A DNA stretch of 51,605 nucleotides, taken from contig SOIB01000061.1 in assembly GCA_004377355.1 (NCBI GenBank), positions 1 through 51,605 on the forward strand, written 5' to 3'. The translations under genes and the position numbers were made by a program. The notes beneath the pieces were generated by a model. It made no database searches. It saw only the letters and a list, made by a program, of their open reading frames with translations, and was not told where the DNA came from. This document shows, piece after piece, positions 1 to 51,605 of this stretch; the stretch's first letter is position 1; each line of letters begins with the position of its first letter. This stretch comes from Candidatus Stahliibacteriota bacterium (GTDB taxonomy: Bacteria; Hydrothermota; UBA3072).

Positions 1-80
1 ACTCCTTTTTCTTTTAAGAAATTCTTAACCATTGTGCAATATGGACAATGTGGTGTCGAATATACTATAACCTTTGTCAT
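1..80 (-). CDS. glutaredoxin-like protein, N-terminal fragment truncated by window edge
   Basis: Not in ORF track. Reverse strand from ATG at 80 reads MTKVIVYSTPHCPYCTMVKNFLKEKG with the CPYC redox motif; AAGGAG Shine-Dalgarno just upstream. Confidence 0.85.
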   Translation of the reverse strand, partial: MTKVIVYSTPHCPYCTMVKNFLKEKG

Positions 81-150
81 CTTCACTCCTTTACTTTTCT
101 TTCTTCATCTCATCCCACAACTTAAGTGCAAGCCTTGGGTGTGGGTTTGT

Positions 151-708
151 TTAAAATTTATAGCCTTGTAACTCTTTGGATGTAAAATTTACTCCAAGCC
201 CCGAAGCAATACGGTTTACAAAATTGAAGTAACTTGTGATCAGATTTATATCCAGTATATCTTTATCAGAAAAGTCTGATTTACGAAGAATTTCAATGTC
301 CTCACGGGTAATCTTATCGGGTGCTTTTGTCAGTTTGTAGGCATATTCAAGCATTTTCTTAATTTTTGAAGGAAATTTAGTCGATGCAAAATTCTTGATT
401 GCTTTTTCAAGTTGTTTTTTATCTTTTAAAAAATGATTTAATGCCTCACTATGATGCACCATACAATATTCGCAGTTATTAGCAGCAGAAACGACGACAG
501 CAATCAGTTCTCTAAGTTCTCTCGAAAGGTTAGAATCTCCAAACATAAGATTTAAATAGAGGTCTAAATGAGACTTCATTGTTTTTGGATTTAAACTATG
601 AACTTTCATTATATTTGAAATCTTTCCACGTTTTTCTTTTATTCTCTCATAAATATCCTTTAACTCACCCTTTGCTTCTTTTTCATCAATCGTATTAATC
701 CAGGCCAT
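151..708 (-). CDS. AhpD-like / carboxymuconolactone decarboxylase family peroxidase-related protein
   Basis: ELIAVVVSAANNCEYCMVHH matches the CxxC..H AhpD-type motif. Confidence 0.8.
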   Translation of the reverse strand: MAWINTIDEKEAKGELKDIYERIKEKRGKISNIMKVHSLNPKTMKSHLDLYLNLMFGDSNLSRELRELIAVVVSAANNCEYCMVHHSEALNHFLKDKKQLEKAIKNFASTKFPSKIKKMLEYAYKLTKAPDKITREDIEILRKSDFSDKDILDINLITSYFNFVNRIASGLGVNFTSKELQGYKF

Positions 709-743
709 TCTTTATAATCTCCTTTCAAGTTAATTTACTTTAT

Positions 744-1253
744 TCATGCTATAAGACATTTTATAATTTCCCCTATATAAATTCTATGGTAGTTTTCCTC
801 TGGATAATGCTCCATTATATCTGATTCAATAAAATGTGTATGGTCTAAATCTTGGTAATATATCTTCTTACATTCTAACACCAATTTGGCTTCAGCGAAA
901 TAAACAGTTCCAGTAAATCCTTCTAATGGTGTAATACCTGTCATGCTTACCTTATCAACATCTCTACCCGAGTTTGTGCCACAGAATTGTAAAACATCTC
1001 TATATTCTTCATTAAAGAACGAAAGAGAAAAAAAGTCTGACTTTTCCATAAAATTATATGTATAACGTGAAGGCCTTATAAAACAAAAACATATTCTTTT
1101 ATTCCAGAGCACACCCAATCCACCCCAGCTTGCGGTCATAGTATTAAAAGAATCAATTGTCCCGGCTGTTATTAACATCCATTTTTCACCAATAAGTTCA
1201 AAAACATTCTCATCCAGAGTATTTGGATCTATCTCTTTAAAATCATTCTCCAT
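744..1253 (-). CDS. flavin reductase-like domain protein (flavoredoxin type)
   Basis: Sequence pattern NTMTASWGGLGVLWNKRICFCFIRPSRYTYNFME...FSLSFF typical of the flavin reductase-like FMN-binding family. Confidence 0.8.
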   Translation of the reverse strand: MENDFKEIDPNTLDENVFELIGEKWMLITAGTIDSFNTMTASWGGLGVLWNKRICFCFIRPSRYTYNFMEKSDFFSLSFFNEEYRDVLQFCGTNSGRDVDKVSMTGITPLEGFTGTVYFAEAKLVLECKKIYYQDLDHTHFIESDIMEHYPEENYHRIYIGEIIKCLIA

Positions 1254-1403
1254 ATTTCCTCCAATTTTGCAAATATACTATTTAGATGAGATAAAGAGTC
1301 AAGGGAAGGATATTAAATCTCTCGCAAAGTAGCAAAGGATAAAAAATAGGAAATTTAATTTTTTTAAATAATTTATTATAAATATTTACCTAATACCTAA
1401 GGC

Positions 1404-3146
1404 TTAATACCCCTTATAGAATTCCCATTCGCCAGATGCTTCATTTCCCTGTTTATCCTTTAGAAAGATGCGAAGGGTATGTTTATCTCCCGAGATTTCT
1501 TCTGGATACTCATGTATTAATCTATCCATCTCTGGATCGTATCTAAAAACCGTAGGTTTTTCATCAATTAAGGTTTTAATAGAGAAAAAATCTATACCTG
1601 AAAGAGAATCGCTAACATGAACAATGATTGGAGTGTTTGAATTTAAATAACTCTTCTTGAGGAAAATGCTCGGTGGAACTGTATCCACAAGGCAAGTAAA
1701 TGTTCCAAAGTTGTCAATAGTTGTTATAAGTTTGTTACCTTCCAAATATGTTTCGCAGTATTTCCACTCCGATTCAAGTAATTCGTAGATTGAATAAGAA
1801 TTAGGTTCAAAAGGTGCCTTAATCTCCATAGTAATTCTACCATTTAACGGAATAGGAGGTTCCCAGACCCATTTAATAGGTTTCCCCCTTGACACCTTAA
1901 CAGAAATAAGAGAGGTATTAAGAATCGCATCATTAGATGGATATATAATGCATCTTGAATCCGGTGATTTATATAAAGGATGTCTTTTAACATCAATATT
2001 CCAGACTAAGATTGAATCTCCTGATTTAACTATCTTGCCTATTTTACTCGCTTCAATCCAGCCTAAGGAATTATCCTTCCTCAATAATATCCCATTTGTA
2101 AATATTGTAAAATTTAGAAAATTTTCATATCCTCTTTTAAAATGGCAATAGTTGCGTGCGTTTGAATCTCCTAAAAAGATAGATATCTTTGATTCGTTAG
2201 ATGCTGCATCTTTTACTATTATAGATACAAGACCATGGTCCTTTGTTGTTAATATGCCATCCCTTCCCTCGTAAAAGGGAAGGTCATTACCCAAAACGGT
2301 AAATAGTCTACGGAACTTCCTACCAGTCCTTACCCTATTGGTAAAGTCAAACTCAAATCTGGAATCACCAGCGTGTGTGTAAGAGAATCGATCATAATAT
2401 TCCTTCCTAACGAGTTTTCCACCTATATATAGTTCTATCTCCTTGGGGCTCAGTAACCCTGAATGCCAATTCACTTTATCATAGGTCTCTATCTCTAATC
2501 CAACACGACCTTTTATACATACACTTGGTGTATCCCGTCCTGTATGAAAGATTGCACCCAGGTGAGAACCACATATTGTTGATGTATCGTCAAGGGGAAC
2601 AAACCGTATTGCATAAATCTCTGGTGGAATGTTATCAGGGATAGAAAATCCCCTGATGAGTGGATCTACAGGATTATTCTCCGTATCCCTCATCTCAAAA
2701 TGTAGGTGTGGTGTATAACACCCTGAACGCCCTGATATCCCTATTATCTCTCCCTTCTTAACCGGTATTTCTCCTTTTTTGAACCATATATCAACTTCAT
2801 AAGTTAATTTTTTTAGCTGTTCTTCTCTAACTCTTTTTTTAATAGATTTTGAGAAACTTGAAAGGTGAGCATAGACGAATACCCTTTCCAGAGAATCCTT
2901 AATGTATATAGCTTTACCATATCCCCATGGAGAGGTTCTCATTCTCATAACCCAGCCATCTGAAACCGAATATACCTCTTTACCTGTTTCTTCTGTAGGT
3001 AGATCAATACCCGCATGAACATGACCTTCTCTCCATTCCCCAAAAGTGGATGTCAGCCCCAACTTCTCTTTAAGAGGCCATCCCGCCCCTATAAATAATA
3101 GAGAAAGCATTAACAGAGTGATTCTTACCTTATTTGTTACCTTCAT
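1404..3146 (-). CDS. secreted M23 family (LytM-type) metallopeptidase with C-terminal beta-sandwich-like region
   Basis: GHVHAGIDL...GRSGCYTPHLHFEMR zinc ligands of M23; signal peptide MKVTNKVRITLLMLSLLFIGAG. ORF track starts at 3167; the ATG at 3146 gives the signal peptide. Confidence 0.85.
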   Translation of the reverse strand: MKVTNKVRITLLMLSLLFIGAGWPLKEKLGLTSTFGEWREGHVHAGIDLPTEETGKEVYSVSDGWVMRMRTSPWGYGKAIYIKDSLERVFVYAHLSSFSKSIKKRVREEQLKKLTYEVDIWFKKGEIPVKKGEIIGISGRSGCYTPHLHFEMRDTENNPVDPLIRGFSIPDNIPPEIYAIRFVPLDDTSTICGSHLGAIFHTGRDTPSVCIKGRVGLEIETYDKVNWHSGLLSPKEIELYIGGKLVRKEYYDRFSYTHAGDSRFEFDFTNRVRTGRKFRRLFTVLGNDLPFYEGRDGILTTKDHGLVSIIVKDAASNESKISIFLGDSNARNYCHFKRGYENFLNFTIFTNGILLRKDNSLGWIEASKIGKIVKSGDSILVWNIDVKRHPLYKSPDSRCIIYPSNDAILNTSLISVKVSRGKPIKWVWEPPIPLNGRITMEIKAPFEPNSYSIYELLESEWKYCETYLEGNKLITTIDNFGTFTCLVDTVPPSIFLKKSYLNSNTPIIVHVSDSLSGIDFFSIKTLIDEKPTVFRYDPEMDRLIHEYPEEISGDKHTLRIFLKDKQGNEASGEWEFYKGY

Positions 3147-3987
3147 TGATATGCCTTTTAAGCACAATTGCTTGCTCTTTTACTCCAATGTCCTGTGCAA
3201 TCACAGGGCACTTTGCTTTTATAAGAAAGTATATTTCTCTTTCTACCTCTGAAAGAGTTTCATAATTCCCCTGCCCTTTTGATATTACCAAATCAGCTTT
3301 TTTAAGAAATCTTAGAAATTGTTTATTACAAAGAGAAAGGATTGTCCCTGGTGCGGGTGAACCAGAGGAAATTATCCTCGCAACCTCACCAATTCCAGAA
3401 CGCTCTGCATCCTCTTTTGTAACATCATTTATTATAGGTTCCTCCCGAACAACATAGACTACATCCCCTTCCATCTCTTCTATCAGAACCCTGTCAAATA
3501 CAGTCTCACCCGCATTATCTCCGATGTAAAGGATTGTCTTTGCATCATTAAGGGATTTCTTAAACGGTTCGTAATCAAGAATTGCAAAACGAACCTCCAT
3601 TGTTTCTTTTAGTGTCTCTTCAACATCAAAATCATTGCCTACTCCAAAGTCTATGATATTACCAGCTATTGCGACTCGAATAGCTGAAAGTAGAGGATCT
3701 TTAGAATCCTCAACAATCTTTTTTAATTTTGGATATAGAGTAAGTGAATAACTTATATATTCGTTCTTTATGTGCTTAAATGGGTCCTTTACTCCTGAAC
3801 TCTCCCTTATAACTTTATAAATCTCCAGAGCTATTTCAGGAGGGGAAGCTTCCAATGGAATATCTGGAATAATCCTTGCTATCTCGTTAAGAATCTTCTT
3901 CTGCTCATCAGGACCTAGTCCAGCGATCCTGGCAGCTGTAAGCCCCTGTTTAAAAAAACAAGGTATACATTCAAGATAGGTTTTCAT
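3130..3987 (-). CDS. DUF89 / damage-control phosphatase family (ARMT1-like) protein
   Basis: N-terminal YLECIPCFFKQ and FGVGNDFD ... DNAGETVFDRVLIEEM motifs of DUF89. Confidence 0.85.
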   Translation of the reverse strand: MKTYLECIPCFFKQGLTAARIAGLGPDEQKKILNEIARIIPDIPLEASPPEIALEIYKVIRESSGVKDPFKHIKNEYISYSLTLYPKLKKIVEDSKDPLLSAIRVAIAGNIIDFGVGNDFDVEETLKETMEVRFAILDYEPFKKSLNDAKTILYIGDNAGETVFDRVLIEEMEGDVVYVVREEPIINDVTKEDAERSGIGEVARIISSGSPAPGTILSLCNKQFLRFLKKADLVISKGQGNYETLSEVEREIYFLIKAKCPVIAQDIGVKEQAIVLKRHINEGNK

Positions 3988-4811
3988 GAGAGTTTGAGAA
4001 TATTAAACACATTATCGATAATCCGTTTATATGCCTTTGCCACACTTGAATCCGGATATTCTGTTATATATGGCATTCCTGTATCTGTTGCTTCTACAAC
4101 CTTAGGCTCTATAGGAATGCTGCCAAGAAAAGGAATACCCATTTCACTCGCTACCCTTTCCCCACCTCCTTCTTTAAAAAGAGCGATTTTTTCTCCACAT
4201 TTAGGGCAGATAAGTCCACTCATATTTTCTACAATTCCTAGTATCTTTAAATTGAGTTTTTGTGCAAAAGTTACTGACTTTCTAACGTCAAGGATTGAAA
4301 TCTCCTGGGGAGTTGTAACAATTATTGCACTTGTAACCGGAACTAACTGAGCCATAGATAATGGCTCATCCCCTGTTCCTGGAGGAGCGTCAACAATCAA
4401 CCAATCAAGAGCACCCCACTGGATATCTTTCAGGAATTGCTCAATAACCTTCATCTTGAGTGGACCCCTCCAAATTATTGCTTCTTTTTTATCCGGGAGA
4501 AGGAATCCCATTGAAGCAAGCTTTAGATTATCATTAATTATAACAGGTTCAATCCTGTTATCTTTAGATACTTCCATATGTTCTTTATCTACTCCAAGCA
4601 TCAAGGGTAGATTTGGTCCGTGTATATCTATATCTAAAAGACCAACTTTGTAACCTTTTTTGGCTAAACTAAGAGCAAGATTACTGGCTATAGTACTCTT
4701 CCCAACACCTCCCTTTCCACTCATTACCATTATAATATTCCTAACTTCCTTTAGATTCTCCTTTATTAAACTCCTCGAATCTTTTGCTTCATTACCTATT
4801 TCCTGCATCAA
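3984..4811 (-). CDS. Mrp/NBP35-type ATP-binding Fe-S cluster carrier protein
   Basis: MSGKGGVGKSTIASNLA deviant Walker A, DAPPGTGDEPLS, CPKCG near C-terminus; 4-bp overlap with DUF89. Confidence 0.92.
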   Translation of the reverse strand: MMQEIGNEAKDSRSLIKENLKEVRNIIMVMSGKGGVGKSTIASNLALSLAKKGYKVGLLDIDIHGPNLPLMLGVDKEHMEVSKDNRIEPVIINDNLKLASMGFLLPDKKEAIIWRGPLKMKVIEQFLKDIQWGALDWLIVDAPPGTGDEPLSMAQLVPVTSAIIVTTPQEISILDVRKSVTFAQKLNLKILGIVENMSGLICPKCGEKIALFKEGGGERVASEMGIPFLGSIPIEPKVVEATDTGMPYITEYPDSSVAKAYKRIIDNVFNILKLS

Positions 4812-4850
4812 AACCTCCTTTCATTTATTGTCTTGCCACAAGATTACAGG

Positions 4851-4890
4851 TTTCAAGGGTTCAAGTATTCAAGAGTTCAAGTTGTGAATG
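4851..4890. repeat. 8-nt periodic degenerate repeat
   Basis: TTTCAAGG GTTCAAGT ATTCAAGA GTTCAAGT TGTGAATG. Confidence 0.75.
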
Positions 4891-5386
4891 TTTCGATAGC
4901 TCTTTTTAGAATCCTCAAGTGGCTTTCAAATGGAATAAGAGGTAAATTATTTACTGGGAAAAATTTAACCTCAAGGGTATCACTCCCAGCTCTCAGTTCT
5001 CCTCCAATTATTTCTATCTCATAACCAATCACAAGGACATTACCATAAATGGAACTCTCCTCATTATCCACATCTAAAAGCCTCTTTACTCTTCCGTGTA
5101 GTCCTGTTTCCTCTTCGAGTTCTCTAATACAACCTTCCACAGGACTCTCGTCATCCTCGAGGAATCCAGAAGGAAGAGCCCACTTACCAATATCAGGTGC
5201 CACACCTCTTTTTATAAGAAGCACACAATCGTCCTTTCTCACCACACAAGCCACCGAGGGAAGTGGGTTTTTATAGTGGACCCATCCGCAATCTGGACAA
5301 CAGTAACGCTTCTTACCCTCAATTTCTTTCTTTTCTAAGTTCCTACCACATTTGATACAATATCGTACTGGTATTTTATCATTCAC
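4877..5386 (-). CDS. Nudix hydrolase with N-terminal zinc ribbon
   Basis: CIKCG...CCPDCGWVHYKNP zinc ribbon and GFLEDDESPVEGCIRELEEETGL Nudix box. ORF track starts at TTG 5476; GTG 5386 is a plausible true start. Confidence 0.88.
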   Translation of the reverse strand: MNDKIPVRYCIKCGRNLEKKEIEGKKRYCCPDCGWVHYKNPLPSVACVVRKDDCVLLIKRGVAPDIGKWALPSGFLEDDESPVEGCIRELEEETGLHGRVKRLLDVDNEESSIYGNVLVIGYEIEIIGGELRAGSDTLEVKFFPVNNLPLIPFESHLRILKRAIETFTT

Positions 5387-5510
5387 TTCGAATCCATAAT
5401 ATGAGTCTTTTAGATAAGTGCAAGGGAAGAAAACAGCAATGAACACAGAATTTGAGGATTCGAGGGGCATTGACAAATGTATGGTAGAAACTTACAGTAA
5501 TAGGAGAAAA

Positions 5511-6566
5511 ATGTCGCTTATATCCAGGGTAGTTGATATACCATTATTTTTACATATTGAAAGTGAATGCATTGAGAAGATAGGAGACATCCTCTCACAA
5601 AATAATCTATTATTTAAGAATGTGTTGCTACTTTCAGGGGACACAACATTCAAGGCTGCAGGCAGGAGGGTGGTTGATATACTTACGGGTCTGGGTAAAA
5701 GTGTTGATGTAATGAGGATTCCAGACTCTACCATCGAAACTGCAGAGAGGGTTAGAGCTTCCATAAAAGACTCAAATTACAACGTTGTAATCGGTGTCGG
5801 AGGTGGAAAGGTTATTGATGTTGGAAAATACGCATCAAACCTGGAAGGAATAAACTTTATTTCGATACCAACGACTGTTGCCAATGATGGAATATGTTCT
5901 CCTGTATCGGTGATATCATACAAAAAGGAAAAGAGGAGCATAATAACAAAGACACCCATAGGAGTTATAGCTGACCTTTCAATAATAAAAGATGCTCCAA
6001 TAAGAATGATTAGAGCAGGAATTGGGGATCTCCTATCAAACATATCCGCAGTCAAGGACTGGGAATTAGCCCGTGAAATCAAAGGGGATAATTTTGATGA
6101 ATTTGCATGTTTACTATCAAGCAGGGCAGCAGAATCTGTTTTAATTTCGGATTCCAATGATATCCTATCTTTAGAATTTTTAAACAAGCTGGTTGGAAGT
6201 CTCACCTTAAGTGGCATTTCAATGGGTATAGCAGGATCAAGCAAACCCGCAAGTGGCGCAGAGCATAAATTCAGTCATGCTCTTGATGTCATTTCCAAAA
6301 ATCCTGCCCTCCACGGTGAACAGACAAGCCTTGGGCTTATTATTGCTACATACCTTAGAGGAGATGATTGGGAACGTTTTGTTTCAATATTCGGACACTG
6401 GGGTATACCAACGAAAGCAAAAGAATTGAATATTTCAAAAGAAGAGGTGGTAAAAGCTCTAATTTTTGCTCCAAAGACAAGACCAGATCGCTATACCATC
6501 CTGGAACATATTAAAATCAATGAAAAAAAAGCCATAGAAGCGGCTGAAAAAACTGGTGTAATCTAA
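5511..6566 (+). CDS. sn-glycerol-1-phosphate dehydrogenase-like (AraM/EgsA family) protein
   Basis: VVIGVGGGKVIDVGKYASNLEGINFISIPTTVANDGICSPVSVI and GAEHKFSHALD metal-ligand region. AGGAG-aaaa-ATG places the start at 5511 (ORF track 5418). Confidence 0.8.
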   Translation: MSLISRVVDIPLFLHIESECIEKIGDILSQNNLLFKNVLLLSGDTTFKAAGRRVVDILTGLGKSVDVMRIPDSTIETAERVRASIKDSNYNVVIGVGGGKVIDVGKYASNLEGINFISIPTTVANDGICSPVSVISYKKEKRSIITKTPIGVIADLSIIKDAPIRMIRAGIGDLLSNISAVKDWELAREIKGDNFDEFACLLSSRAAESVLISDSNDILSLEFLNKLVGSLTLSGISMGIAGSSKPASGAEHKFSHALDVISKNPALHGEQTSLGLIIATYLRGDDWERFVSIFGHWGIPTKAKELNISKEEVVKALIFAPKTRPDRYTILEHIKINEKKAIEAAEKTGVI

Positions 6567-6581
6567 TAATGTGAGGTATTC

Positions 6582-7547
6582 ATGATAAAAAGTGGTGTAA
6601 TTGGTGTAGGACATATGGGTAAACATCATGCACGTATTCTCGCTGAAATCCCTGAATGTGAGTTAATTGGTGTCTGTGATATAGATAAGGATAAGGGTCA
6701 AAAGATTGCTACGGAGTATAACTGTACATATCATGGCAATATAAAAGAACTATTGTCAAAGACTGATGCTGTTATAATTGCAACTCCGACAAATACTCAT
6801 CGAAAAATTACAATTGAAGCCCTCAACAAAGGAAACCATGTGTTGGTTGAGAAACCTATATCACTTGATTTAAAAGAGGCGGATGAGATAATAACTGCTG
6901 CTTCACGTAATAATCTCATCCTCCAGGTTGGACATATAGAACGTTTTAACCCAGCAATCCTGGCTTCAAAAAAGGTGGTCCAGAACCCCCTCTTCATTGA
7001 AGCACACCGCCTTTCCCCATTTTATGGTAGAGGAGTTGATGTTTCCGTTGTCCTGGATCTTATGGTTCACGATTTAGATATAATACTTAATTACGTTAAG
7101 AGTCCTGTCAAACATATATCAGCAGGTGGCGTTCCAGTACTCACAAACTATATCGATATTGCAAATGCAAGGCTTGAATTTGAGAATGGAGCTATAGCTA
7201 ATATAACTGCATCCCGAATATCTCTAATGAAATTAAGAAAAATTCGTTTCTGGCAGAAATATTCGTATGTTTCTGTGGATACATTGAACAGGAAAGTAGG
7301 GGTATTTTACAGAGAAATAAACAATGGACAACCTGAGATAAAAGAAGAAGATATAAACGTCCCAACTGATGAACCATTACTACTTCAAAATCAATCATTT
7401 ATTGATGCATGCATTGGAAAAAAGGATATCGAGTTTACTCCAGAGGAAGCAAAGGCTTCACTTGCCCTCGCACATAAAATTCTAGATAAGATTGTAAGCA
7501 GAGCAAAAAAATTAGATTTTAAACTGGAGCGTGAAGAATATCCCTGA
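6582..7547 (+). CDS. Gfo/Idh/MocA family NAD(P)-dependent oxidoreductase
   Basis: GVIGVGHMGKHHARIL Rossmann motif, VLVEKPISL, VLDLMVHDLDIIL; precedes lpxB. Confidence 0.9.
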   Translation: MIKSGVIGVGHMGKHHARILAEIPECELIGVCDIDKDKGQKIATEYNCTYHGNIKELLSKTDAVIIATPTNTHRKITIEALNKGNHVLVEKPISLDLKEADEIITAASRNNLILQVGHIERFNPAILASKKVVQNPLFIEAHRLSPFYGRGVDVSVVLDLMVHDLDIILNYVKSPVKHISAGGVPVLTNYIDIANARLEFENGAIANITASRISLMKLRKIRFWQKYSYVSVDTLNRKVGVFYREINNGQPEIKEEDINVPTDEPLLLQNQSFIDACIGKKDIEFTPEEAKASLALAHKILDKIVSRAKKLDFKLEREEYP

Positions 7548-8650
7548 TGAAAGCATTATTCATTGCAGGTGAGACCTCAGGCGACATTCATGCTTCCAAC
7601 CTAATTAATTCATTAAAAAAGATAAATCCTGAAATACAATTTATAGGAATCGGCGGAGAAAAAATGACTGAGGTTGGTGTCAATATAATTTATCCAGCTG
7701 AGAGGATAAGCGTACTAGGTTTTAGTGAAGTTATAAGTAAAATCTCCTGTATAAAAGAAGCCCGTAGAGAAATTTCCAAGGTTGTGAGAAGACAGCAGCT
7801 CGACTTTGCTGTTACCGTTGATTTTCCTGGATTCAATATTCCAATTGCAAGATACTTAAATAATAATGGTATTCCAGTTTTTTATTTTATAACACCACAG
7901 GTATGGGCATGGGGAGCCTGGAGAGTGAAGCACCTCCGAAAATACTTTAAGCATCTTTTCGTTATCCTCCCATTTGAAGAAAAATTCTTTAAAAGTGAAT
8001 CAATAAACGTTAGTTTCCTGGGAAACCCTATACTGGATATTGCAATAGCACCTGGAGAACTAAAAAAGAAAGATCTCCCGGATTCAGAGCTTCTCATCTC
8101 CCTTCTACCTGGGTCCAGGGAATCGGAAATAAAGAGGCTTTTCGCTCCAATGCTTGCTGCCTATAATCTTTTCAAAAATAAGCATCCAGAAAGTGCTGCA
8201 GTAGTAGCCCTTCACAATAAAAACCTACTCCCGCTTGTAGAGAGGATAGGTGGTGAACATCTGGTTGACATACCTGTATTCTGCGGAAAAACCTATGATA
8301 TACTAAATCTTTCCAATCTTGCTATTGTTACATCTGGGACAGCAACAATTGAAGCTGGTATCTTCAACACTCCAATGGTAATTATTTACAAATTATCCTT
8401 CATATCCTGGATAATCGCAAGAATACTTGCTCGTGTAAAGAATTTCGGTTTGATAAATCTTATATTTTCTAAAGATGTAGTCCCGGAACTCCTTCAGGGA
8501 GAAGTTAATCCACAAAATATTAGTAGAGCACTCGAAGAGGTTCACAGCAATAGATTTAAAATAATGGATAAGTTTAGTGAATTGAAATATCTATTAGGTA
8601 ATAAGGGGTGCTATGATAGGATCGCTAATTCACTCCTTTCTATGGTTTAG
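7547..8650 (+). CDS. lpxB: lipid-A-disaccharide synthase
   Basis: MKALFIAGETSGDIHASNLINSLKK, FIGIGGEKM, YFITPQVWAWGAWRVKHLRK, LLPGSRESEI, TSGTATIEAGIF motifs. Confidence 0.95.
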   Translation: MKALFIAGETSGDIHASNLINSLKKINPEIQFIGIGGEKMTEVGVNIIYPAERISVLGFSEVISKISCIKEARREISKVVRRQQLDFAVTVDFPGFNIPIARYLNNNGIPVFYFITPQVWAWGAWRVKHLRKYFKHLFVILPFEEKFFKSESINVSFLGNPILDIAIAPGELKKKDLPDSELLISLLPGSRESEIKRLFAPMLAAYNLFKNKHPESAAVVALHNKNLLPLVERIGGEHLVDIPVFCGKTYDILNLSNLAIVTSGTATIEAGIFNTPMVIIYKLSFISWIIARILARVKNFGLINLIFSKDVVPELLQGEVNPQNISRALEEVHSNRFKIMDKFSELKYLLGNKGCYDRIANSLLSMV

Positions 8651-9203
8651 TGGACCTTTTGTTTTAACCATTCTCATATTAATCCTTGGTCACACATGGA
8701 GAATAAGTTTTAGAGGATGGGAACAAGTCCTGAAATATGATAATTCTGTTCTCTATACCTTCTGGCACGAGAATATGCTCCCTGTTCTCTTCTCTCATAA
8801 AAAAAGAGGTGTTGGCATAATTGTATCCTTGAGTCCGGATGGAGAACTTGTCGCCAGAATACTTAAGATACTTGGATATAAAGTCTTCAGGGGAGATACA
8901 GAAAAAAGGGGAAGAAAGGTGATGAAAGAATTGATACAATATGGTAAAGGTAACAAGGAAATCGCAATTACACCAGATGGACCAAGTGGGCCCAGAAGAG
9001 AAGTTAAAAGGGGGGTCTTTGTAATAGCAAGAAGAACCGAGCTTCCACTCTTCGCAGTAAAGATCGAAGCAGGTCGATGCTTTAGATTCTCCTCGTGGGA
9101 TAGATTCATGCTCCCTTTACCGTTCAGCAAGATAAAAATCTCAATAAGGGGACCTATTGAAAAACTGGATAGTGAGGTTCTAAAAGAAGCTCTCTCTAAT
9201 TAG
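8613..9203 (+). CDS. DUF374 / lysophospholipid acyltransferase-like protein
   Basis: FWHENMLPVLF, SPDGELVARILKILGYKVFRGDTEKRG, ITPDGPSGPRREVKRGV motifs of the DUF374 LPLAT family; overlaps lpxB 3' end. Confidence 0.88.
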   Translation: MIGSLIHSFLWFSGPFVLTILILILGHTWRISFRGWEQVLKYDNSVLYTFWHENMLPVLFSHKKRGVGIIVSLSPDGELVARILKILGYKVFRGDTEKRGRKVMKELIQYGKGNKEIAITPDGPSGPRREVKRGVFVIARRTELPLFAVKIEAGRCFRFSSWDRFMLPLPFSKIKISIRGPIEKLDSEVLKEALSN

Positions 9204-9204
9204 T

Positions 9205-9395
9205 AATGAAAACATAATTGACCCACAAAACCCTACAATTTCATTTTACTTTAGGCTCTAAAAAGAAAGATTTATCTTTTCACATTCCTCAGATATATAC
9301 CAGATTGGTTCATTAAAGATACAATGCGTAAGATGAAAAATCTATTTCTAATAAATGTTCATGAGCTACTTACCATCAAAGACAAATGGATCTAA
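9205..9395 (+). pseudogene. possible frameshifted C-terminal remnant of an unidentified protein
   Basis: Frame from 9205 reads NENIIDPQNPTISFYFRL-stop; the next frame from 9255 continues ALKRKIYLFTFLRYIPDWFIKDTMRKMKNLFLINVHELLTIKDKWI-stop, suggesting one coding stretch broken near GGCTCTAAAAAG. Confidence 0.35.
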
Positions 9396-9408
9396 CTCTA
9401 TTTGGGAC

Positions 9409-11190
9409 TCACTCCTTAAATTGAAGTGTATAATGCTGAGCGTATAGACCATTTTTTTTCAATAACTCACTATGATTCCCCTCCTCCACAACCTCCCCCT
9501 TGCTAAGAACAATTATTCTATCCGCACATCTCACGGTTGAAAGTCGATGAGCGATAATTATTGCTGTCCGCCCCTTAAGAAGCTCAGCCATTGCATCCTG
9601 CAGTAGTTTTTCTGATACAGCATCTAGTGAGGATGTTGCTTCATCGAGTATTAATATCGGTGGATTCTTTAAAATAGCACGGGCTATGGCAATCCGCTGT
9701 TTTTCACCTCCAGATATCCTCTCCCCTTTCTCTCCTATTTCTGTTTCAAGTCCTTTCTTCAATTCCGATACGAAGGTGGTTAGATGGCTTTTCTTTATAG
9801 ATTCATTAAGTTTAGACTTTGTTGCTTTGGGATTTCCATACAGTATGTTATTCCTAACAGAATCGTTGAATAAAATCACATCCTGGGTCACTATTCCAAT
9901 TTTCTTCCTTAAGCTATCAAGAGAAAAACTTCTTATGTCTTTACCATCAATCTCAATTACTCCAGAAACAGGATCGAAGAATCTTGGTATTAAATTTACA
10001 AGAGTGGTCTTACCCCCTCCAGAAGGACCCACAAGGGCTACTGTTTCTCCTTTTTTTATCTTGAGATTCAAATTTTTAAGAATAGGTTTAGATTCATCAT
10101 AACTAAAAGAAACGTCTTCGAACCTGATTGCTTTTCCAAAGGATTTTAGAATCTCTTTTCCTTCATCCCTTATTATATCGGTAGCTTCAATAATCTCTAG
10201 TGCGCTCTCCATTGAAGCAAGACCATGTTGCAGGTCTCCATAAGCCAGATTTAGTTGTCGTATAGGCTGTTGTACCAGAATAATACTACCGAGAAAAACC
10301 AGAAACCTATCAGGAGTAATTACACCTCTAAATATAAGAATGCCACCTAAAACAAGTATACCCCCAGCAAGTACTGCACCCATAAGTTCCGATGAAGCGG
10401 GAAGGAATGCCTTTAGGAGATGACTCTTTACATAATTTTTTCTGTAATTCACATTTGCTTCCTTGAATCTATCTAATTCATATCTCTCCATTCCAAAAGA
10501 CTTTATTATCTTGATTCCATGTAACATTTCAGATGCAAGAGTATTCAAAAAAGCTCTTTCCTTTCGCAAAGTTGTAAACTTCCCCCTTACTTTTTTCCCT
10601 ATGAACTGGATGACCAATAGGGTAAAAGGTGTAAGAAGCAAAGCAAGAAAGAATAATCTCCAGGATGCCCACAACGCAAGTCCAAGGTAAACAACCAAAA
10701 GAAACATATTTTGACCAAGATGGATTACTCCTCTCCTTAATGCAAACCGTATCTTTTCTGTGTCATTAGTAATCTTACTTAGTAATTCCCCTGATTTTGT
10801 CTCGGAGTGAAATCTGTAAGATAAGTTGGTTAACTTTCCAAACATGTCCACTCTAATATCAGCTATTGTCCTCTGTTCAAGGGAATCCGAAAGATAGTAA
10901 AGCAAAAGAGAAAAGGGGAACTTGATGCCATAGATAAGAATAAGGGAGATGGCGAGTTTAATTAGGTTTTCTAACCTATCGCCCTGTGTGACCCATTTAA
11001 TTAACCATCGGAAAATCCACGGACCACTACTTGCATAAGTGCTCCCGAAAAGAGATGATACAATTGGTGTAATCATCCCTACTGTAAAACCACTCAGGAT
11101 TGCAACTATCATCATTATGATGAGGACACTTATAAGTAGAGCTTTATATTCAAATAGATATCTCCCAAGTTTCCTAAGCATAATTTTCAA
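9409..11190 (-). CDS. MsbA-like ABC transporter, fused permease and ATPase
   Basis: N-terminal six-TM exporter domain; ALVGPSGGGKTTLVNLIPRF Walker A, ISGGEKQRIAIARAIL signature, ILILDEATSSLD Walker B. Confidence 0.93.
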   Translation of the reverse strand: MKIMLRKLGRYLFEYKALLISVLIIMMIVAILSGFTVGMITPIVSSLFGSTYASSGPWIFRWLIKWVTQGDRLENLIKLAISLILIYGIKFPFSLLLYYLSDSLEQRTIADIRVDMFGKLTNLSYRFHSETKSGELLSKITNDTEKIRFALRRGVIHLGQNMFLLVVYLGLALWASWRLFFLALLLTPFTLLVIQFIGKKVRGKFTTLRKERAFLNTLASEMLHGIKIIKSFGMERYELDRFKEANVNYRKNYVKSHLLKAFLPASSELMGAVLAGGILVLGGILIFRGVITPDRFLVFLGSIILVQQPIRQLNLAYGDLQHGLASMESALEIIEATDIIRDEGKEILKSFGKAIRFEDVSFSYDESKPILKNLNLKIKKGETVALVGPSGGGKTTLVNLIPRFFDPVSGVIEIDGKDIRSFSLDSLRKKIGIVTQDVILFNDSVRNNILYGNPKATKSKLNESIKKSHLTTFVSELKKGLETEIGEKGERISGGEKQRIAIARAILKNPPILILDEATSSLDAVSEKLLQDAMAELLKGRTAIIIAHRLSTVRCADRIIVLSKGEVVEEGNHSELLKKNGLYAQHYTLQFKE

Positions 11191-11269
11191 ATTTACTTAT
11201 ATAAGCTCATAAATCAAGAGCTTCTACTGCAGAATAAGATTTCCAAATCCATATCCTACCTTATATTCT

Positions 11270-11287
11270 CTCGCAAAGATCGCAAAG
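11270..11287 (-). repeat. 9-nt CTTTGCGNN-type repeat
   Basis: CTCGCAAAG ATCGCAAAG (+ strand); related copies at 1321-1338 and, inverted, at 11473-11499. Confidence 0.7.
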
Positions 11288-11320
11288 AAATTAATAAATA
11301 AAAGTGTATTAAAGAAAGGA

Positions 11321-11348
11321 TCTTCAATTTTTCATTTTTCATTTCTTG
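11321..11348 (-). repeat. 7-nt periodic degenerate repeat (TGAAAAA type)
   Basis: + strand TCTTCAA TTTTTCA TTTTTCA TTTCTTG. Confidence 0.65.
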
Positions 11349-11419
11349 CCCCGTTAGATATGAAATTATTTACTGGGGTGATATTCTTCAATGGAGCGAA
11401 GCGACTTATCTGCGTCTTA

Positions 11420-11454
11420 TTTTAGGATTTAGTATTTTGGGATTAGGATTTAGT
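11420..11454 (+). repeat. 7-nt periodic degenerate repeat
   Basis: TTTTAGG ATTTAGT ATTTTGG GATTAGG ATTTAGT. Confidence 0.7.
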
Positions 11455-11472
11455 TTATGAAGCAAAAAATAT

Positions 11473-11499
11473 CTCTGCGAACTTTGCGTGCTTTGCGAA
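11473..11499 (+). repeat. 9-nt CTTTGCGNN repeat
   Basis: CTCTGCGAA CTTTGCGTG CTTTGCGAA. Confidence 0.75.
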
Positions 11500-11591
11500 A
11501 GAAATATAGGGAGGAGTTTTGGGTGGGTCTTGACATAAAAAATGAATAGAATATTCTAAAAATACAAAATAATATAATTTAGATAGCCATA

Positions 11592-11764
11592 ATGTTAGAG
11601 ATAATTTTATCTACCATAATTCTAATTTCTCCAGGGGATTCAACTCGAATCACTTTTGATGTAACAATTGTCTTTGATACCCGTAAAGACCTTAACCTAT
11701 AATAGTTTATGAACAGGGCTATGACCATCATTACCTTAGGATAATATATGAATATGGATTTTAG
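11592..11764 (+). pseudogene. possible frameshifted small gene remnant
   Basis: 36-aa ORF MLEIILSTIILISPGDSTRITFDVTIVFDTRKDLNL followed in another frame by VYEQGYDHHYLRIIYEYGF-stop. Confidence 0.25.
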
Positions 11765-11808
11765 GGAACTATTTGGGATTTTGTTAATCTAAATATAAGG
11801 AGTGAAAG

Positions 11809-12990
11809 ATGTTATTATTATTATTTATCGGAACTGTTTTGAATTTCTACACCAACGAAGTAGTAATTAAGAGAGCCGATAGTACACTCATACCTTACCT
11901 GGGCATGGAGATAATGGATAATGATACTATCACTGTAAAAGATAGTTCCAAAGCAGAGATCTTGTATTCTGATAGTAGCACTTTATTCATCGATCAAAAC
12001 TCAACCATCACTATAGCGACAAGCAGTAAAAAAAGGAGTGTATTCTTATCTCTGGGAAGGATATGGGCAAAAGTAAAAGGTCTTTTAAAGGGAGAGTCTT
12101 TTGAGATAAATAATCCCATATCTGTTTCAGGAATTAGGGGAACAGAATTCATTGTTTCTTATAAAGATGATGAATCGGAAGTGAAGGTGCTGGAAGGAAA
12201 GGTTAACATCCGTGAGCTTATAACTGGTAAGGAAGCTATACTCGAACGGGAAAGAATGGCGAGGATAAAAAGGGGTATGGCAATTGAGATAATGAAATTT
12301 AAACTAGAGGACATAGAGCGATGGAACAAATGGAAAGAATCTCATCTAATGTTCCTTATCAAGAAAATTGAGAAAGCTTTGGAAAGAGGAAACATCTTAC
12401 AAGCATCTCTACTTATTGACCAGGGGTATGTCCTGGCTAGAAGATTAAGACTTATGGAAGAATATAGAAGCAAAATCGAAAAACTAAAAAGTGAATATGA
12501 ATTGATAAGACAAAAACAAGGAATGTTTATAAGTAAGATACAAGATTTAAAGTATAGTTTAAGAAAAATAAACCCCATTATACAGAAAACTGAGCCATTG
12601 TTAGTAGATTTAAAGGGATTGGTTGACCATCTTTTACTCAAAGATAGAGAACTGAAAGAATACTTAAAAGAAAATAAAAAACAAGAAGCAATTCAAATGC
12701 TTCCTTCAATAAATTTCCTGATGAATCAAATAGAATCAAAAATAAACAAAATCCCAAAAGGTGTATTAAGCAATGCTGTAATTGAAATAGAGAGAGATTA
12801 TAATATCGTTATAGAAATGGAATCACAAATTCCCTTAGAATCAGACATCAGGGATAAAATAATTAATACAAGCAGGAATGTAAAAGAAGTGCTAGATAAA
12901 GTAAGAAAACTAAAGCATCTGTTTGATAAAACCATAACTGATTACAATAATCTAAAAAATGACATCTCTCAACTGAAGCATAAATTATAA
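11809..12990 (+). CDS. FecR domain protein with C-terminal coiled-coil
   Basis: Signal-like N-terminus; DSSTLFIDQNSTITI and ISVSGIRGTEFIVSYKDDESEVKVLEGKVNI are FecR-like; upstream AAGGAG. Confidence 0.8.
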   Translation: MLLLLFIGTVLNFYTNEVVIKRADSTLIPYLGMEIMDNDTITVKDSSKAEILYSDSSTLFIDQNSTITIATSSKKRSVFLSLGRIWAKVKGLLKGESFEINNPISVSGIRGTEFIVSYKDDESEVKVLEGKVNIRELITGKEAILERERMARIKRGMAIEIMKFKLEDIERWNKWKESHLMFLIKKIEKALERGNILQASLLIDQGYVLARRLRLMEEYRSKIEKLKSEYELIRQKQGMFISKIQDLKYSLRKINPIIQKTEPLLVDLKGLVDHLLLKDRELKEYLKENKKQEAIQMLPSINFLMNQIESKINKIPKGVLSNAVIEIERDYNIVIEMESQIPLESDIRDKIINTSRNVKEVLDKVRKLKHLFDKTITDYNNLKNDISQLKHKL

Positions 12991-13096
12991 ACTTACACGA
13001 ATTTAACGAGATTATGGGAAAAAAGAAGAAGCAGGGGAGGGAAGGATTGACAGGTATGTTTATTTGATTAAATTGATTGCAAAAAAGGAGGGATAT

Positions 13097-13288
13097 TTGG
13101 GAAAAGCTTGTGCAATATGTGGCAAGACAACACAATTTGGTAATAAAGTGAGTCATTCTAAAAGAAAGACAAAAACCAAGAACAAACCGAACCTCCACCG
13201 AGTAAGAGCTATGATAAACGGTGAGGTAAAAAGAATCTACGTTTGCTCAAAGTGCTTAAAAGCAGGTAAAGTAGAGAAGGTTGTCTAA
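13097..13288 (+). CDS. rpmB: 50S ribosomal protein bL28
   Basis: (M)GKACAICGKTTQFGNKVSHSKRKTKTKNKPNLHRV with second CSKC pair. TTG start at 13097 preceded by GGAGGG; ORF track starts at 13064. Confidence 0.92.
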   Translation: MGKACAICGKTTQFGNKVSHSKRKTKTKNKPNLHRVRAMINGEVKRIYVCSKCLKAGKVEKVV

Positions 13289-13709
13289 TACCTCAAAAAG
13301 AGCTCCTATATTTATTGTATCTGCCTGTCTTATAGGAATAAATATTCGTTATAATGGGGAAAATTCCTTAAATAAAGATGTACTTTCCTTATTTAAAAAA
13401 GGGATTGTGATTCCTATATGTCCAGAAATTTTAGGGGGTTTAGGTGTTCCAAGACCAAAGTCCACTATTAAGAATGATAGAGTTATTAATGAAAAAGGTT
13501 TGGATGTTACTAAAAATTTTGAGAAAGGTGCAACTGAATTTTTAAATTTTGTAAAAAAAATAACTCCCGACAGTATATACCTTAAAGAACATAGCCCCTC
13601 ATGTGGGGTTAAAAATACAAGTATCAATTGGAAAAGGCAGGAAGGTTGTGGAATTACAACTAAATTACTTATAAATTATGGATATAAAAATATATACGGG
13701 ATTGATTAA
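13281..13709 (+). CDS. DUF523 family protein
   Basis: VSACLIGINIRYNGENS, PICPEILGGLGVPRPKS, YLKEHSPSCGV motifs. Confidence 0.88.
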   Translation: MSNTSKRAPIFIVSACLIGINIRYNGENSLNKDVLSLFKKGIVIPICPEILGGLGVPRPKSTIKNDRVINEKGLDVTKNFEKGATEFLNFVKKITPDSIYLKEHSPSCGVKNTSINWKRQEGCGITTKLLINYGYKNIYGID

Positions 13710-13715
13710 CAAAAA

Positions 13716-14795
13716 TTACTCAAGCACAACCGGCATAAGTAAATAAAGAATATCTTTTTTCTCACCCTCTATTATTACAGGTCTATTAGATTCTCCAAAT
13801 CTTAAAACTATATTCTTTGTATCGATGTAACGAAGAATTTCAATTAGGTATGCAGCACTTAGGGCAATGTTTATTTCTTTGCCATTGTATTCTCCACTAA
13901 TCTCTTCCCTGCCTTCACCAATCTCTGAAGAAGCTCCAAGAGCTAAATCTCCACCAAGTTCAATCATGATTGTCTTGGATTTATCATTAGAAAATACAGA
14001 AACTCTCTTTAAAGAAGCGGTAAAAGAATCTCTCTCAATTTTTAAAATGTTTTTGTTATCTTCGGGTATTGCAGATTTATAATTAGGAAAATCTACTTTA
14101 ATTAATCTTGAAACCATTGTAAATTTATCATTAATAAAACAAATGCGACTCTCATCGATTCCTATCCATACCTCATTAGTTTCTAAGGAAGAAACCTGTC
14201 TTAGTATCTTTGGTGGTATAACTATATTAAAAGATTCCTCTCCAAAATCTATCTCTACCTCACTAAATCCCAATCTAAAACTATCTGTTACTGCCAATTT
14301 TAATTTATGCTCACTATACTCCCATAACATCCCACTCATATTCCTTTTCGCAGAATCTTCAGGAACTATAAAAACTAATTTATCTATTTTACTTCTAATT
14401 TCTTCTATATTTACTTTATATGCGCTTTCCTTGTTTATATCAGGTTCTGAAGGAAAATCCTCCTCTTCCATTAATGGTAGATAGAAGTAACCTTGATCGT
14501 ATTCAACTTTTGCTCTATTCCCTTCTTTTATAAAAGTAGCTTTGCCTTTAATTTCTCTAATCATGGAGTAAAGTGTCTTAGCAGGTACTATTATTACTCC
14601 TTCTTCTTCGATATTGGCAAGGTTAGTCGTATAACTTAGTGATGTGTCAAGATCCGTCCCAAAAATATGTATTGCGCCATCTTTTGCTACTATACGAATA
14701 TTGCATAGAATAGGGAATGTCGTATGTTTTGGGATGACTTGATTTATTACACTTAATTCCTTCAAAAATTCATCTGATTCTATTGAAAATAACAT
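13716..14795 (-). CDS. dnaN: DNA polymerase III beta sliding clamp
   Basis: Beta-clamp pattern including FPILCNIRIVAKDGAIHIFGTDLDTSL and C-terminal RPVIIEGEKKDILYLLMPV; adjacent to dnaA. Confidence 0.95.
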   Translation of the reverse strand: MLFSIESDEFLKELSVINQVIPKHTTFPILCNIRIVAKDGAIHIFGTDLDTSLSYTTNLANIEEEGVIIVPAKTLYSMIREIKGKATFIKEGNRAKVEYDQGYFYLPLMEEEDFPSEPDINKESAYKVNIEEIRSKIDKLVFIVPEDSAKRNMSGMLWEYSEHKLKLAVTDSFRLGFSEVEIDFGEESFNIVIPPKILRQVSSLETNEVWIGIDESRICFINDKFTMVSRLIKVDFPNYKSAIPEDNKNILKIERDSFTASLKRVSVFSNDKSKTIMIELGGDLALGASSEIGEGREEISGEYNGKEINIALSAAYLIEILRYIDTKNIVLRFGESNRPVIIEGEKKDILYLLMPVVLE

Positions 14796-14864
14796 ATATT
14801 TCCTCCTATATAACTATTTTATATTCTTTTATTAAAATATAGTAGTTGTTGGGTATGGTAGAAA

Positions 14865-14947
14865 AGTGGATAACTAATAAAAATCTTCTATTACTTTGTT
14901 CACCTTCATTATATTTTTCTATAATACTGCTTAAAAGATGTTGATAA
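14865..14947. promoter_or_regulatory. weak candidate origin element: DnaA-box-like sites in dnaA-dnaN spacer
   Basis: TTATCCACt (revcomp of 14865-14873) and TTATCaACA (revcomp of 14939-14947), each one mismatch from TTATNCACA, in an AT-rich spacer. Confidence 0.3.
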
Positions 14948-14957
14948 AATTTATGAA

Positions 14958-16295
14958 TCATTTAACACCTCTAATTCCACCTTTTATCCTCTGGATATCC
15001 TCTTTTAATCTAACATTTTTTTTAATAAGCTGACTAATTTTATTATGAGAATATAATACAGTTGAGTGGTCCCTACCTCCAAGTTTATCACCTATTTCTT
15101 TAAGAGATAAATCCGTTAATTCTCTTGCAAGGTAAATTAAGATCTGACGGGCATTTGCTAAGCTTTTAGATCTCCCACTACCTTTTATTGAATCCACCGA
15201 TATTCTATAAAACTCTGATACCTCTTTAAGGATACTTTCAAGGGTTGGACGTTGGTCCTTTTTTATTATAATATCTGATAGAACTTTCTTTGCAGTATTT
15301 ATATCTATATCAGTTTTATAGATGGATGAGTGTGCCAGTAATTTTATTAGACAACCTTCAAGTTCTCTAATGTTCGACTCAATATTTGAAGCTATGAATT
15401 TCAGGATTCCATCGTCTATGTGTATATCATCTTCCTGAGTTTTCGCCCGAAGTATAGCCAGTCTGGTTTCAAAATCAGGAGGTTGAAGGTCAACCATTAA
15501 ACCCCAATGAAATCGAGAAATTAATCTTTCTTCAAGATCAGGGATATCCTTCGGGGGTCTATCTGATGTAATAACAATTTGTTTTTTTGCTTCAAAGAGT
15601 GAATTGAAAGTATGGAAGAATTCCTCCTGGAGTCTTTCCTTTCTTGCGAGAAAATGTATATCATCCATAAGAAGGAGATCTATCTCACGATACCTTTTTT
15701 TGAACTCAACTGTAGTATGTTCCTGAATGGATTTAATCATCTCATTTAAAAATTCTTCTGTTTGAGTGTAAAGGATACAGAGATTTGGGTAAAGGACAAA
15801 GACCTTATTGCCCGTTGCCTGAAGTAGATGGGTTTTTCCAAGCCCCACACCTCCATAAATGAATAATGGATTATATTCACGTCCGGGAGCATTTGAAACT
15901 GCCGTAGCAGCAGCAAAGGCAAATTTATTGTTATCACCCAACACAAAATTATCAAAGGTATATCTATCATGTAGATAAGTTTTCCTTTTATCCTGGATGC
16001 GAACTGTATGCTTCATGGGCTCTAATTTCTCCCTTCCACTCTTTTCTTTTACTAGAAAATGAATAGTGTAATTTTTGCCAGTTTCTTTTTTTATTGCAGA
16101 ACGAAGGTTCTCCATAAAATGTTCGCTTATCCAGTTTTCAGTGAATGTATTTGGAACTGTAAAATATACATTTTCATCCACTATATCTTCTATATCCAAA
16201 TTTGCAAACCAGGCATTAAAAGCAGATTCATTGAGTTCTTCTTGAAGATATTTTTTCGCTGATTCCCAATTAAATTTGACTTTTCTCCTACGCAT
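14958..16295 (-). CDS. dnaA: chromosomal replication initiator DnaA
   Basis: NPLFIYGGVGLGKTHLLQATGN Walker A, LLMDDIHFLARKERLQEEFFHTFN, LGGRDHSTVLYSHNKI DNA-binding signature. Confidence 0.98.
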   Translation of the reverse strand: MRRRKVKFNWESAKKYLQEELNESAFNAWFANLDIEDIVDENVYFTVPNTFTENWISEHFMENLRSAIKKETGKNYTIHFLVKEKSGREKLEPMKHTVRIQDKRKTYLHDRYTFDNFVLGDNNKFAFAAATAVSNAPGREYNPLFIYGGVGLGKTHLLQATGNKVFVLYPNLCILYTQTEEFLNEMIKSIQEHTTVEFKKRYREIDLLLMDDIHFLARKERLQEEFFHTFNSLFEAKKQIVITSDRPPKDIPDLEERLISRFHWGLMVDLQPPDFETRLAILRAKTQEDDIHIDDGILKFIASNIESNIRELEGCLIKLLAHSSIYKTDIDINTAKKVLSDIIIKKDQRPTLESILKEVSEFYRISVDSIKGSGRSKSLANARQILIYLARELTDLSLKEIGDKLGGRDHSTVLYSHNKISQLIKKNVRLKEDIQRIKGGIRGVK

Positions 16296-16317
16296 ATATA
16301 TTCCCTTCCACTTTTAT

Positions 16318-16345
16318 TATTTATGAAATGTTCTTTGTATGTCAA
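16318..16345 (-). promoter_or_regulatory. putative dnaA sigma70-type promoter
   Basis: Reverse strand TTGACA - 16 nt - TAAATA, about 22 nt upstream of the dnaA ATG, with GGAAGGGA between. Confidence 0.55.
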
Positions 16346-16385
16346 GAGTAAAACTGTTTAACTTTTTTACTTTTTATAGGTAACC

Positions 16386-16414
16386 TTGACATATAGTGTT
16401 TATATTGATATTTT
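16386..16414 (+). promoter_or_regulatory. putative promoter of the chemosensory operon
   Basis: TTGACA (16386-16391) - 17 nt - TATTTT (16409-16414), 14 nt before ATG 16429. Confidence 0.55.
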
Positions 16415-16428
16415 TAAAGTATTGAAAG

Positions 16429-19400
16429 ATGGAAAGTAATAATAACCTGAATGAAAATATCAGGCAATTAAGAAATATATCTGAAAATATCTATTCCACA
16501 TTAAAGGATATTTCAGACGAACAAATAGGGTGGGCTGATGAACTGGAGAAGGTAAGAAGTAAGTTGAAAAATCTTAATGCTTCGATGTCAGTTATTAACA
16601 AGGCTTCTGACTCCCTTGGTGCTACCACTGGGAGGAATGAAGAACTACTATCCTTTGGACTAAGTCTTTCCAATGAGATTATGAAAAAGACGAAGAATTT
16701 CCTTCAAATTATTGATACCTTAAGCTATAAGCTTAATACATTAATAGGAAAGAGAGAAGATATTAACTCAATTGTTGAAAAGCTTTTATCTCTCAATCAG
16801 GCATCTGCAAATACTGCAAGAAATGCAGAAATTAAAGCTTATCAGGCGGGGTCGCAAGGTAGGGGTTTCGAGGTGGTTGCGAATGAACTGGGTAAACTTA
16901 CAGGAGAATCCCTCCGGATAGTTGATTCAATGATAACTTCTCTTGAAACACTACGAGATGAATCAAAGAAAATTGTTGACAGATTTAAAACTCTACAAGA
17001 TACACTCTCCCAATTCGAAGAAATTACAAATCAATTAGAAGAAAGTTCAAATGATTTGAAGGAAAAATTCTCTACTATAATTAATATTACAGATTGCCTT
17101 ATTGAATCACTTGATAGAATTAATACAAAGAGACAAGACATAGATTTAGTTGCTAATACAATGTTATCTTTATCCCAAAATTTTATATTGAAGGCAAGCA
17201 AGATTGATTTGTTATTAACACATAAAGAATCTGTTGGAGAAATTATTGAACATCTTGTCGAGCTACATCAGTATCTAAAGAGTAATAATTCACCTCTTCT
17301 TTTGAGTAATATACGACAATTGGATTCTGCATTAAATGCGATATTTAGATTAAATGAAAATAGTCGCGTTGATGTAGCAAATTTAAAGGGAGAACAAGTT
17401 TATAAAGAATTAGATTTTAATGAATTACAGGATATAAAGGATATTTTAAATAAAGCCATAGAAGAAATGAAAGGTGTAAAGGGGATTGTGCAATCTACAC
17501 TCAATAAATCAAAACAAGGAATAGATAGTATTAACAAGGTTAGAGTATTCATAGAACAAGAAAAAATAGATATGAAAGAAGTAACGGTTCTCCAGGAGAA
17601 TCTTTATATGAGGTCCAATGAACTGGGAAGGTTAGTCGAAAGAATAGATGACCTTTCTGATCAGTCAAGAGTGCTATCTCTATATGGGAAGATAGAGGGG
17701 TCGAGGATATCCAGTGATTTCATAGGACTCGAGTCAATTGTAAATGAGATGCATGCACTTTCTGGCGATTATTCGAAGGTAGCTAGCGAATTAAGTGTTT
17801 TCTTTGCCCCTGTTAAGGAAGAAATCGAAGAATTAGATAAGATGGTTCAAAAATTAAATGGAATAATTAACCGTTTAGGAGAAATGGCTATTGAAAGTGA
17901 AAATGCATTTAAGGGAAATGAAGAACAGATAAGATACCTAATAGAGATTTCTAATAGTATTAAATTATCTTTAGATAAGCAAAAGGATATTATTGCAAAA
18001 GCTACTGATTCATTCACCTGGATTACAGATGAAATCAATGAGAATGCACAGCTAATAACGGAACTTGAAAAAAGAATGGATAAGGAAAAGGAATTTGTGA
18101 ATAGTATTGTAAGGGAAAACTTAAGAGAAACTAAATCCTTAAACATTCTCGGGGATAAGAAACACACTGAGTTAAGAGTGTATCTCCAGGGTGATCCTTT
18201 AAGCCTTGATCCAGCCAGAGTGGGTGATGCTCCATCCAATAAGGTAGCCTCTAGTATACATCGAGGTCTCTTTGATTTTGGTTTCTCTGGAGGGGTCTAT
18301 CCTTTGATAGTAGAACGTTGGGATTTATCACCTGACGCATTAGAATGGAATTTTACTATCAGAGATGATGTCGTAAACCATAATGGTAAAAAAATTGATG
18401 CCGAGGATGTTAAATATTCCATTGATAGATTGAAAGGTGGTCCTAATAATTTCATTATTGAACCTATAGAAAGTATAAATGTGAAAGGCACATATTCATT
18501 AACTATAAAACTTAAAAACTTATTTATGCCTTTGATAACAAATCTTGCAACTGTTGGGGGTTCTATAATTTCAAAGGATAACTCTAGTGAAAATGATAAG
18601 AGAATTTCTGGTATAGGACCTTTCAGATTTGTCGAATGGTCCAATGATGAAGATATAATTCTGGAGGCTCATTCTGATTATATTTTTGGGGAACCATATC
18701 CCTCCCGTTTGGTGTACAAAAGAAGTGGAAGTGCTCTTGAATCTTTCAGAGAAAACTTGGTTGATATTGCTGTTGTTAGAGCTGATGAAGTCCCAATGAT
18801 AAAGAAGGATACAGAACTTAGGGATAGATTAATTTCTTCTGAGTTTTTAAACGTTAATTATATGGGTTTTAATTTCAAAAAAACAGATCTACCATTTAAT
18901 GATAAAAGGGTGAGACAGGCTCTTAATTATGCTGTAGATAATAGTGCGTTAATAGAAGAAACTGAATCAGGATTGGGAGCTATTTCACGTGGAATATTCC
19001 CTCCCGGTCTTTCTGTATATGATGCTAACCATAAAGGCTATGAGTATAATCTACATTTAGCAAGGGAGCTTTTAAAAGAAGCGGGTTATCCTGATGGGTT
19101 ACACGATGTGTATAAGTTGAGTATCAGTGATTCGCTTACAAATATTAATAGAGCAAAGTTTCTAAAAGAAGCATTTTCTGATATTGGGGTTCGTGTAGAA
19201 ATAGATGAATATCCGTGGGGTGAATTTTTAGAGATAGTACATGATGGCGAGCCTGAGCTTTTCTTGCTTGAATGGTCTGCCGACACCACCGATCCAAATA
19301 ATTTTATTTTTCCTCTATTCCACTCATCGTCAAAAGGAATAGGTGGTAACACCTTATTCTATTCTAATGAGAGTGTCGATTTGCTTATTGAAGAAGGACT

Positions 19401-19584
19401 AAGGGAGATAAATCCCTCCAAACGAGAAAGAATTTATAAGAAAGTAGAAAATATTATAGTTGAAGATGCACCAATGGTGTTTCTTACGCATTCAGTTAAT
19501 TTTACATTGGTCAATGAGCGAGTATTCGGGTTCAAACCTGACCCATTAAATTATACCCATTATGAATGGATAGGAGTACAGTAA
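16429..19584 (+). CDS. soluble MCP-like signalling protein fused to C-terminal SBP_bac_5 (peptide/nickel-type) solute-binding domain
   Basis: NAEIKAYQAGSQGRGFEVVANELGKLT aligns to the MCP hairpin tip; second degenerate hairpin DQSRVLSLYGKIEGSR; from about residue 579 HTELRVYLQGDPLSLDPARV...ERWDLSPDALEWNFTIRDDVVNHNGKKIDAEDVKYSIDR is family-5 SBP. No TM segment or signal peptide visible. Confidence 0.85.
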   Translation: MESNNNLNENIRQLRNISENIYSTLKDISDEQIGWADELEKVRSKLKNLNASMSVINKASDSLGATTGRNEELLSFGLSLSNEIMKKTKNFLQIIDTLSYKLNTLIGKREDINSIVEKLLSLNQASANTARNAEIKAYQAGSQGRGFEVVANELGKLTGESLRIVDSMITSLETLRDESKKIVDRFKTLQDTLSQFEEITNQLEESSNDLKEKFSTIINITDCLIESLDRINTKRQDIDLVANTMLSLSQNFILKASKIDLLLTHKESVGEIIEHLVELHQYLKSNNSPLLLSNIRQLDSALNAIFRLNENSRVDVANLKGEQVYKELDFNELQDIKDILNKAIEEMKGVKGIVQSTLNKSKQGIDSINKVRVFIEQEKIDMKEVTVLQENLYMRSNELGRLVERIDDLSDQSRVLSLYGKIEGSRISSDFIGLESIVNEMHALSGDYSKVASELSVFFAPVKEEIEELDKMVQKLNGIINRLGEMAIESENAFKGNEEQIRYLIEISNSIKLSLDKQKDIIAKATDSFTWITDEINENAQLITELEKRMDKEKEFVNSIVRENLRETKSLNILGDKKHTELRVYLQGDPLSLDPARVGDAPSNKVASSIHRGLFDFGFSGGVYPLIVERWDLSPDALEWNFTIRDDVVNHNGKKIDAEDVKYSIDRLKGGPNNFIIEPIESINVKGTYSLTIKLKNLFMPLITNLATVGGSIISKDNSSENDKRISGIGPFRFVEWSNDEDIILEAHSDYIFGEPYPSRLVYKRSGSALESFRENLVDIAVVRADEVPMIKKDTELRDRLISSEFLNVNYMGFNFKKTDLPFNDKRVRQALNYAVDNSALIEETESGLGAISRGIFPPGLSVYDANHKGYEYNLHLARELLKEAGYPDGLHDVYKLSISDSLTNINRAKFLKEAFSDIGVRVEIDEYPWGEFLEIVHDGEPELFLLEWSADTTDPNNFIFPLFHSSSKGIGGNTLFYSNESVDLLIEEGLREINPSKRERIYKKVENIIVEDAPMVFLTHSVNFTLVNERVFGFKPDPLNYTHYEWIGVQ

Positions 19585-19585
19585 T

Positions 19586-19990
19586 ATGGAATTATTGAGT
19601 TTCGCACTTGATGATAAATACTTTGGTGTCCTTTTAGATAAGGTGAAAGAAATAGTGAAGGGAACAAGAGTTACTCCAGTTCCCCTAACTCCTCCACATA
19701 TTGAAGGGGTGATGAACCTACGGGGTGATCCCATTTCAATCATTGACTTAAAAAAGAAATTGGGATTTGATAGCAAAGCAGAATCTCTTGATATCATACT
19801 ATGTTATATAAAGGATTCTGTTGTTGGCCTTAGAGTGGATAAAATTCTTACTATAAATAAGTTTTCACCTGACGCATTTAAGAAAGTCCCTAAAAGCATT
19901 GAAAGGAATATAGAATCCAAATATATAAAAGGGATTGTTAAAATTGAAGAGGACAAATATATAATAATTGATGTAGATCAGTTAATTTGA
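19586..19990 (+). CDS. cheW: CheW-like coupling protein
   Basis: GVLLDKVKEIVKGTRVTPVPLTPPHIEGVMNLRGDPISIIDLKKKLGF is classic CheW. Confidence 0.92.
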   Translation: MELLSFALDDKYFGVLLDKVKEIVKGTRVTPVPLTPPHIEGVMNLRGDPISIIDLKKKLGFDSKAESLDIILCYIKDSVVGLRVDKILTINKFSPDAFKKVPKSIERNIESKYIKGIVKIEEDKYIIIDVDQLI

Positions 19991-20004
19991 TGTAAGGAGG
20001 CTTT

Positions 20005-20370
20005 ATGGGTGTAAGAGTTTTGATAGTTGATGATGCAATATTTATGAGAAAAATGTTGGGGGATATTCTAAGAAAAGGTGGATATGAGATTTGTGCTGAG
20101 GCAGAGAATGGAGCTGAAGCTGTTAAGAGATATTTAGAATACAAACCTGACCTTGTAACAATGGATATTATAATGCCTGATATAAGCGGGATCGATACTG
20201 TGAAAGAAATAATAGAGAAAGATAGAGATGCGAAGATAGTGATGATTAGTGCAATGGGTCACCAGAGCCTGGTAGTTGAAGCAATACAGGCTGGTGCTAA
20301 AGATTATGTAGTTAAACCTTTCCAACCGTCAAGGGTACTTGAAGCTGTTCAGAGAGTTTTAAAGTTATAA
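20005..20370 (+). CDS. cheY: single-domain CheY-like response regulator
   Basis: VLIVDDAIFMRKML, DLVTMDIIMPDISG phospho-acceptor Asp, KDYVVKPFQPSRV; GGAGG SD upstream. Confidence 0.93.
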   Translation: MGVRVLIVDDAIFMRKMLGDILRKGGYEICAEAENGAEAVKRYLEYKPDLVTMDIIMPDISGIDTVKEIIEKDRDAKIVMISAMGHQSLVVEAIQAGAKDYVVKPFQPSRVLEAVQRVLKL

Positions 20371-22173
20371 ATGAAAGGGGATAGAGATAAGTATATAGAA
20401 CTCTTCAGGGAAGAAGCTAGGGAATATATTGAGCGATTGAATAACCTCTTAATTGAGATGGAAGAAAATTCCACGAGTGGAGAGGTTATTAGCGAGGCCT
20501 TTAGAATATTTCATACTCTTAAGGGTATGGCAGCATCATTGGGATATAAGGAAATTGAAAGTATTTCTCACGATTTAGAGGAGCGTCTTGAAGGACTTAA
20601 AAAATATGGCAAAGGAGTGAACAAGGAGATAGTTGATAGAATATATAAAGGAATGGATAATATAGAAGATCTTGTGGAGGAGATTGGAAGAGCAGAGGGT
20701 GAGAAAGGGAAGGAAGATATAACATTGAAGCGTTCCCCATGGGTGAAGATTACCCTCAATAAAGATACCGAGTTACCTGCTGCGAGTGTAACGGTTATAA
20801 TAAAAAGAATAGAACAAGAAGAGAACATAGAAGAGATCCAACCTTCCTTCGAGGAAATTAAGGCAGGGAAAATTAAGGACACCTTTTGGGTTAGATGTTC
20901 TAATGAGAAGAAAGTGATGGAGATGTTAGTTTCTTTGAATGAAGTAGAAGAAGTTTCAATTGAAAGGAAAAAAGAGGAAAGCAGAGTCCCCAAGGTAGGA
21001 CTTGGAGGTATCCGTGTTAATGTTGAACTGTTAGACCGTTTACAGAATATCGTTGGAGAATTGGTTGTTTTTTCATCTCAATTATCAACTTTATTAAATG
21101 ATGAGGATAAAAAAATTAAGGGATTCCTAGATGTGCATTATAGGACTCTTAAAGAGTTACAAAATGTTGTTACAGAAATAAGACTTGTTCCTCTTTCATT
21201 AATATTTAATAAATTTCCTCGCTATGTGGGGGATTTGAGTGTGGAACTTGGTAAAGAAGTATCTATTGATATTTTTGGTTCCGATATAGAGGTTGATCGT
21301 TCGCTCCTTGAAGGTATAAGTGAACCCTTAATACATCTCGTGAGAAATGCAGTTGGTCATGGGATTGAAACCCCTGGGGAGAGGAAAAAACTTAATAAAC
21401 CTACAACCGGGAAGGTAACAGTTTCTGCAAAGAGATTAAGAGGGGATATTATGATAGAAATCATTGATGATGGTAAAGGTATAGATGAGAAAGAGGTACT
21501 TTCCGCCGCACTCAGGAAGGCTTTAGTAAAGAAGGAAGAGGTAGATTCTCTTACAAGGAAGGAAATTCTCCATTTTCTTTTTATACCTGGTTTTACAACC
21601 GATGAGAAAGTGAGCGAGGTTTCCGGTCGTGGAATAGGTCTTGATGTAGTAAAGCAGATTGTAAGGTCTGTGGGAGGCAGTGTTGATATTAAAACAGAAA
21701 AGAATAAAGGAACAACCATAACAATGAAGATGCCTCTCTCTATGGCTATAATAAGAGTTTATTTATTTCAATCAGATGGGCAACTTTTTGCACTTCCAAT
21801 GACATTTGTTGATGAGACATTGATGATTCCAGGAAGGTTTTTTTCTCACCTTATGGGACAAGAGGTTATGTTGCTTCGAAAGGAAATTTTACCGGTTTAT
21901 CACTTTAAAAAAATAATGAAAAATCATACAGATTATAGAAGCAAGGATACAATTCTTTCATGTTTAGTTGTTGAGGTGGAGAATGAGCGATTTGCACTCA
22001 CAGTTGATAAATTTAGAGGTAGTTGTGATGCTGTAATAAAACCTCTTCCAGAACCTTTAAATGCAATTAAGGAATTAACGGGTATTACTATTATAGGGGA
22101 CGGTGAACCGTGTCTAATAATTGATCTACCAAGCTTTAAATATAGGAGGATATATGAGAATACAGGATCTTAA
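20371..22173 (+). CDS. cheA: chemotaxis histidine kinase CheA
   Basis: Hpt AFRIFHTLKGMAASLGY; HATPase EPLIHLVRNAVGHGIETPGER, DDGKGID, SGRGIGLDVV; C-terminal CheW-like domain. Confidence 0.95.
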   Translation: MKGDRDKYIELFREEAREYIERLNNLLIEMEENSTSGEVISEAFRIFHTLKGMAASLGYKEIESISHDLEERLEGLKKYGKGVNKEIVDRIYKGMDNIEDLVEEIGRAEGEKGKEDITLKRSPWVKITLNKDTELPAASVTVIIKRIEQEENIEEIQPSFEEIKAGKIKDTFWVRCSNEKKVMEMLVSLNEVEEVSIERKKEESRVPKVGLGGIRVNVELLDRLQNIVGELVVFSSQLSTLLNDEDKKIKGFLDVHYRTLKELQNVVTEIRLVPLSLIFNKFPRYVGDLSVELGKEVSIDIFGSDIEVDRSLLEGISEPLIHLVRNAVGHGIETPGERKKLNKPTTGKVTVSAKRLRGDIMIEIIDDGKGIDEKEVLSAALRKALVKKEEVDSLTRKEILHFLFIPGFTTDEKVSEVSGRGIGLDVVKQIVRSVGGSVDIKTEKNKGTTITMKMPLSMAIIRVYLFQSDGQLFALPMTFVDETLMIPGRFFSHLMGQEVMLLRKEILPVYHFKKIMKNHTDYRSKDTILSCLVVEVENERFALTVDKFRGSCDAVIKPLPEPLNAIKELTGITIIGDGEPCLIIDLPSFKYRRIYENTGS

Positions 22174-22771
22174 AGAGTTACAATTAGATGGAATAAAGGA
22201 ATCTGCTAATATTGGTAGTGGACATGCAGCAACAGCATTGAGTCAGATGCTGGGGAAAGAGGTTAGTGTTGAGGTACCTAAAATAGAGATTATTCCCATT
22301 GAAAAGACTCCAGAACTTCTCGGTAGAGATGCTGGTATTATAGTAGCCTCTCTTACTAAATTCTTTGGTGATGTTACTGGAAGGACTCTTATTGTAATGA
22401 GTGATGATAATGCGAAAACATTAGTCAAAATTCTTTTAAACAAAGAAATGTCTCGTGATGTAGTGATTGATGATATGGGAATCTCTTCACTTAAAGAGGT
22501 TGCCAATATCCTGTGTAGTTCTTATCTTAACGCTATTTCTGAATTCCTTGGTCTTTTGTTATTACCATCGGTACCAGTAATCATTAGAGATGATTTCGGA
22601 GCGATTATCAGTAGTGTCTATTTAGAATTTAGTGGGAATGAAGAATTCGTATTCTGCGTTAAGACTATCTTTCACTTTAAAGACCCGAAGAAAGAATTAG
22701 AAGCCTATCTTTTACTAATACCAGATACTGGTGGTTTAACTATTATTTTGAAAGCAATGGACCTTTTATAA
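22154..22771 (+). CDS. cheC: CheC-family CheY-P phosphatase
   Basis: LDGIKESANIGSGHAATALSQML and SSLKEVANILCSSYLNAIS: both E..N active-site helices. AGGAGG-ATG at 22154 (ORF track 22121). Confidence 0.9.
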   Translation: MRIQDLKELQLDGIKESANIGSGHAATALSQMLGKEVSVEVPKIEIIPIEKTPELLGRDAGIIVASLTKFFGDVTGRTLIVMSDDNAKTLVKILLNKEMSRDVVIDDMGISSLKEVANILCSSYLNAISEFLGLLLLPSVPVIIRDDFGAIISSVYLEFSGNEEFVFCVKTIFHFKDPKKELEAYLLLIPDTGGLTIILKAMDLL

Positions 22772-25405
22772 TTGAGAATTTCAGAACAAGAAAAGGGTAT
22801 ACTTAGATTTTTTGCAAAAAAGATTGACCTCAATGATCCTGGTGCTCATAATAATCTTGCCTGTGTTTATTTCAATAAGGGCTTAATAAAGGAGTCTATA
22901 GAAGAGTTGAAAAAAGCTCTAGAGATAGAACCTAATTTCACTACAGCGAAGAATAACATTGAATATATATACAGGACAACCGGGTATTACGATGAGAGCA
23001 TTCAAAAATTAAAAGAGAAAATTCGAGCAGATCCAGATGACTGGAAAGCAAGATTAGAATTAGCGCGGTCATATAAGAGTACCGGAGATTATTATAAAGC
23101 GATTACACATTATAATAAATATCTTAATATCTACCCAAAAGATACAAACGCATTGTTAGAGATGGGTATCTCTTGCAAGGCTATAGGTTTCTATGAGGTT
23201 GCGATTGAAAATTTCAAGAAAGCTTTGCGTATACGTGATGACTTCACTCCTGGACATAAGTATTTAGGAGAGGTATATTATAATCTGGGACTCTTTTCAC
23301 AAGCTATAATGGAACTAAAAAAAGCAATCAAGCTTGACCCTAAAGATGCAGAAATCTACTTTTTACTCTCCTTTGCATATGGTGAGGAGGATAGATTTAA
23401 TGATGCAAAGAAGGCGGGAGATAAGGCGATAGAGTTGAATCCAAGATACGCTAAGACAGAGCCCAATCTTGGGTTAGGGATATACCGGCAGAAGGGATAT
23501 CAAGATTTCATTTCTGTATCGGAAATAAAGATAAAAGATAAACCATTTTTCAGCCATTATACTATGGGACTTACCTATAAAAATAGAGGAATGTTTGAAG
23601 AATCCCTTCGAGAACTTCATAGGGCAGAAGAAGCGGATCCAGAGAATCCACTTGTGAAGGAGCAGTTAGGTGAGGTATTTCTCTTTATGGGTAAGAACGA
23701 GGATGCCATTTCTGCATATCTGATGGCTATTAAAGAGGACCCTGATTCTCCAAAACTTGCTAATAATATAGGTATTGCATGGCATAGACTTGGTCGTCTT
23801 AATGAAGCAATATCTTGGTATGAACGTGCAATTTCAAATGATGAAAATTATGCAGTTTCCTGGAATAATCTCGGTATAGTGAATTATCATTCTGGAAATC
23901 CAGATAAAGCCTTTAAGTATTTCCAGAAAGCACACAAAATAAATCCCGATTATCTCGACACCTATCTAAACCTTGGAATTATTTATATGAATAAGGGACA
24001 TTATGATAATGCAGAGAAGTTGTTTAAGAAGACAATCCAGAAAAAAGAGGAATATTCCCTACCATATAATTATCTTGGCTCTGTGTACTTAAATACCGAT
24101 AGATTTGGAGAAGCAATTCATTGTTTCCAGATGGCAATTAATCGGGATAATAGTTATGATGAGGCATACTATAATTTGGGATTTGCATTTTCACGCATTG
24201 GTAAGTATGATAAAGCATTAGAGGCAACAAAGAAAGCAATGGAAATAAATCCATTTTATACAAATAATATGTTTAAGTTAGGTCTTGATATCTATTCCGA
24301 ACAACTGGATATCATGGTATCTAGAGAATTCACAGAGGAGATGGGGATTGGTGGGGTTACCGGTGAAGAAGCTGAAGAAGAAGAGATTTTTGAGAACCTA
24401 TTCATCGCTTCAAAGGAGATGCCAAGTAATTTAGAAGAAGAAATTGAGAAAGCAGAATCTCTCTACGGAAAAGAAAAACTGGATGAAGCGTTAGAGCTAC
24501 TTAACGAAATAAGGAGTCAGGAACCGGATAATGCAAAAATTCTACTTCTTTTGGGAAAAGTATATCATAGAAAAGGATTGCTGGGTGAAGCAAAGGACAT
24601 ACTCTTAGATTTAGTACCTGAGAATGAAGAGGCACTGCGAACTCTAGCATCAGTTTATCTGGAAAATAAGGAGTTGAAGCGCGCTAATGAAATGGCAAAA
24701 ATACTAAGGGAGAAAAACAAGAATGATCCCTTCTCTTATTTTGTTTCTGCGCGGTATCATGAACATGGAAAGGAATTTGAAAAGGCAGTTAAGATATTAA
24801 AGAGTTGTCCTAACTGGAGAGATGAGCCAAGTATATTACAGGAAATTGCTTCTCTTAATTTTTCTTACAGGAATTTAGAGGAAGCATTATCATATATCTT
24901 GAGAAGTATTTCAATTTCTTCATCTTCCGAATCATATTTAATGTTAGCAAGGATTGAAATCAGACAGAAAAAATTTGAATCTGCCCAGATAAATTTAATA
25001 AAAGCCATAAAAAAGGACCCGAATAATAAGGTTGCCTTAAGATTGTTAGTAAGAACAAGATTAGAACTTGAAGATTATGATAGAACAATTGAAGCCGCTA
25101 AGAATGCACAAGAAGTAATTAAGGCAGATAGTAAAATTGCTTTTTGGTTAGGTAAAGCTTATTATAAGAAAGGAATGATAGAGAAGGCGATAGAAAGTGT
25201 AAAACAGGCAATTAGTTTTGATGAAAAGAATATCCAAGCATACAGGACACTTGCTTCGCTTTATTTTAACGCAGGTAAATTTAAGAAAGCAGAAAATTTA
25301 TGGGAGACTATAATTGAGCGTTCTGATGACAACAAGATTATAAAACAGGCAAAAGACGCTCTCCTTAGTCTTCTTCGTCTTCGAAAGATTACAGGGGGGA
25401 TATAA
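22772..25405 (+). CDS. large TPR-repeat protein (877 aa)
   Basis: Many TPR units such as AHNNLACVYFNKGLIKESIEELKKALEIEPNF and AVSWNNLGIVNYHSGNPDKAFKYFQKAHKINPDY; TTG start directly after the cheC stop. Confidence 0.9.
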   Translation: MRISEQEKGILRFFAKKIDLNDPGAHNNLACVYFNKGLIKESIEELKKALEIEPNFTTAKNNIEYIYRTTGYYDESIQKLKEKIRADPDDWKARLELARSYKSTGDYYKAITHYNKYLNIYPKDTNALLEMGISCKAIGFYEVAIENFKKALRIRDDFTPGHKYLGEVYYNLGLFSQAIMELKKAIKLDPKDAEIYFLLSFAYGEEDRFNDAKKAGDKAIELNPRYAKTEPNLGLGIYRQKGYQDFISVSEIKIKDKPFFSHYTMGLTYKNRGMFEESLRELHRAEEADPENPLVKEQLGEVFLFMGKNEDAISAYLMAIKEDPDSPKLANNIGIAWHRLGRLNEAISWYERAISNDENYAVSWNNLGIVNYHSGNPDKAFKYFQKAHKINPDYLDTYLNLGIIYMNKGHYDNAEKLFKKTIQKKEEYSLPYNYLGSVYLNTDRFGEAIHCFQMAINRDNSYDEAYYNLGFAFSRIGKYDKALEATKKAMEINPFYTNNMFKLGLDIYSEQLDIMVSREFTEEMGIGGVTGEEAEEEEIFENLFIASKEMPSNLEEEIEKAESLYGKEKLDEALELLNEIRSQEPDNAKILLLLGKVYHRKGLLGEAKDILLDLVPENEEALRTLASVYLENKELKRANEMAKILREKNKNDPFSYFVSARYHEHGKEFEKAVKILKSCPNWRDEPSILQEIASLNFSYRNLEEALSYILRSISISSSSESYLMLARIEIRQKKFESAQINLIKAIKKDPNNKVALRLLVRTRLELEDYDRTIEAAKNAQEVIKADSKIAFWLGKAYYKKGMIEKAIESVKQAISFDEKNIQAYRTLASLYFNAGKFKKAENLWETIIERSDDNKIIKQAKDALLSLLRLRKITGGI

Positions 25406-26415
25406 TGCCTATAGAAGCACCTATCTCAGAGTTGGCTCTTTTTGATTTATTACAGTTGATATCTCTTACTGCTAAAAGTGGAATACTTAGTTTGACAGAG
25501 AAAGAAACCACAAAAACATACACTATTTATTTCGATAATGGGAAACTCGTTTATATTGATCTAACTGATAAAATTAGGGAGGAGATGGTAAAGCGTGAAT
25601 TAGTGGATAATGATGAAGTTTATTCTTTGGAAGCTGATGACTTAATCGAATATATTGTAGAAAGGCAGTTGATGAGTAGTAATACGTTTAATATATTATA
25701 TAGAAAAATAGCTATGGAGGTTATATATTCTCTTTTCACAATTAATTCTGGGCAAATTAGTTTTAAGGAGAGCGATTTTTCCGTTCCTTACTCCCTGGAT
25801 TTGGGGGTGAAGATTGAGAATGTAATCCTGGAAGCTGCAAGAAGGATTGATGAGATATCAAAGATGGAGGAGATAATACCCTCCCGCGATATTGTTCTGG
25901 AGGTTTCTTCAGATATAATTGGGATGGAGTCGATAAATCTTGACCGTATGGAGTGGGAGCTTATCTCTCTTATTGATGGAAAGAGAACCATAGCTGATCT
26001 TATAAGAGAGAAAGGGGATGAATTAAAAGTTTTGAAATCGCTCTATGGATTAATCATGACTGGGATTGTTACAGAAAAGAGGATAGAGTTAAATAACATT
26101 GTGAAAGATGAAGTTGCGAAGGACGATGAGATTACAGGAAAGCTACGGGAACTTAGAAAGCTATGGAGCAAAGGAGAATATGAAAAAGGTATTGAAATAC
26201 TTTCTCATTTAAGAAAAAGGCATCCAGATGATACGAGAATTATTTATGAATTAGGTTTTTATTATCTTGCTACGGGGAGATTTAAAAGAACCATTTCTGA
26301 GTGGGATTCATATCTTCTTTTAAGTGAAAATGAACTACAAAAGGAAGAAATAAAGGAAAATCTTGAGTTGGTCATGGAGTTAATTAAGAAGATTTCCAGT
26401 AGGGAGGTGTCCTGA
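25405..26415 (+). CDS. DUF4388 (PATAN-like) domain protein with C-terminal TPR
   Basis: ELALFDLLQLISLTAKSGILSLTEKETTKTYTIYFDNGKLVYIDL is DUF4388-like; C-terminal TPR-like helices; 1-bp overlap with upstream gene. Confidence 0.78.
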   Translation: MPIEAPISELALFDLLQLISLTAKSGILSLTEKETTKTYTIYFDNGKLVYIDLTDKIREEMVKRELVDNDEVYSLEADDLIEYIVERQLMSSNTFNILYRKIAMEVIYSLFTINSGQISFKESDFSVPYSLDLGVKIENVILEAARRIDEISKMEEIIPSRDIVLEVSSDIIGMESINLDRMEWELISLIDGKRTIADLIREKGDELKVLKSLYGLIMTGIVTEKRIELNNIVKDEVAKDDEITGKLRELRKLWSKGEYEKGIEILSHLRKRHPDDTRIIYELGFYYLATGRFKRTISEWDSYLLLSENELQKEEIKENLELVMELIKKISSREVS

Positions 26416-27140
26416 TGATGCAAGATGGACTGCAAAGTGATGCTAATTCATTAGATGTTCTCTTGTCCCTTGCTGATCTATATGTGCAGAATGATCTTAT
26501 TGAGGAAGCCAAGGCACTTCTGAAGACTGCTATTGAGCAGAATAAGGGTGCAGTAGAACCATATTGTAGTTTGGGGAAAATATACCTAAAGGAAGGTAAT
26601 AGAGAAAGGGCAATTAAGATTTTGAAGCAAGCAGAGATGATAGAACCTGAGAATAAAATTATTCAGGATTTACTTCAAGCAACAGGGAAAGAGGAAGTAG
26701 TAGAAGAACTAAAAGTGGTAGAAAGAGCGGAAGAGAAAGGGGAATTAGAGGAGATAGAAGAAGTAAGCGGGGTCCCTTTAGAAGATTTAATAAAAAGAGA
26801 ATTGGATAAGTTATTAAAAGAGGAAGGTATTATGGGGATTATACTCGTTGACGAAGGTGGATCTCTTATATATGCAGAACTGAATCTACCCCTCGATGAA
26901 GAATCTACGGGAGCGATAATCAATACCATTTACAATAGGATAAATGAAACAGTAAAAGGCTTTGATCTAGGGGACTTAGAGGAAGTAATTTTTGAGTTAC
27001 CTGGCGGTAACATATTTGTTCTTGGGACACTTTCTATAAGGTTTATCGTTCTTGTAAAGAGAGATATTCACATTGCGAGTTTAGAAGGGGAAATCAGGGA
27101 GATTTTTGAAAGAACAAAAGCAATTCTGGAGGTGGATTAA
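26415..27140 (+). CDS. TPR plus Roadblock/LC7 domain protein
   Basis: N-terminal TPR (EPYCSLGKIYLKEGNRERAIKILKQAEMIEPEN); C-terminal GIMGIILVDEGGSLIYAELN...IINTIYNRINETVKGFDLG Roadblock pattern. Confidence 0.78.
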   Translation: MMQDGLQSDANSLDVLLSLADLYVQNDLIEEAKALLKTAIEQNKGAVEPYCSLGKIYLKEGNRERAIKILKQAEMIEPENKIIQDLLQATGKEEVVEELKVVERAEEKGELEEIEEVSGVPLEDLIKRELDKLLKEEGIMGIILVDEGGSLIYAELNLPLDEESTGAIINTIYNRINETVKGFDLGDLEEVIFELPGGNIFVLGTLSIRFIVLVKRDIHIASLEGEIREIFERTKAILEVD

Positions 27141-27472
27141 TGAAGGAGATACTTGATGATTTGATTTCAACAAAGGGAGTGCTGGGTTGCTACATTGTGG
27201 ATAAAGAAGGTTCAATTGTGGATTTCAAAGGTGACGAAAATATTGATGAAAACCTGATTTCAGCATTAGTAGCTGAAATATCAAACGAGATAGCGAATCA
27301 AATGAATATTCCAGGCAATTTTTCAATATCTGCATTGGCAGGAAATGGCAGTATTTTTATGATAGCCAAGAAGGATTTTATTCTGACCCTTCTTAGTACA
27401 TCTGATGTTGATACAGGTGAGGTAAGGTTAAAGCTTCGTCGTGGAGCGAAGTTGATAGCAGAGTTATTATAA
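27140..27472 (+). CDS. Roadblock/LC7 domain protein
   Basis: GVLGCYIVDKEGSIVDFKGDENIDENLISALVAEISNEIANQMN; about 110 aa, single domain. Confidence 0.78.
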   Translation: MKEILDDLISTKGVLGCYIVDKEGSIVDFKGDENIDENLISALVAEISNEIANQMNIPGNFSISALAGNGSIFMIAKKDFILTLLSTSDVDTGEVRLKLRRGAKLIAELL

Positions 27473-27952
27473 TTGCAAGACCATATTATTCTATCCCGAG
27501 ACATGCAGAAAAAGATAAATTATTCCTTAGAAAGACTCATTATTGAGACTAATGCTCTTCATGCTGTGTTTGCGACTAAGAGTGGTGAAATTTTGGAGCA
27601 TCGAGGTTTAAATATAGGAACGCAGATAGTCTCAATCACAGCCTTACTTGCAGGAATTTTCAATACTACTAAGGAGATGGCAAAAATCATTGATGAGCAT
27701 AATTTTAACCAGTTTTTTATTAAGGGTCGGGAATGGAAATTATTCTATCAAGACATTTCGTCTCTATTTATTCTTATTGTATTATTTAAAGATAGAACAC
27801 TTCTTGGCACAGTTAAGTTATCGAGTGAGAGGTTTGCCAGAAGGGTGAAAAGAATATTTGAGAAGGAAAACACTAAGGGGATTGAAACAAGAGTCTTAAG
27901 TGGTGAAGGTGCTCCCGAAGAGGATTTACTTGAGGAGTTATTCAAGGAATGA
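27473..27952 (+). CDS. Roadblock/LC7-like protein
   Basis: ALHAVFATKSGEILEHRGLNIGTQIVSITALLAGIFNTTKEMAKI; TTG start abutting upstream stop. Confidence 0.65.
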   Translation: MQDHIILSRDMQKKINYSLERLIIETNALHAVFATKSGEILEHRGLNIGTQIVSITALLAGIFNTTKEMAKIIDEHNFNQFFIKGREWKLFYQDISSLFILIVLFKDRTLLGTVKLSSERFARRVKRIFEKENTKGIETRVLSGEGAPEEDLLEELFKE

Positions 27953-30900
27953 GAAAGCGGATAATAATCTGGATATTCATTATACTCCTTCTCCTATTCT
28001 TTCATCTAATATCTGGACCTTTACATAATAGAGCAGAAATTTGGTTAAAAAACAAACTCATTACTATTCTTCCAGAGGGGAGTAGTATTGGTAATATAGA
28101 GTGGAATATTTTATCTTCTCTAAAAGCAGATTCTGTGGTTGTAAGAGAACTTGGTTTTATATCCAGCGTTGAAGTACAGTATACCCTCTTTGGTTATTTA
28201 AGGCGTAGAATTAAGAGTGTTATACTCTACGACCCAAAATTTAATATTTCATTTTCGCATTCTAGCGAAGTTAAAGAAAGGGGCATACCCAGCCTTTTCT
28301 ACATAGAAGAGCTTTCTGTTTTAAATGGTTACATTGAATGGGAAGGTCATGAATTCCTGCTGAATGGGAGTGGAAGATTGTTTTCTACAGAGAATCAAAT
28401 CGTCTTCGATATTTTTAACCTCGTAGGCACAGTTGATAATCTCCAGTTTAATCTTAGTGATAGTCGGATGAATCTCGAACAATCCGGCTCTGAGATTGAT
28501 ATAAGAGAACTGCGTGTAGGATATTCAAATTTAAGGTTGTTTGGACGGACAGATGAAAGTATTAAAGGAGAAGGTAAAATCAATTTAAAGGACTTAAAGA
28601 CATTATGGGGTGTTGAGGGAGAGGGGGTTGTTGAAGTAGAATTCGTATATGACTCCTTATTTAGATTTGAAGGAAAGAGTGGACCTTTATCGATTGCAGG
28701 CTACCAATTAAAGCCCATTAATTTTCATGGGACCCCAGATTCTATATGGATAAGTGCATATCCATTTAGAGGTTATTTTAAATATGATGGGAAAATTTCT
28801 TGTGGCTTTGAGTTAAGTGATTTAAATATGAATGAGTTTAATAAGGATTTTCCTATATCAAAAGTGAATGGAATGTTGAATTTCACATATTTTAATAGGG
28901 ATAGTTATAGTGTGGAATCTACACTTTCTGGTAGTATAATGGGTTCCTCTCTAAAAGATCTAAGGATAAAGTTTGATAAGCTTGGAGAAAGAGTTATTGT
29001 TGAGCAGCTGGAGGGACACGTGAATAACGGAAAGATATCCTTTAGCGGTGAATATGATAGAATCTTAAAGGGAAATCTTTTTGTTGAGGGAGTCGATGTT
29101 TCATCTCTATTTAAGTATTTCGGAATTAATGGAAAATCTATAGCTTATGCTGATATAAGTCTTAAGGATAAGATATATGGAGTTTTCTCTCTTGATAGTA
29201 TTCAATATGGTCCAATAGAAATAGGATTGGTGAATGGCAATATTGATTTCCTTCAAACGGAAAGGAAGTTCCAGGGAGAGCTATCTTTTGTCATACAAGA
29301 TGTTATGCTACCGAAAGGAAAATTATTTGATATAGGAGAAGGTGTCATTAGACTGGGAGAGCAGGATATTGTTTTGATTGGTTTATTCAAGAGAGAAGAT
29401 AAACAAATGGAATATTCATTTAAATACTTACAGGATTGTATCGAAATTGAAAAACTTAACATTACTTACCCTGGTGGTTGGTTAACGTTAGATTCCAGTT
29501 TTTCTATCTCAACAGATAAGGGTATAAAGATTGAGGAAGTAGTATTAAAGGGGAATAAAGATGAAGAAGTTAAGTTATCTTTAGAGATTTATGAGAGTGA
29601 AATTATTGGAACTATAATGTTGGATGAGTTTAATCTTCGTATTTTACAAGAGTTTGAAATTACTAATCTACCAATTTCTGGTAATCTAGGTGGAGTAGTT
29701 ACCTTAGCAGGAAAAACAAATACCCCCGAGATAAATTTTGATGGAAATAGCAAAGCGAAATGGAAAGGAGAATCTATTGGAGACTCATTAAAGCTCAACT
29801 TATCGTATTTTAATAAGAACCTCATAATTAACGATATTACTTTATTCGAAAATAATCATTACTCCAGATTTAATGGAGAGATTGACATAATTAATGGTTC
29901 GTTGGATATAAAAGCAGGATTTGATAGAGGCGGTAGATGGGTGTTCTATCCTATACGTGAATATTTGGATACAAGGAGACTGGAAGTCAACGGAAATATT
30001 AGAGTAAAGGGGAAGCTTCTTACTCCTTTAGTTTATGGAGAGATAAAGATATTAAAAGGTAATATATTGCTGGTGAAACCAGGGATTAGAATTGAGGATT
30101 TGGAAGCTATTGTAGAATTTAAAGGTAATGAAGCGATATTGGAGTCAGCTCGAGTCTATATGAGTGAGGGAGTAATTGATGCTAAAGGAATATATAATAT
30201 CGAAAAAAAATCTTATAACTTTAAAATAAATGTTATGAAGACACCACTAAACTGGCAATATGTGAATGCTATAATTGATGGTGATATAAATGTGAGTAAA
30301 AAAGAGGAGAGAATAAGGATTGAGGGTGAAATAGACTTAAGCAGAACAATAGTTACCATGCCTTTCAGAACCACAGGAAACGGAGGCATAAGACCTAAAA
30401 ATCTTTATTTAGATATAATGATTGATGCATCTAAGGGTAATGTATGGGTTCGTAATGATATGGCTGATATGGAATTATTAGGAGAGGTTGGTGTACAATA
30501 CGATGGGGGATTATTGCTACTTTCTGGGGATCTATCAGTAAAACAAGGGAACTTTTATTATTTATATCGTTCTTTTGATGTGGTTAAAGGTGAATTCAAC
30601 TTCAGGAGTTCTCCAGAACTTAATCCAGATGTTACCATCAAAGCAAAAACCATAATCCAGGATAGGGATACGGTATTTTTGGATGTATCTGGAACAATGA
30701 GAACGCCAATATTCGAATTATACTCAAAGCCAGCACGATCAGTAGCAGATATAATTACTCTTTTAAATCTTAACCTCTCATGGGAAGATCTATCCTCCCT
30801 TAGGGCTATAGAAGAATCAATAACAGAGGCAGTCTTTAATTACTGGGTAAGACATACATTTTCAAGAAGATTCAAAGAACAATTTGGTATTGATTTAGTA

Positions 30901-31110
30901 GAGATGAGAGGGGAGAGCGGACATTATGAAATTGTTTTAGGGAAGTATATCACAGATAGATTATTTATTAAAGCAAGGACCGATATTCTATCCTATGAAA
31001 TATCTGAAGTACATGCAGAATATAGATTAAGAAGATGGGGATCCATCGTAGCTGAGAACGACTTTTCGGGGGATACGAGGCTTATATTCAAATTAGGATG
31101 GCGGTATTAA
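27949..31110 (+). CDS. TamB/DUF490-like translocation and assembly module protein
   Basis: N-terminal TM anchor, long beta-rich middle, C-terminal RSVADIITLLNLNLS...GKYITDRLFIKART...LIFKLGWRY; 4-bp ATGA overlap with upstream gene. Confidence 0.85.
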   Translation: MRKRIIIWIFIILLLLFFHLISGPLHNRAEIWLKNKLITILPEGSSIGNIEWNILSSLKADSVVVRELGFISSVEVQYTLFGYLRRRIKSVILYDPKFNISFSHSSEVKERGIPSLFYIEELSVLNGYIEWEGHEFLLNGSGRLFSTENQIVFDIFNLVGTVDNLQFNLSDSRMNLEQSGSEIDIRELRVGYSNLRLFGRTDESIKGEGKINLKDLKTLWGVEGEGVVEVEFVYDSLFRFEGKSGPLSIAGYQLKPINFHGTPDSIWISAYPFRGYFKYDGKISCGFELSDLNMNEFNKDFPISKVNGMLNFTYFNRDSYSVESTLSGSIMGSSLKDLRIKFDKLGERVIVEQLEGHVNNGKISFSGEYDRILKGNLFVEGVDVSSLFKYFGINGKSIAYADISLKDKIYGVFSLDSIQYGPIEIGLVNGNIDFLQTERKFQGELSFVIQDVMLPKGKLFDIGEGVIRLGEQDIVLIGLFKREDKQMEYSFKYLQDCIEIEKLNITYPGGWLTLDSSFSISTDKGIKIEEVVLKGNKDEEVKLSLEIYESEIIGTIMLDEFNLRILQEFEITNLPISGNLGGVVTLAGKTNTPEINFDGNSKAKWKGESIGDSLKLNLSYFNKNLIINDITLFENNHYSRFNGEIDIINGSLDIKAGFDRGGRWVFYPIREYLDTRRLEVNGNIRVKGKLLTPLVYGEIKILKGNILLVKPGIRIEDLEAIVEFKGNEAILESARVYMSEGVIDAKGIYNIEKKSYNFKINVMKTPLNWQYVNAIIDGDINVSKKEERIRIEGEIDLSRTIVTMPFRTTGNGGIRPKNLYLDIMIDASKGNVWVRNDMADMELLGEVGVQYDGGLLLLSGDLSVKQGNFYYLYRSFDVVKGEFNFRSSPELNPDVTIKAKTIIQDRDTVFLDVSGTMRTPIFELYSKPARSVADIITLLNLNLSWEDLSSLRAIEESITEAVFNYWVRHTFSRRFKEQFGIDLVEMRGESGHYEIVLGKYITDRLFIKARTDILSYEISEVHAEYRLRRWGSIVAENDFSGDTRLIFKLGWRY

Positions 31111-31118
31111 TCTACCAT

Positions 31119-31153
31119 TGTAAAATGAAAAACGAAAAGTGCAAAATGTAAAA
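31119..31153 (+). repeat. 7-nt periodic degenerate repeat (TGAAAAA type)
   Basis: TGTAAAA TGAAAAA CGAAAAG TGCAAAA TGTAAAA. Confidence 0.75.
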
Positions 31154-31262
31154 TTACACGTCACCATCTCCCTTTTTAGGCATTGGTCATCTCTCTTCAG
31201 TCCACGGTTATTTAAGTGATACCCATATGCGTCGGTATTTCGAGCCCAGTCGAATTTTACAC

Positions 31263-31290
31263 TTGACAAGGTATAGCATACAGTTATAAT
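31263..31290 (+). promoter_or_regulatory. consensus sigma70-type promoter
   Basis: TTGACA - 16 nt - TATAAT, upstream of the zinc-ribbon ORF. Confidence 0.65.
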
Positions 31291-31399
31291 CGGAATGTTA
31301 AGATTTTAGGTAGCCTATGTACTATATTCAATGTGATGAAACAGAGTTGTAGTTGATTAAGATAAAATTGGGTTAATTTATAAATCATAGAAAAGGGAG

Positions 31400-31606
31400 G
31401 TGGAAGTGGACACTCCTGTTGAATTCCCTAAATGCCAGAAGTGCAATTATGGTGTACTAATACCACTGTCAGATTATGGGCAGAATGGAGCTTCCATTCC
31501 ATATAAGGCTTGGGTGTGTACTAATCCCGATTGTCACTTTCATATTCGAATCGACAATGGGGAATTGAGTTATGGCACCGGTATTGGTTTAAGCCATAAA
31601 CAATAA
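31400..31606 (+). CDS. small zinc-ribbon protein
   Basis: CQKCNYG...CTNPDCHFHIRI; GTG start with upstream GGGAGG (the in-frame GTG at 31406 is also possible). Confidence 0.65.
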   Translation: MEVDTPVEFPKCQKCNYGVLIPLSDYGQNGASIPYKAWVCTNPDCHFHIRIDNGELSYGTGIGLSHKQ

Positions 31607-31647
31607 TTATCTCGCTCCACATTAAGGTCTAAAAGAACGTACGAGTT

Positions 31648-31731
31648 GCCCTGGGTTAAAATCAGGGCTTTACTCTGGTTTAAGGTTGAAGTGACCTTGA
31701 TTATAGTAAGATTAAACCAGGAAAATACTGG
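31648..31731 (+). promoter_or_regulatory. structured leader upstream of the YifB/ComM-like gene
   Basis: Hairpin GCCCTG/CAGGGC (31648-31653/31663-31668); 9-bp perfect inverted repeat CTGGTTTAA/TTAAACCAG (31675-31683/31712-31720); alternative CCAG/CTGG pairing (31717-31720/31728-31731) that includes part of the SD. Confidence 0.45.
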
Positions 31732-31740
31732 AGGAATGAT

Positions 31741-33279
31741 TTGAGACTTTCCAAGATTCTTTCTTATGCTCTATCTGGGATCATGGCAAAAACGGTAGAG
31801 GTTGAAGTGAGTATTTCGAGAGGACTTCCTTCATTTTCAATTGTAGGTTTGCCTGAGGCTGCTGTAAGAGAGTCAAAGGAGAGAGTTGAATCTGCAATAA
31901 AGAATCTAAATTATGAATTCCCCCTGAAGAAGATAATAGTCAATCTTGCACCTGCTGATATAAAAAAGGAAGGAACAGCACTTGACCTTCCTATTGCTCT
32001 TGGAATTTTATCTGCTTCAGCGCAGATAAACCCTTCAGGGTTGAAAGATACCCTTGTACTTGGAGAACTTGCACTTGATGGACGAATTCGTGGAGTAAAG
32101 GGAGTGCTACCCGCTTCTATTCTTGCTAATGATAATAAATTTGAGAAGATGTTGGTTCCCATGGTTAATGCAAAGGAAGCAGCGGTTGTCAGTGGAGCGC
32201 AAGTTTTCCCGGTCCAGTCACTGGGTGAGTGTATTGAGTTTCTCGATAATGGCTTCAAAGAACCCTTTATCGTTGATATTGATGAGATATTTGAAGATAT
32301 CTCAAGATTCAAAATTGATTTTTCAGATGTCAAGGGTCAAGCAGGGGCAAAAAGAGCTCTAGAGATAGCTGTAGCTGGAGGACATAATGTTCTTATGATT
32401 GGACCCCCTGGTTCTGGGAAGACAATGCTTGCAAAACGTATTCCAACTGTATTGCCTAAAATGAATCTGGATGAATCTATCGAGACCACAAGGATACATT
32501 CTGTGGTTGGAGCCCTTCCATCAACTGAACCTTTGATAGCAAGAAGACCATTTAGAGCTCCGCATCACACCATCTCTTATGCAGGACTCATAGGTGGAGG
32601 GACATATCCACATCCAGGTGAAGTTAGCCTTGCGCACAATGGAGTGCTGTTTTTAGACGAATTACCAGAATTCAGCAGAAATGTTTTAGAGGTTTTAAGA
32701 CAGCCCCTTGAGGATGGTGTTGTGACAATCTCAAGGGTGAAGAGTTCTGTATCCTATCCTGCCCGGTTCATTCTTATTGCAGCTATGAACCCGTGCCCCT
32801 GTGGTTATTTTGGAGATCAATACAGACAATGCACCTGTACACCTTCAATGATAGATCGTTACCGCTCAAAAATATCCGGTCCCCTACTTGACCGAATTGA
32901 TATGCATATAACAGTGCCAAGGATGAGGTATGATGATATTATGAACATAGACACAGGAGAGAACTCAAAGGTAATTCGAAAGAGAGTTGATAAAGTTAGG
33001 GAAATTCAAGAAAATAGATACAGAAATGATGGTATCTTCTTTAATGCTCACCTAGAAACAAAAAAGATACGTGAGTATTGCTCAATTGACGACGAAAGCA
33101 AAGTTTTACTTAATACTGCAATGGAGCACTTTGGATTTTCAGCAAGGGCATTCGATAGGATTCTTAAGATGGCAAGAACAATAGCTGACTTAGAGGGAGA
33201 GTTGAAAATAAAATCTGTACATGTTGCAGAGGCAATACAATATAGAACCCTGGATCGAAAATTATGGCTGATGAAGTAG
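31741..33279 (+). CDS. YifB/ComM-family Mg-chelatase-like AAA+ ATPase
   Basis: ARS.. GLPSFSIVGLPEAAVRESKERVESAIKN, MIGPPGSGKTMLAKRIPTVLP, GEVSLAHNGVLFLDELPEF, MNPCPCGYFGD. Confidence 0.93.
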   Translation: MRLSKILSYALSGIMAKTVEVEVSISRGLPSFSIVGLPEAAVRESKERVESAIKNLNYEFPLKKIIVNLAPADIKKEGTALDLPIALGILSASAQINPSGLKDTLVLGELALDGRIRGVKGVLPASILANDNKFEKMLVPMVNAKEAAVVSGAQVFPVQSLGECIEFLDNGFKEPFIVDIDEIFEDISRFKIDFSDVKGQAGAKRALEIAVAGGHNVLMIGPPGSGKTMLAKRIPTVLPKMNLDESIETTRIHSVVGALPSTEPLIARRPFRAPHHTISYAGLIGGGTYPHPGEVSLAHNGVLFLDELPEFSRNVLEVLRQPLEDGVVTISRVKSSVSYPARFILIAAMNPCPCGYFGDQYRQCTCTPSMIDRYRSKISGPLLDRIDMHITVPRMRYDDIMNIDTGENSKVIRKRVDKVREIQENRYRNDGIFFNAHLETKKIREYCSIDDESKVLLNTAMEHFGFSARAFDRILKMARTIADLEGELKIKSVHVAEAIQYRTLDRKLWLMK

Positions 33280-33680
33280 AGAAATTAGAGGAAGAAATTT
33301 CTTTTGGGGGGAAGCTCTCATTACGAAGGATGATATTCCGTGTTATCTTTATAATAGTATTGGGTGCAATTTTGATAATAACAGGGACCTACTTTAGATG
33401 GGATAAATGGATAATTGGGGGGGTTCTACTTCTTGCAGGGTTTGTAACACAAGCCTGGTCGAGTCTTATAAGCCTTATCGGAAGTATACCTGGCGTGGGT
33501 CATGTTATTGTTAAGTTCCTTGCATTACCACTACTTTTAATAATAAATGGTATAGGGAATATAATTGCTTTTTTAGCTATCAAGTTAGGATATAAGAAAG
33601 AAATATTAGATACAAGGCTCCTTACCTGGGCTTTTGCCCTTGGGGCAATAATTGGATTTATCATAGGAGAGTTATTATGA
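33264..33680 (+). CDS. small multi-TM membrane protein, unknown function
   Basis: Several hydrophobic helices; 16-bp overlap with comM and 4-bp overlap with the next gene. Confidence 0.7.
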   Translation: MADEVEKLEEEISFGGKLSLRRMIFRVIFIIVLGAILIITGTYFRWDKWIIGGVLLLAGFVTQAWSSLISLIGSIPGVGHVIVKFLALPLLLIINGIGNIIAFLAIKLGYKKEILDTRLLTWAFALGAIIGFIIGELL

Positions 33681-36454
33681 TTTTGTTTATGCTTTTGTTT
33701 TCACAATATTATTTTGGACAAAACAAGATACAATATGGTCAATTTGAATGGTTTATAAATGAGACCGAGCACTTTGAGATATACTATTATAAATCTGGGG
33801 AGGTTCTAATACCTTTTGCTGAAGATGTTCTGGAAGAAGCCTACAATAGACTTAAGAGTCGGTTTAGTTATAGAGAAAGGAAAAATGAGGAGAAGATTCC
33901 TGTATTAATCTATAAATCTCATCCGGATTTTGAGGGTACCAATGTTATTCTGGAAAGAATACCAGAAGCAGTGGGAGGGTTTACTGAGATATTCAAAAAT
34001 AGAATTGTCCTACCATTTAATGGTTCATATTCTGATTTCAGGCATATTCTTAATCATGAACTCGTTCATGTGTTCCAGTATAGGATTCTATATGGTCGGG
34101 GGATGGGAGCTATACGAAACCTGGCTACATTAAGGATTCCTTTGTGGTTTATTGAGGGAATGGCAGAGTTTGAATCAATGGGTTGGGATGAAAGCGCAGA
34201 AACCTTTATTAGGGATGCAGTACTAAATAACCGATTATATCCAATTTCGATTCTGAACTATGCAGGAGGATATATCGTATACAAGGAAGGACAATCTATT
34301 CTCTACTTTATCAAGAATCGATACGGTGAAAAGAAGATTGGTGAATTAATGAATAAAATAAAGGTTACTGGTTCATTAACTGGTGCTATAAAACAGGTGC
34401 TTGGTATAGACGAAGATAAATTGAGTGAGGAATGGATAAAGAGCTTGAAGAAGGAATATTGGCCACTCATTGGGGTTAAAGAGGACGTGAACGATATTAC
34501 AATGCCTATTGTAACACATAAGGAGTTTAAAAATATATATAACTATGCTCCTTCTATTTCTCCTGCAGGGGATGTGATAGTCTATTATACAGATAGAGCT
34601 GAGGAAGTTCAGATTCGTATTGTCTCCGCTTTAAACGGGGAAGACTTAGGGCTTCTCATAAGAGGAGGGCGAAGCCCAAAATTTGAATCACTGCATCTCA
34701 TGGATGGACATCTTGATTTTTCGCAAGATAGTAAATATATAGTCTTTCCTGCGCTTGAGAGGGGGAAAGATGTTCTCTATATCTATGATGTAGGAAGCAG
34801 GAAGGCGAAAGATAGGGTAGAACTTCCTCTTGATAGAATACGTTGGCCTGAGTGGTCGCCAGATGGTTCTATGATAACTTTTATGGGGTTAAATAATGGT
34901 GCATCTGATATATATGTATATAATTTACTGGATAGTTCTCTTACGAATATAACTCACGATAGATATTCAGATGGGGAACCCACATGGAAAGGAGATTCAA
35001 TTCTCTTTGTAAGCGATCGTCCAGCCGTTAGAGATTGGGATTATTCAAAGAGGAAACTATATATCACTGATTTAAATGGTAGTATAAGAGAATACCTTGA
35101 TTTTGGTGAACAGATTATTAACCCTGAGGTTTATAAAAGAAATGTATATTTTATTTCATATAGAGATGGTGGAAAGAACCTGTATGTGTATAAACCGGAT
35201 TCTGGAATTGTTAAACAGCTCACTGATCTTATAGGGTCATTAGAATCGTTCTCCACTTCCCCCACTGGAAAGTTTGCGATCTCTGTGTATTCGAATGTGG
35301 GTTGGGATATATTTCTTATAGACACCATAGAGGAATTAAAAGGTAGGGAGCCAAATCCTCCAAAGGAGTTCTCTTCTGAGTATATAGAGGTTACTTTAGA
35401 GGAGAAAGGAGAAAGAAGAAAGGCACCCTTGAATTTCGGAATAGATTATATAGCTACAACTATAGGTTATTATAGTGATTATGGCATGTTTGGTTATCTT
35501 TATCTGGGCATGAGTGATATACTGGGGAACCATCGATTGTATGCGCTATTTAACAATACCGATCTCACCAGAAGTGACTTCTATATACAGTATTTTTATC
35601 TCAAACATAGATTAGACTATTCATTATATCTTTTAAAGCAGGCAGACTATTTCCTTTATGGAGATAATATTATTAGAGGAGATCTCTGGAGCCTTGGAGG
35701 TGAGATATGGTATCCATTGAATCGTTTCCATCGATTTGAATTGGGGCTCTATGGATACCGCCTTGGAGAACAATACTGGGAATTTATTCCAGATGAGGGT
35801 TGGAGTCCCGTTAAAACAGATGTTTCTTACGGAACATTTTCCTCTCTTTCCTTTATAAGGGATAATACTATTTGGGGATATACTTCACCGATAAAGGGTT
35901 TTAGAGGACGAATAACTTATGAGAAAAATCTAATCCATGGAGAGGATTTCTGGGATGTTGAAGATGTAACCCTGGATTTAAGGAATTACTGGTATCTTTC
36001 AAGGGATTGGAACTTTGCAGTACGTCTATTTCTACTCCATAGCTGGGGTGAAGATAATAGAAAATTTTATACAATGAGCATTGGTGGAGGTCGTTCTGTC
36101 CGAGGTTATGATTACTATGAGCTTGCAGGTACTACAGCTGGTTTTCTTAATGTAGAGTTCCGACTTCCTATTATAAAGAAATTGGAGCTCGGGTTTCCTC
36201 CTATAAATATAGGTAGTATAGATGGTGCATTTTTTATGGATGTTGGAGGAGCGACCTATAATTATAAGGATTTTAGATTTTTTGATACATCTGACTCTTG
36301 GATAAAATTAGTAGATCCAATAATGTCTTTTGGTGTTGAATTCAGGTTCAATTTAGGGGTCACTATTGCTAACTTTGATATTTCAAAGAGAACTGACCTT
36401 AATAGGATAGAAGACGGGACTTTCTACGACTTCTATTTAGGTTTTCCTTTCTAA
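33677..36454 (+). CDS. HExxH metallopeptidase - TolB-like beta-propeller - outer-membrane beta-barrel fusion protein
   Basis: HILNHELVHVFQY with downstream WFIEGMAEF; PD40-like repeats (IRWPEWSPDGSMITFMG, YSDGEPTWKGDSILFVSDR); Bac_surface_Ag-like C-terminus with GGGRSVRGYDYYEL and terminal Phe. Confidence 0.8.
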   Translation: MILFMLLFSQYYFGQNKIQYGQFEWFINETEHFEIYYYKSGEVLIPFAEDVLEEAYNRLKSRFSYRERKNEEKIPVLIYKSHPDFEGTNVILERIPEAVGGFTEIFKNRIVLPFNGSYSDFRHILNHELVHVFQYRILYGRGMGAIRNLATLRIPLWFIEGMAEFESMGWDESAETFIRDAVLNNRLYPISILNYAGGYIVYKEGQSILYFIKNRYGEKKIGELMNKIKVTGSLTGAIKQVLGIDEDKLSEEWIKSLKKEYWPLIGVKEDVNDITMPIVTHKEFKNIYNYAPSISPAGDVIVYYTDRAEEVQIRIVSALNGEDLGLLIRGGRSPKFESLHLMDGHLDFSQDSKYIVFPALERGKDVLYIYDVGSRKAKDRVELPLDRIRWPEWSPDGSMITFMGLNNGASDIYVYNLLDSSLTNITHDRYSDGEPTWKGDSILFVSDRPAVRDWDYSKRKLYITDLNGSIREYLDFGEQIINPEVYKRNVYFISYRDGGKNLYVYKPDSGIVKQLTDLIGSLESFSTSPTGKFAISVYSNVGWDIFLIDTIEELKGREPNPPKEFSSEYIEVTLEEKGERRKAPLNFGIDYIATTIGYYSDYGMFGYLYLGMSDILGNHRLYALFNNTDLTRSDFYIQYFYLKHRLDYSLYLLKQADYFLYGDNIIRGDLWSLGGEIWYPLNRFHRFELGLYGYRLGEQYWEFIPDEGWSPVKTDVSYGTFSSLSFIRDNTIWGYTSPIKGFRGRITYEKNLIHGEDFWDVEDVTLDLRNYWYLSRDWNFAVRLFLLHSWGEDNRKFYTMSIGGGRSVRGYDYYELAGTTAGFLNVEFRLPIIKKLELGFPPINIGSIDGAFFMDVGGATYNYKDFRFFDTSDSWIKLVDPIMSFGVEFRFNLGVTIANFDISKRTDLNRIEDGTFYDFYLGFPF

Positions 36455-36525
36455 TATTTTTTGAAACAGATATACCCTGATGTGTAATAAATAGTATATG
36501 AGTAGACGGTTTATGTCCTATTACT

Positions 36526-37332
36526 TCATTCAGATCGAACAAGGTGGACTTCTTCTACTGGATGTTTGAGGAAGTTTTCGACCACCAATGGAAAATTCCT
36601 TGGGATATCAGATAGAAATATCTTAAGATTACCATCATCTGATGATTCTATTTCGTTATCCTTTAAAAATCTTTTTATTATAAGAGTCACCTCTTTCCCC
36701 GGTTCTATTATGTCTACATCTTCACCCATGACCTTTTTAATAACTGGATAAAGAAGAGGATAATGCGTACAACCAAGAATCAAAGCCTCTATATCTTCAT
36801 TTAATAAACTGGATAGATATTTTTTTGCCACGATAAAAGGAACTTCTCCGGAAGTCCAGCCTTCTTCTGCTAACGGGACAAATAGGGGACAGGTTGTTGA
36901 ATGTATTTGAATTCCTTTGAAAGCTCTCTTTAATTCCCTATAAAAGGCTCCACTTTCAATGGTTGCCTGTGTTCCTATAACACCAATTTTCTTATAAGAT
37001 TTCTTTCTTACAGCCTCAACTCCAGGTGAAATCATACCAATGATTGGTATATCAAATGCGGAAGAGAGATAAGGCAGGGCATTAGATGAGACAGAAAAGC
37101 AAGCTGAAACAACAATCTTCACATTCTGTTCGAGGAGAAACTCAATATCCTCCCTTGCGAATCTGATAATGGTATCAGTTGATTTTGTACCGTAGGGAAC
37201 TCTTGCAGTATCTCCAAAATATACAATCGATTCATTAGGTAGCTTTTTTCTAATCTCATTTACTACTGTAAGTCCTCCAATTCCTGAATCGAATACGCCA
37301 ATAGGGCTATTTTTATAAATGTGCTCTGGCAT
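36526..37332 (-). CDS. murI: glutamate racemase
   Basis: PIGVFDSGIGGLTVVNEIRKKLP, YFGDTARVPYGTKS, LILGCTHYPLL. Confidence 0.95.
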   Translation of the reverse strand: MPEHIYKNSPIGVFDSGIGGLTVVNEIRKKLPNESIVYFGDTARVPYGTKSTDTIIRFAREDIEFLLEQNVKIVVSACFSVSSNALPYLSSAFDIPIIGMISPGVEAVRKKSYKKIGVIGTQATIESGAFYRELKRAFKGIQIHSTTCPLFVPLAEEGWTSGEVPFIVAKKYLSSLLNEDIEALILGCTHYPLLYPVIKKVMGEDVDIIEPGKEVTLIIKRFLKDNEIESSDDGNLKIFLSDIPRNFPLVVENFLKHPVEEVHLVRSE

Positions 37333-38647
37333 ATTGTTCTATACCTGAAGCTACAGCTTCTACAACTTTATCAAGGAAATTATAATCTTTCAATTTTCTT
37401 CTGTCATTTGTATTGGTTAGAAATGCCACTTCTACTAGTACTGCAGGCATAAAATTGAGTCTTAAAACGTAAAAGTTAGCCTGTTTTACTCCACGATTGT
37501 ATAGACCACATAATTGGACAATGTTTTCTTGAATATAAATTGCTGCCTGTTGAGATTCCTCCAAGAATTGTGTTTGAGCGAGATCATTTAGGATATAATT
37601 TAGTTCTGGAATATTGGAATTTTCCTCCGATTCAAACCTTACAGCTGAATTTTCTGTAGCTTCAACAGTCCTTGCCCAGTCGCTTTTAGCCGAGGATAAG
37701 AAATATGTCTCTGCTCCATGCATATTACTCTTTCTATAAGCTGCATTGCAGTGAATGGATACGAAGAAATCCGCTCTTGCTTTATCAGCTATTCTTGTGC
37801 GTTCTTTAAGTGGAATGAATTCATTACTAACTCTGGTCATTATCACATTGAAACCATCCTCAGTAAGCCTTGATGCTAATTTCTTTGCAATCATAAGAAC
37901 AATATCTTTCTCTTTAACACCTCCTGCAACTGCACCTGGATCTTTTCCACCATGACCAGCGTCGATTACTATGGTCTGTATACTCCTTTTATCAAACTTA
38001 CGTACCTCTATATTTAGTGATTTATCTTTCCGAATTATGTCCATAGGAAGGTCTTCTATTGTCTTGAATCTAAATTTAAGAAATCCATCACCTTCTTCAA
38101 TTCTGATTTCATCTATAAGTCCCCTTCCTTTATTATCTAGAATGTCCTTATTGTATATAGGGTTGAACAAGGTGAGAACCCATTCCCCATTATTCTTGTT
38201 AAAGAAGTAATTGAGAGATGGAGAACACTCAATGGTGTATCGAGTATGAGATTTTTCTACGTCCCAGTTAATATTATATATATTAACTCTTGTTCCAATT
38301 TCCAGTGTTCCATCCTTGAAAAAGGCCCTCATTCTTAGGAGACTCGAAAGAATTACGTCCAGTGAGGACTTATGTAAGAATAATTTTCCATCAATCATTA
38401 TAGGTGGAGAGAGTAACTGACGGATATCCCCTTCAATCTTTATAAATGGATTATCAGGAATAATTGAAACAATTTTTTCTTTCTGTAAAGTCATAATCTG
38501 CTTTTTGTTGTCCCAATGGGATGATAAATCCAGTTTTCTGGTCAGGGAATCACACAGGATGTAGTTGTTATTTCTGATTTTATATTCCTTAAAAATATAG
38601 TGTGTACCACTTAGATTTATTGAAAGTGCCAAAATGAATAATATCAT
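37313..38647 (-). CDS. N-acetylmuramoyl-L-alanine amidase (Amidase_3)
   Basis: TIVIDAGHGGKDPGAVAGGVKEKDI, FVSIHCNAA, VLVEVAFLTN. Confidence 0.93.
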   Translation of the reverse strand: MILFILALSINLSGTHYIFKEYKIRNNNYILCDSLTRKLDLSSHWDNKKQIMTLQKEKIVSIIPDNPFIKIEGDIRQLLSPPIMIDGKLFLHKSSLDVILSSLLRMRAFFKDGTLEIGTRVNIYNINWDVEKSHTRYTIECSPSLNYFFNKNNGEWVLTLFNPIYNKDILDNKGRGLIDEIRIEEGDGFLKFRFKTIEDLPMDIIRKDKSLNIEVRKFDKRSIQTIVIDAGHGGKDPGAVAGGVKEKDIVLMIAKKLASRLTEDGFNVIMTRVSNEFIPLKERTRIADKARADFFVSIHCNAAYRKSNMHGAETYFLSSAKSDWARTVEATENSAVRFESEENSNIPELNYILNDLAQTQFLEESQQAAIYIQENIVQLCGLYNRGVKQANFYVLRLNFMPAVLVEVAFLTNTNDRRKLKDYNFLDKVVEAVASGIEQYARAHL

Positions 38648-39075
38648 AGATTTTTCCTTATCTCTCGTTTTTGTTCTCTTTCAATAATTTTGTCTTTTTT
38701 TTCAAATTTCTTTTTACCAATAACTAAAGCTATTTTTACCTTAACAAGTTCCCTTTCTAAATATACCTCTGTGGGAATGAGAGTCATACCTTTTTTCTGT
38801 ATCTCGTTTTCTATCCTTCTAATTTGTCCCTTGTGTAATAACAGTTTTCTTTCTCTTTTAGGGTCTATAGAACAGGGCGCTTTATCATAAGGAGAAATAT
38901 GCATATCAAAGAGATAGATTTCTCCGTCAACTATTTTTCCGTAAGAACTTTTTATACTGACTTTTCCAAGCCTTATAGATTTAACTTCCGCACCATTAAG
39001 TGCGATACCAGCTTCATAGGTTTTTAAGATATGATAGGTAAAACTTGCCTTTTTATTTTTTACTATACTTTTCAT
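38644..39075 (-). CDS. smpB: SsrA-binding protein
   Basis: KKASFTYHILKTYEAGIALNGAEVKSIRLGKVSIKSSYGKI, LLLHKGQIRRIE. Confidence 0.96.
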   Translation of the reverse strand: MKSIVKNKKASFTYHILKTYEAGIALNGAEVKSIRLGKVSIKSSYGKIVDGEIYLFDMHISPYDKAPCSIDPKRERKLLLHKGQIRRIENEIQKKGMTLIPTEVYLERELVKVKIALVIGKKKFEKKDKIIEREQKREIRKNL

Positions 39076-39082
39076 AACTGAC

Positions 39083-39111
39083 TTGACTTATTCCAATTGT
39101 TAAATTATATT
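39083..39111 (+). promoter_or_regulatory. putative promoter giving a near-leaderless transcript
   Basis: TTGACT - 17 nt - TATATT; expected start site about 7 nt after the -10 coincides with ATG 39118. Confidence 0.5.
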
Positions 39112-39117
39112 TTTTCT

Positions 39118-39765
39118 ATGCGATCAGGCATAAATTTATTAATTATTTATATAATATTACTTTCTTTTTATAATTGTGCAAGGCAAATGGTAAAAAAACC
39201 GCTAACAGAACAAGAGGTACTGGATAAGATACCAAGATGGCAAGAGAACTATAATGAGAAGTCTGGTACTGGCGTTTTAATAATATCGAGTCCAGAATAC
39301 CGTAATTCATCTTACTTTTCTTCTAAATATGATGTTAACACTAAAGTACTCTCTGGGAAACTTTTAGGGTCTTTTGGCATAACAGTGGGAAGTTTCTATT
39401 TCTCACCAGATTCTGTGTCAGTTATAGATATAGAGGGGAAAGAAATAAAAGAGCAGATCCTTTACATACTAGGAGATTTACCCCACGACGTTCTCTCGAT
39501 GTTTATTGCCTGGGATATCCCTCTTTCATCTAAATGGAGAGTAATTCCTTTGGAACGTGGGTGGGCTCTAATCGGTAATAATATTGAGGTTTCAATATCA
39601 CCCGAATTTCTTCCATACTATGTGTCAATATATCAAAATAATAATTCTTCTATTGAATATACAAGTTACAAAACAGTTAGTGGAATAAAGCAACCATTCA
39701 GGATTATAGCTAAGAAGGGGAAAAATATGCTTGAAATAGAATATCATAAAATGAAACTGCAATGA
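39118..39765 (+). CDS. lipoprotein of unknown function (possibly LolA/DUF4292-like fold)
   Basis: MRSGINLLIIYIILLSFYNCARQ lipobox-like signal; ORF track starts upstream at 39097. Confidence 0.65.
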   Translation: MRSGINLLIIYIILLSFYNCARQMVKKPLTEQEVLDKIPRWQENYNEKSGTGVLIISSPEYRNSSYFSSKYDVNTKVLSGKLLGSFGITVGSFYFSPDSVSVIDIEGKEIKEQILYILGDLPHDVLSMFIAWDIPLSSKWRVIPLERGWALIGNNIEVSISPEFLPYYVSIYQNNNSSIEYTSYKTVSGIKQPFRIIAKKGKNMLEIEYHKMKLQ

Positions 39766-41537
39766 TGCATTTATTTTTAATTCTATCAATTCTAAATTAT
39801 ACTATACCCAATAGAGAAATAAAAATAAATTCATTTTTATCGGAGCGGTGGCTCAGGCTGGAAAGCGATAGTCTGGTGCCTGACTTCATCAAGGCTGTGG
39901 AGGATGTAGGTTCTATAAGTGAACTTTATTTACTGGATTCACTAGTGCTTTTAAAAGGACTATACTCCAAGAGTGATTTCATAGAAGGTGAGCTTCTTAA
40001 TTTAATAAAAGATGATGACGAGTTCATTCATTCAACTATTTCAAGGAACTACTTAAAACGAGGAATACTGGATTTAGAAGCCGGTATTGAAGAAAAGGGT
40101 ATCCGAGAGCTCAGATTTTCTCTTTTGGTTGATCCCTCCAGGAGGATTATTCCAATCATTCTCATGAAATATAACTTTCCTATTTGGGGCGAAGTATTCA
40201 AGAATTTAAAGGAATATTTCTATACGTACATATTTCTTGATAACTGGATAAGTATTATTGTGAAAATTATGTTCCTAATTACCATTTTCTTAGGAACATT
40301 ATATATTGCCATTGTTATATCAGGTTTGTTTAAATCAGTTCCATTCCTTTCTGAGTGGGTAAGACAAAGAATGAAAATCAGTTCTTTATGGATTCCTGCT
40401 TTACTTTTCTCTCTTTTTGTATGGTTACCCATATTAACATTTCTTGCAATTCTTATCGGTATTTCACTTATAAAGTTAAGAAAGAAATCCTATATAAGAC
40501 TTGCTATCATATCTTTTATTTTCCCATTGATTTTAGCCTACACTTTTGAGATAAAGCTAAATTTTAGTTCTAATAGCCCTGCATATCATTCCTACAAATC
40601 TCGTTATGACCCATACAACTATAGTATTGATGAAGTAGAATTCCCTTATGGATATGCTGTGAAAGGTGTTGAAATGGCAATGATTGGTGAATCATCTAAA
40701 GCAGAATCACTATTCGAGAAGGGTTATGAAAATAATGAGAGTCTTATATTTTTGGTAAACCTTTCTTCGTTATATTTTTCAGAAAATAATTATAATGATG
40801 CCCTAGCCTTTAGTGAAAAAGTAGTCTCTATAGACCCTGATAATCCTATAGCCAATCTTACAATGGCTACTATTTATCTCGATAGGCTTGATTTTGAAGT
40901 TGTTTCCAAATACATCGAAATAGCAACGAAAAGTGGTCATGAGTTTGCTGAGAGAGAACTTCCGATATATCAATATCCTCCGGATAGCTGGCTTTTGAGT
41001 GAAATATTTAAGGTGGATGGAATGGGAAAATTTATTAAAGAGAGCAAATTGTATTTCTTCTTTATACTTGCTGTCTTTTTCACTGTTTTTAGCTCTATAA
41101 GGAGATTGCAAGATGAATATTGCCCTATATGTGGTAGGGTTTTGATAAATGGTATTAAAATAGAAGAGAAAAAAGTATGTGATATTTGTGCTGAAAGGTT
41201 GTCTATGACGGAATCAAAGAGTATAAGGGAGAGATTAAAAAGGTACACAAGAAGAAAATCAGATAGAATTGCTTTATTCAAATATTTTGTTATGAATTTA
41301 ATATTTCCAGGGAGTGCACATATATATGGGAAGAAATGGTTATCAGGAATGGTTTTACTTCTTTTGGGTTCTTTATTACTTTTTATCTATATAGGCCCAT
41401 TTTATTCCCAATCCGAGGAAATAATGCAATACGAAATATCTGTTGGGAACAATATATTCATATATTTTATTATTTTTTATTATCTTTTAGTATTGTTTTT
41501 AACATGGAGGTTATCAACAAATGGAGATAGAGGGTAG
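39762..41537 (+). CDS. multi-TM protein with TPR-like region and zinc ribbon
   Basis: TM clusters, TPR-like ENNYNDALAFSEKVVSIDPDNP, CPICGRVLINGIKIEEKKVCDIC; 4-bp overlap with upstream lipoprotein. Confidence 0.7.
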   Translation: MMHLFLILSILNYTIPNREIKINSFLSERWLRLESDSLVPDFIKAVEDVGSISELYLLDSLVLLKGLYSKSDFIEGELLNLIKDDDEFIHSTISRNYLKRGILDLEAGIEEKGIRELRFSLLVDPSRRIIPIILMKYNFPIWGEVFKNLKEYFYTYIFLDNWISIIVKIMFLITIFLGTLYIAIVISGLFKSVPFLSEWVRQRMKISSLWIPALLFSLFVWLPILTFLAILIGISLIKLRKKSYIRLAIISFIFPLILAYTFEIKLNFSSNSPAYHSYKSRYDPYNYSIDEVEFPYGYAVKGVEMAMIGESSKAESLFEKGYENNESLIFLVNLSSLYFSENNYNDALAFSEKVVSIDPDNPIANLTMATIYLDRLDFEVVSKYIEIATKSGHEFAERELPIYQYPPDSWLLSEIFKVDGMGKFIKESKLYFFFILAVFFTVFSSIRRLQDEYCPICGRVLINGIKIEEKKVCDICAERLSMTESKSIRERLKRYTRRKSDRIALFKYFVMNLIFPGSAHIYGKKWLSGMVLLLLGSLLLFIYIGPFYSQSEEIMQYEISVGNNIFIYFIIFYYLLVLFLTWRLSTNGDRG

Positions 41538-42402
41538 TATAGAGGAGTTTTCTGTACCGGAGATATTGCAATTTTTCTCTCTTCACAAGGCTGATGGCGT
41601 CCTTCGAATGAAGACAAAGAAGGAAGAGGTAGACTTTGGGTTTAAAAAGGGAAAGATTGCAGCTGCAGCACATAAAGGTGAGGATTTCTTTTACTCTATA
41701 AATGATTATCTCTTCCGCGCAGGCAAGATAACCGAGAGAGAGCTTAAAGATCATAGTAAAAGGGCAAGCGATTCAAATGTTTCTGTTTTTCAACTTCTTC
41801 TCCAGGAAGGGAAAATTGGAGGTAAGGAGCTTAGGGAGATAATATCATTTAAAATTCAGGAGATCATAGACGAGGTTCTCACATGGAAGGAAGGCAGATA
41901 TTCATTTCATCCTGGAGAGGCGCTTTATACAAGTTCTAGTATTTCAGTTGAATTAGATCCCAATGCATTGGTAATGGAGGGTATGTGGAGGATTGATGAG
42001 TGGCCACAGATTAAAATTGTCCTTCCAGATGATAATGTGGTTCTTAAAAAGAAAGATAAACCTGAGATAGCTTTGGAACTCGGGGATAAAGAAAGTAAGG
42101 TTTTAGAGAAGTTCACTGACGGTATTACAATAGGGGAACTGATAAGAATCACTGGTCTTGGGAAGTTTCAGACCTATAACACAGTATATAGACTCATTGA
42201 GATTGGGCTTCTGCGGAAATTGGGAGAGGAATTATTAATCAAGAAGGTAAAGATAAGGATACCATTTAAGACTATCTTCAAAGAATCATTTCTCATTGGA
42301 TTCATTTTGTTTAATTTATTCTTTTTTATTCTATTTAAATTGGATAGACTGGACAACTTCTTCCAAGATGTAAAAAGAATCATCCAAACACTTGACAAAT
42401 AA
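41521..42402 (+). CDS. DUF4388 (PATAN-like) domain protein with C-terminal TM helix
   Basis: MEIEGSIEEFSVPEILQFFSLHKADGVLRMKTKKEEVDFGFKKGKIAAAAH; winged-helix-like ITIGELIRITGLGKFQTYNTVYRLIEIGLL; C-terminal TM. Confidence 0.75.
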   Translation: MEIEGSIEEFSVPEILQFFSLHKADGVLRMKTKKEEVDFGFKKGKIAAAAHKGEDFFYSINDYLFRAGKITERELKDHSKRASDSNVSVFQLLLQEGKIGGKELREIISFKIQEIIDEVLTWKEGRYSFHPGEALYTSSSISVELDPNALVMEGMWRIDEWPQIKIVLPDDNVVLKKKDKPEIALELGDKESKVLEKFTDGITIGELIRITGLGKFQTYNTVYRLIEIGLLRKLGEELLIKKVKIRIPFKTIFKESFLIGFILFNLFFFILFKLDRLDNFFQDVKRIIQTLDK

Positions 42403-42440
42403 TGTATTATGATATAAAGTATATAAAATAAGGAGGCAAT

Positions 42441-42965
42441 ATGAAGAGAATATATTTATTCATTGTAGTTTCTATTATTTTAGTATTTTCACTTTTATCA
42501 TGTTATGAAATCGCTGCACCAGAAGTTCAAATATGGTGGACCTCTCCTCTTGCATGGGATGTTTATCAATTTGATCTTTTATTTGATTCTTCATATACTT
42601 CAGATGTAAGAGCTGATTCAGTAACATTCTGGGTAAGGAATGGTGTTGATGCTAAATTGCTTGGCTATTATGCTGAGTTTTATCAGGTCACTCGTATTGG
42701 GGAAGAGAACATATTTCTCTATCAAGGCTTACCGTACCCTTTAGAGCTTAACCTAAGGGCTGCCCCAAGTAGAAAAGATACTGTCAGGACTAGTCTTTTT
42801 AATTGGTCAATCCACGTGAGGGAAGCTGTAGAAGAAATGTATGGTAAACCTGAAACCGAGTGGCAATCGATTCTGGTTAGGGTTCATTTCTTTGGTGAAG
42901 ATGCGTATGGTGAAGGAAAAGAGTTTAATGTAACCCACGACTATACTTTAATAAGAATTGATTAA
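42441..42965 (+). CDS. lipoprotein of unknown function
   Basis: MKRIYLFIVVSIILVFSLLSCYE lipobox; AAGGAGG SD. Confidence 0.7.
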   Translation: MKRIYLFIVVSIILVFSLLSCYEIAAPEVQIWWTSPLAWDVYQFDLLFDSSYTSDVRADSVTFWVRNGVDAKLLGYYAEFYQVTRIGEENIFLYQGLPYPLELNLRAAPSRKDTVRTSLFNWSIHVREAVEEMYGKPETEWQSILVRVHFFGEDAYGEGKEFNVTHDYTLIRID

Positions 42966-42986
42966 TAAATAGATATTATCTTTAAT

Positions 42987-43017
42987 AAAAAACCTGGGGT
43001 CATCCCAGGTTTTTTTT
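42987..43017. terminator. intrinsic terminator, possibly bidirectional
   Basis: AAAAAACCTGGG-GTCAT-CCCAGGTTTTTTTT, between + strand lipoprotein and - strand tRNA cluster. Confidence 0.88.
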
Positions 43018-43024
43018 ACGAATA

Positions 43025-43097
43025 TGCGTCAGGGAGGATTTGAACCCCCGACCCGCGGATTAAGAGTCCGCTGCTCTGCCACCTGAGCTACTGACGC
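43025..43097 (-). tRNA. tRNA-Lys (anticodon CTT)
   Basis: Reverse strand GCGTCAGTAGCTC...GCGGACTCTTAATCCGC...GGGGGTTCAAATCCTCCCTGACGCA. Confidence 0.93.
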
Positions 43098-43106
43098 ATT
43101 CATATG

Positions 43107-43181
43107 GGTGAATGAGGGGACTCGAACCCCCAACCTCTGGAGCCACAGTCCAGCGCTCTTACCGCTTGAGCTACATTCACC
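43107..43181 (-). tRNA. tRNA-His (anticodon GTG), G-1 encoded
   Basis: Reverse strand G-GTGAATGTAGCTC...CTGGACTGTGGCTCCAG...TTCGAGTCCCCTCATTCACC; G-1 opposite C73. Confidence 0.93.
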
Positions 43182-43189
43182 ACATTTTT

Positions 43190-43263
43190 TACGCCTGGGA
43201 GGATTCGAACCCCCAACCCTCGGATTAGAAGTCCGATGCTCTATCCAATTGAGCTACAGGCGC
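43190..43263 (-). tRNA. tRNA-Arg (anticodon TCT)
   Basis: Reverse strand GCGCCTGTAGCTC...TCGGACTTCTAATCCGA...TTCGAATCCTCCCAGGCGTA. Confidence 0.93.
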
Positions 43264-43265
43264 TC

Positions 43266-43340
43266 TCGGGGTGAGTGGATTTGAACCACCGACCCCCTGC
43301 TCCCAAAGCAGGTGCGCTGACCTGACTGCGCTACACCCCG
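43266..43340 (-). tRNA. tRNA-Pro (anticodon TGG)
   Basis: Reverse strand CGGGGTGTAGCGCAG...CCTGCTTTGGGAGCAGG...GGTTCAAATCCACTCACCCCGA. Confidence 0.93.
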
Positions 43341-43358
43341 TAATTACGTACAAAAATC

Positions 43359-43943
43359 TTATAATACTTCTATTTCTCTTTGCAAAAAATCCAAAACTTT
43401 TTTTATTGCTCTGCTTCGATGACTTATCTCATTCTTTTCCCAATCTTCCATCTCCCCAAGAGTTTTGTTGTACCCTGCAGGAATAAATATCGAATCGTAA
43501 CCAAAGCCATTATTTCCCTTTTCAACGCAGCTTATTTTACCCTTTAAAATGCCCTCAAAGAATTCAATCCAATCATCCCTTAAAACCAGAGTCATTACTG
43601 TTCTAAAACGGGCACTTCTGTCATTAGCTTCCTTCAACTCATCTAACAATTTTCTTCTGTTTTCATCATCCCCTCCTCCACTAAAACGAGCTGAATGAAT
43701 GCCAGGTCTACCATCCAGATAATCTACTTCTAAGGCAGTATCCTCTCCTAAGGTACATATACCCGTGGCTCTATAGTAGGTGAGAGCTTTCTTTAACGCA
43801 TTCTCCTTAAGGGAAATTCCGTCCTCTAATATAGAAATATTCAGGTGTAAGTCAATAGGAGATATTATTTCAAGCTTTCCTTTAGTAATAGACTTAATTT
43901 CTCTAACCTTACCCCTGTTCTTTGAGGCGATGAGCAATCTCAT
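43359..43943 (-). CDS. rdgB: XTP/dITP (non-canonical purine NTP) pyrophosphatase, RdgB/HAM1 family
   Basis: MRLLIASKNRGKVREIKSI, GEDTALEVDYLDGRPGIHSARFSG, GNNGFGYDSIFIPAG, EMEDWEKNEISHRSRA. Confidence 0.95.
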   Translation of the reverse strand: MRLLIASKNRGKVREIKSITKGKLEIISPIDLHLNISILEDGISLKENALKKALTYYRATGICTLGEDTALEVDYLDGRPGIHSARFSGGGDDENRRKLLDELKEANDRSARFRTVMTLVLRDDWIEFFEGILKGKISCVEKGNNGFGYDSIFIPAGYNKTLGEMEDWEKNEISHRSRAIKKVLDFLQREIEVL

Positions 43944-44404
43944 TCAACGATTATAGTAGTCTCTACTATGAAAGCTCCTTTATATCCTTTATTTACTACC
44001 TGGTTGATGTAACTTATGGCATCACTTTTGGTTAAGAAATTTCCTACTCTTAATTTATAGTAGGGCATAATATACTCAACATATACATACTTGTCTAATA
44101 TAAGTTTTGCTCTCGATGCTTCCTGATCGGCGGCAGTTTTGTTCTTGAATGCACTAATCTGAACTCGATACCCAAGCATTTTCTTAGGTTCTGTTGCACT
44201 AAGTTCTAGTTCCTCTTCCTCGAAGATTGAAATATCCTCTTCGGGCTCTTCTGTGAAAGTGATTTCTGAGATTTCGGTGGTATCCTCTTTGATTTCTTCA
44301 AAGAGGATATCCTCTCCGATTACAGTTTCGGTTACTGCCTGACGTTTAGCACAACCAAAAGAGAGCAAAAGGATGAATAAAAGTACAGTAATAAAATATT
44401 TCAT
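43940..44404 (-). CDS. SPOR-domain lipoprotein
   Basis: LLLSFGCAKRQ lipobox; C-terminal YRVQISAFKNKTAADQEASRAKL...YYKLRVGNFLTKSDAISYINQV. Confidence 0.8.
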   Translation of the reverse strand: MKYFITVLLFILLLSFGCAKRQAVTETVIGEDILFEEIKEDTTEISEITFTEEPEEDISIFEEEELELSATEPKKMLGYRVQISAFKNKTAADQEASRAKLILDKYVYVEYIMPYYKLRVGNFLTKSDAISYINQVVNKGYKGAFIVETTIIVE

Positions 44405-44417
44405 TTAACCCCTCCTT

Positions 44418-45446
44418 TTATTGATATTTGACCGGAAGGTGCCTTACGATTTCTTTTACCTGCTGTGCACCGGATTTTGGAATTATTAAAGTCGCATTTT
44501 TTGTATGAACTACAATCATATTCTCCAGACCCTTCGCCACAATAATACCATCCTCTGCATAAAAGATATTATTATGGCTATTTATTTGATGTATATCACC
44601 TCTCTCGATATTTCCACTTTCCCTACTTTTGAATATCCGTTCAAGAGAGTTCCATGTTCCAATATCGTCCCAGGTAAATTCTGATGCTACAACAAGGACA
44701 TTCTTACTCCTCTCCAGTACTCCATAATCAATTGAGATTGGTGTACCAGATGAATATAATAATTCAATATTCTTCTTTGATGGATTCATTTTAAGAGCAT
44801 TGATTGCTTCTTTTAGATGCACTTGATGCCTCTTAATCTCTTCCAGTATTGTATAAGTTTTCCAGAGGAAAATTCCACTGTTCCAGAGGTATTTTTCACT
44901 TTTTATATAAGAGGTAGCCTTCTTTATATTTGGTTTTTCTGTGAATCTTTTTACCTTCAAGATTCCCAGAGCAAGTTCTGCCCCTTTCTCAATGTATCCA
45001 TACCCCGTTTCTACTCTTGTTGGAATAATCCCATATGTTACTAAGTACCCCTTTTCTGCCCATTCTATTCCCCTTTTTATCACAGAGATAAATTGCTTAT
45101 CGTCAGCAATCCAGTGATCTGAAGGTAGTATGAGCATCAATGCATCTTTATCTGAAGCCATAAGTTTTGAAGCTGCGAGACCTATAGCATATAGTGTGTT
45201 CATTCCTCTTGGTTCTATTATTAGGTTATTCTTGCCAAAACCAAGGGCAATAATCTTCCTAGCTAAAGTAGCTGTTGTTACAATCTTGATATTTTCGGTA
45301 GGTGTCAGTCTAAGAATTCTCTCTTTTGTCTGTAGTAGGAGTGGCTTGTTACCTGTTATAGAAAGGAACTGCTTCGGGTTATCCTTTTTTGATAATGGCC
45401 AGAAACGTTCACCTATACCACCAGCCAGGATTACAGTGTAAATCAC
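44418..45446 (-). CDS. manC: mannose-1-phosphate guanylyltransferase
   Basis: VILAGGIGERFWPLSKKDNPKQFLSITGNKPLLLQT; ILPSDHWI; FTEKPN; WNSGIFLWK. Confidence 0.92.
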   Translation of the reverse strand: MIYTVILAGGIGERFWPLSKKDNPKQFLSITGNKPLLLQTKERILRLTPTENIKIVTTATLARKIIALGFGKNNLIIEPRGMNTLYAIGLAASKLMASDKDALMLILPSDHWIADDKQFISVIKRGIEWAEKGYLVTYGIIPTRVETGYGYIEKGAELALGILKVKRFTEKPNIKKATSYIKSEKYLWNSGIFLWKTYTILEEIKRHQVHLKEAINALKMNPSKKNIELLYSSGTPISIDYGVLERSKNVLVVASEFTWDDIGTWNSLERIFKSRESGNIERGDIHQINSHNNIFYAEDGIIVAKGLENMIVVHTKNATLIIPKSGAQQVKEIVRHLPVKYQ

Positions 45447-46138
45447 TTGCCCTCTCCCTTTAATTCTATACTTTCCAGCAGGTAACTGACTGTACCAAAT
45501 TTTAGATGGCTCTCGATTTTCACTGGTATATGAAGAGAATCAGTGGATACCCAAATCTTTATAGGTTCACTGGATCCAAAAATCTTTCCTCCAGGAACAT
45601 CCGGGCTAAGCAAGAGTGTTTCATAACTTCCAGCAGGTACATGAATCCTGTAGGGACCTGATACACCTACAACCATTTCATGGTTCTTACCAGATGAATG
45701 AAAGGGTATCTTTAAAGTATCACCAGAGTTGAAATTCAGAATTCTCATATAATATAAAGTGGCAAAGATATCTTTTGATTCTGGAATCCTGTGGGTTCTT
45801 TTTCCATTACTGTAGAATACAGAGTCATGGTCAAAATCAAGTTCAACTTCATTCTTATAATTACCTTCATGGATCTTTTTTACAAATCTTACTGTAGAGA
45901 ACGAACCGGTATCAACATAGGAACAGTAATAATCGTTAATATAAAAGAAAAGCGAGAATATGCCCTCTGTTTTCTGAGCACTTTCTATGATATATATTGG
46001 TAAATCGTTAAAATGCTCTACACCCTTTATCTCCATATAGGAACTACCCACCCTAAAAGGACCATAAAAACCACCATAGTTCAGCCGTTCGTTGAGTGGA
46101 AAGGTGAGGGAGAGAATTATTAAGGTTACAATACTCAT
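45443..46138 (-). CDS. DUF3108-like exported protein
   Basis: LNYGGFYGPFRVGSSYMEIKGVE ... YMRILNFNSGDTLKIPF ... IWVSTDSLHIPVKIE pattern of DUF3108. Confidence 0.7.
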   Translation of the reverse strand: MSIVTLIILSLTFPLNERLNYGGFYGPFRVGSSYMEIKGVEHFNDLPIYIIESAQKTEGIFSLFFYINDYYCSYVDTGSFSTVRFVKKIHEGNYKNEVELDFDHDSVFYSNGKRTHRIPESKDIFATLYYMRILNFNSGDTLKIPFHSSGKNHEMVVGVSGPYRIHVPAGSYETLLLSPDVPGGKIFGSSEPIKIWVSTDSLHIPVKIESHLKFGTVSYLLESIELKGEGK

Positions 46139-46803
46139 TTACTAACCCTTTCTTCTCCTGGTTTATAACCCAATCGGTGGAATGGATTGACGACGCCGGA
46201 AGCTACATTCTTTATATGAACACTAACCCTTTTTAGGTACCTTATAAGTAGTGCGTAAATTATACCCTCTTTGGGACTTAAATTTTCATCTTCCACGAGT
46301 TCCTCAAGCATTGAATGACATTCCTTTGAAACAAGAACAAGCTCTCCCATAACCCGACTCCCAAGTTCCTGGTTTTGGTCCTTAAAGACATCTATGAGCT
46401 TTTTAAAATTTGTTTGAACTTTACATTCTAAAACCTTGATTTCTTCAATATATTTACCCCGGAGGGGTTTTGGATATTTATGTGATAATTCGATTAAATT
46501 CTTTGAAAAATCACCGATTCTCTCTATATCAATCACGATAGTAGTTAGTATGAGCGAAGGGATTATATCCTGTGCTGGATTAATGGCGAGATGTTCTAAT
46601 ACATTCTTCCTTACCTTTATCTGCAACTGATTTAATTTCTGGTCAATCTTATAAATATCTTCTTTTTCCTTTTCCTTTTCTATTACAACACTCATTGAAT
46701 ATTGAAACATATCGTATGAAATATGGAGCATCTCTAAAACGATTTCTTCTGCTTCCTTCATGAGAGGTGGTTTTCTTAAAAATTCCAATAATTTCTTAAA
46801 CAA
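46135..46803 (-). CDS. PhoU-domain protein
   Basis: PhoU-like helices including VIDIERIGDFSKNLIELS and LLIRYLKRVSVHIKNVASGVV; paired with Na/Pi transporter. Confidence 0.8.
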   Translation of the reverse strand: MFKKLLEFLRKPPLMKEAEEIVLEMLHISYDMFQYSMSVVIEKEKEKEDIYKIDQKLNQLQIKVRKNVLEHLAINPAQDIIPSLILTTIVIDIERIGDFSKNLIELSHKYPKPLRGKYIEEIKVLECKVQTNFKKLIDVFKDQNQELGSRVMGELVLVSKECHSMLEELVEDENLSPKEGIIYALLIRYLKRVSVHIKNVASGVVNPFHRLGYKPGEERVSK

Positions 46804-46804
46804 T

Positions 46805-47905
46805 TTACCTCCTAAAGAGAAGTATAAATATTCCTGGTATTACAATAAATATAATTATTATGTAGATAAACGCAAGGAACCTTTTCCTTCCCGGTAAATA
46901 GCCTACCTTTTTTGCAAAGAAGATTGGGATTTTTCTTAGAGGATACCATATCGTAATACCAAATACGTTGAAGATAGAATGACAGAGCGCAACCCTGATG
47001 GCATTGACATTCCCTGTAACCAATGCTGCTAAAATGGTAGTTACTGTTGTTCCCAGATTTGCCCCTAATGTATACGGATATATCTGTTCTATACTGAGTA
47101 TACCTGCTCCAGCAAGAGGAACAGCGACGGAGGTTACAACCGAACTAGACTGAACGAAAGCTGTAAGACTCAATCCAAGGATACCTGCTGTAAGTGCGTT
47201 TCGGAAAAGAAACTGGTCGATAAGGGTTTCAAATTTACCTGCTGAAGCTTTTCGTAGTGTTCCAACAAATAAAGTTATGGCTAGAAGGACTAGAAAGAAG
47301 GCAAGTAAAGCAGATAGGGTGTAGTGTTCACCTGTAAAGCTCATTATTTTATGAGAAACAGGGTCAATTACAATATCCAGAGGCGAATTGAAGGTAACAC
47401 CACCTTTACCCCACAGAAGATCAGTGAAGAATCCAGATATTCGCTCTATGGGATGAAATAATATCTCGAGTGGTAATAATATAAGGACTGAAAGAAGGTT
47501 AAATATGTCGTGAACAATTGCTGCGGGGAAAGCTCTATTAAATTCCCTTTCAACAGAAAAATGACCCAATGAGGCAATAATATTGGTAATTGTCGTTCCG
47601 ATATTTGCTCCCATAATTATGGGAATAGCGTTGGCAACGGTTAAAGTTCCTCCTGCTACAAAACCTACGGTGATAGATGTGGTAACAGAGCTTGATTGAA
47701 TAATTGTTGTGGCAAATAATCCAATGAAAAGTCCCATAAGTGGATTGCTAGTAGTCCTTATAAGAGCACTTGCAAAATTTATCCCAAAACCTTTAAGAGA
47801 ACTTCCCAATAGTTCGATACCGAGAAGAAATAGATATAAGTATAGGAGGGCTAAGAATGTATTTAGAAGAACTTTGAGGGTTTTTGAGTATTTTTCGGAT
47901 GCCAA
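46805..47905 (-). CDS. Na/Pi cotransporter family protein
   Basis: TTIIQSSSVTTSITVGFV, GANIGTTITNIIASLG and second QSSSVVTS...GANLGTTVTTILAAL repeat. Confidence 0.92.
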   Translation of the reverse strand: MASEKYSKTLKVLLNTFLALLYLYLFLLGIELLGSSLKGFGINFASALIRTTSNPLMGLFIGLFATTIIQSSSVTTSITVGFVAGGTLTVANAIPIIMGANIGTTITNIIASLGHFSVEREFNRAFPAAIVHDIFNLLSVLILLPLEILFHPIERISGFFTDLLWGKGGVTFNSPLDIVIDPVSHKIMSFTGEHYTLSALLAFFLVLLAITLFVGTLRKASAGKFETLIDQFLFRNALTAGILGLSLTAFVQSSSVVTSVAVPLAGAGILSIEQIYPYTLGANLGTTVTTILAALVTGNVNAIRVALCHSIFNVFGITIWYPLRKIPIFFAKKVGYLPGRKRFLAFIYIIIIFIVIPGIFILLFRR

Positions 47906-47932
47906 ACCCCTATATCCTTTTAATATTTAAAA

Positions 47933-48004
47933 CTCCTCGGGCAGGACTCGAACCTGCAACAACCTGATTAACAGTCAGGTGCTCTTCCTTTGAGCTACCG
48001 AGGA
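47933..48004 (-). tRNA. tRNA-Asn (anticodon GTT)
   Basis: Reverse strand TCCTCGGTAGCTC...CCTGACTGTTAATCAGG...GGTTCGAGTCCTGCCCGAGGAG. Confidence 0.93.
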
Positions 48005-48012
48005 ACAATAAT

Positions 48013-48041
48013 ATCATAATTAGTACTCATGCTTTTGTCAA
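48013..48041 (-). promoter_or_regulatory. putative tRNA-Asn promoter
   Basis: Reverse strand TTGACA - 17 nt - TATGAT immediately upstream of tRNA-Asn. Confidence 0.7.
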
Positions 48042-48042
48042 G

Positions 48043-48564
48043 CTATTTAAGAACAACATCTCCTATTTCGTCTAAATTTTCGAATTCATCCGACGCTCTT
48101 ATTATCTCGATAGCGGTTGGACCTCTTCCCGGTCCAATGAGAAGGATTTTTTTCCCTCTCTTACTTAAAAAATGAATAAGGGGTTCGAAATCACTATCAC
48201 CTGTAATTAAGACTATTTCGTCAACATATTCTAAACTTGTTATCATCTCTAAAACCATCTCTACATCCATATTAGCTTTTATAGAGCCATCGGGTCTTTC
48301 CTTTGCTAGTTTACTTAGAACTCTGTACCCAATAAGCGAGATGGCATCGATAAGTTTGAGTCTGTTCTCATCTGAAAGCCTATAAGGAATAAATGCAGAG
48401 AATTTAATTATTTCTCCATCTTCTTTCTTGTAGCGTTCTGTTAAGTAATCTTTTAGTCTATCGTATCTGATTTCAGCACCCTGTTTTTCAAACACCTGTT
48501 GGATATTCTGAACATCAATAAACACTGAAACCTTCTTCATAATACCCCCTTTATTGGTTTTCAA
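48043..48564 (-). CDS. NYN domain (LabA/DUF88-like) protein
   Basis: VSVFIDVQNIQQVF, VDEIVLITGDSDFEPLIHFLSKRGKKILLIG. Confidence 0.85.
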   Translation of the reverse strand: MKTNKGGIMKKVSVFIDVQNIQQVFEKQGAEIRYDRLKDYLTERYKKEDGEIIKFSAFIPYRLSDENRLKLIDAISLIGYRVLSKLAKERPDGSIKANMDVEMVLEMITSLEYVDEIVLITGDSDFEPLIHFLSKRGKKILLIGPGRGPTAIEIIRASDEFENLDEIGDVVLK

Positions 48565-48643
48565 ATTTCAAAAAGATTATTATTTATCTCGCTAAATATT
48601 TATTATACGAGATGTATAATTAATTTGTATCATGCTGATTGAT

Positions 48644-50002
48644 TTATCCTGAGGCATTAAAATCTTTTGAATTGAGGCCAAATTGCTTTCCCAATAGTTC
48701 TCTCTTCTCTTGCAGTTTTATACCAACATTTGCAAGTTCACTTAAGACAGGATCATAAATGTCAGGTTTTGTTGGTATACAAACTCCCTTCTCTTCTATT
48801 GCACCTTTTAGGATTAAATGCACAGCACAGGCAGCAGGAAGACTTACAGTTCTTGCTATTGCTGTATCTTCTCCTACTGTTCCGTAATCTACCAACTTTG
48901 AAATAAAAATCTCCTTCTTTGTGTTTATTTCTACTACTACTTCATCCTGAAGGATTACCATATCTTTCTCACCTTGCTTATACGAGAGTTTGTCATTCAT
49001 CAAATAAACTAATACATCAATATTTCCACCTTTTTCGATTGGGATTTTTTCATTAGAGAACAAACCAATCCACTTTAGTTTATCTACTACCTCCTCCCCT
49101 GGATTATAATTTAGGTGATCTATCAATGATTTCCTAACATCATCCCCTTCAGATTCAGTCAAATCTTTTGCAAATTCCAAATAAGTGAGATTCGATAGGT
49201 CACGCTCTTCAGTTTCAAGAAGACCAAGTCTCGAAATTGTAAGCCATAAATCGCACCATCCAGGGTATCTTATTGTTCCTCTAAATATCTCATTAGCCTC
49301 TTTGATATTATATTTACTTAGATATTGGATAGAATCTCGGTTGGGGTAAATTTCCATCATCCCAATATCTTCTATATCCATTCGGAAATAGTGACTAAAT
49401 AGGTCTTCTCTGGGAACAGTAACTTCTTCTCCATTCCGCAGGTACTTTCCTCTATTCCTGCCGGCGAGGGCAACACCTCTAGGACTCCATCCGATTTTGT
49501 ATCTAAATGGATTATTGCTATATCCTGGAGCTGGTAGAGATCCACAATAGGAGTGGAATGCAATAACAGTACCCCCCTGTTTATGTATGGAATCGATAGA
49601 TTTTTGTGCAGACATATGGTCGATTCCCGGGTCTAATCCTATTTCATTTAGAAGAAGAACCCCATTATCAAGGGCCTTATCGTTGAGATTTTGCATTTCG
49701 TTGCTTACATAAGAGGTGGTTACCATATCGGTTTTGTGTTCGATGCAAACACCAGCTACTTCTACATGATAGGTATAAGGTAATAGGCTGACTACACAGT
49801 CTGAATCCTCTACCAGTTTATGAAGGGTATCTTTCTCCTTGATAGTCCACCCGATTGCTTTTCCATTTGAATGTCCTTCTATTAAATTTTCTGCTTTACT
49901 CAGTGTTCTACTTGCTACTATAACATTAATACCCTTTTCTAACAGGTATTTAACCATTGGTTTAGCAACCATTCCTGCTCCGAGAATAAGCACCTTTTTC
50001 AT
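48644..50002 (-). CDS. saccharopine dehydrogenase (glutamate-forming type, LYS9/SDH-like)
   Basis: KKVLILGAGMVAKPMVKYLLEKGINVIVASR, LLNEIGLDPGIDHMSA, FHSYCGSLPAPGYSNNPFRYKIGWSPRG. Confidence 0.88.
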   Translation of the reverse strand: MKKVLILGAGMVAKPMVKYLLEKGINVIVASRTLSKAENLIEGHSNGKAIGWTIKEKDTLHKLVEDSDCVVSLLPYTYHVEVAGVCIEHKTDMVTTSYVSNEMQNLNDKALDNGVLLLNEIGLDPGIDHMSAQKSIDSIHKQGGTVIAFHSYCGSLPAPGYSNNPFRYKIGWSPRGVALAGRNRGKYLRNGEEVTVPREDLFSHYFRMDIEDIGMMEIYPNRDSIQYLSKYNIKEANEIFRGTIRYPGWCDLWLTISRLGLLETEERDLSNLTYLEFAKDLTESEGDDVRKSLIDHLNYNPGEEVVDKLKWIGLFSNEKIPIEKGGNIDVLVYLMNDKLSYKQGEKDMVILQDEVVVEINTKKEIFISKLVDYGTVGEDTAIARTVSLPAACAVHLILKGAIEEKGVCIPTKPDIYDPVLSELANVGIKLQEKRELLGKQFGLNSKDFNASG

Positions 50003-50009
50003 CTTTATC

Positions 50010-51305
50010 TTACCTCCTTAAAAAACGCTTTAGATATTGATAAGGGGGGGTCAATTCCCCTTTATACAGAATAACAGCTCTCTTTATAGGAAGAGGTAAA
50101 GTGCATTTATTAAAATCACCTGGATAGGATGCATTTACTATTTCTGGTATAAAGCCTTTGAGTATGTTACTGAAGTATATTGAAGATTCGCGTGGAAGCT
50201 CTGTGGGAAGTATATCAACTGCCATAATTACAATACCATCGCCTTCAATACCGTATTTTATAGTGCCATTTTCGGGATTATAAACATATACTGGATTATC
50301 TGGTTCTGTGCATACCATTGTACATTCATTTGCCCCTTCAATATCACAGCTTATATCCCCGATCACTTTAAGTTTTGCTAACTCCTTATTGTAGTTCTTT
50401 CTCAAGTACTCTTTAGTAATTAATCTTGGATACTTTTCTTCCCAATAGATAGCGTTAATAAGGATTGTAATATATGGAAGATACTTAAAAAATACCCCTT
50501 CGTAGTGCTCTGGATTATCATAGTAGTCCTGTAGATTGAAACTTTTTTCATCCTTTCTTCTTACGAGGTGTTCTTCTCTAAATACTACCTTGTATAGTGT
50601 GTGTGGATTATCCTTAAGGCTTTCAAGTTCTTCTGCTTTAATTTCCTCGACAGGGAAGTAACGAAGTAGTTCCTGCGCTCCAGAGGAAACATTACCGTAA
50701 CCAGCAATCCCAATGACAAATGGAGAGAGTTCTTCTGGTAAACCCTTCTCTTTTATTTCCTTTCCTAACTTTTCGCTATCTTTCTTTAGGTGATTAAGTG
50801 AAGGATACTCTATGGGGCGTTTTATGTGGAGGAAAGGAGTTTTATAACCTTCCCATTCGAGTCGTTTGCCTGCTGCCCATAGAGATTCAATCATTCCTGC
50901 AATACCGGCGTACTTACCAAAAGCTATCAGACGATTATCATTCTCATCCCTAAAGCATTCATAATCGATAAGGGTATCGCGTTTTTCCATCATTCGTTTT
51001 AACATAGGCATATTATACTCCTGACCCTTAATTGTGTGTGAGAAGAAGACATAAATTTTATCTTCACGAAATAAATCAATTGGTATCTCTTTTATTCCAA
51101 ATATCACTGGAACGTCAAGATTTTCTGATACTTCTGTTCCTAGTTCTTTATATTCATTATCTTGGAATACCCTAATTTGAGAGGGTTGCACGGTTGTTTT
51201 TATAGAATGAGCAGAATCCAGAAATGCTACATCACTAGGAGTAAGAGGACTTCTCCTTTCCCATTTGCTTTTATCTTCTCTCCTTATTCCTATTCGTCTC
51301 TCCAT
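50010..51305 (-). CDS. lysine-ketoglutarate reductase-like (saccharopine dehydrogenase, lysine-forming/AlaDH-PNT N-terminal) protein
   Basis: IGIRREDKSKWERRSPLTPSDV, IYVFFSHTIKGQEYNMPMLKRMMEKRDTLIDYECFRDENDNRLIAFGKYAGIAGMIESL; 7 nt upstream of the SDH-like gene. Confidence 0.85.
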   Translation of the reverse strand: MERRIGIRREDKSKWERRSPLTPSDVAFLDSAHSIKTTVQPSQIRVFQDNEYKELGTEVSENLDVPVIFGIKEIPIDLFREDKIYVFFSHTIKGQEYNMPMLKRMMEKRDTLIDYECFRDENDNRLIAFGKYAGIAGMIESLWAAGKRLEWEGYKTPFLHIKRPIEYPSLNHLKKDSEKLGKEIKEKGLPEELSPFVIGIAGYGNVSSGAQELLRYFPVEEIKAEELESLKDNPHTLYKVVFREEHLVRRKDEKSFNLQDYYDNPEHYEGVFFKYLPYITILINAIYWEEKYPRLITKEYLRKNYNKELAKLKVIGDISCDIEGANECTMVCTEPDNPVYVYNPENGTIKYGIEGDGIVIMAVDILPTELPRESSIYFSNILKGFIPEIVNASYPGDFNKCTLPLPIKRAVILYKGELTPPYQYLKRFLRR

Positions 51306-51389
51306 AATTACACCTTATATCTATAGCATTGACACTATTTGTCAAGGTCGGAAACCTCCTGCTGGGATTTAGGAATCAAGGTTTATAGT

Positions 51390-51597
51390 ATTAATGAGTA
51401 AGAATTAAAGGTGTAAGTGCTGGGTTCTGAGTTCGGAGTACTGAGTTATGGGTTCGGAGTTCTGGGTTTATTAATTTTTTGAGTTTATAGAGTTTTTATA
51501 TAAAGTCCGAGGTCCGAAGTCCAATGTCTATAGGGATTAGGTCTTGGGTGTTAGGTCTTAGGTTCAGAGTACTGAGTACTGAGTTCCGAGTCTGTAT
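51390..51597 (+). repeat. long 7-nt periodic degenerate repeat array in two blocks
   Basis: 51390-51473: ATTAATG AGTAAGA ATTAAAG GTGTAAG TGCTGGG TTCTGAG TTCGGAG TACTGAG TTATGGG TTCGGAG TTCTGGG TTTATTA; 51506-51597: TCCGAGG TCCGAAG TCCAATG TCTATAG GGATTAG GTCTTGG GTGTTAG GTCTTAG (1-nt slip) TTCAGAG TACTGAG TACTGAG TTCCGAG TCTGTAT. Confidence 0.85.
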
Positions 51598-51605
51598 TAA
51601 GGATT

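Follow-up and report, generated by a model that had tools for sequence, protein, structure and literature searches.

A candidate soluble single-chain chemoreceptor with a cytosolic SBP_bac_5 domain in the phylum WOR-3/Caldifarciminota

Described systems closest to the fusion

Soluble single-chain (tandem) MCPs occur naturally, for example in Rhodospirillum centenum (Berleman and Bauer 2005; Wuichet and Zhulin 2010, cited in PMC4692393), and are called unexplored where PMC4692393 deals with them. That source also describes an engineered single-chain Tsr, which signals and which was built because the subunits of a receptor dimer occupy different environments, at the trimer axis and at the periphery (PMC4692393). 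On the SBP side, SgrR and DsvR are transcription factors that combine an HTH with SBP_bac_5 and use the SBP domain as a cytosolic sensor (PMC13060122), and SBP Pfam domains have already been noted as sensor domains of cytosolic signalling proteins (PMC9602780). FrzCD of Myxococcus xanthus, a cytoplasmic MCP, belongs to a Che-like system that controls motility on surfaces in an organism lacking flagella (PMC12077210). In Escherichia coli, Tap and DppA pair an MCP with a family-5 SBP as two proteins, the loaded SBP contacting the transmembrane (TM) receptor in the periplasm.

We analysed a window of 51,605 nucleotides (contig SOIB01000061.1 of assembly GCA_004377355.1, Candidatus Stahliibacteriota bacterium), which contains at 16429..19584 on the + strand an MCP-MCP-SBP_bac_5 fusion receptor of 1051 aa, identified from its ORF, Pfam, orthologs and an AF2 model. 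Like the tandem MCPs of the R. centenum type, for which a function in the Che lattice is presumed, it has a pair of MCP signalling domains within a single soluble chain; judged by their description rather than by sequence, it is set apart from them by a complete C-terminal SBP_bac_5 domain and by tips that have diverged in charge. In SgrR and DsvR, too, SBP_bac_5 is the sensor at the C-terminus of a regulator in the cytosol (PMC13060122), whereas the fusion would control CheA through MCP hairpins rather than bind DNA. Pfam and NCBIfam searches found no N-terminal HTH of the SgrR type in the fusion, whose N-terminus consists of MCP helices, and its NCBIfam SgrR/DsvR-type match is weak (23.9 bits against a cut-off of 476). 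An earlier annotation of the window made from its letters alone, hereafter the sequence-only reading, had suggested an SBP repurposed as an intracellular regulatory module, an idea for which SgrR and DsvR provide the precedent (PMC13060122).

With DppA, OppA and GbpA the fusion shares the fold and the Asp that binds the ligand N-terminus, but it is cytosolic and MCP-fused, has neither signal peptide nor cognate permease and has lost Arg355. FrzCD, a cytoplasmic MCP of non-flagellar surface motility, resembles the fusion in belonging to a Che-like system; unlike the fusion, it has a DNA-binding N-terminus, a di-HAMP and a single MCP domain, with no SBP and no tandem hairpins. What Tap and DppA divide between two proteins is in the fusion one cytosolic chain. 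Each half of the architecture has a precedent, and a literature search with little reach into subscription journals found no paper describing the combination of MCPsignal and SBP_bac_5. In this phylum, most of whose members are known through metagenome assemblies, a fold familiar from periplasmic binding proteins would thus serve within the cytoplasm as the immediate input domain of a chemosensory kinase pathway.

The fusion frame and its tandem signalling hairpins

The reading frame at 16429-19584 (+) is uninterrupted. Its stop-to-stop frame opens one codon 5′ of the ATG, so that no earlier start could supply a signal peptide. Within the coding frame, a Kyte-Doolittle window scan (a plain hydropathy window rather than a trained predictor) detected no TM segment or signal peptide in the fusion protein or in 28 orthologs, and the highest 19-residue mean in the fusion protein was 1.22. 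The receptor is soluble, cytosolic and full-length. These results agree with the sequence-only reading, which had placed the ligand module inside the cell and had named a missed signal peptide or TM helix as a possible objection; we looked for both, and the hydropathy scan and the frame start exclude them. Its description of an SBP domain fused directly to signalling helices, and not acting as a separate periplasmic partner, was likewise borne out by Pfam and PDB alignments in one frame.

The same reading had assigned residues ~1-578 to MCP-like helices, which holds; these residues, however, comprise two MCP signalling domains in tandem and not one. Hairpin 1 (residues 1-285, tip ~130-151; 16429..17283, +) was identified by Pfam, PDB search and model match, and hairpin 2 (residues 291-568, tip ~415-445; 17299..18132, +) by profiles, PDB search and the AF2 model. 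MCPsignal (PF00015) matched the window protein in two stretches with 51.3 bits (cut-off 34.6, Pfam). In a whole-genome profile scan, PF00015 matched two separate places of the same ORF in most orthologs checked, which rules out one long MCP domain in residues 1-578. Both copies exceeded the cut-off in five orthologs (G003, G016, G017, G019 and G020), and the second copy of the window protein, at 17563-18021, scored 26.5 bits, under the 34.6 cut-off. Each half of the ortholog alignment was also made into a profile of its own; both profiles matched ordinary MCPs, among them those of Paenibacillus, Lachnospiraceae and Azospirillum, and the profile of hairpin 2 alone reached ~88 bits on ordinary Paenibacillus MCPs. 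The best PDB match of hairpin 2 was the Thermotoga receptor 2ch7 (107 bits over profile positions 343-585), and those of hairpin 1 were the soluble receptor 3g6b and 6s18.

The AF2 model of the whole protein, a monomer model in which domain placement is unreliable, had a mean pLDDT of 84.8 and a pTM of 0.65. It contains helices at residues 2-285, 291-317, 331-425 and 434-568, followed by the alpha/beta SBP domain. DSSP assigned residues 2-285 of this model to one helix, as a failed hairpin would be. A separate model of residues 1-300, in contrast, fits MCP hairpins over their full length (9a69, TMq 0.88; 3g67, TMt 0.79), and its Foldseek match to 2ch7 (TM 0.66-0.71) spans 292 columns; residues 2-285 therefore form a hairpin. 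The four helical legs measure ~135-140 residues each in the AF2 model, and this equality fits the requirement of a single-chain four-helix bundle. With two MCP signalling domains in one chain and no TM segment, the protein has the make-up of a soluble single-chain MCP.

We then compared the two tips at the Tsr positions E385, R388 and Asn381, placed by alignment. In 53 control MCPs from other phyla, the E385 position is Glu in all 53 and the R388 position Arg in 48. In hairpin 1 these positions are Lys in 26 of 28 and His in 22 of 28 sequences, respectively, the window protein having K136 and Q139. Hairpin 2 keeps the control pattern, with Glu in 29/29 and Arg in 25/29 (E423 and R426 in the window), and is without the Gly-rich GxxGxGF turn, Tyr replacing Asn381 in 29/29. 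By these alignments the fusion family looks like a natural case of diverged single-chain halves. Homodimeric receptors hide per-subunit roles, and a soluble single-chain receptor is a tractable object for the role of each MCP dimer subunit in the trimer of dimers.

A strict methylation-site consensus occurs in only 1/29 family members, compared with 31/53 control MCPs; an MCP on another contig of the source genome (C44) has seven strict sites. The receptor operon contains no CheR or CheB, and together with the near-absence of methylation motifs this makes ordinary adaptation unlikely. The label 'methyl-accepting' is thus doubtful for this family, although the signalling domain is of MCP type, and the receptor may be a level sensor that works without adaptation.

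The SBP domain, its predicted pocket and competing readings

The SBP_bac_5 domain occupies residues 578-1051 (18160..19581, +). PF00496 matched residues 623-969 with 238.3 bits (E 1.9e-70; Pfam cut-off 32.4), and PDB chains of family-5 binding proteins could be aligned to residues 577-1049, as expected from the complete domain that the sequence-only reading had seen in residues ~579-1051. In Foldseek the domain model matched 5u4o with a TMt of 0.90 (E 3e-32), and it also matched DppA 1dpp (0.76), glutathione-binding 3m8u, OppA, MppA and NikA-type proteins.

By sequence alignment, D600, D901 and D952 fall at or near the peptide site of DppA and OppA. D600, which we take to lie near a ligand-contacting strand of OppA, is Asp in 52 of the 53 fusions compared with 1 of 25 standalone SBPs. 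The position of DppA Arg355, the clamp for the dipeptide C-terminus, is Asp or Glu in 42/53 fusions and Arg in 0/53; Arg355 is among the two residues changed in PDB entry 8z1z (DppA R383D+D436R). W949 is kept in 52/53 and is far more variable in the standalone relatives. DppA Asp408 forms a salt bridge with the amino terminus of the ligand (PMC3295651), and its equivalent D952 is Asp in 51/53 fusions compared with 5/25 standalone relatives. The dipeptide clamp of the DppA/OppA type, Asp408 plus Arg355, is therefore incomplete in the alignment, its Asp being kept and its Arg lost. From this pairing of a kept acid with a lost base, our best guess is that the ligand carries a positive or amino-terminal group, and D600 as a further acid nearby suggests a more cationic or longer ligand. 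By the same guess, the domain would not be expected to bind a free dipeptide in the DppA manner.

Neither a signal peptide in the protein nor a cognate Dpp/Opp permease in the source genome was found, as a transport SBP would have. The only BPD_transp_1 pair in this 95%-complete genome is, on the basis of sequence and neighbours, of sugar type and lies beside a family-1-like SBP, so that the fusion's SBP domain is without a transporter to serve. We accordingly rejected a role as transporter partner, no Dpp/Opp permease having been detected in the source genome. Its only other SBP_bac_5 protein (L001, 1393-3315 of contig C44) is a predicted lipoprotein with a C-terminal TonB_C. Frames of the size of this SBP plus TonB_C protein (~680-735 aa) recur across the phylum (L178, L179, L182, L184, L185, L189 and L197); the combination of an SBP with a TonB C-terminus is unusual in its own right.

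In our view the fusion is fairly probably a natural, soluble pseudo-dimer made of a single MCP chain, in which the SBP domain at the C-terminus detects a solute in the cytosol and controls how active CheA is. The two hairpins of one polypeptide would pair as a covalent pseudo-dimer, giving a bundle of four helices whose two tips lie together at one end, and the SBP_bac_5 domain would sit at the opposite end, where membrane receptors have their HAMP and TM part. Binding of a ligand, of the class that we infer above, would close the two SBP lobes and alter the bundle. This change would in turn, via CheW, shift autophosphorylation of the operon CheA, with CheY carrying the output and CheC stripping the phosphate.

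The sequence-only reading had suggested an intracellular peptide or related ligand, and a Dpp/Opp-like sensor of cytosolic peptide pools, for instance those released by proteolysis or by recycling of the wall, is a possibility to which we give less than even weight. The nearest solved relatives bind di-/oligopeptides and glutathione, and the N-terminus-binding Asp is retained as D952; the exchange of the C-terminal clamp Arg, mostly for acids, and the extra acid at D600 point away from it, and the ligands of family 5 include, besides peptides, nickel complexes, opines and further solutes. A peptide is thus no more than a candidate ligand, one half of the expected site being conserved and the other lost. 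The missing Arg355 also fits an SBP domain that is a dead structural or docking module, serving as a partner platform or for array spacing in a constitutive or methylation-independent CheA scaffold. Such a module would explain why there is no transporter partner and no known ligand, and some SBP_bac_5 proteins such as HbpA2 keep the fold and lose peptide binding (PMC3295651). However, the Asp408 equivalent, W949 and D600 are nearly invariant over the 53 fusions and variable in standalone relatives, and among orthologs the SBP domain is clearly better conserved than the helical legs, which makes a dead module unlikely.

An artefact, either mis-assembly or annotation joining separate MCP and SBP genes or a missed secretion signal placing the SBP outside, deserves mention because the window comes from a 211-contig metagenome assembly; we give it practically no credence. 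The full-length architecture occurs in 44/147 genomes of the phylum WOR-3/Caldifarciminota (counted by hand from per-genome rows), covering 13 families and including two single-contig genomes, and this excludes the mis-assembly that the sequence-only reading had asked to be checked. Two further genomes hold the fusion cut by contig ends. Across main-clade orthologs, two MCP domains and SBP5 lie in one frame, no TM segment appears in 29 orthologs, and the stop just 5′ of the ATG leaves no room for a longer N-terminus. In a tree of the SBP domains of 53 fusions and 25 standalone SBPs from the same phylum, the fusions fall on one side of a branch with support of 99/98, present in all 200 bootstrap trees, from which the fusion probably arose once. 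Identical architectures, which the earlier reading had raised as a possible objection, are numerous within the phylum, yet we found none described in the literature.

Named relatives are MAGs of candidate division WOR-3 (for which the NCBI name is now Caldifarciminota), TA06, Stahlbacteria, Edwardsbacteria and UBP2, and relatives under other labels, such as Cloacimonadota, are probably mislabelled. Some families (f11, f36) have a second, divergent fusion copy (L158, L160, L164, L170 and L174) with strong SBP scores and a weak or undetected second MCP domain, which by profile scores suggests diversification or decay of the signalling half. A 1020-aa frame with an SBP match (L200) was rejected as a further fusion, because it is a long frame in high-GC DNA that encloses a lipoprotein-like SBP.

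The che operon and its motility context

The receptor gene is the first in the order receptor-CheW-CheY-CheA-CheC-TPR-DUF4388-TPR-roadblock-roadblock, which is kept over much of the phylum. In the window, all on the + strand, it is followed by CheW (19586..19990) and a CheY-like single-domain response regulator (20005..20370), both assigned by Pfam and as conserved neighbours, by CheA with Hpt, P2, dimerisation, HATPase and CheW domains (20371..22173; Pfam and genome scan), and by a CheC/CheX-type phosphatase whose start codon is uncertain and whose ORF overlaps cheA (22121..22771; Pfam and neighbour comparison). The same two approaches identified a large TPR protein of 877 aa (22772..25405) and a DUF4388 (PATAN-type) protein (25405..26415), both conserved in the operon, a TPR plus Roadblock/LC7 protein (26415..27140) and a Roadblock/LC7 protein with a sub-threshold Pfam match (27473..27952). 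By the same means we assigned a TamB-like protein (27949..31110, +), whose gene comes next, 3′ of the operon, in the closest relatives and which may be outside the pathway.

The operon CheA is the only CheA detected in the source genome, and a genome scan found exactly one CheA in 11/12 genomes tested. The receptor gene does not adjoin cheA in three genomes (G019, G034 and G050). Given its conservation across the phylum and its adjacency to the only detected CheA, the fusion receptor is probably a core internal sensor of the cell.

Flagellar FliG was absent from 12/12 genomes, the source genome included, in a search that was positive in four flagellated control species, and a flagellar output was rejected on this ground; the source genome being a 211-contig draft, absences from it are provisional. 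PilB/PilT-type ATPases were present in 12/12 genomes. A second locus of the source genome (L147, 4040-16111 of contig C123) contains PilT, an MglA-like GTPase, a DUF4388-like protein, CheR, CheD, CheB and TPR, together with a TM-containing MCP and two CheW, these assignments being by eye from sequence except for CheR, PilT and MCP. As it holds no CheA, this cluster presumably depends on the CheA of the receptor operon. Because the genome encodes type IV pili, roadblock proteins and an MglA-like GTPase and no flagellum was detected, the pathway is likely to act on type IV pilus motility or cell polarity. The fusion is a specific candidate for the chief sensor behind non-flagellar motility in WOR-3/Caldifarciminota.

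A more far-reaching proposal, which we offer tentatively and think less probable than a simple pseudo-dimer, is that the family represents a new class of intracellular receptor. It would be a pseudo-dimer that is obligate, asymmetric and complementary in charge (K136/H139 in half 1, E423/R426 in half 2), in which one half would serve the trimer axis and the other contact CheA and CheW; under the control of a cytosolic SBP whose pocket is acidic and may bind amines, it would be the principal input to the only CheA of the phylum's non-flagellar motility system. If so, the asymmetric pseudo-dimer would be a natural experiment on the inside and outside roles of chemoreceptor tips, which the engineered single-chain Tsr was built to study.

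Several other genes were noted in the source genome. A multi-pass membrane protein of 690 aa with GAF and a C-terminal MCP domain lies at 3580-5652 of contig C198 (L122), and several relatives have MCP frames close to it in length (666-688 aa). In the window, dnaN and dnaA (13716-16295) lie immediately upstream of the receptor operon and point away from it, an arrangement shared only with close relatives, so that the che operon may be close to the origin of replication. A protein at 11809-12990 is weakly similar to LipL45/FecR-type lipoproteins (NCBIfam 54 bits, far under the cut-off), and a 925-aa protein at 33677-36454 has peptidase-MA-like and TolB-like propeller regions with a weak Omp85-type match.
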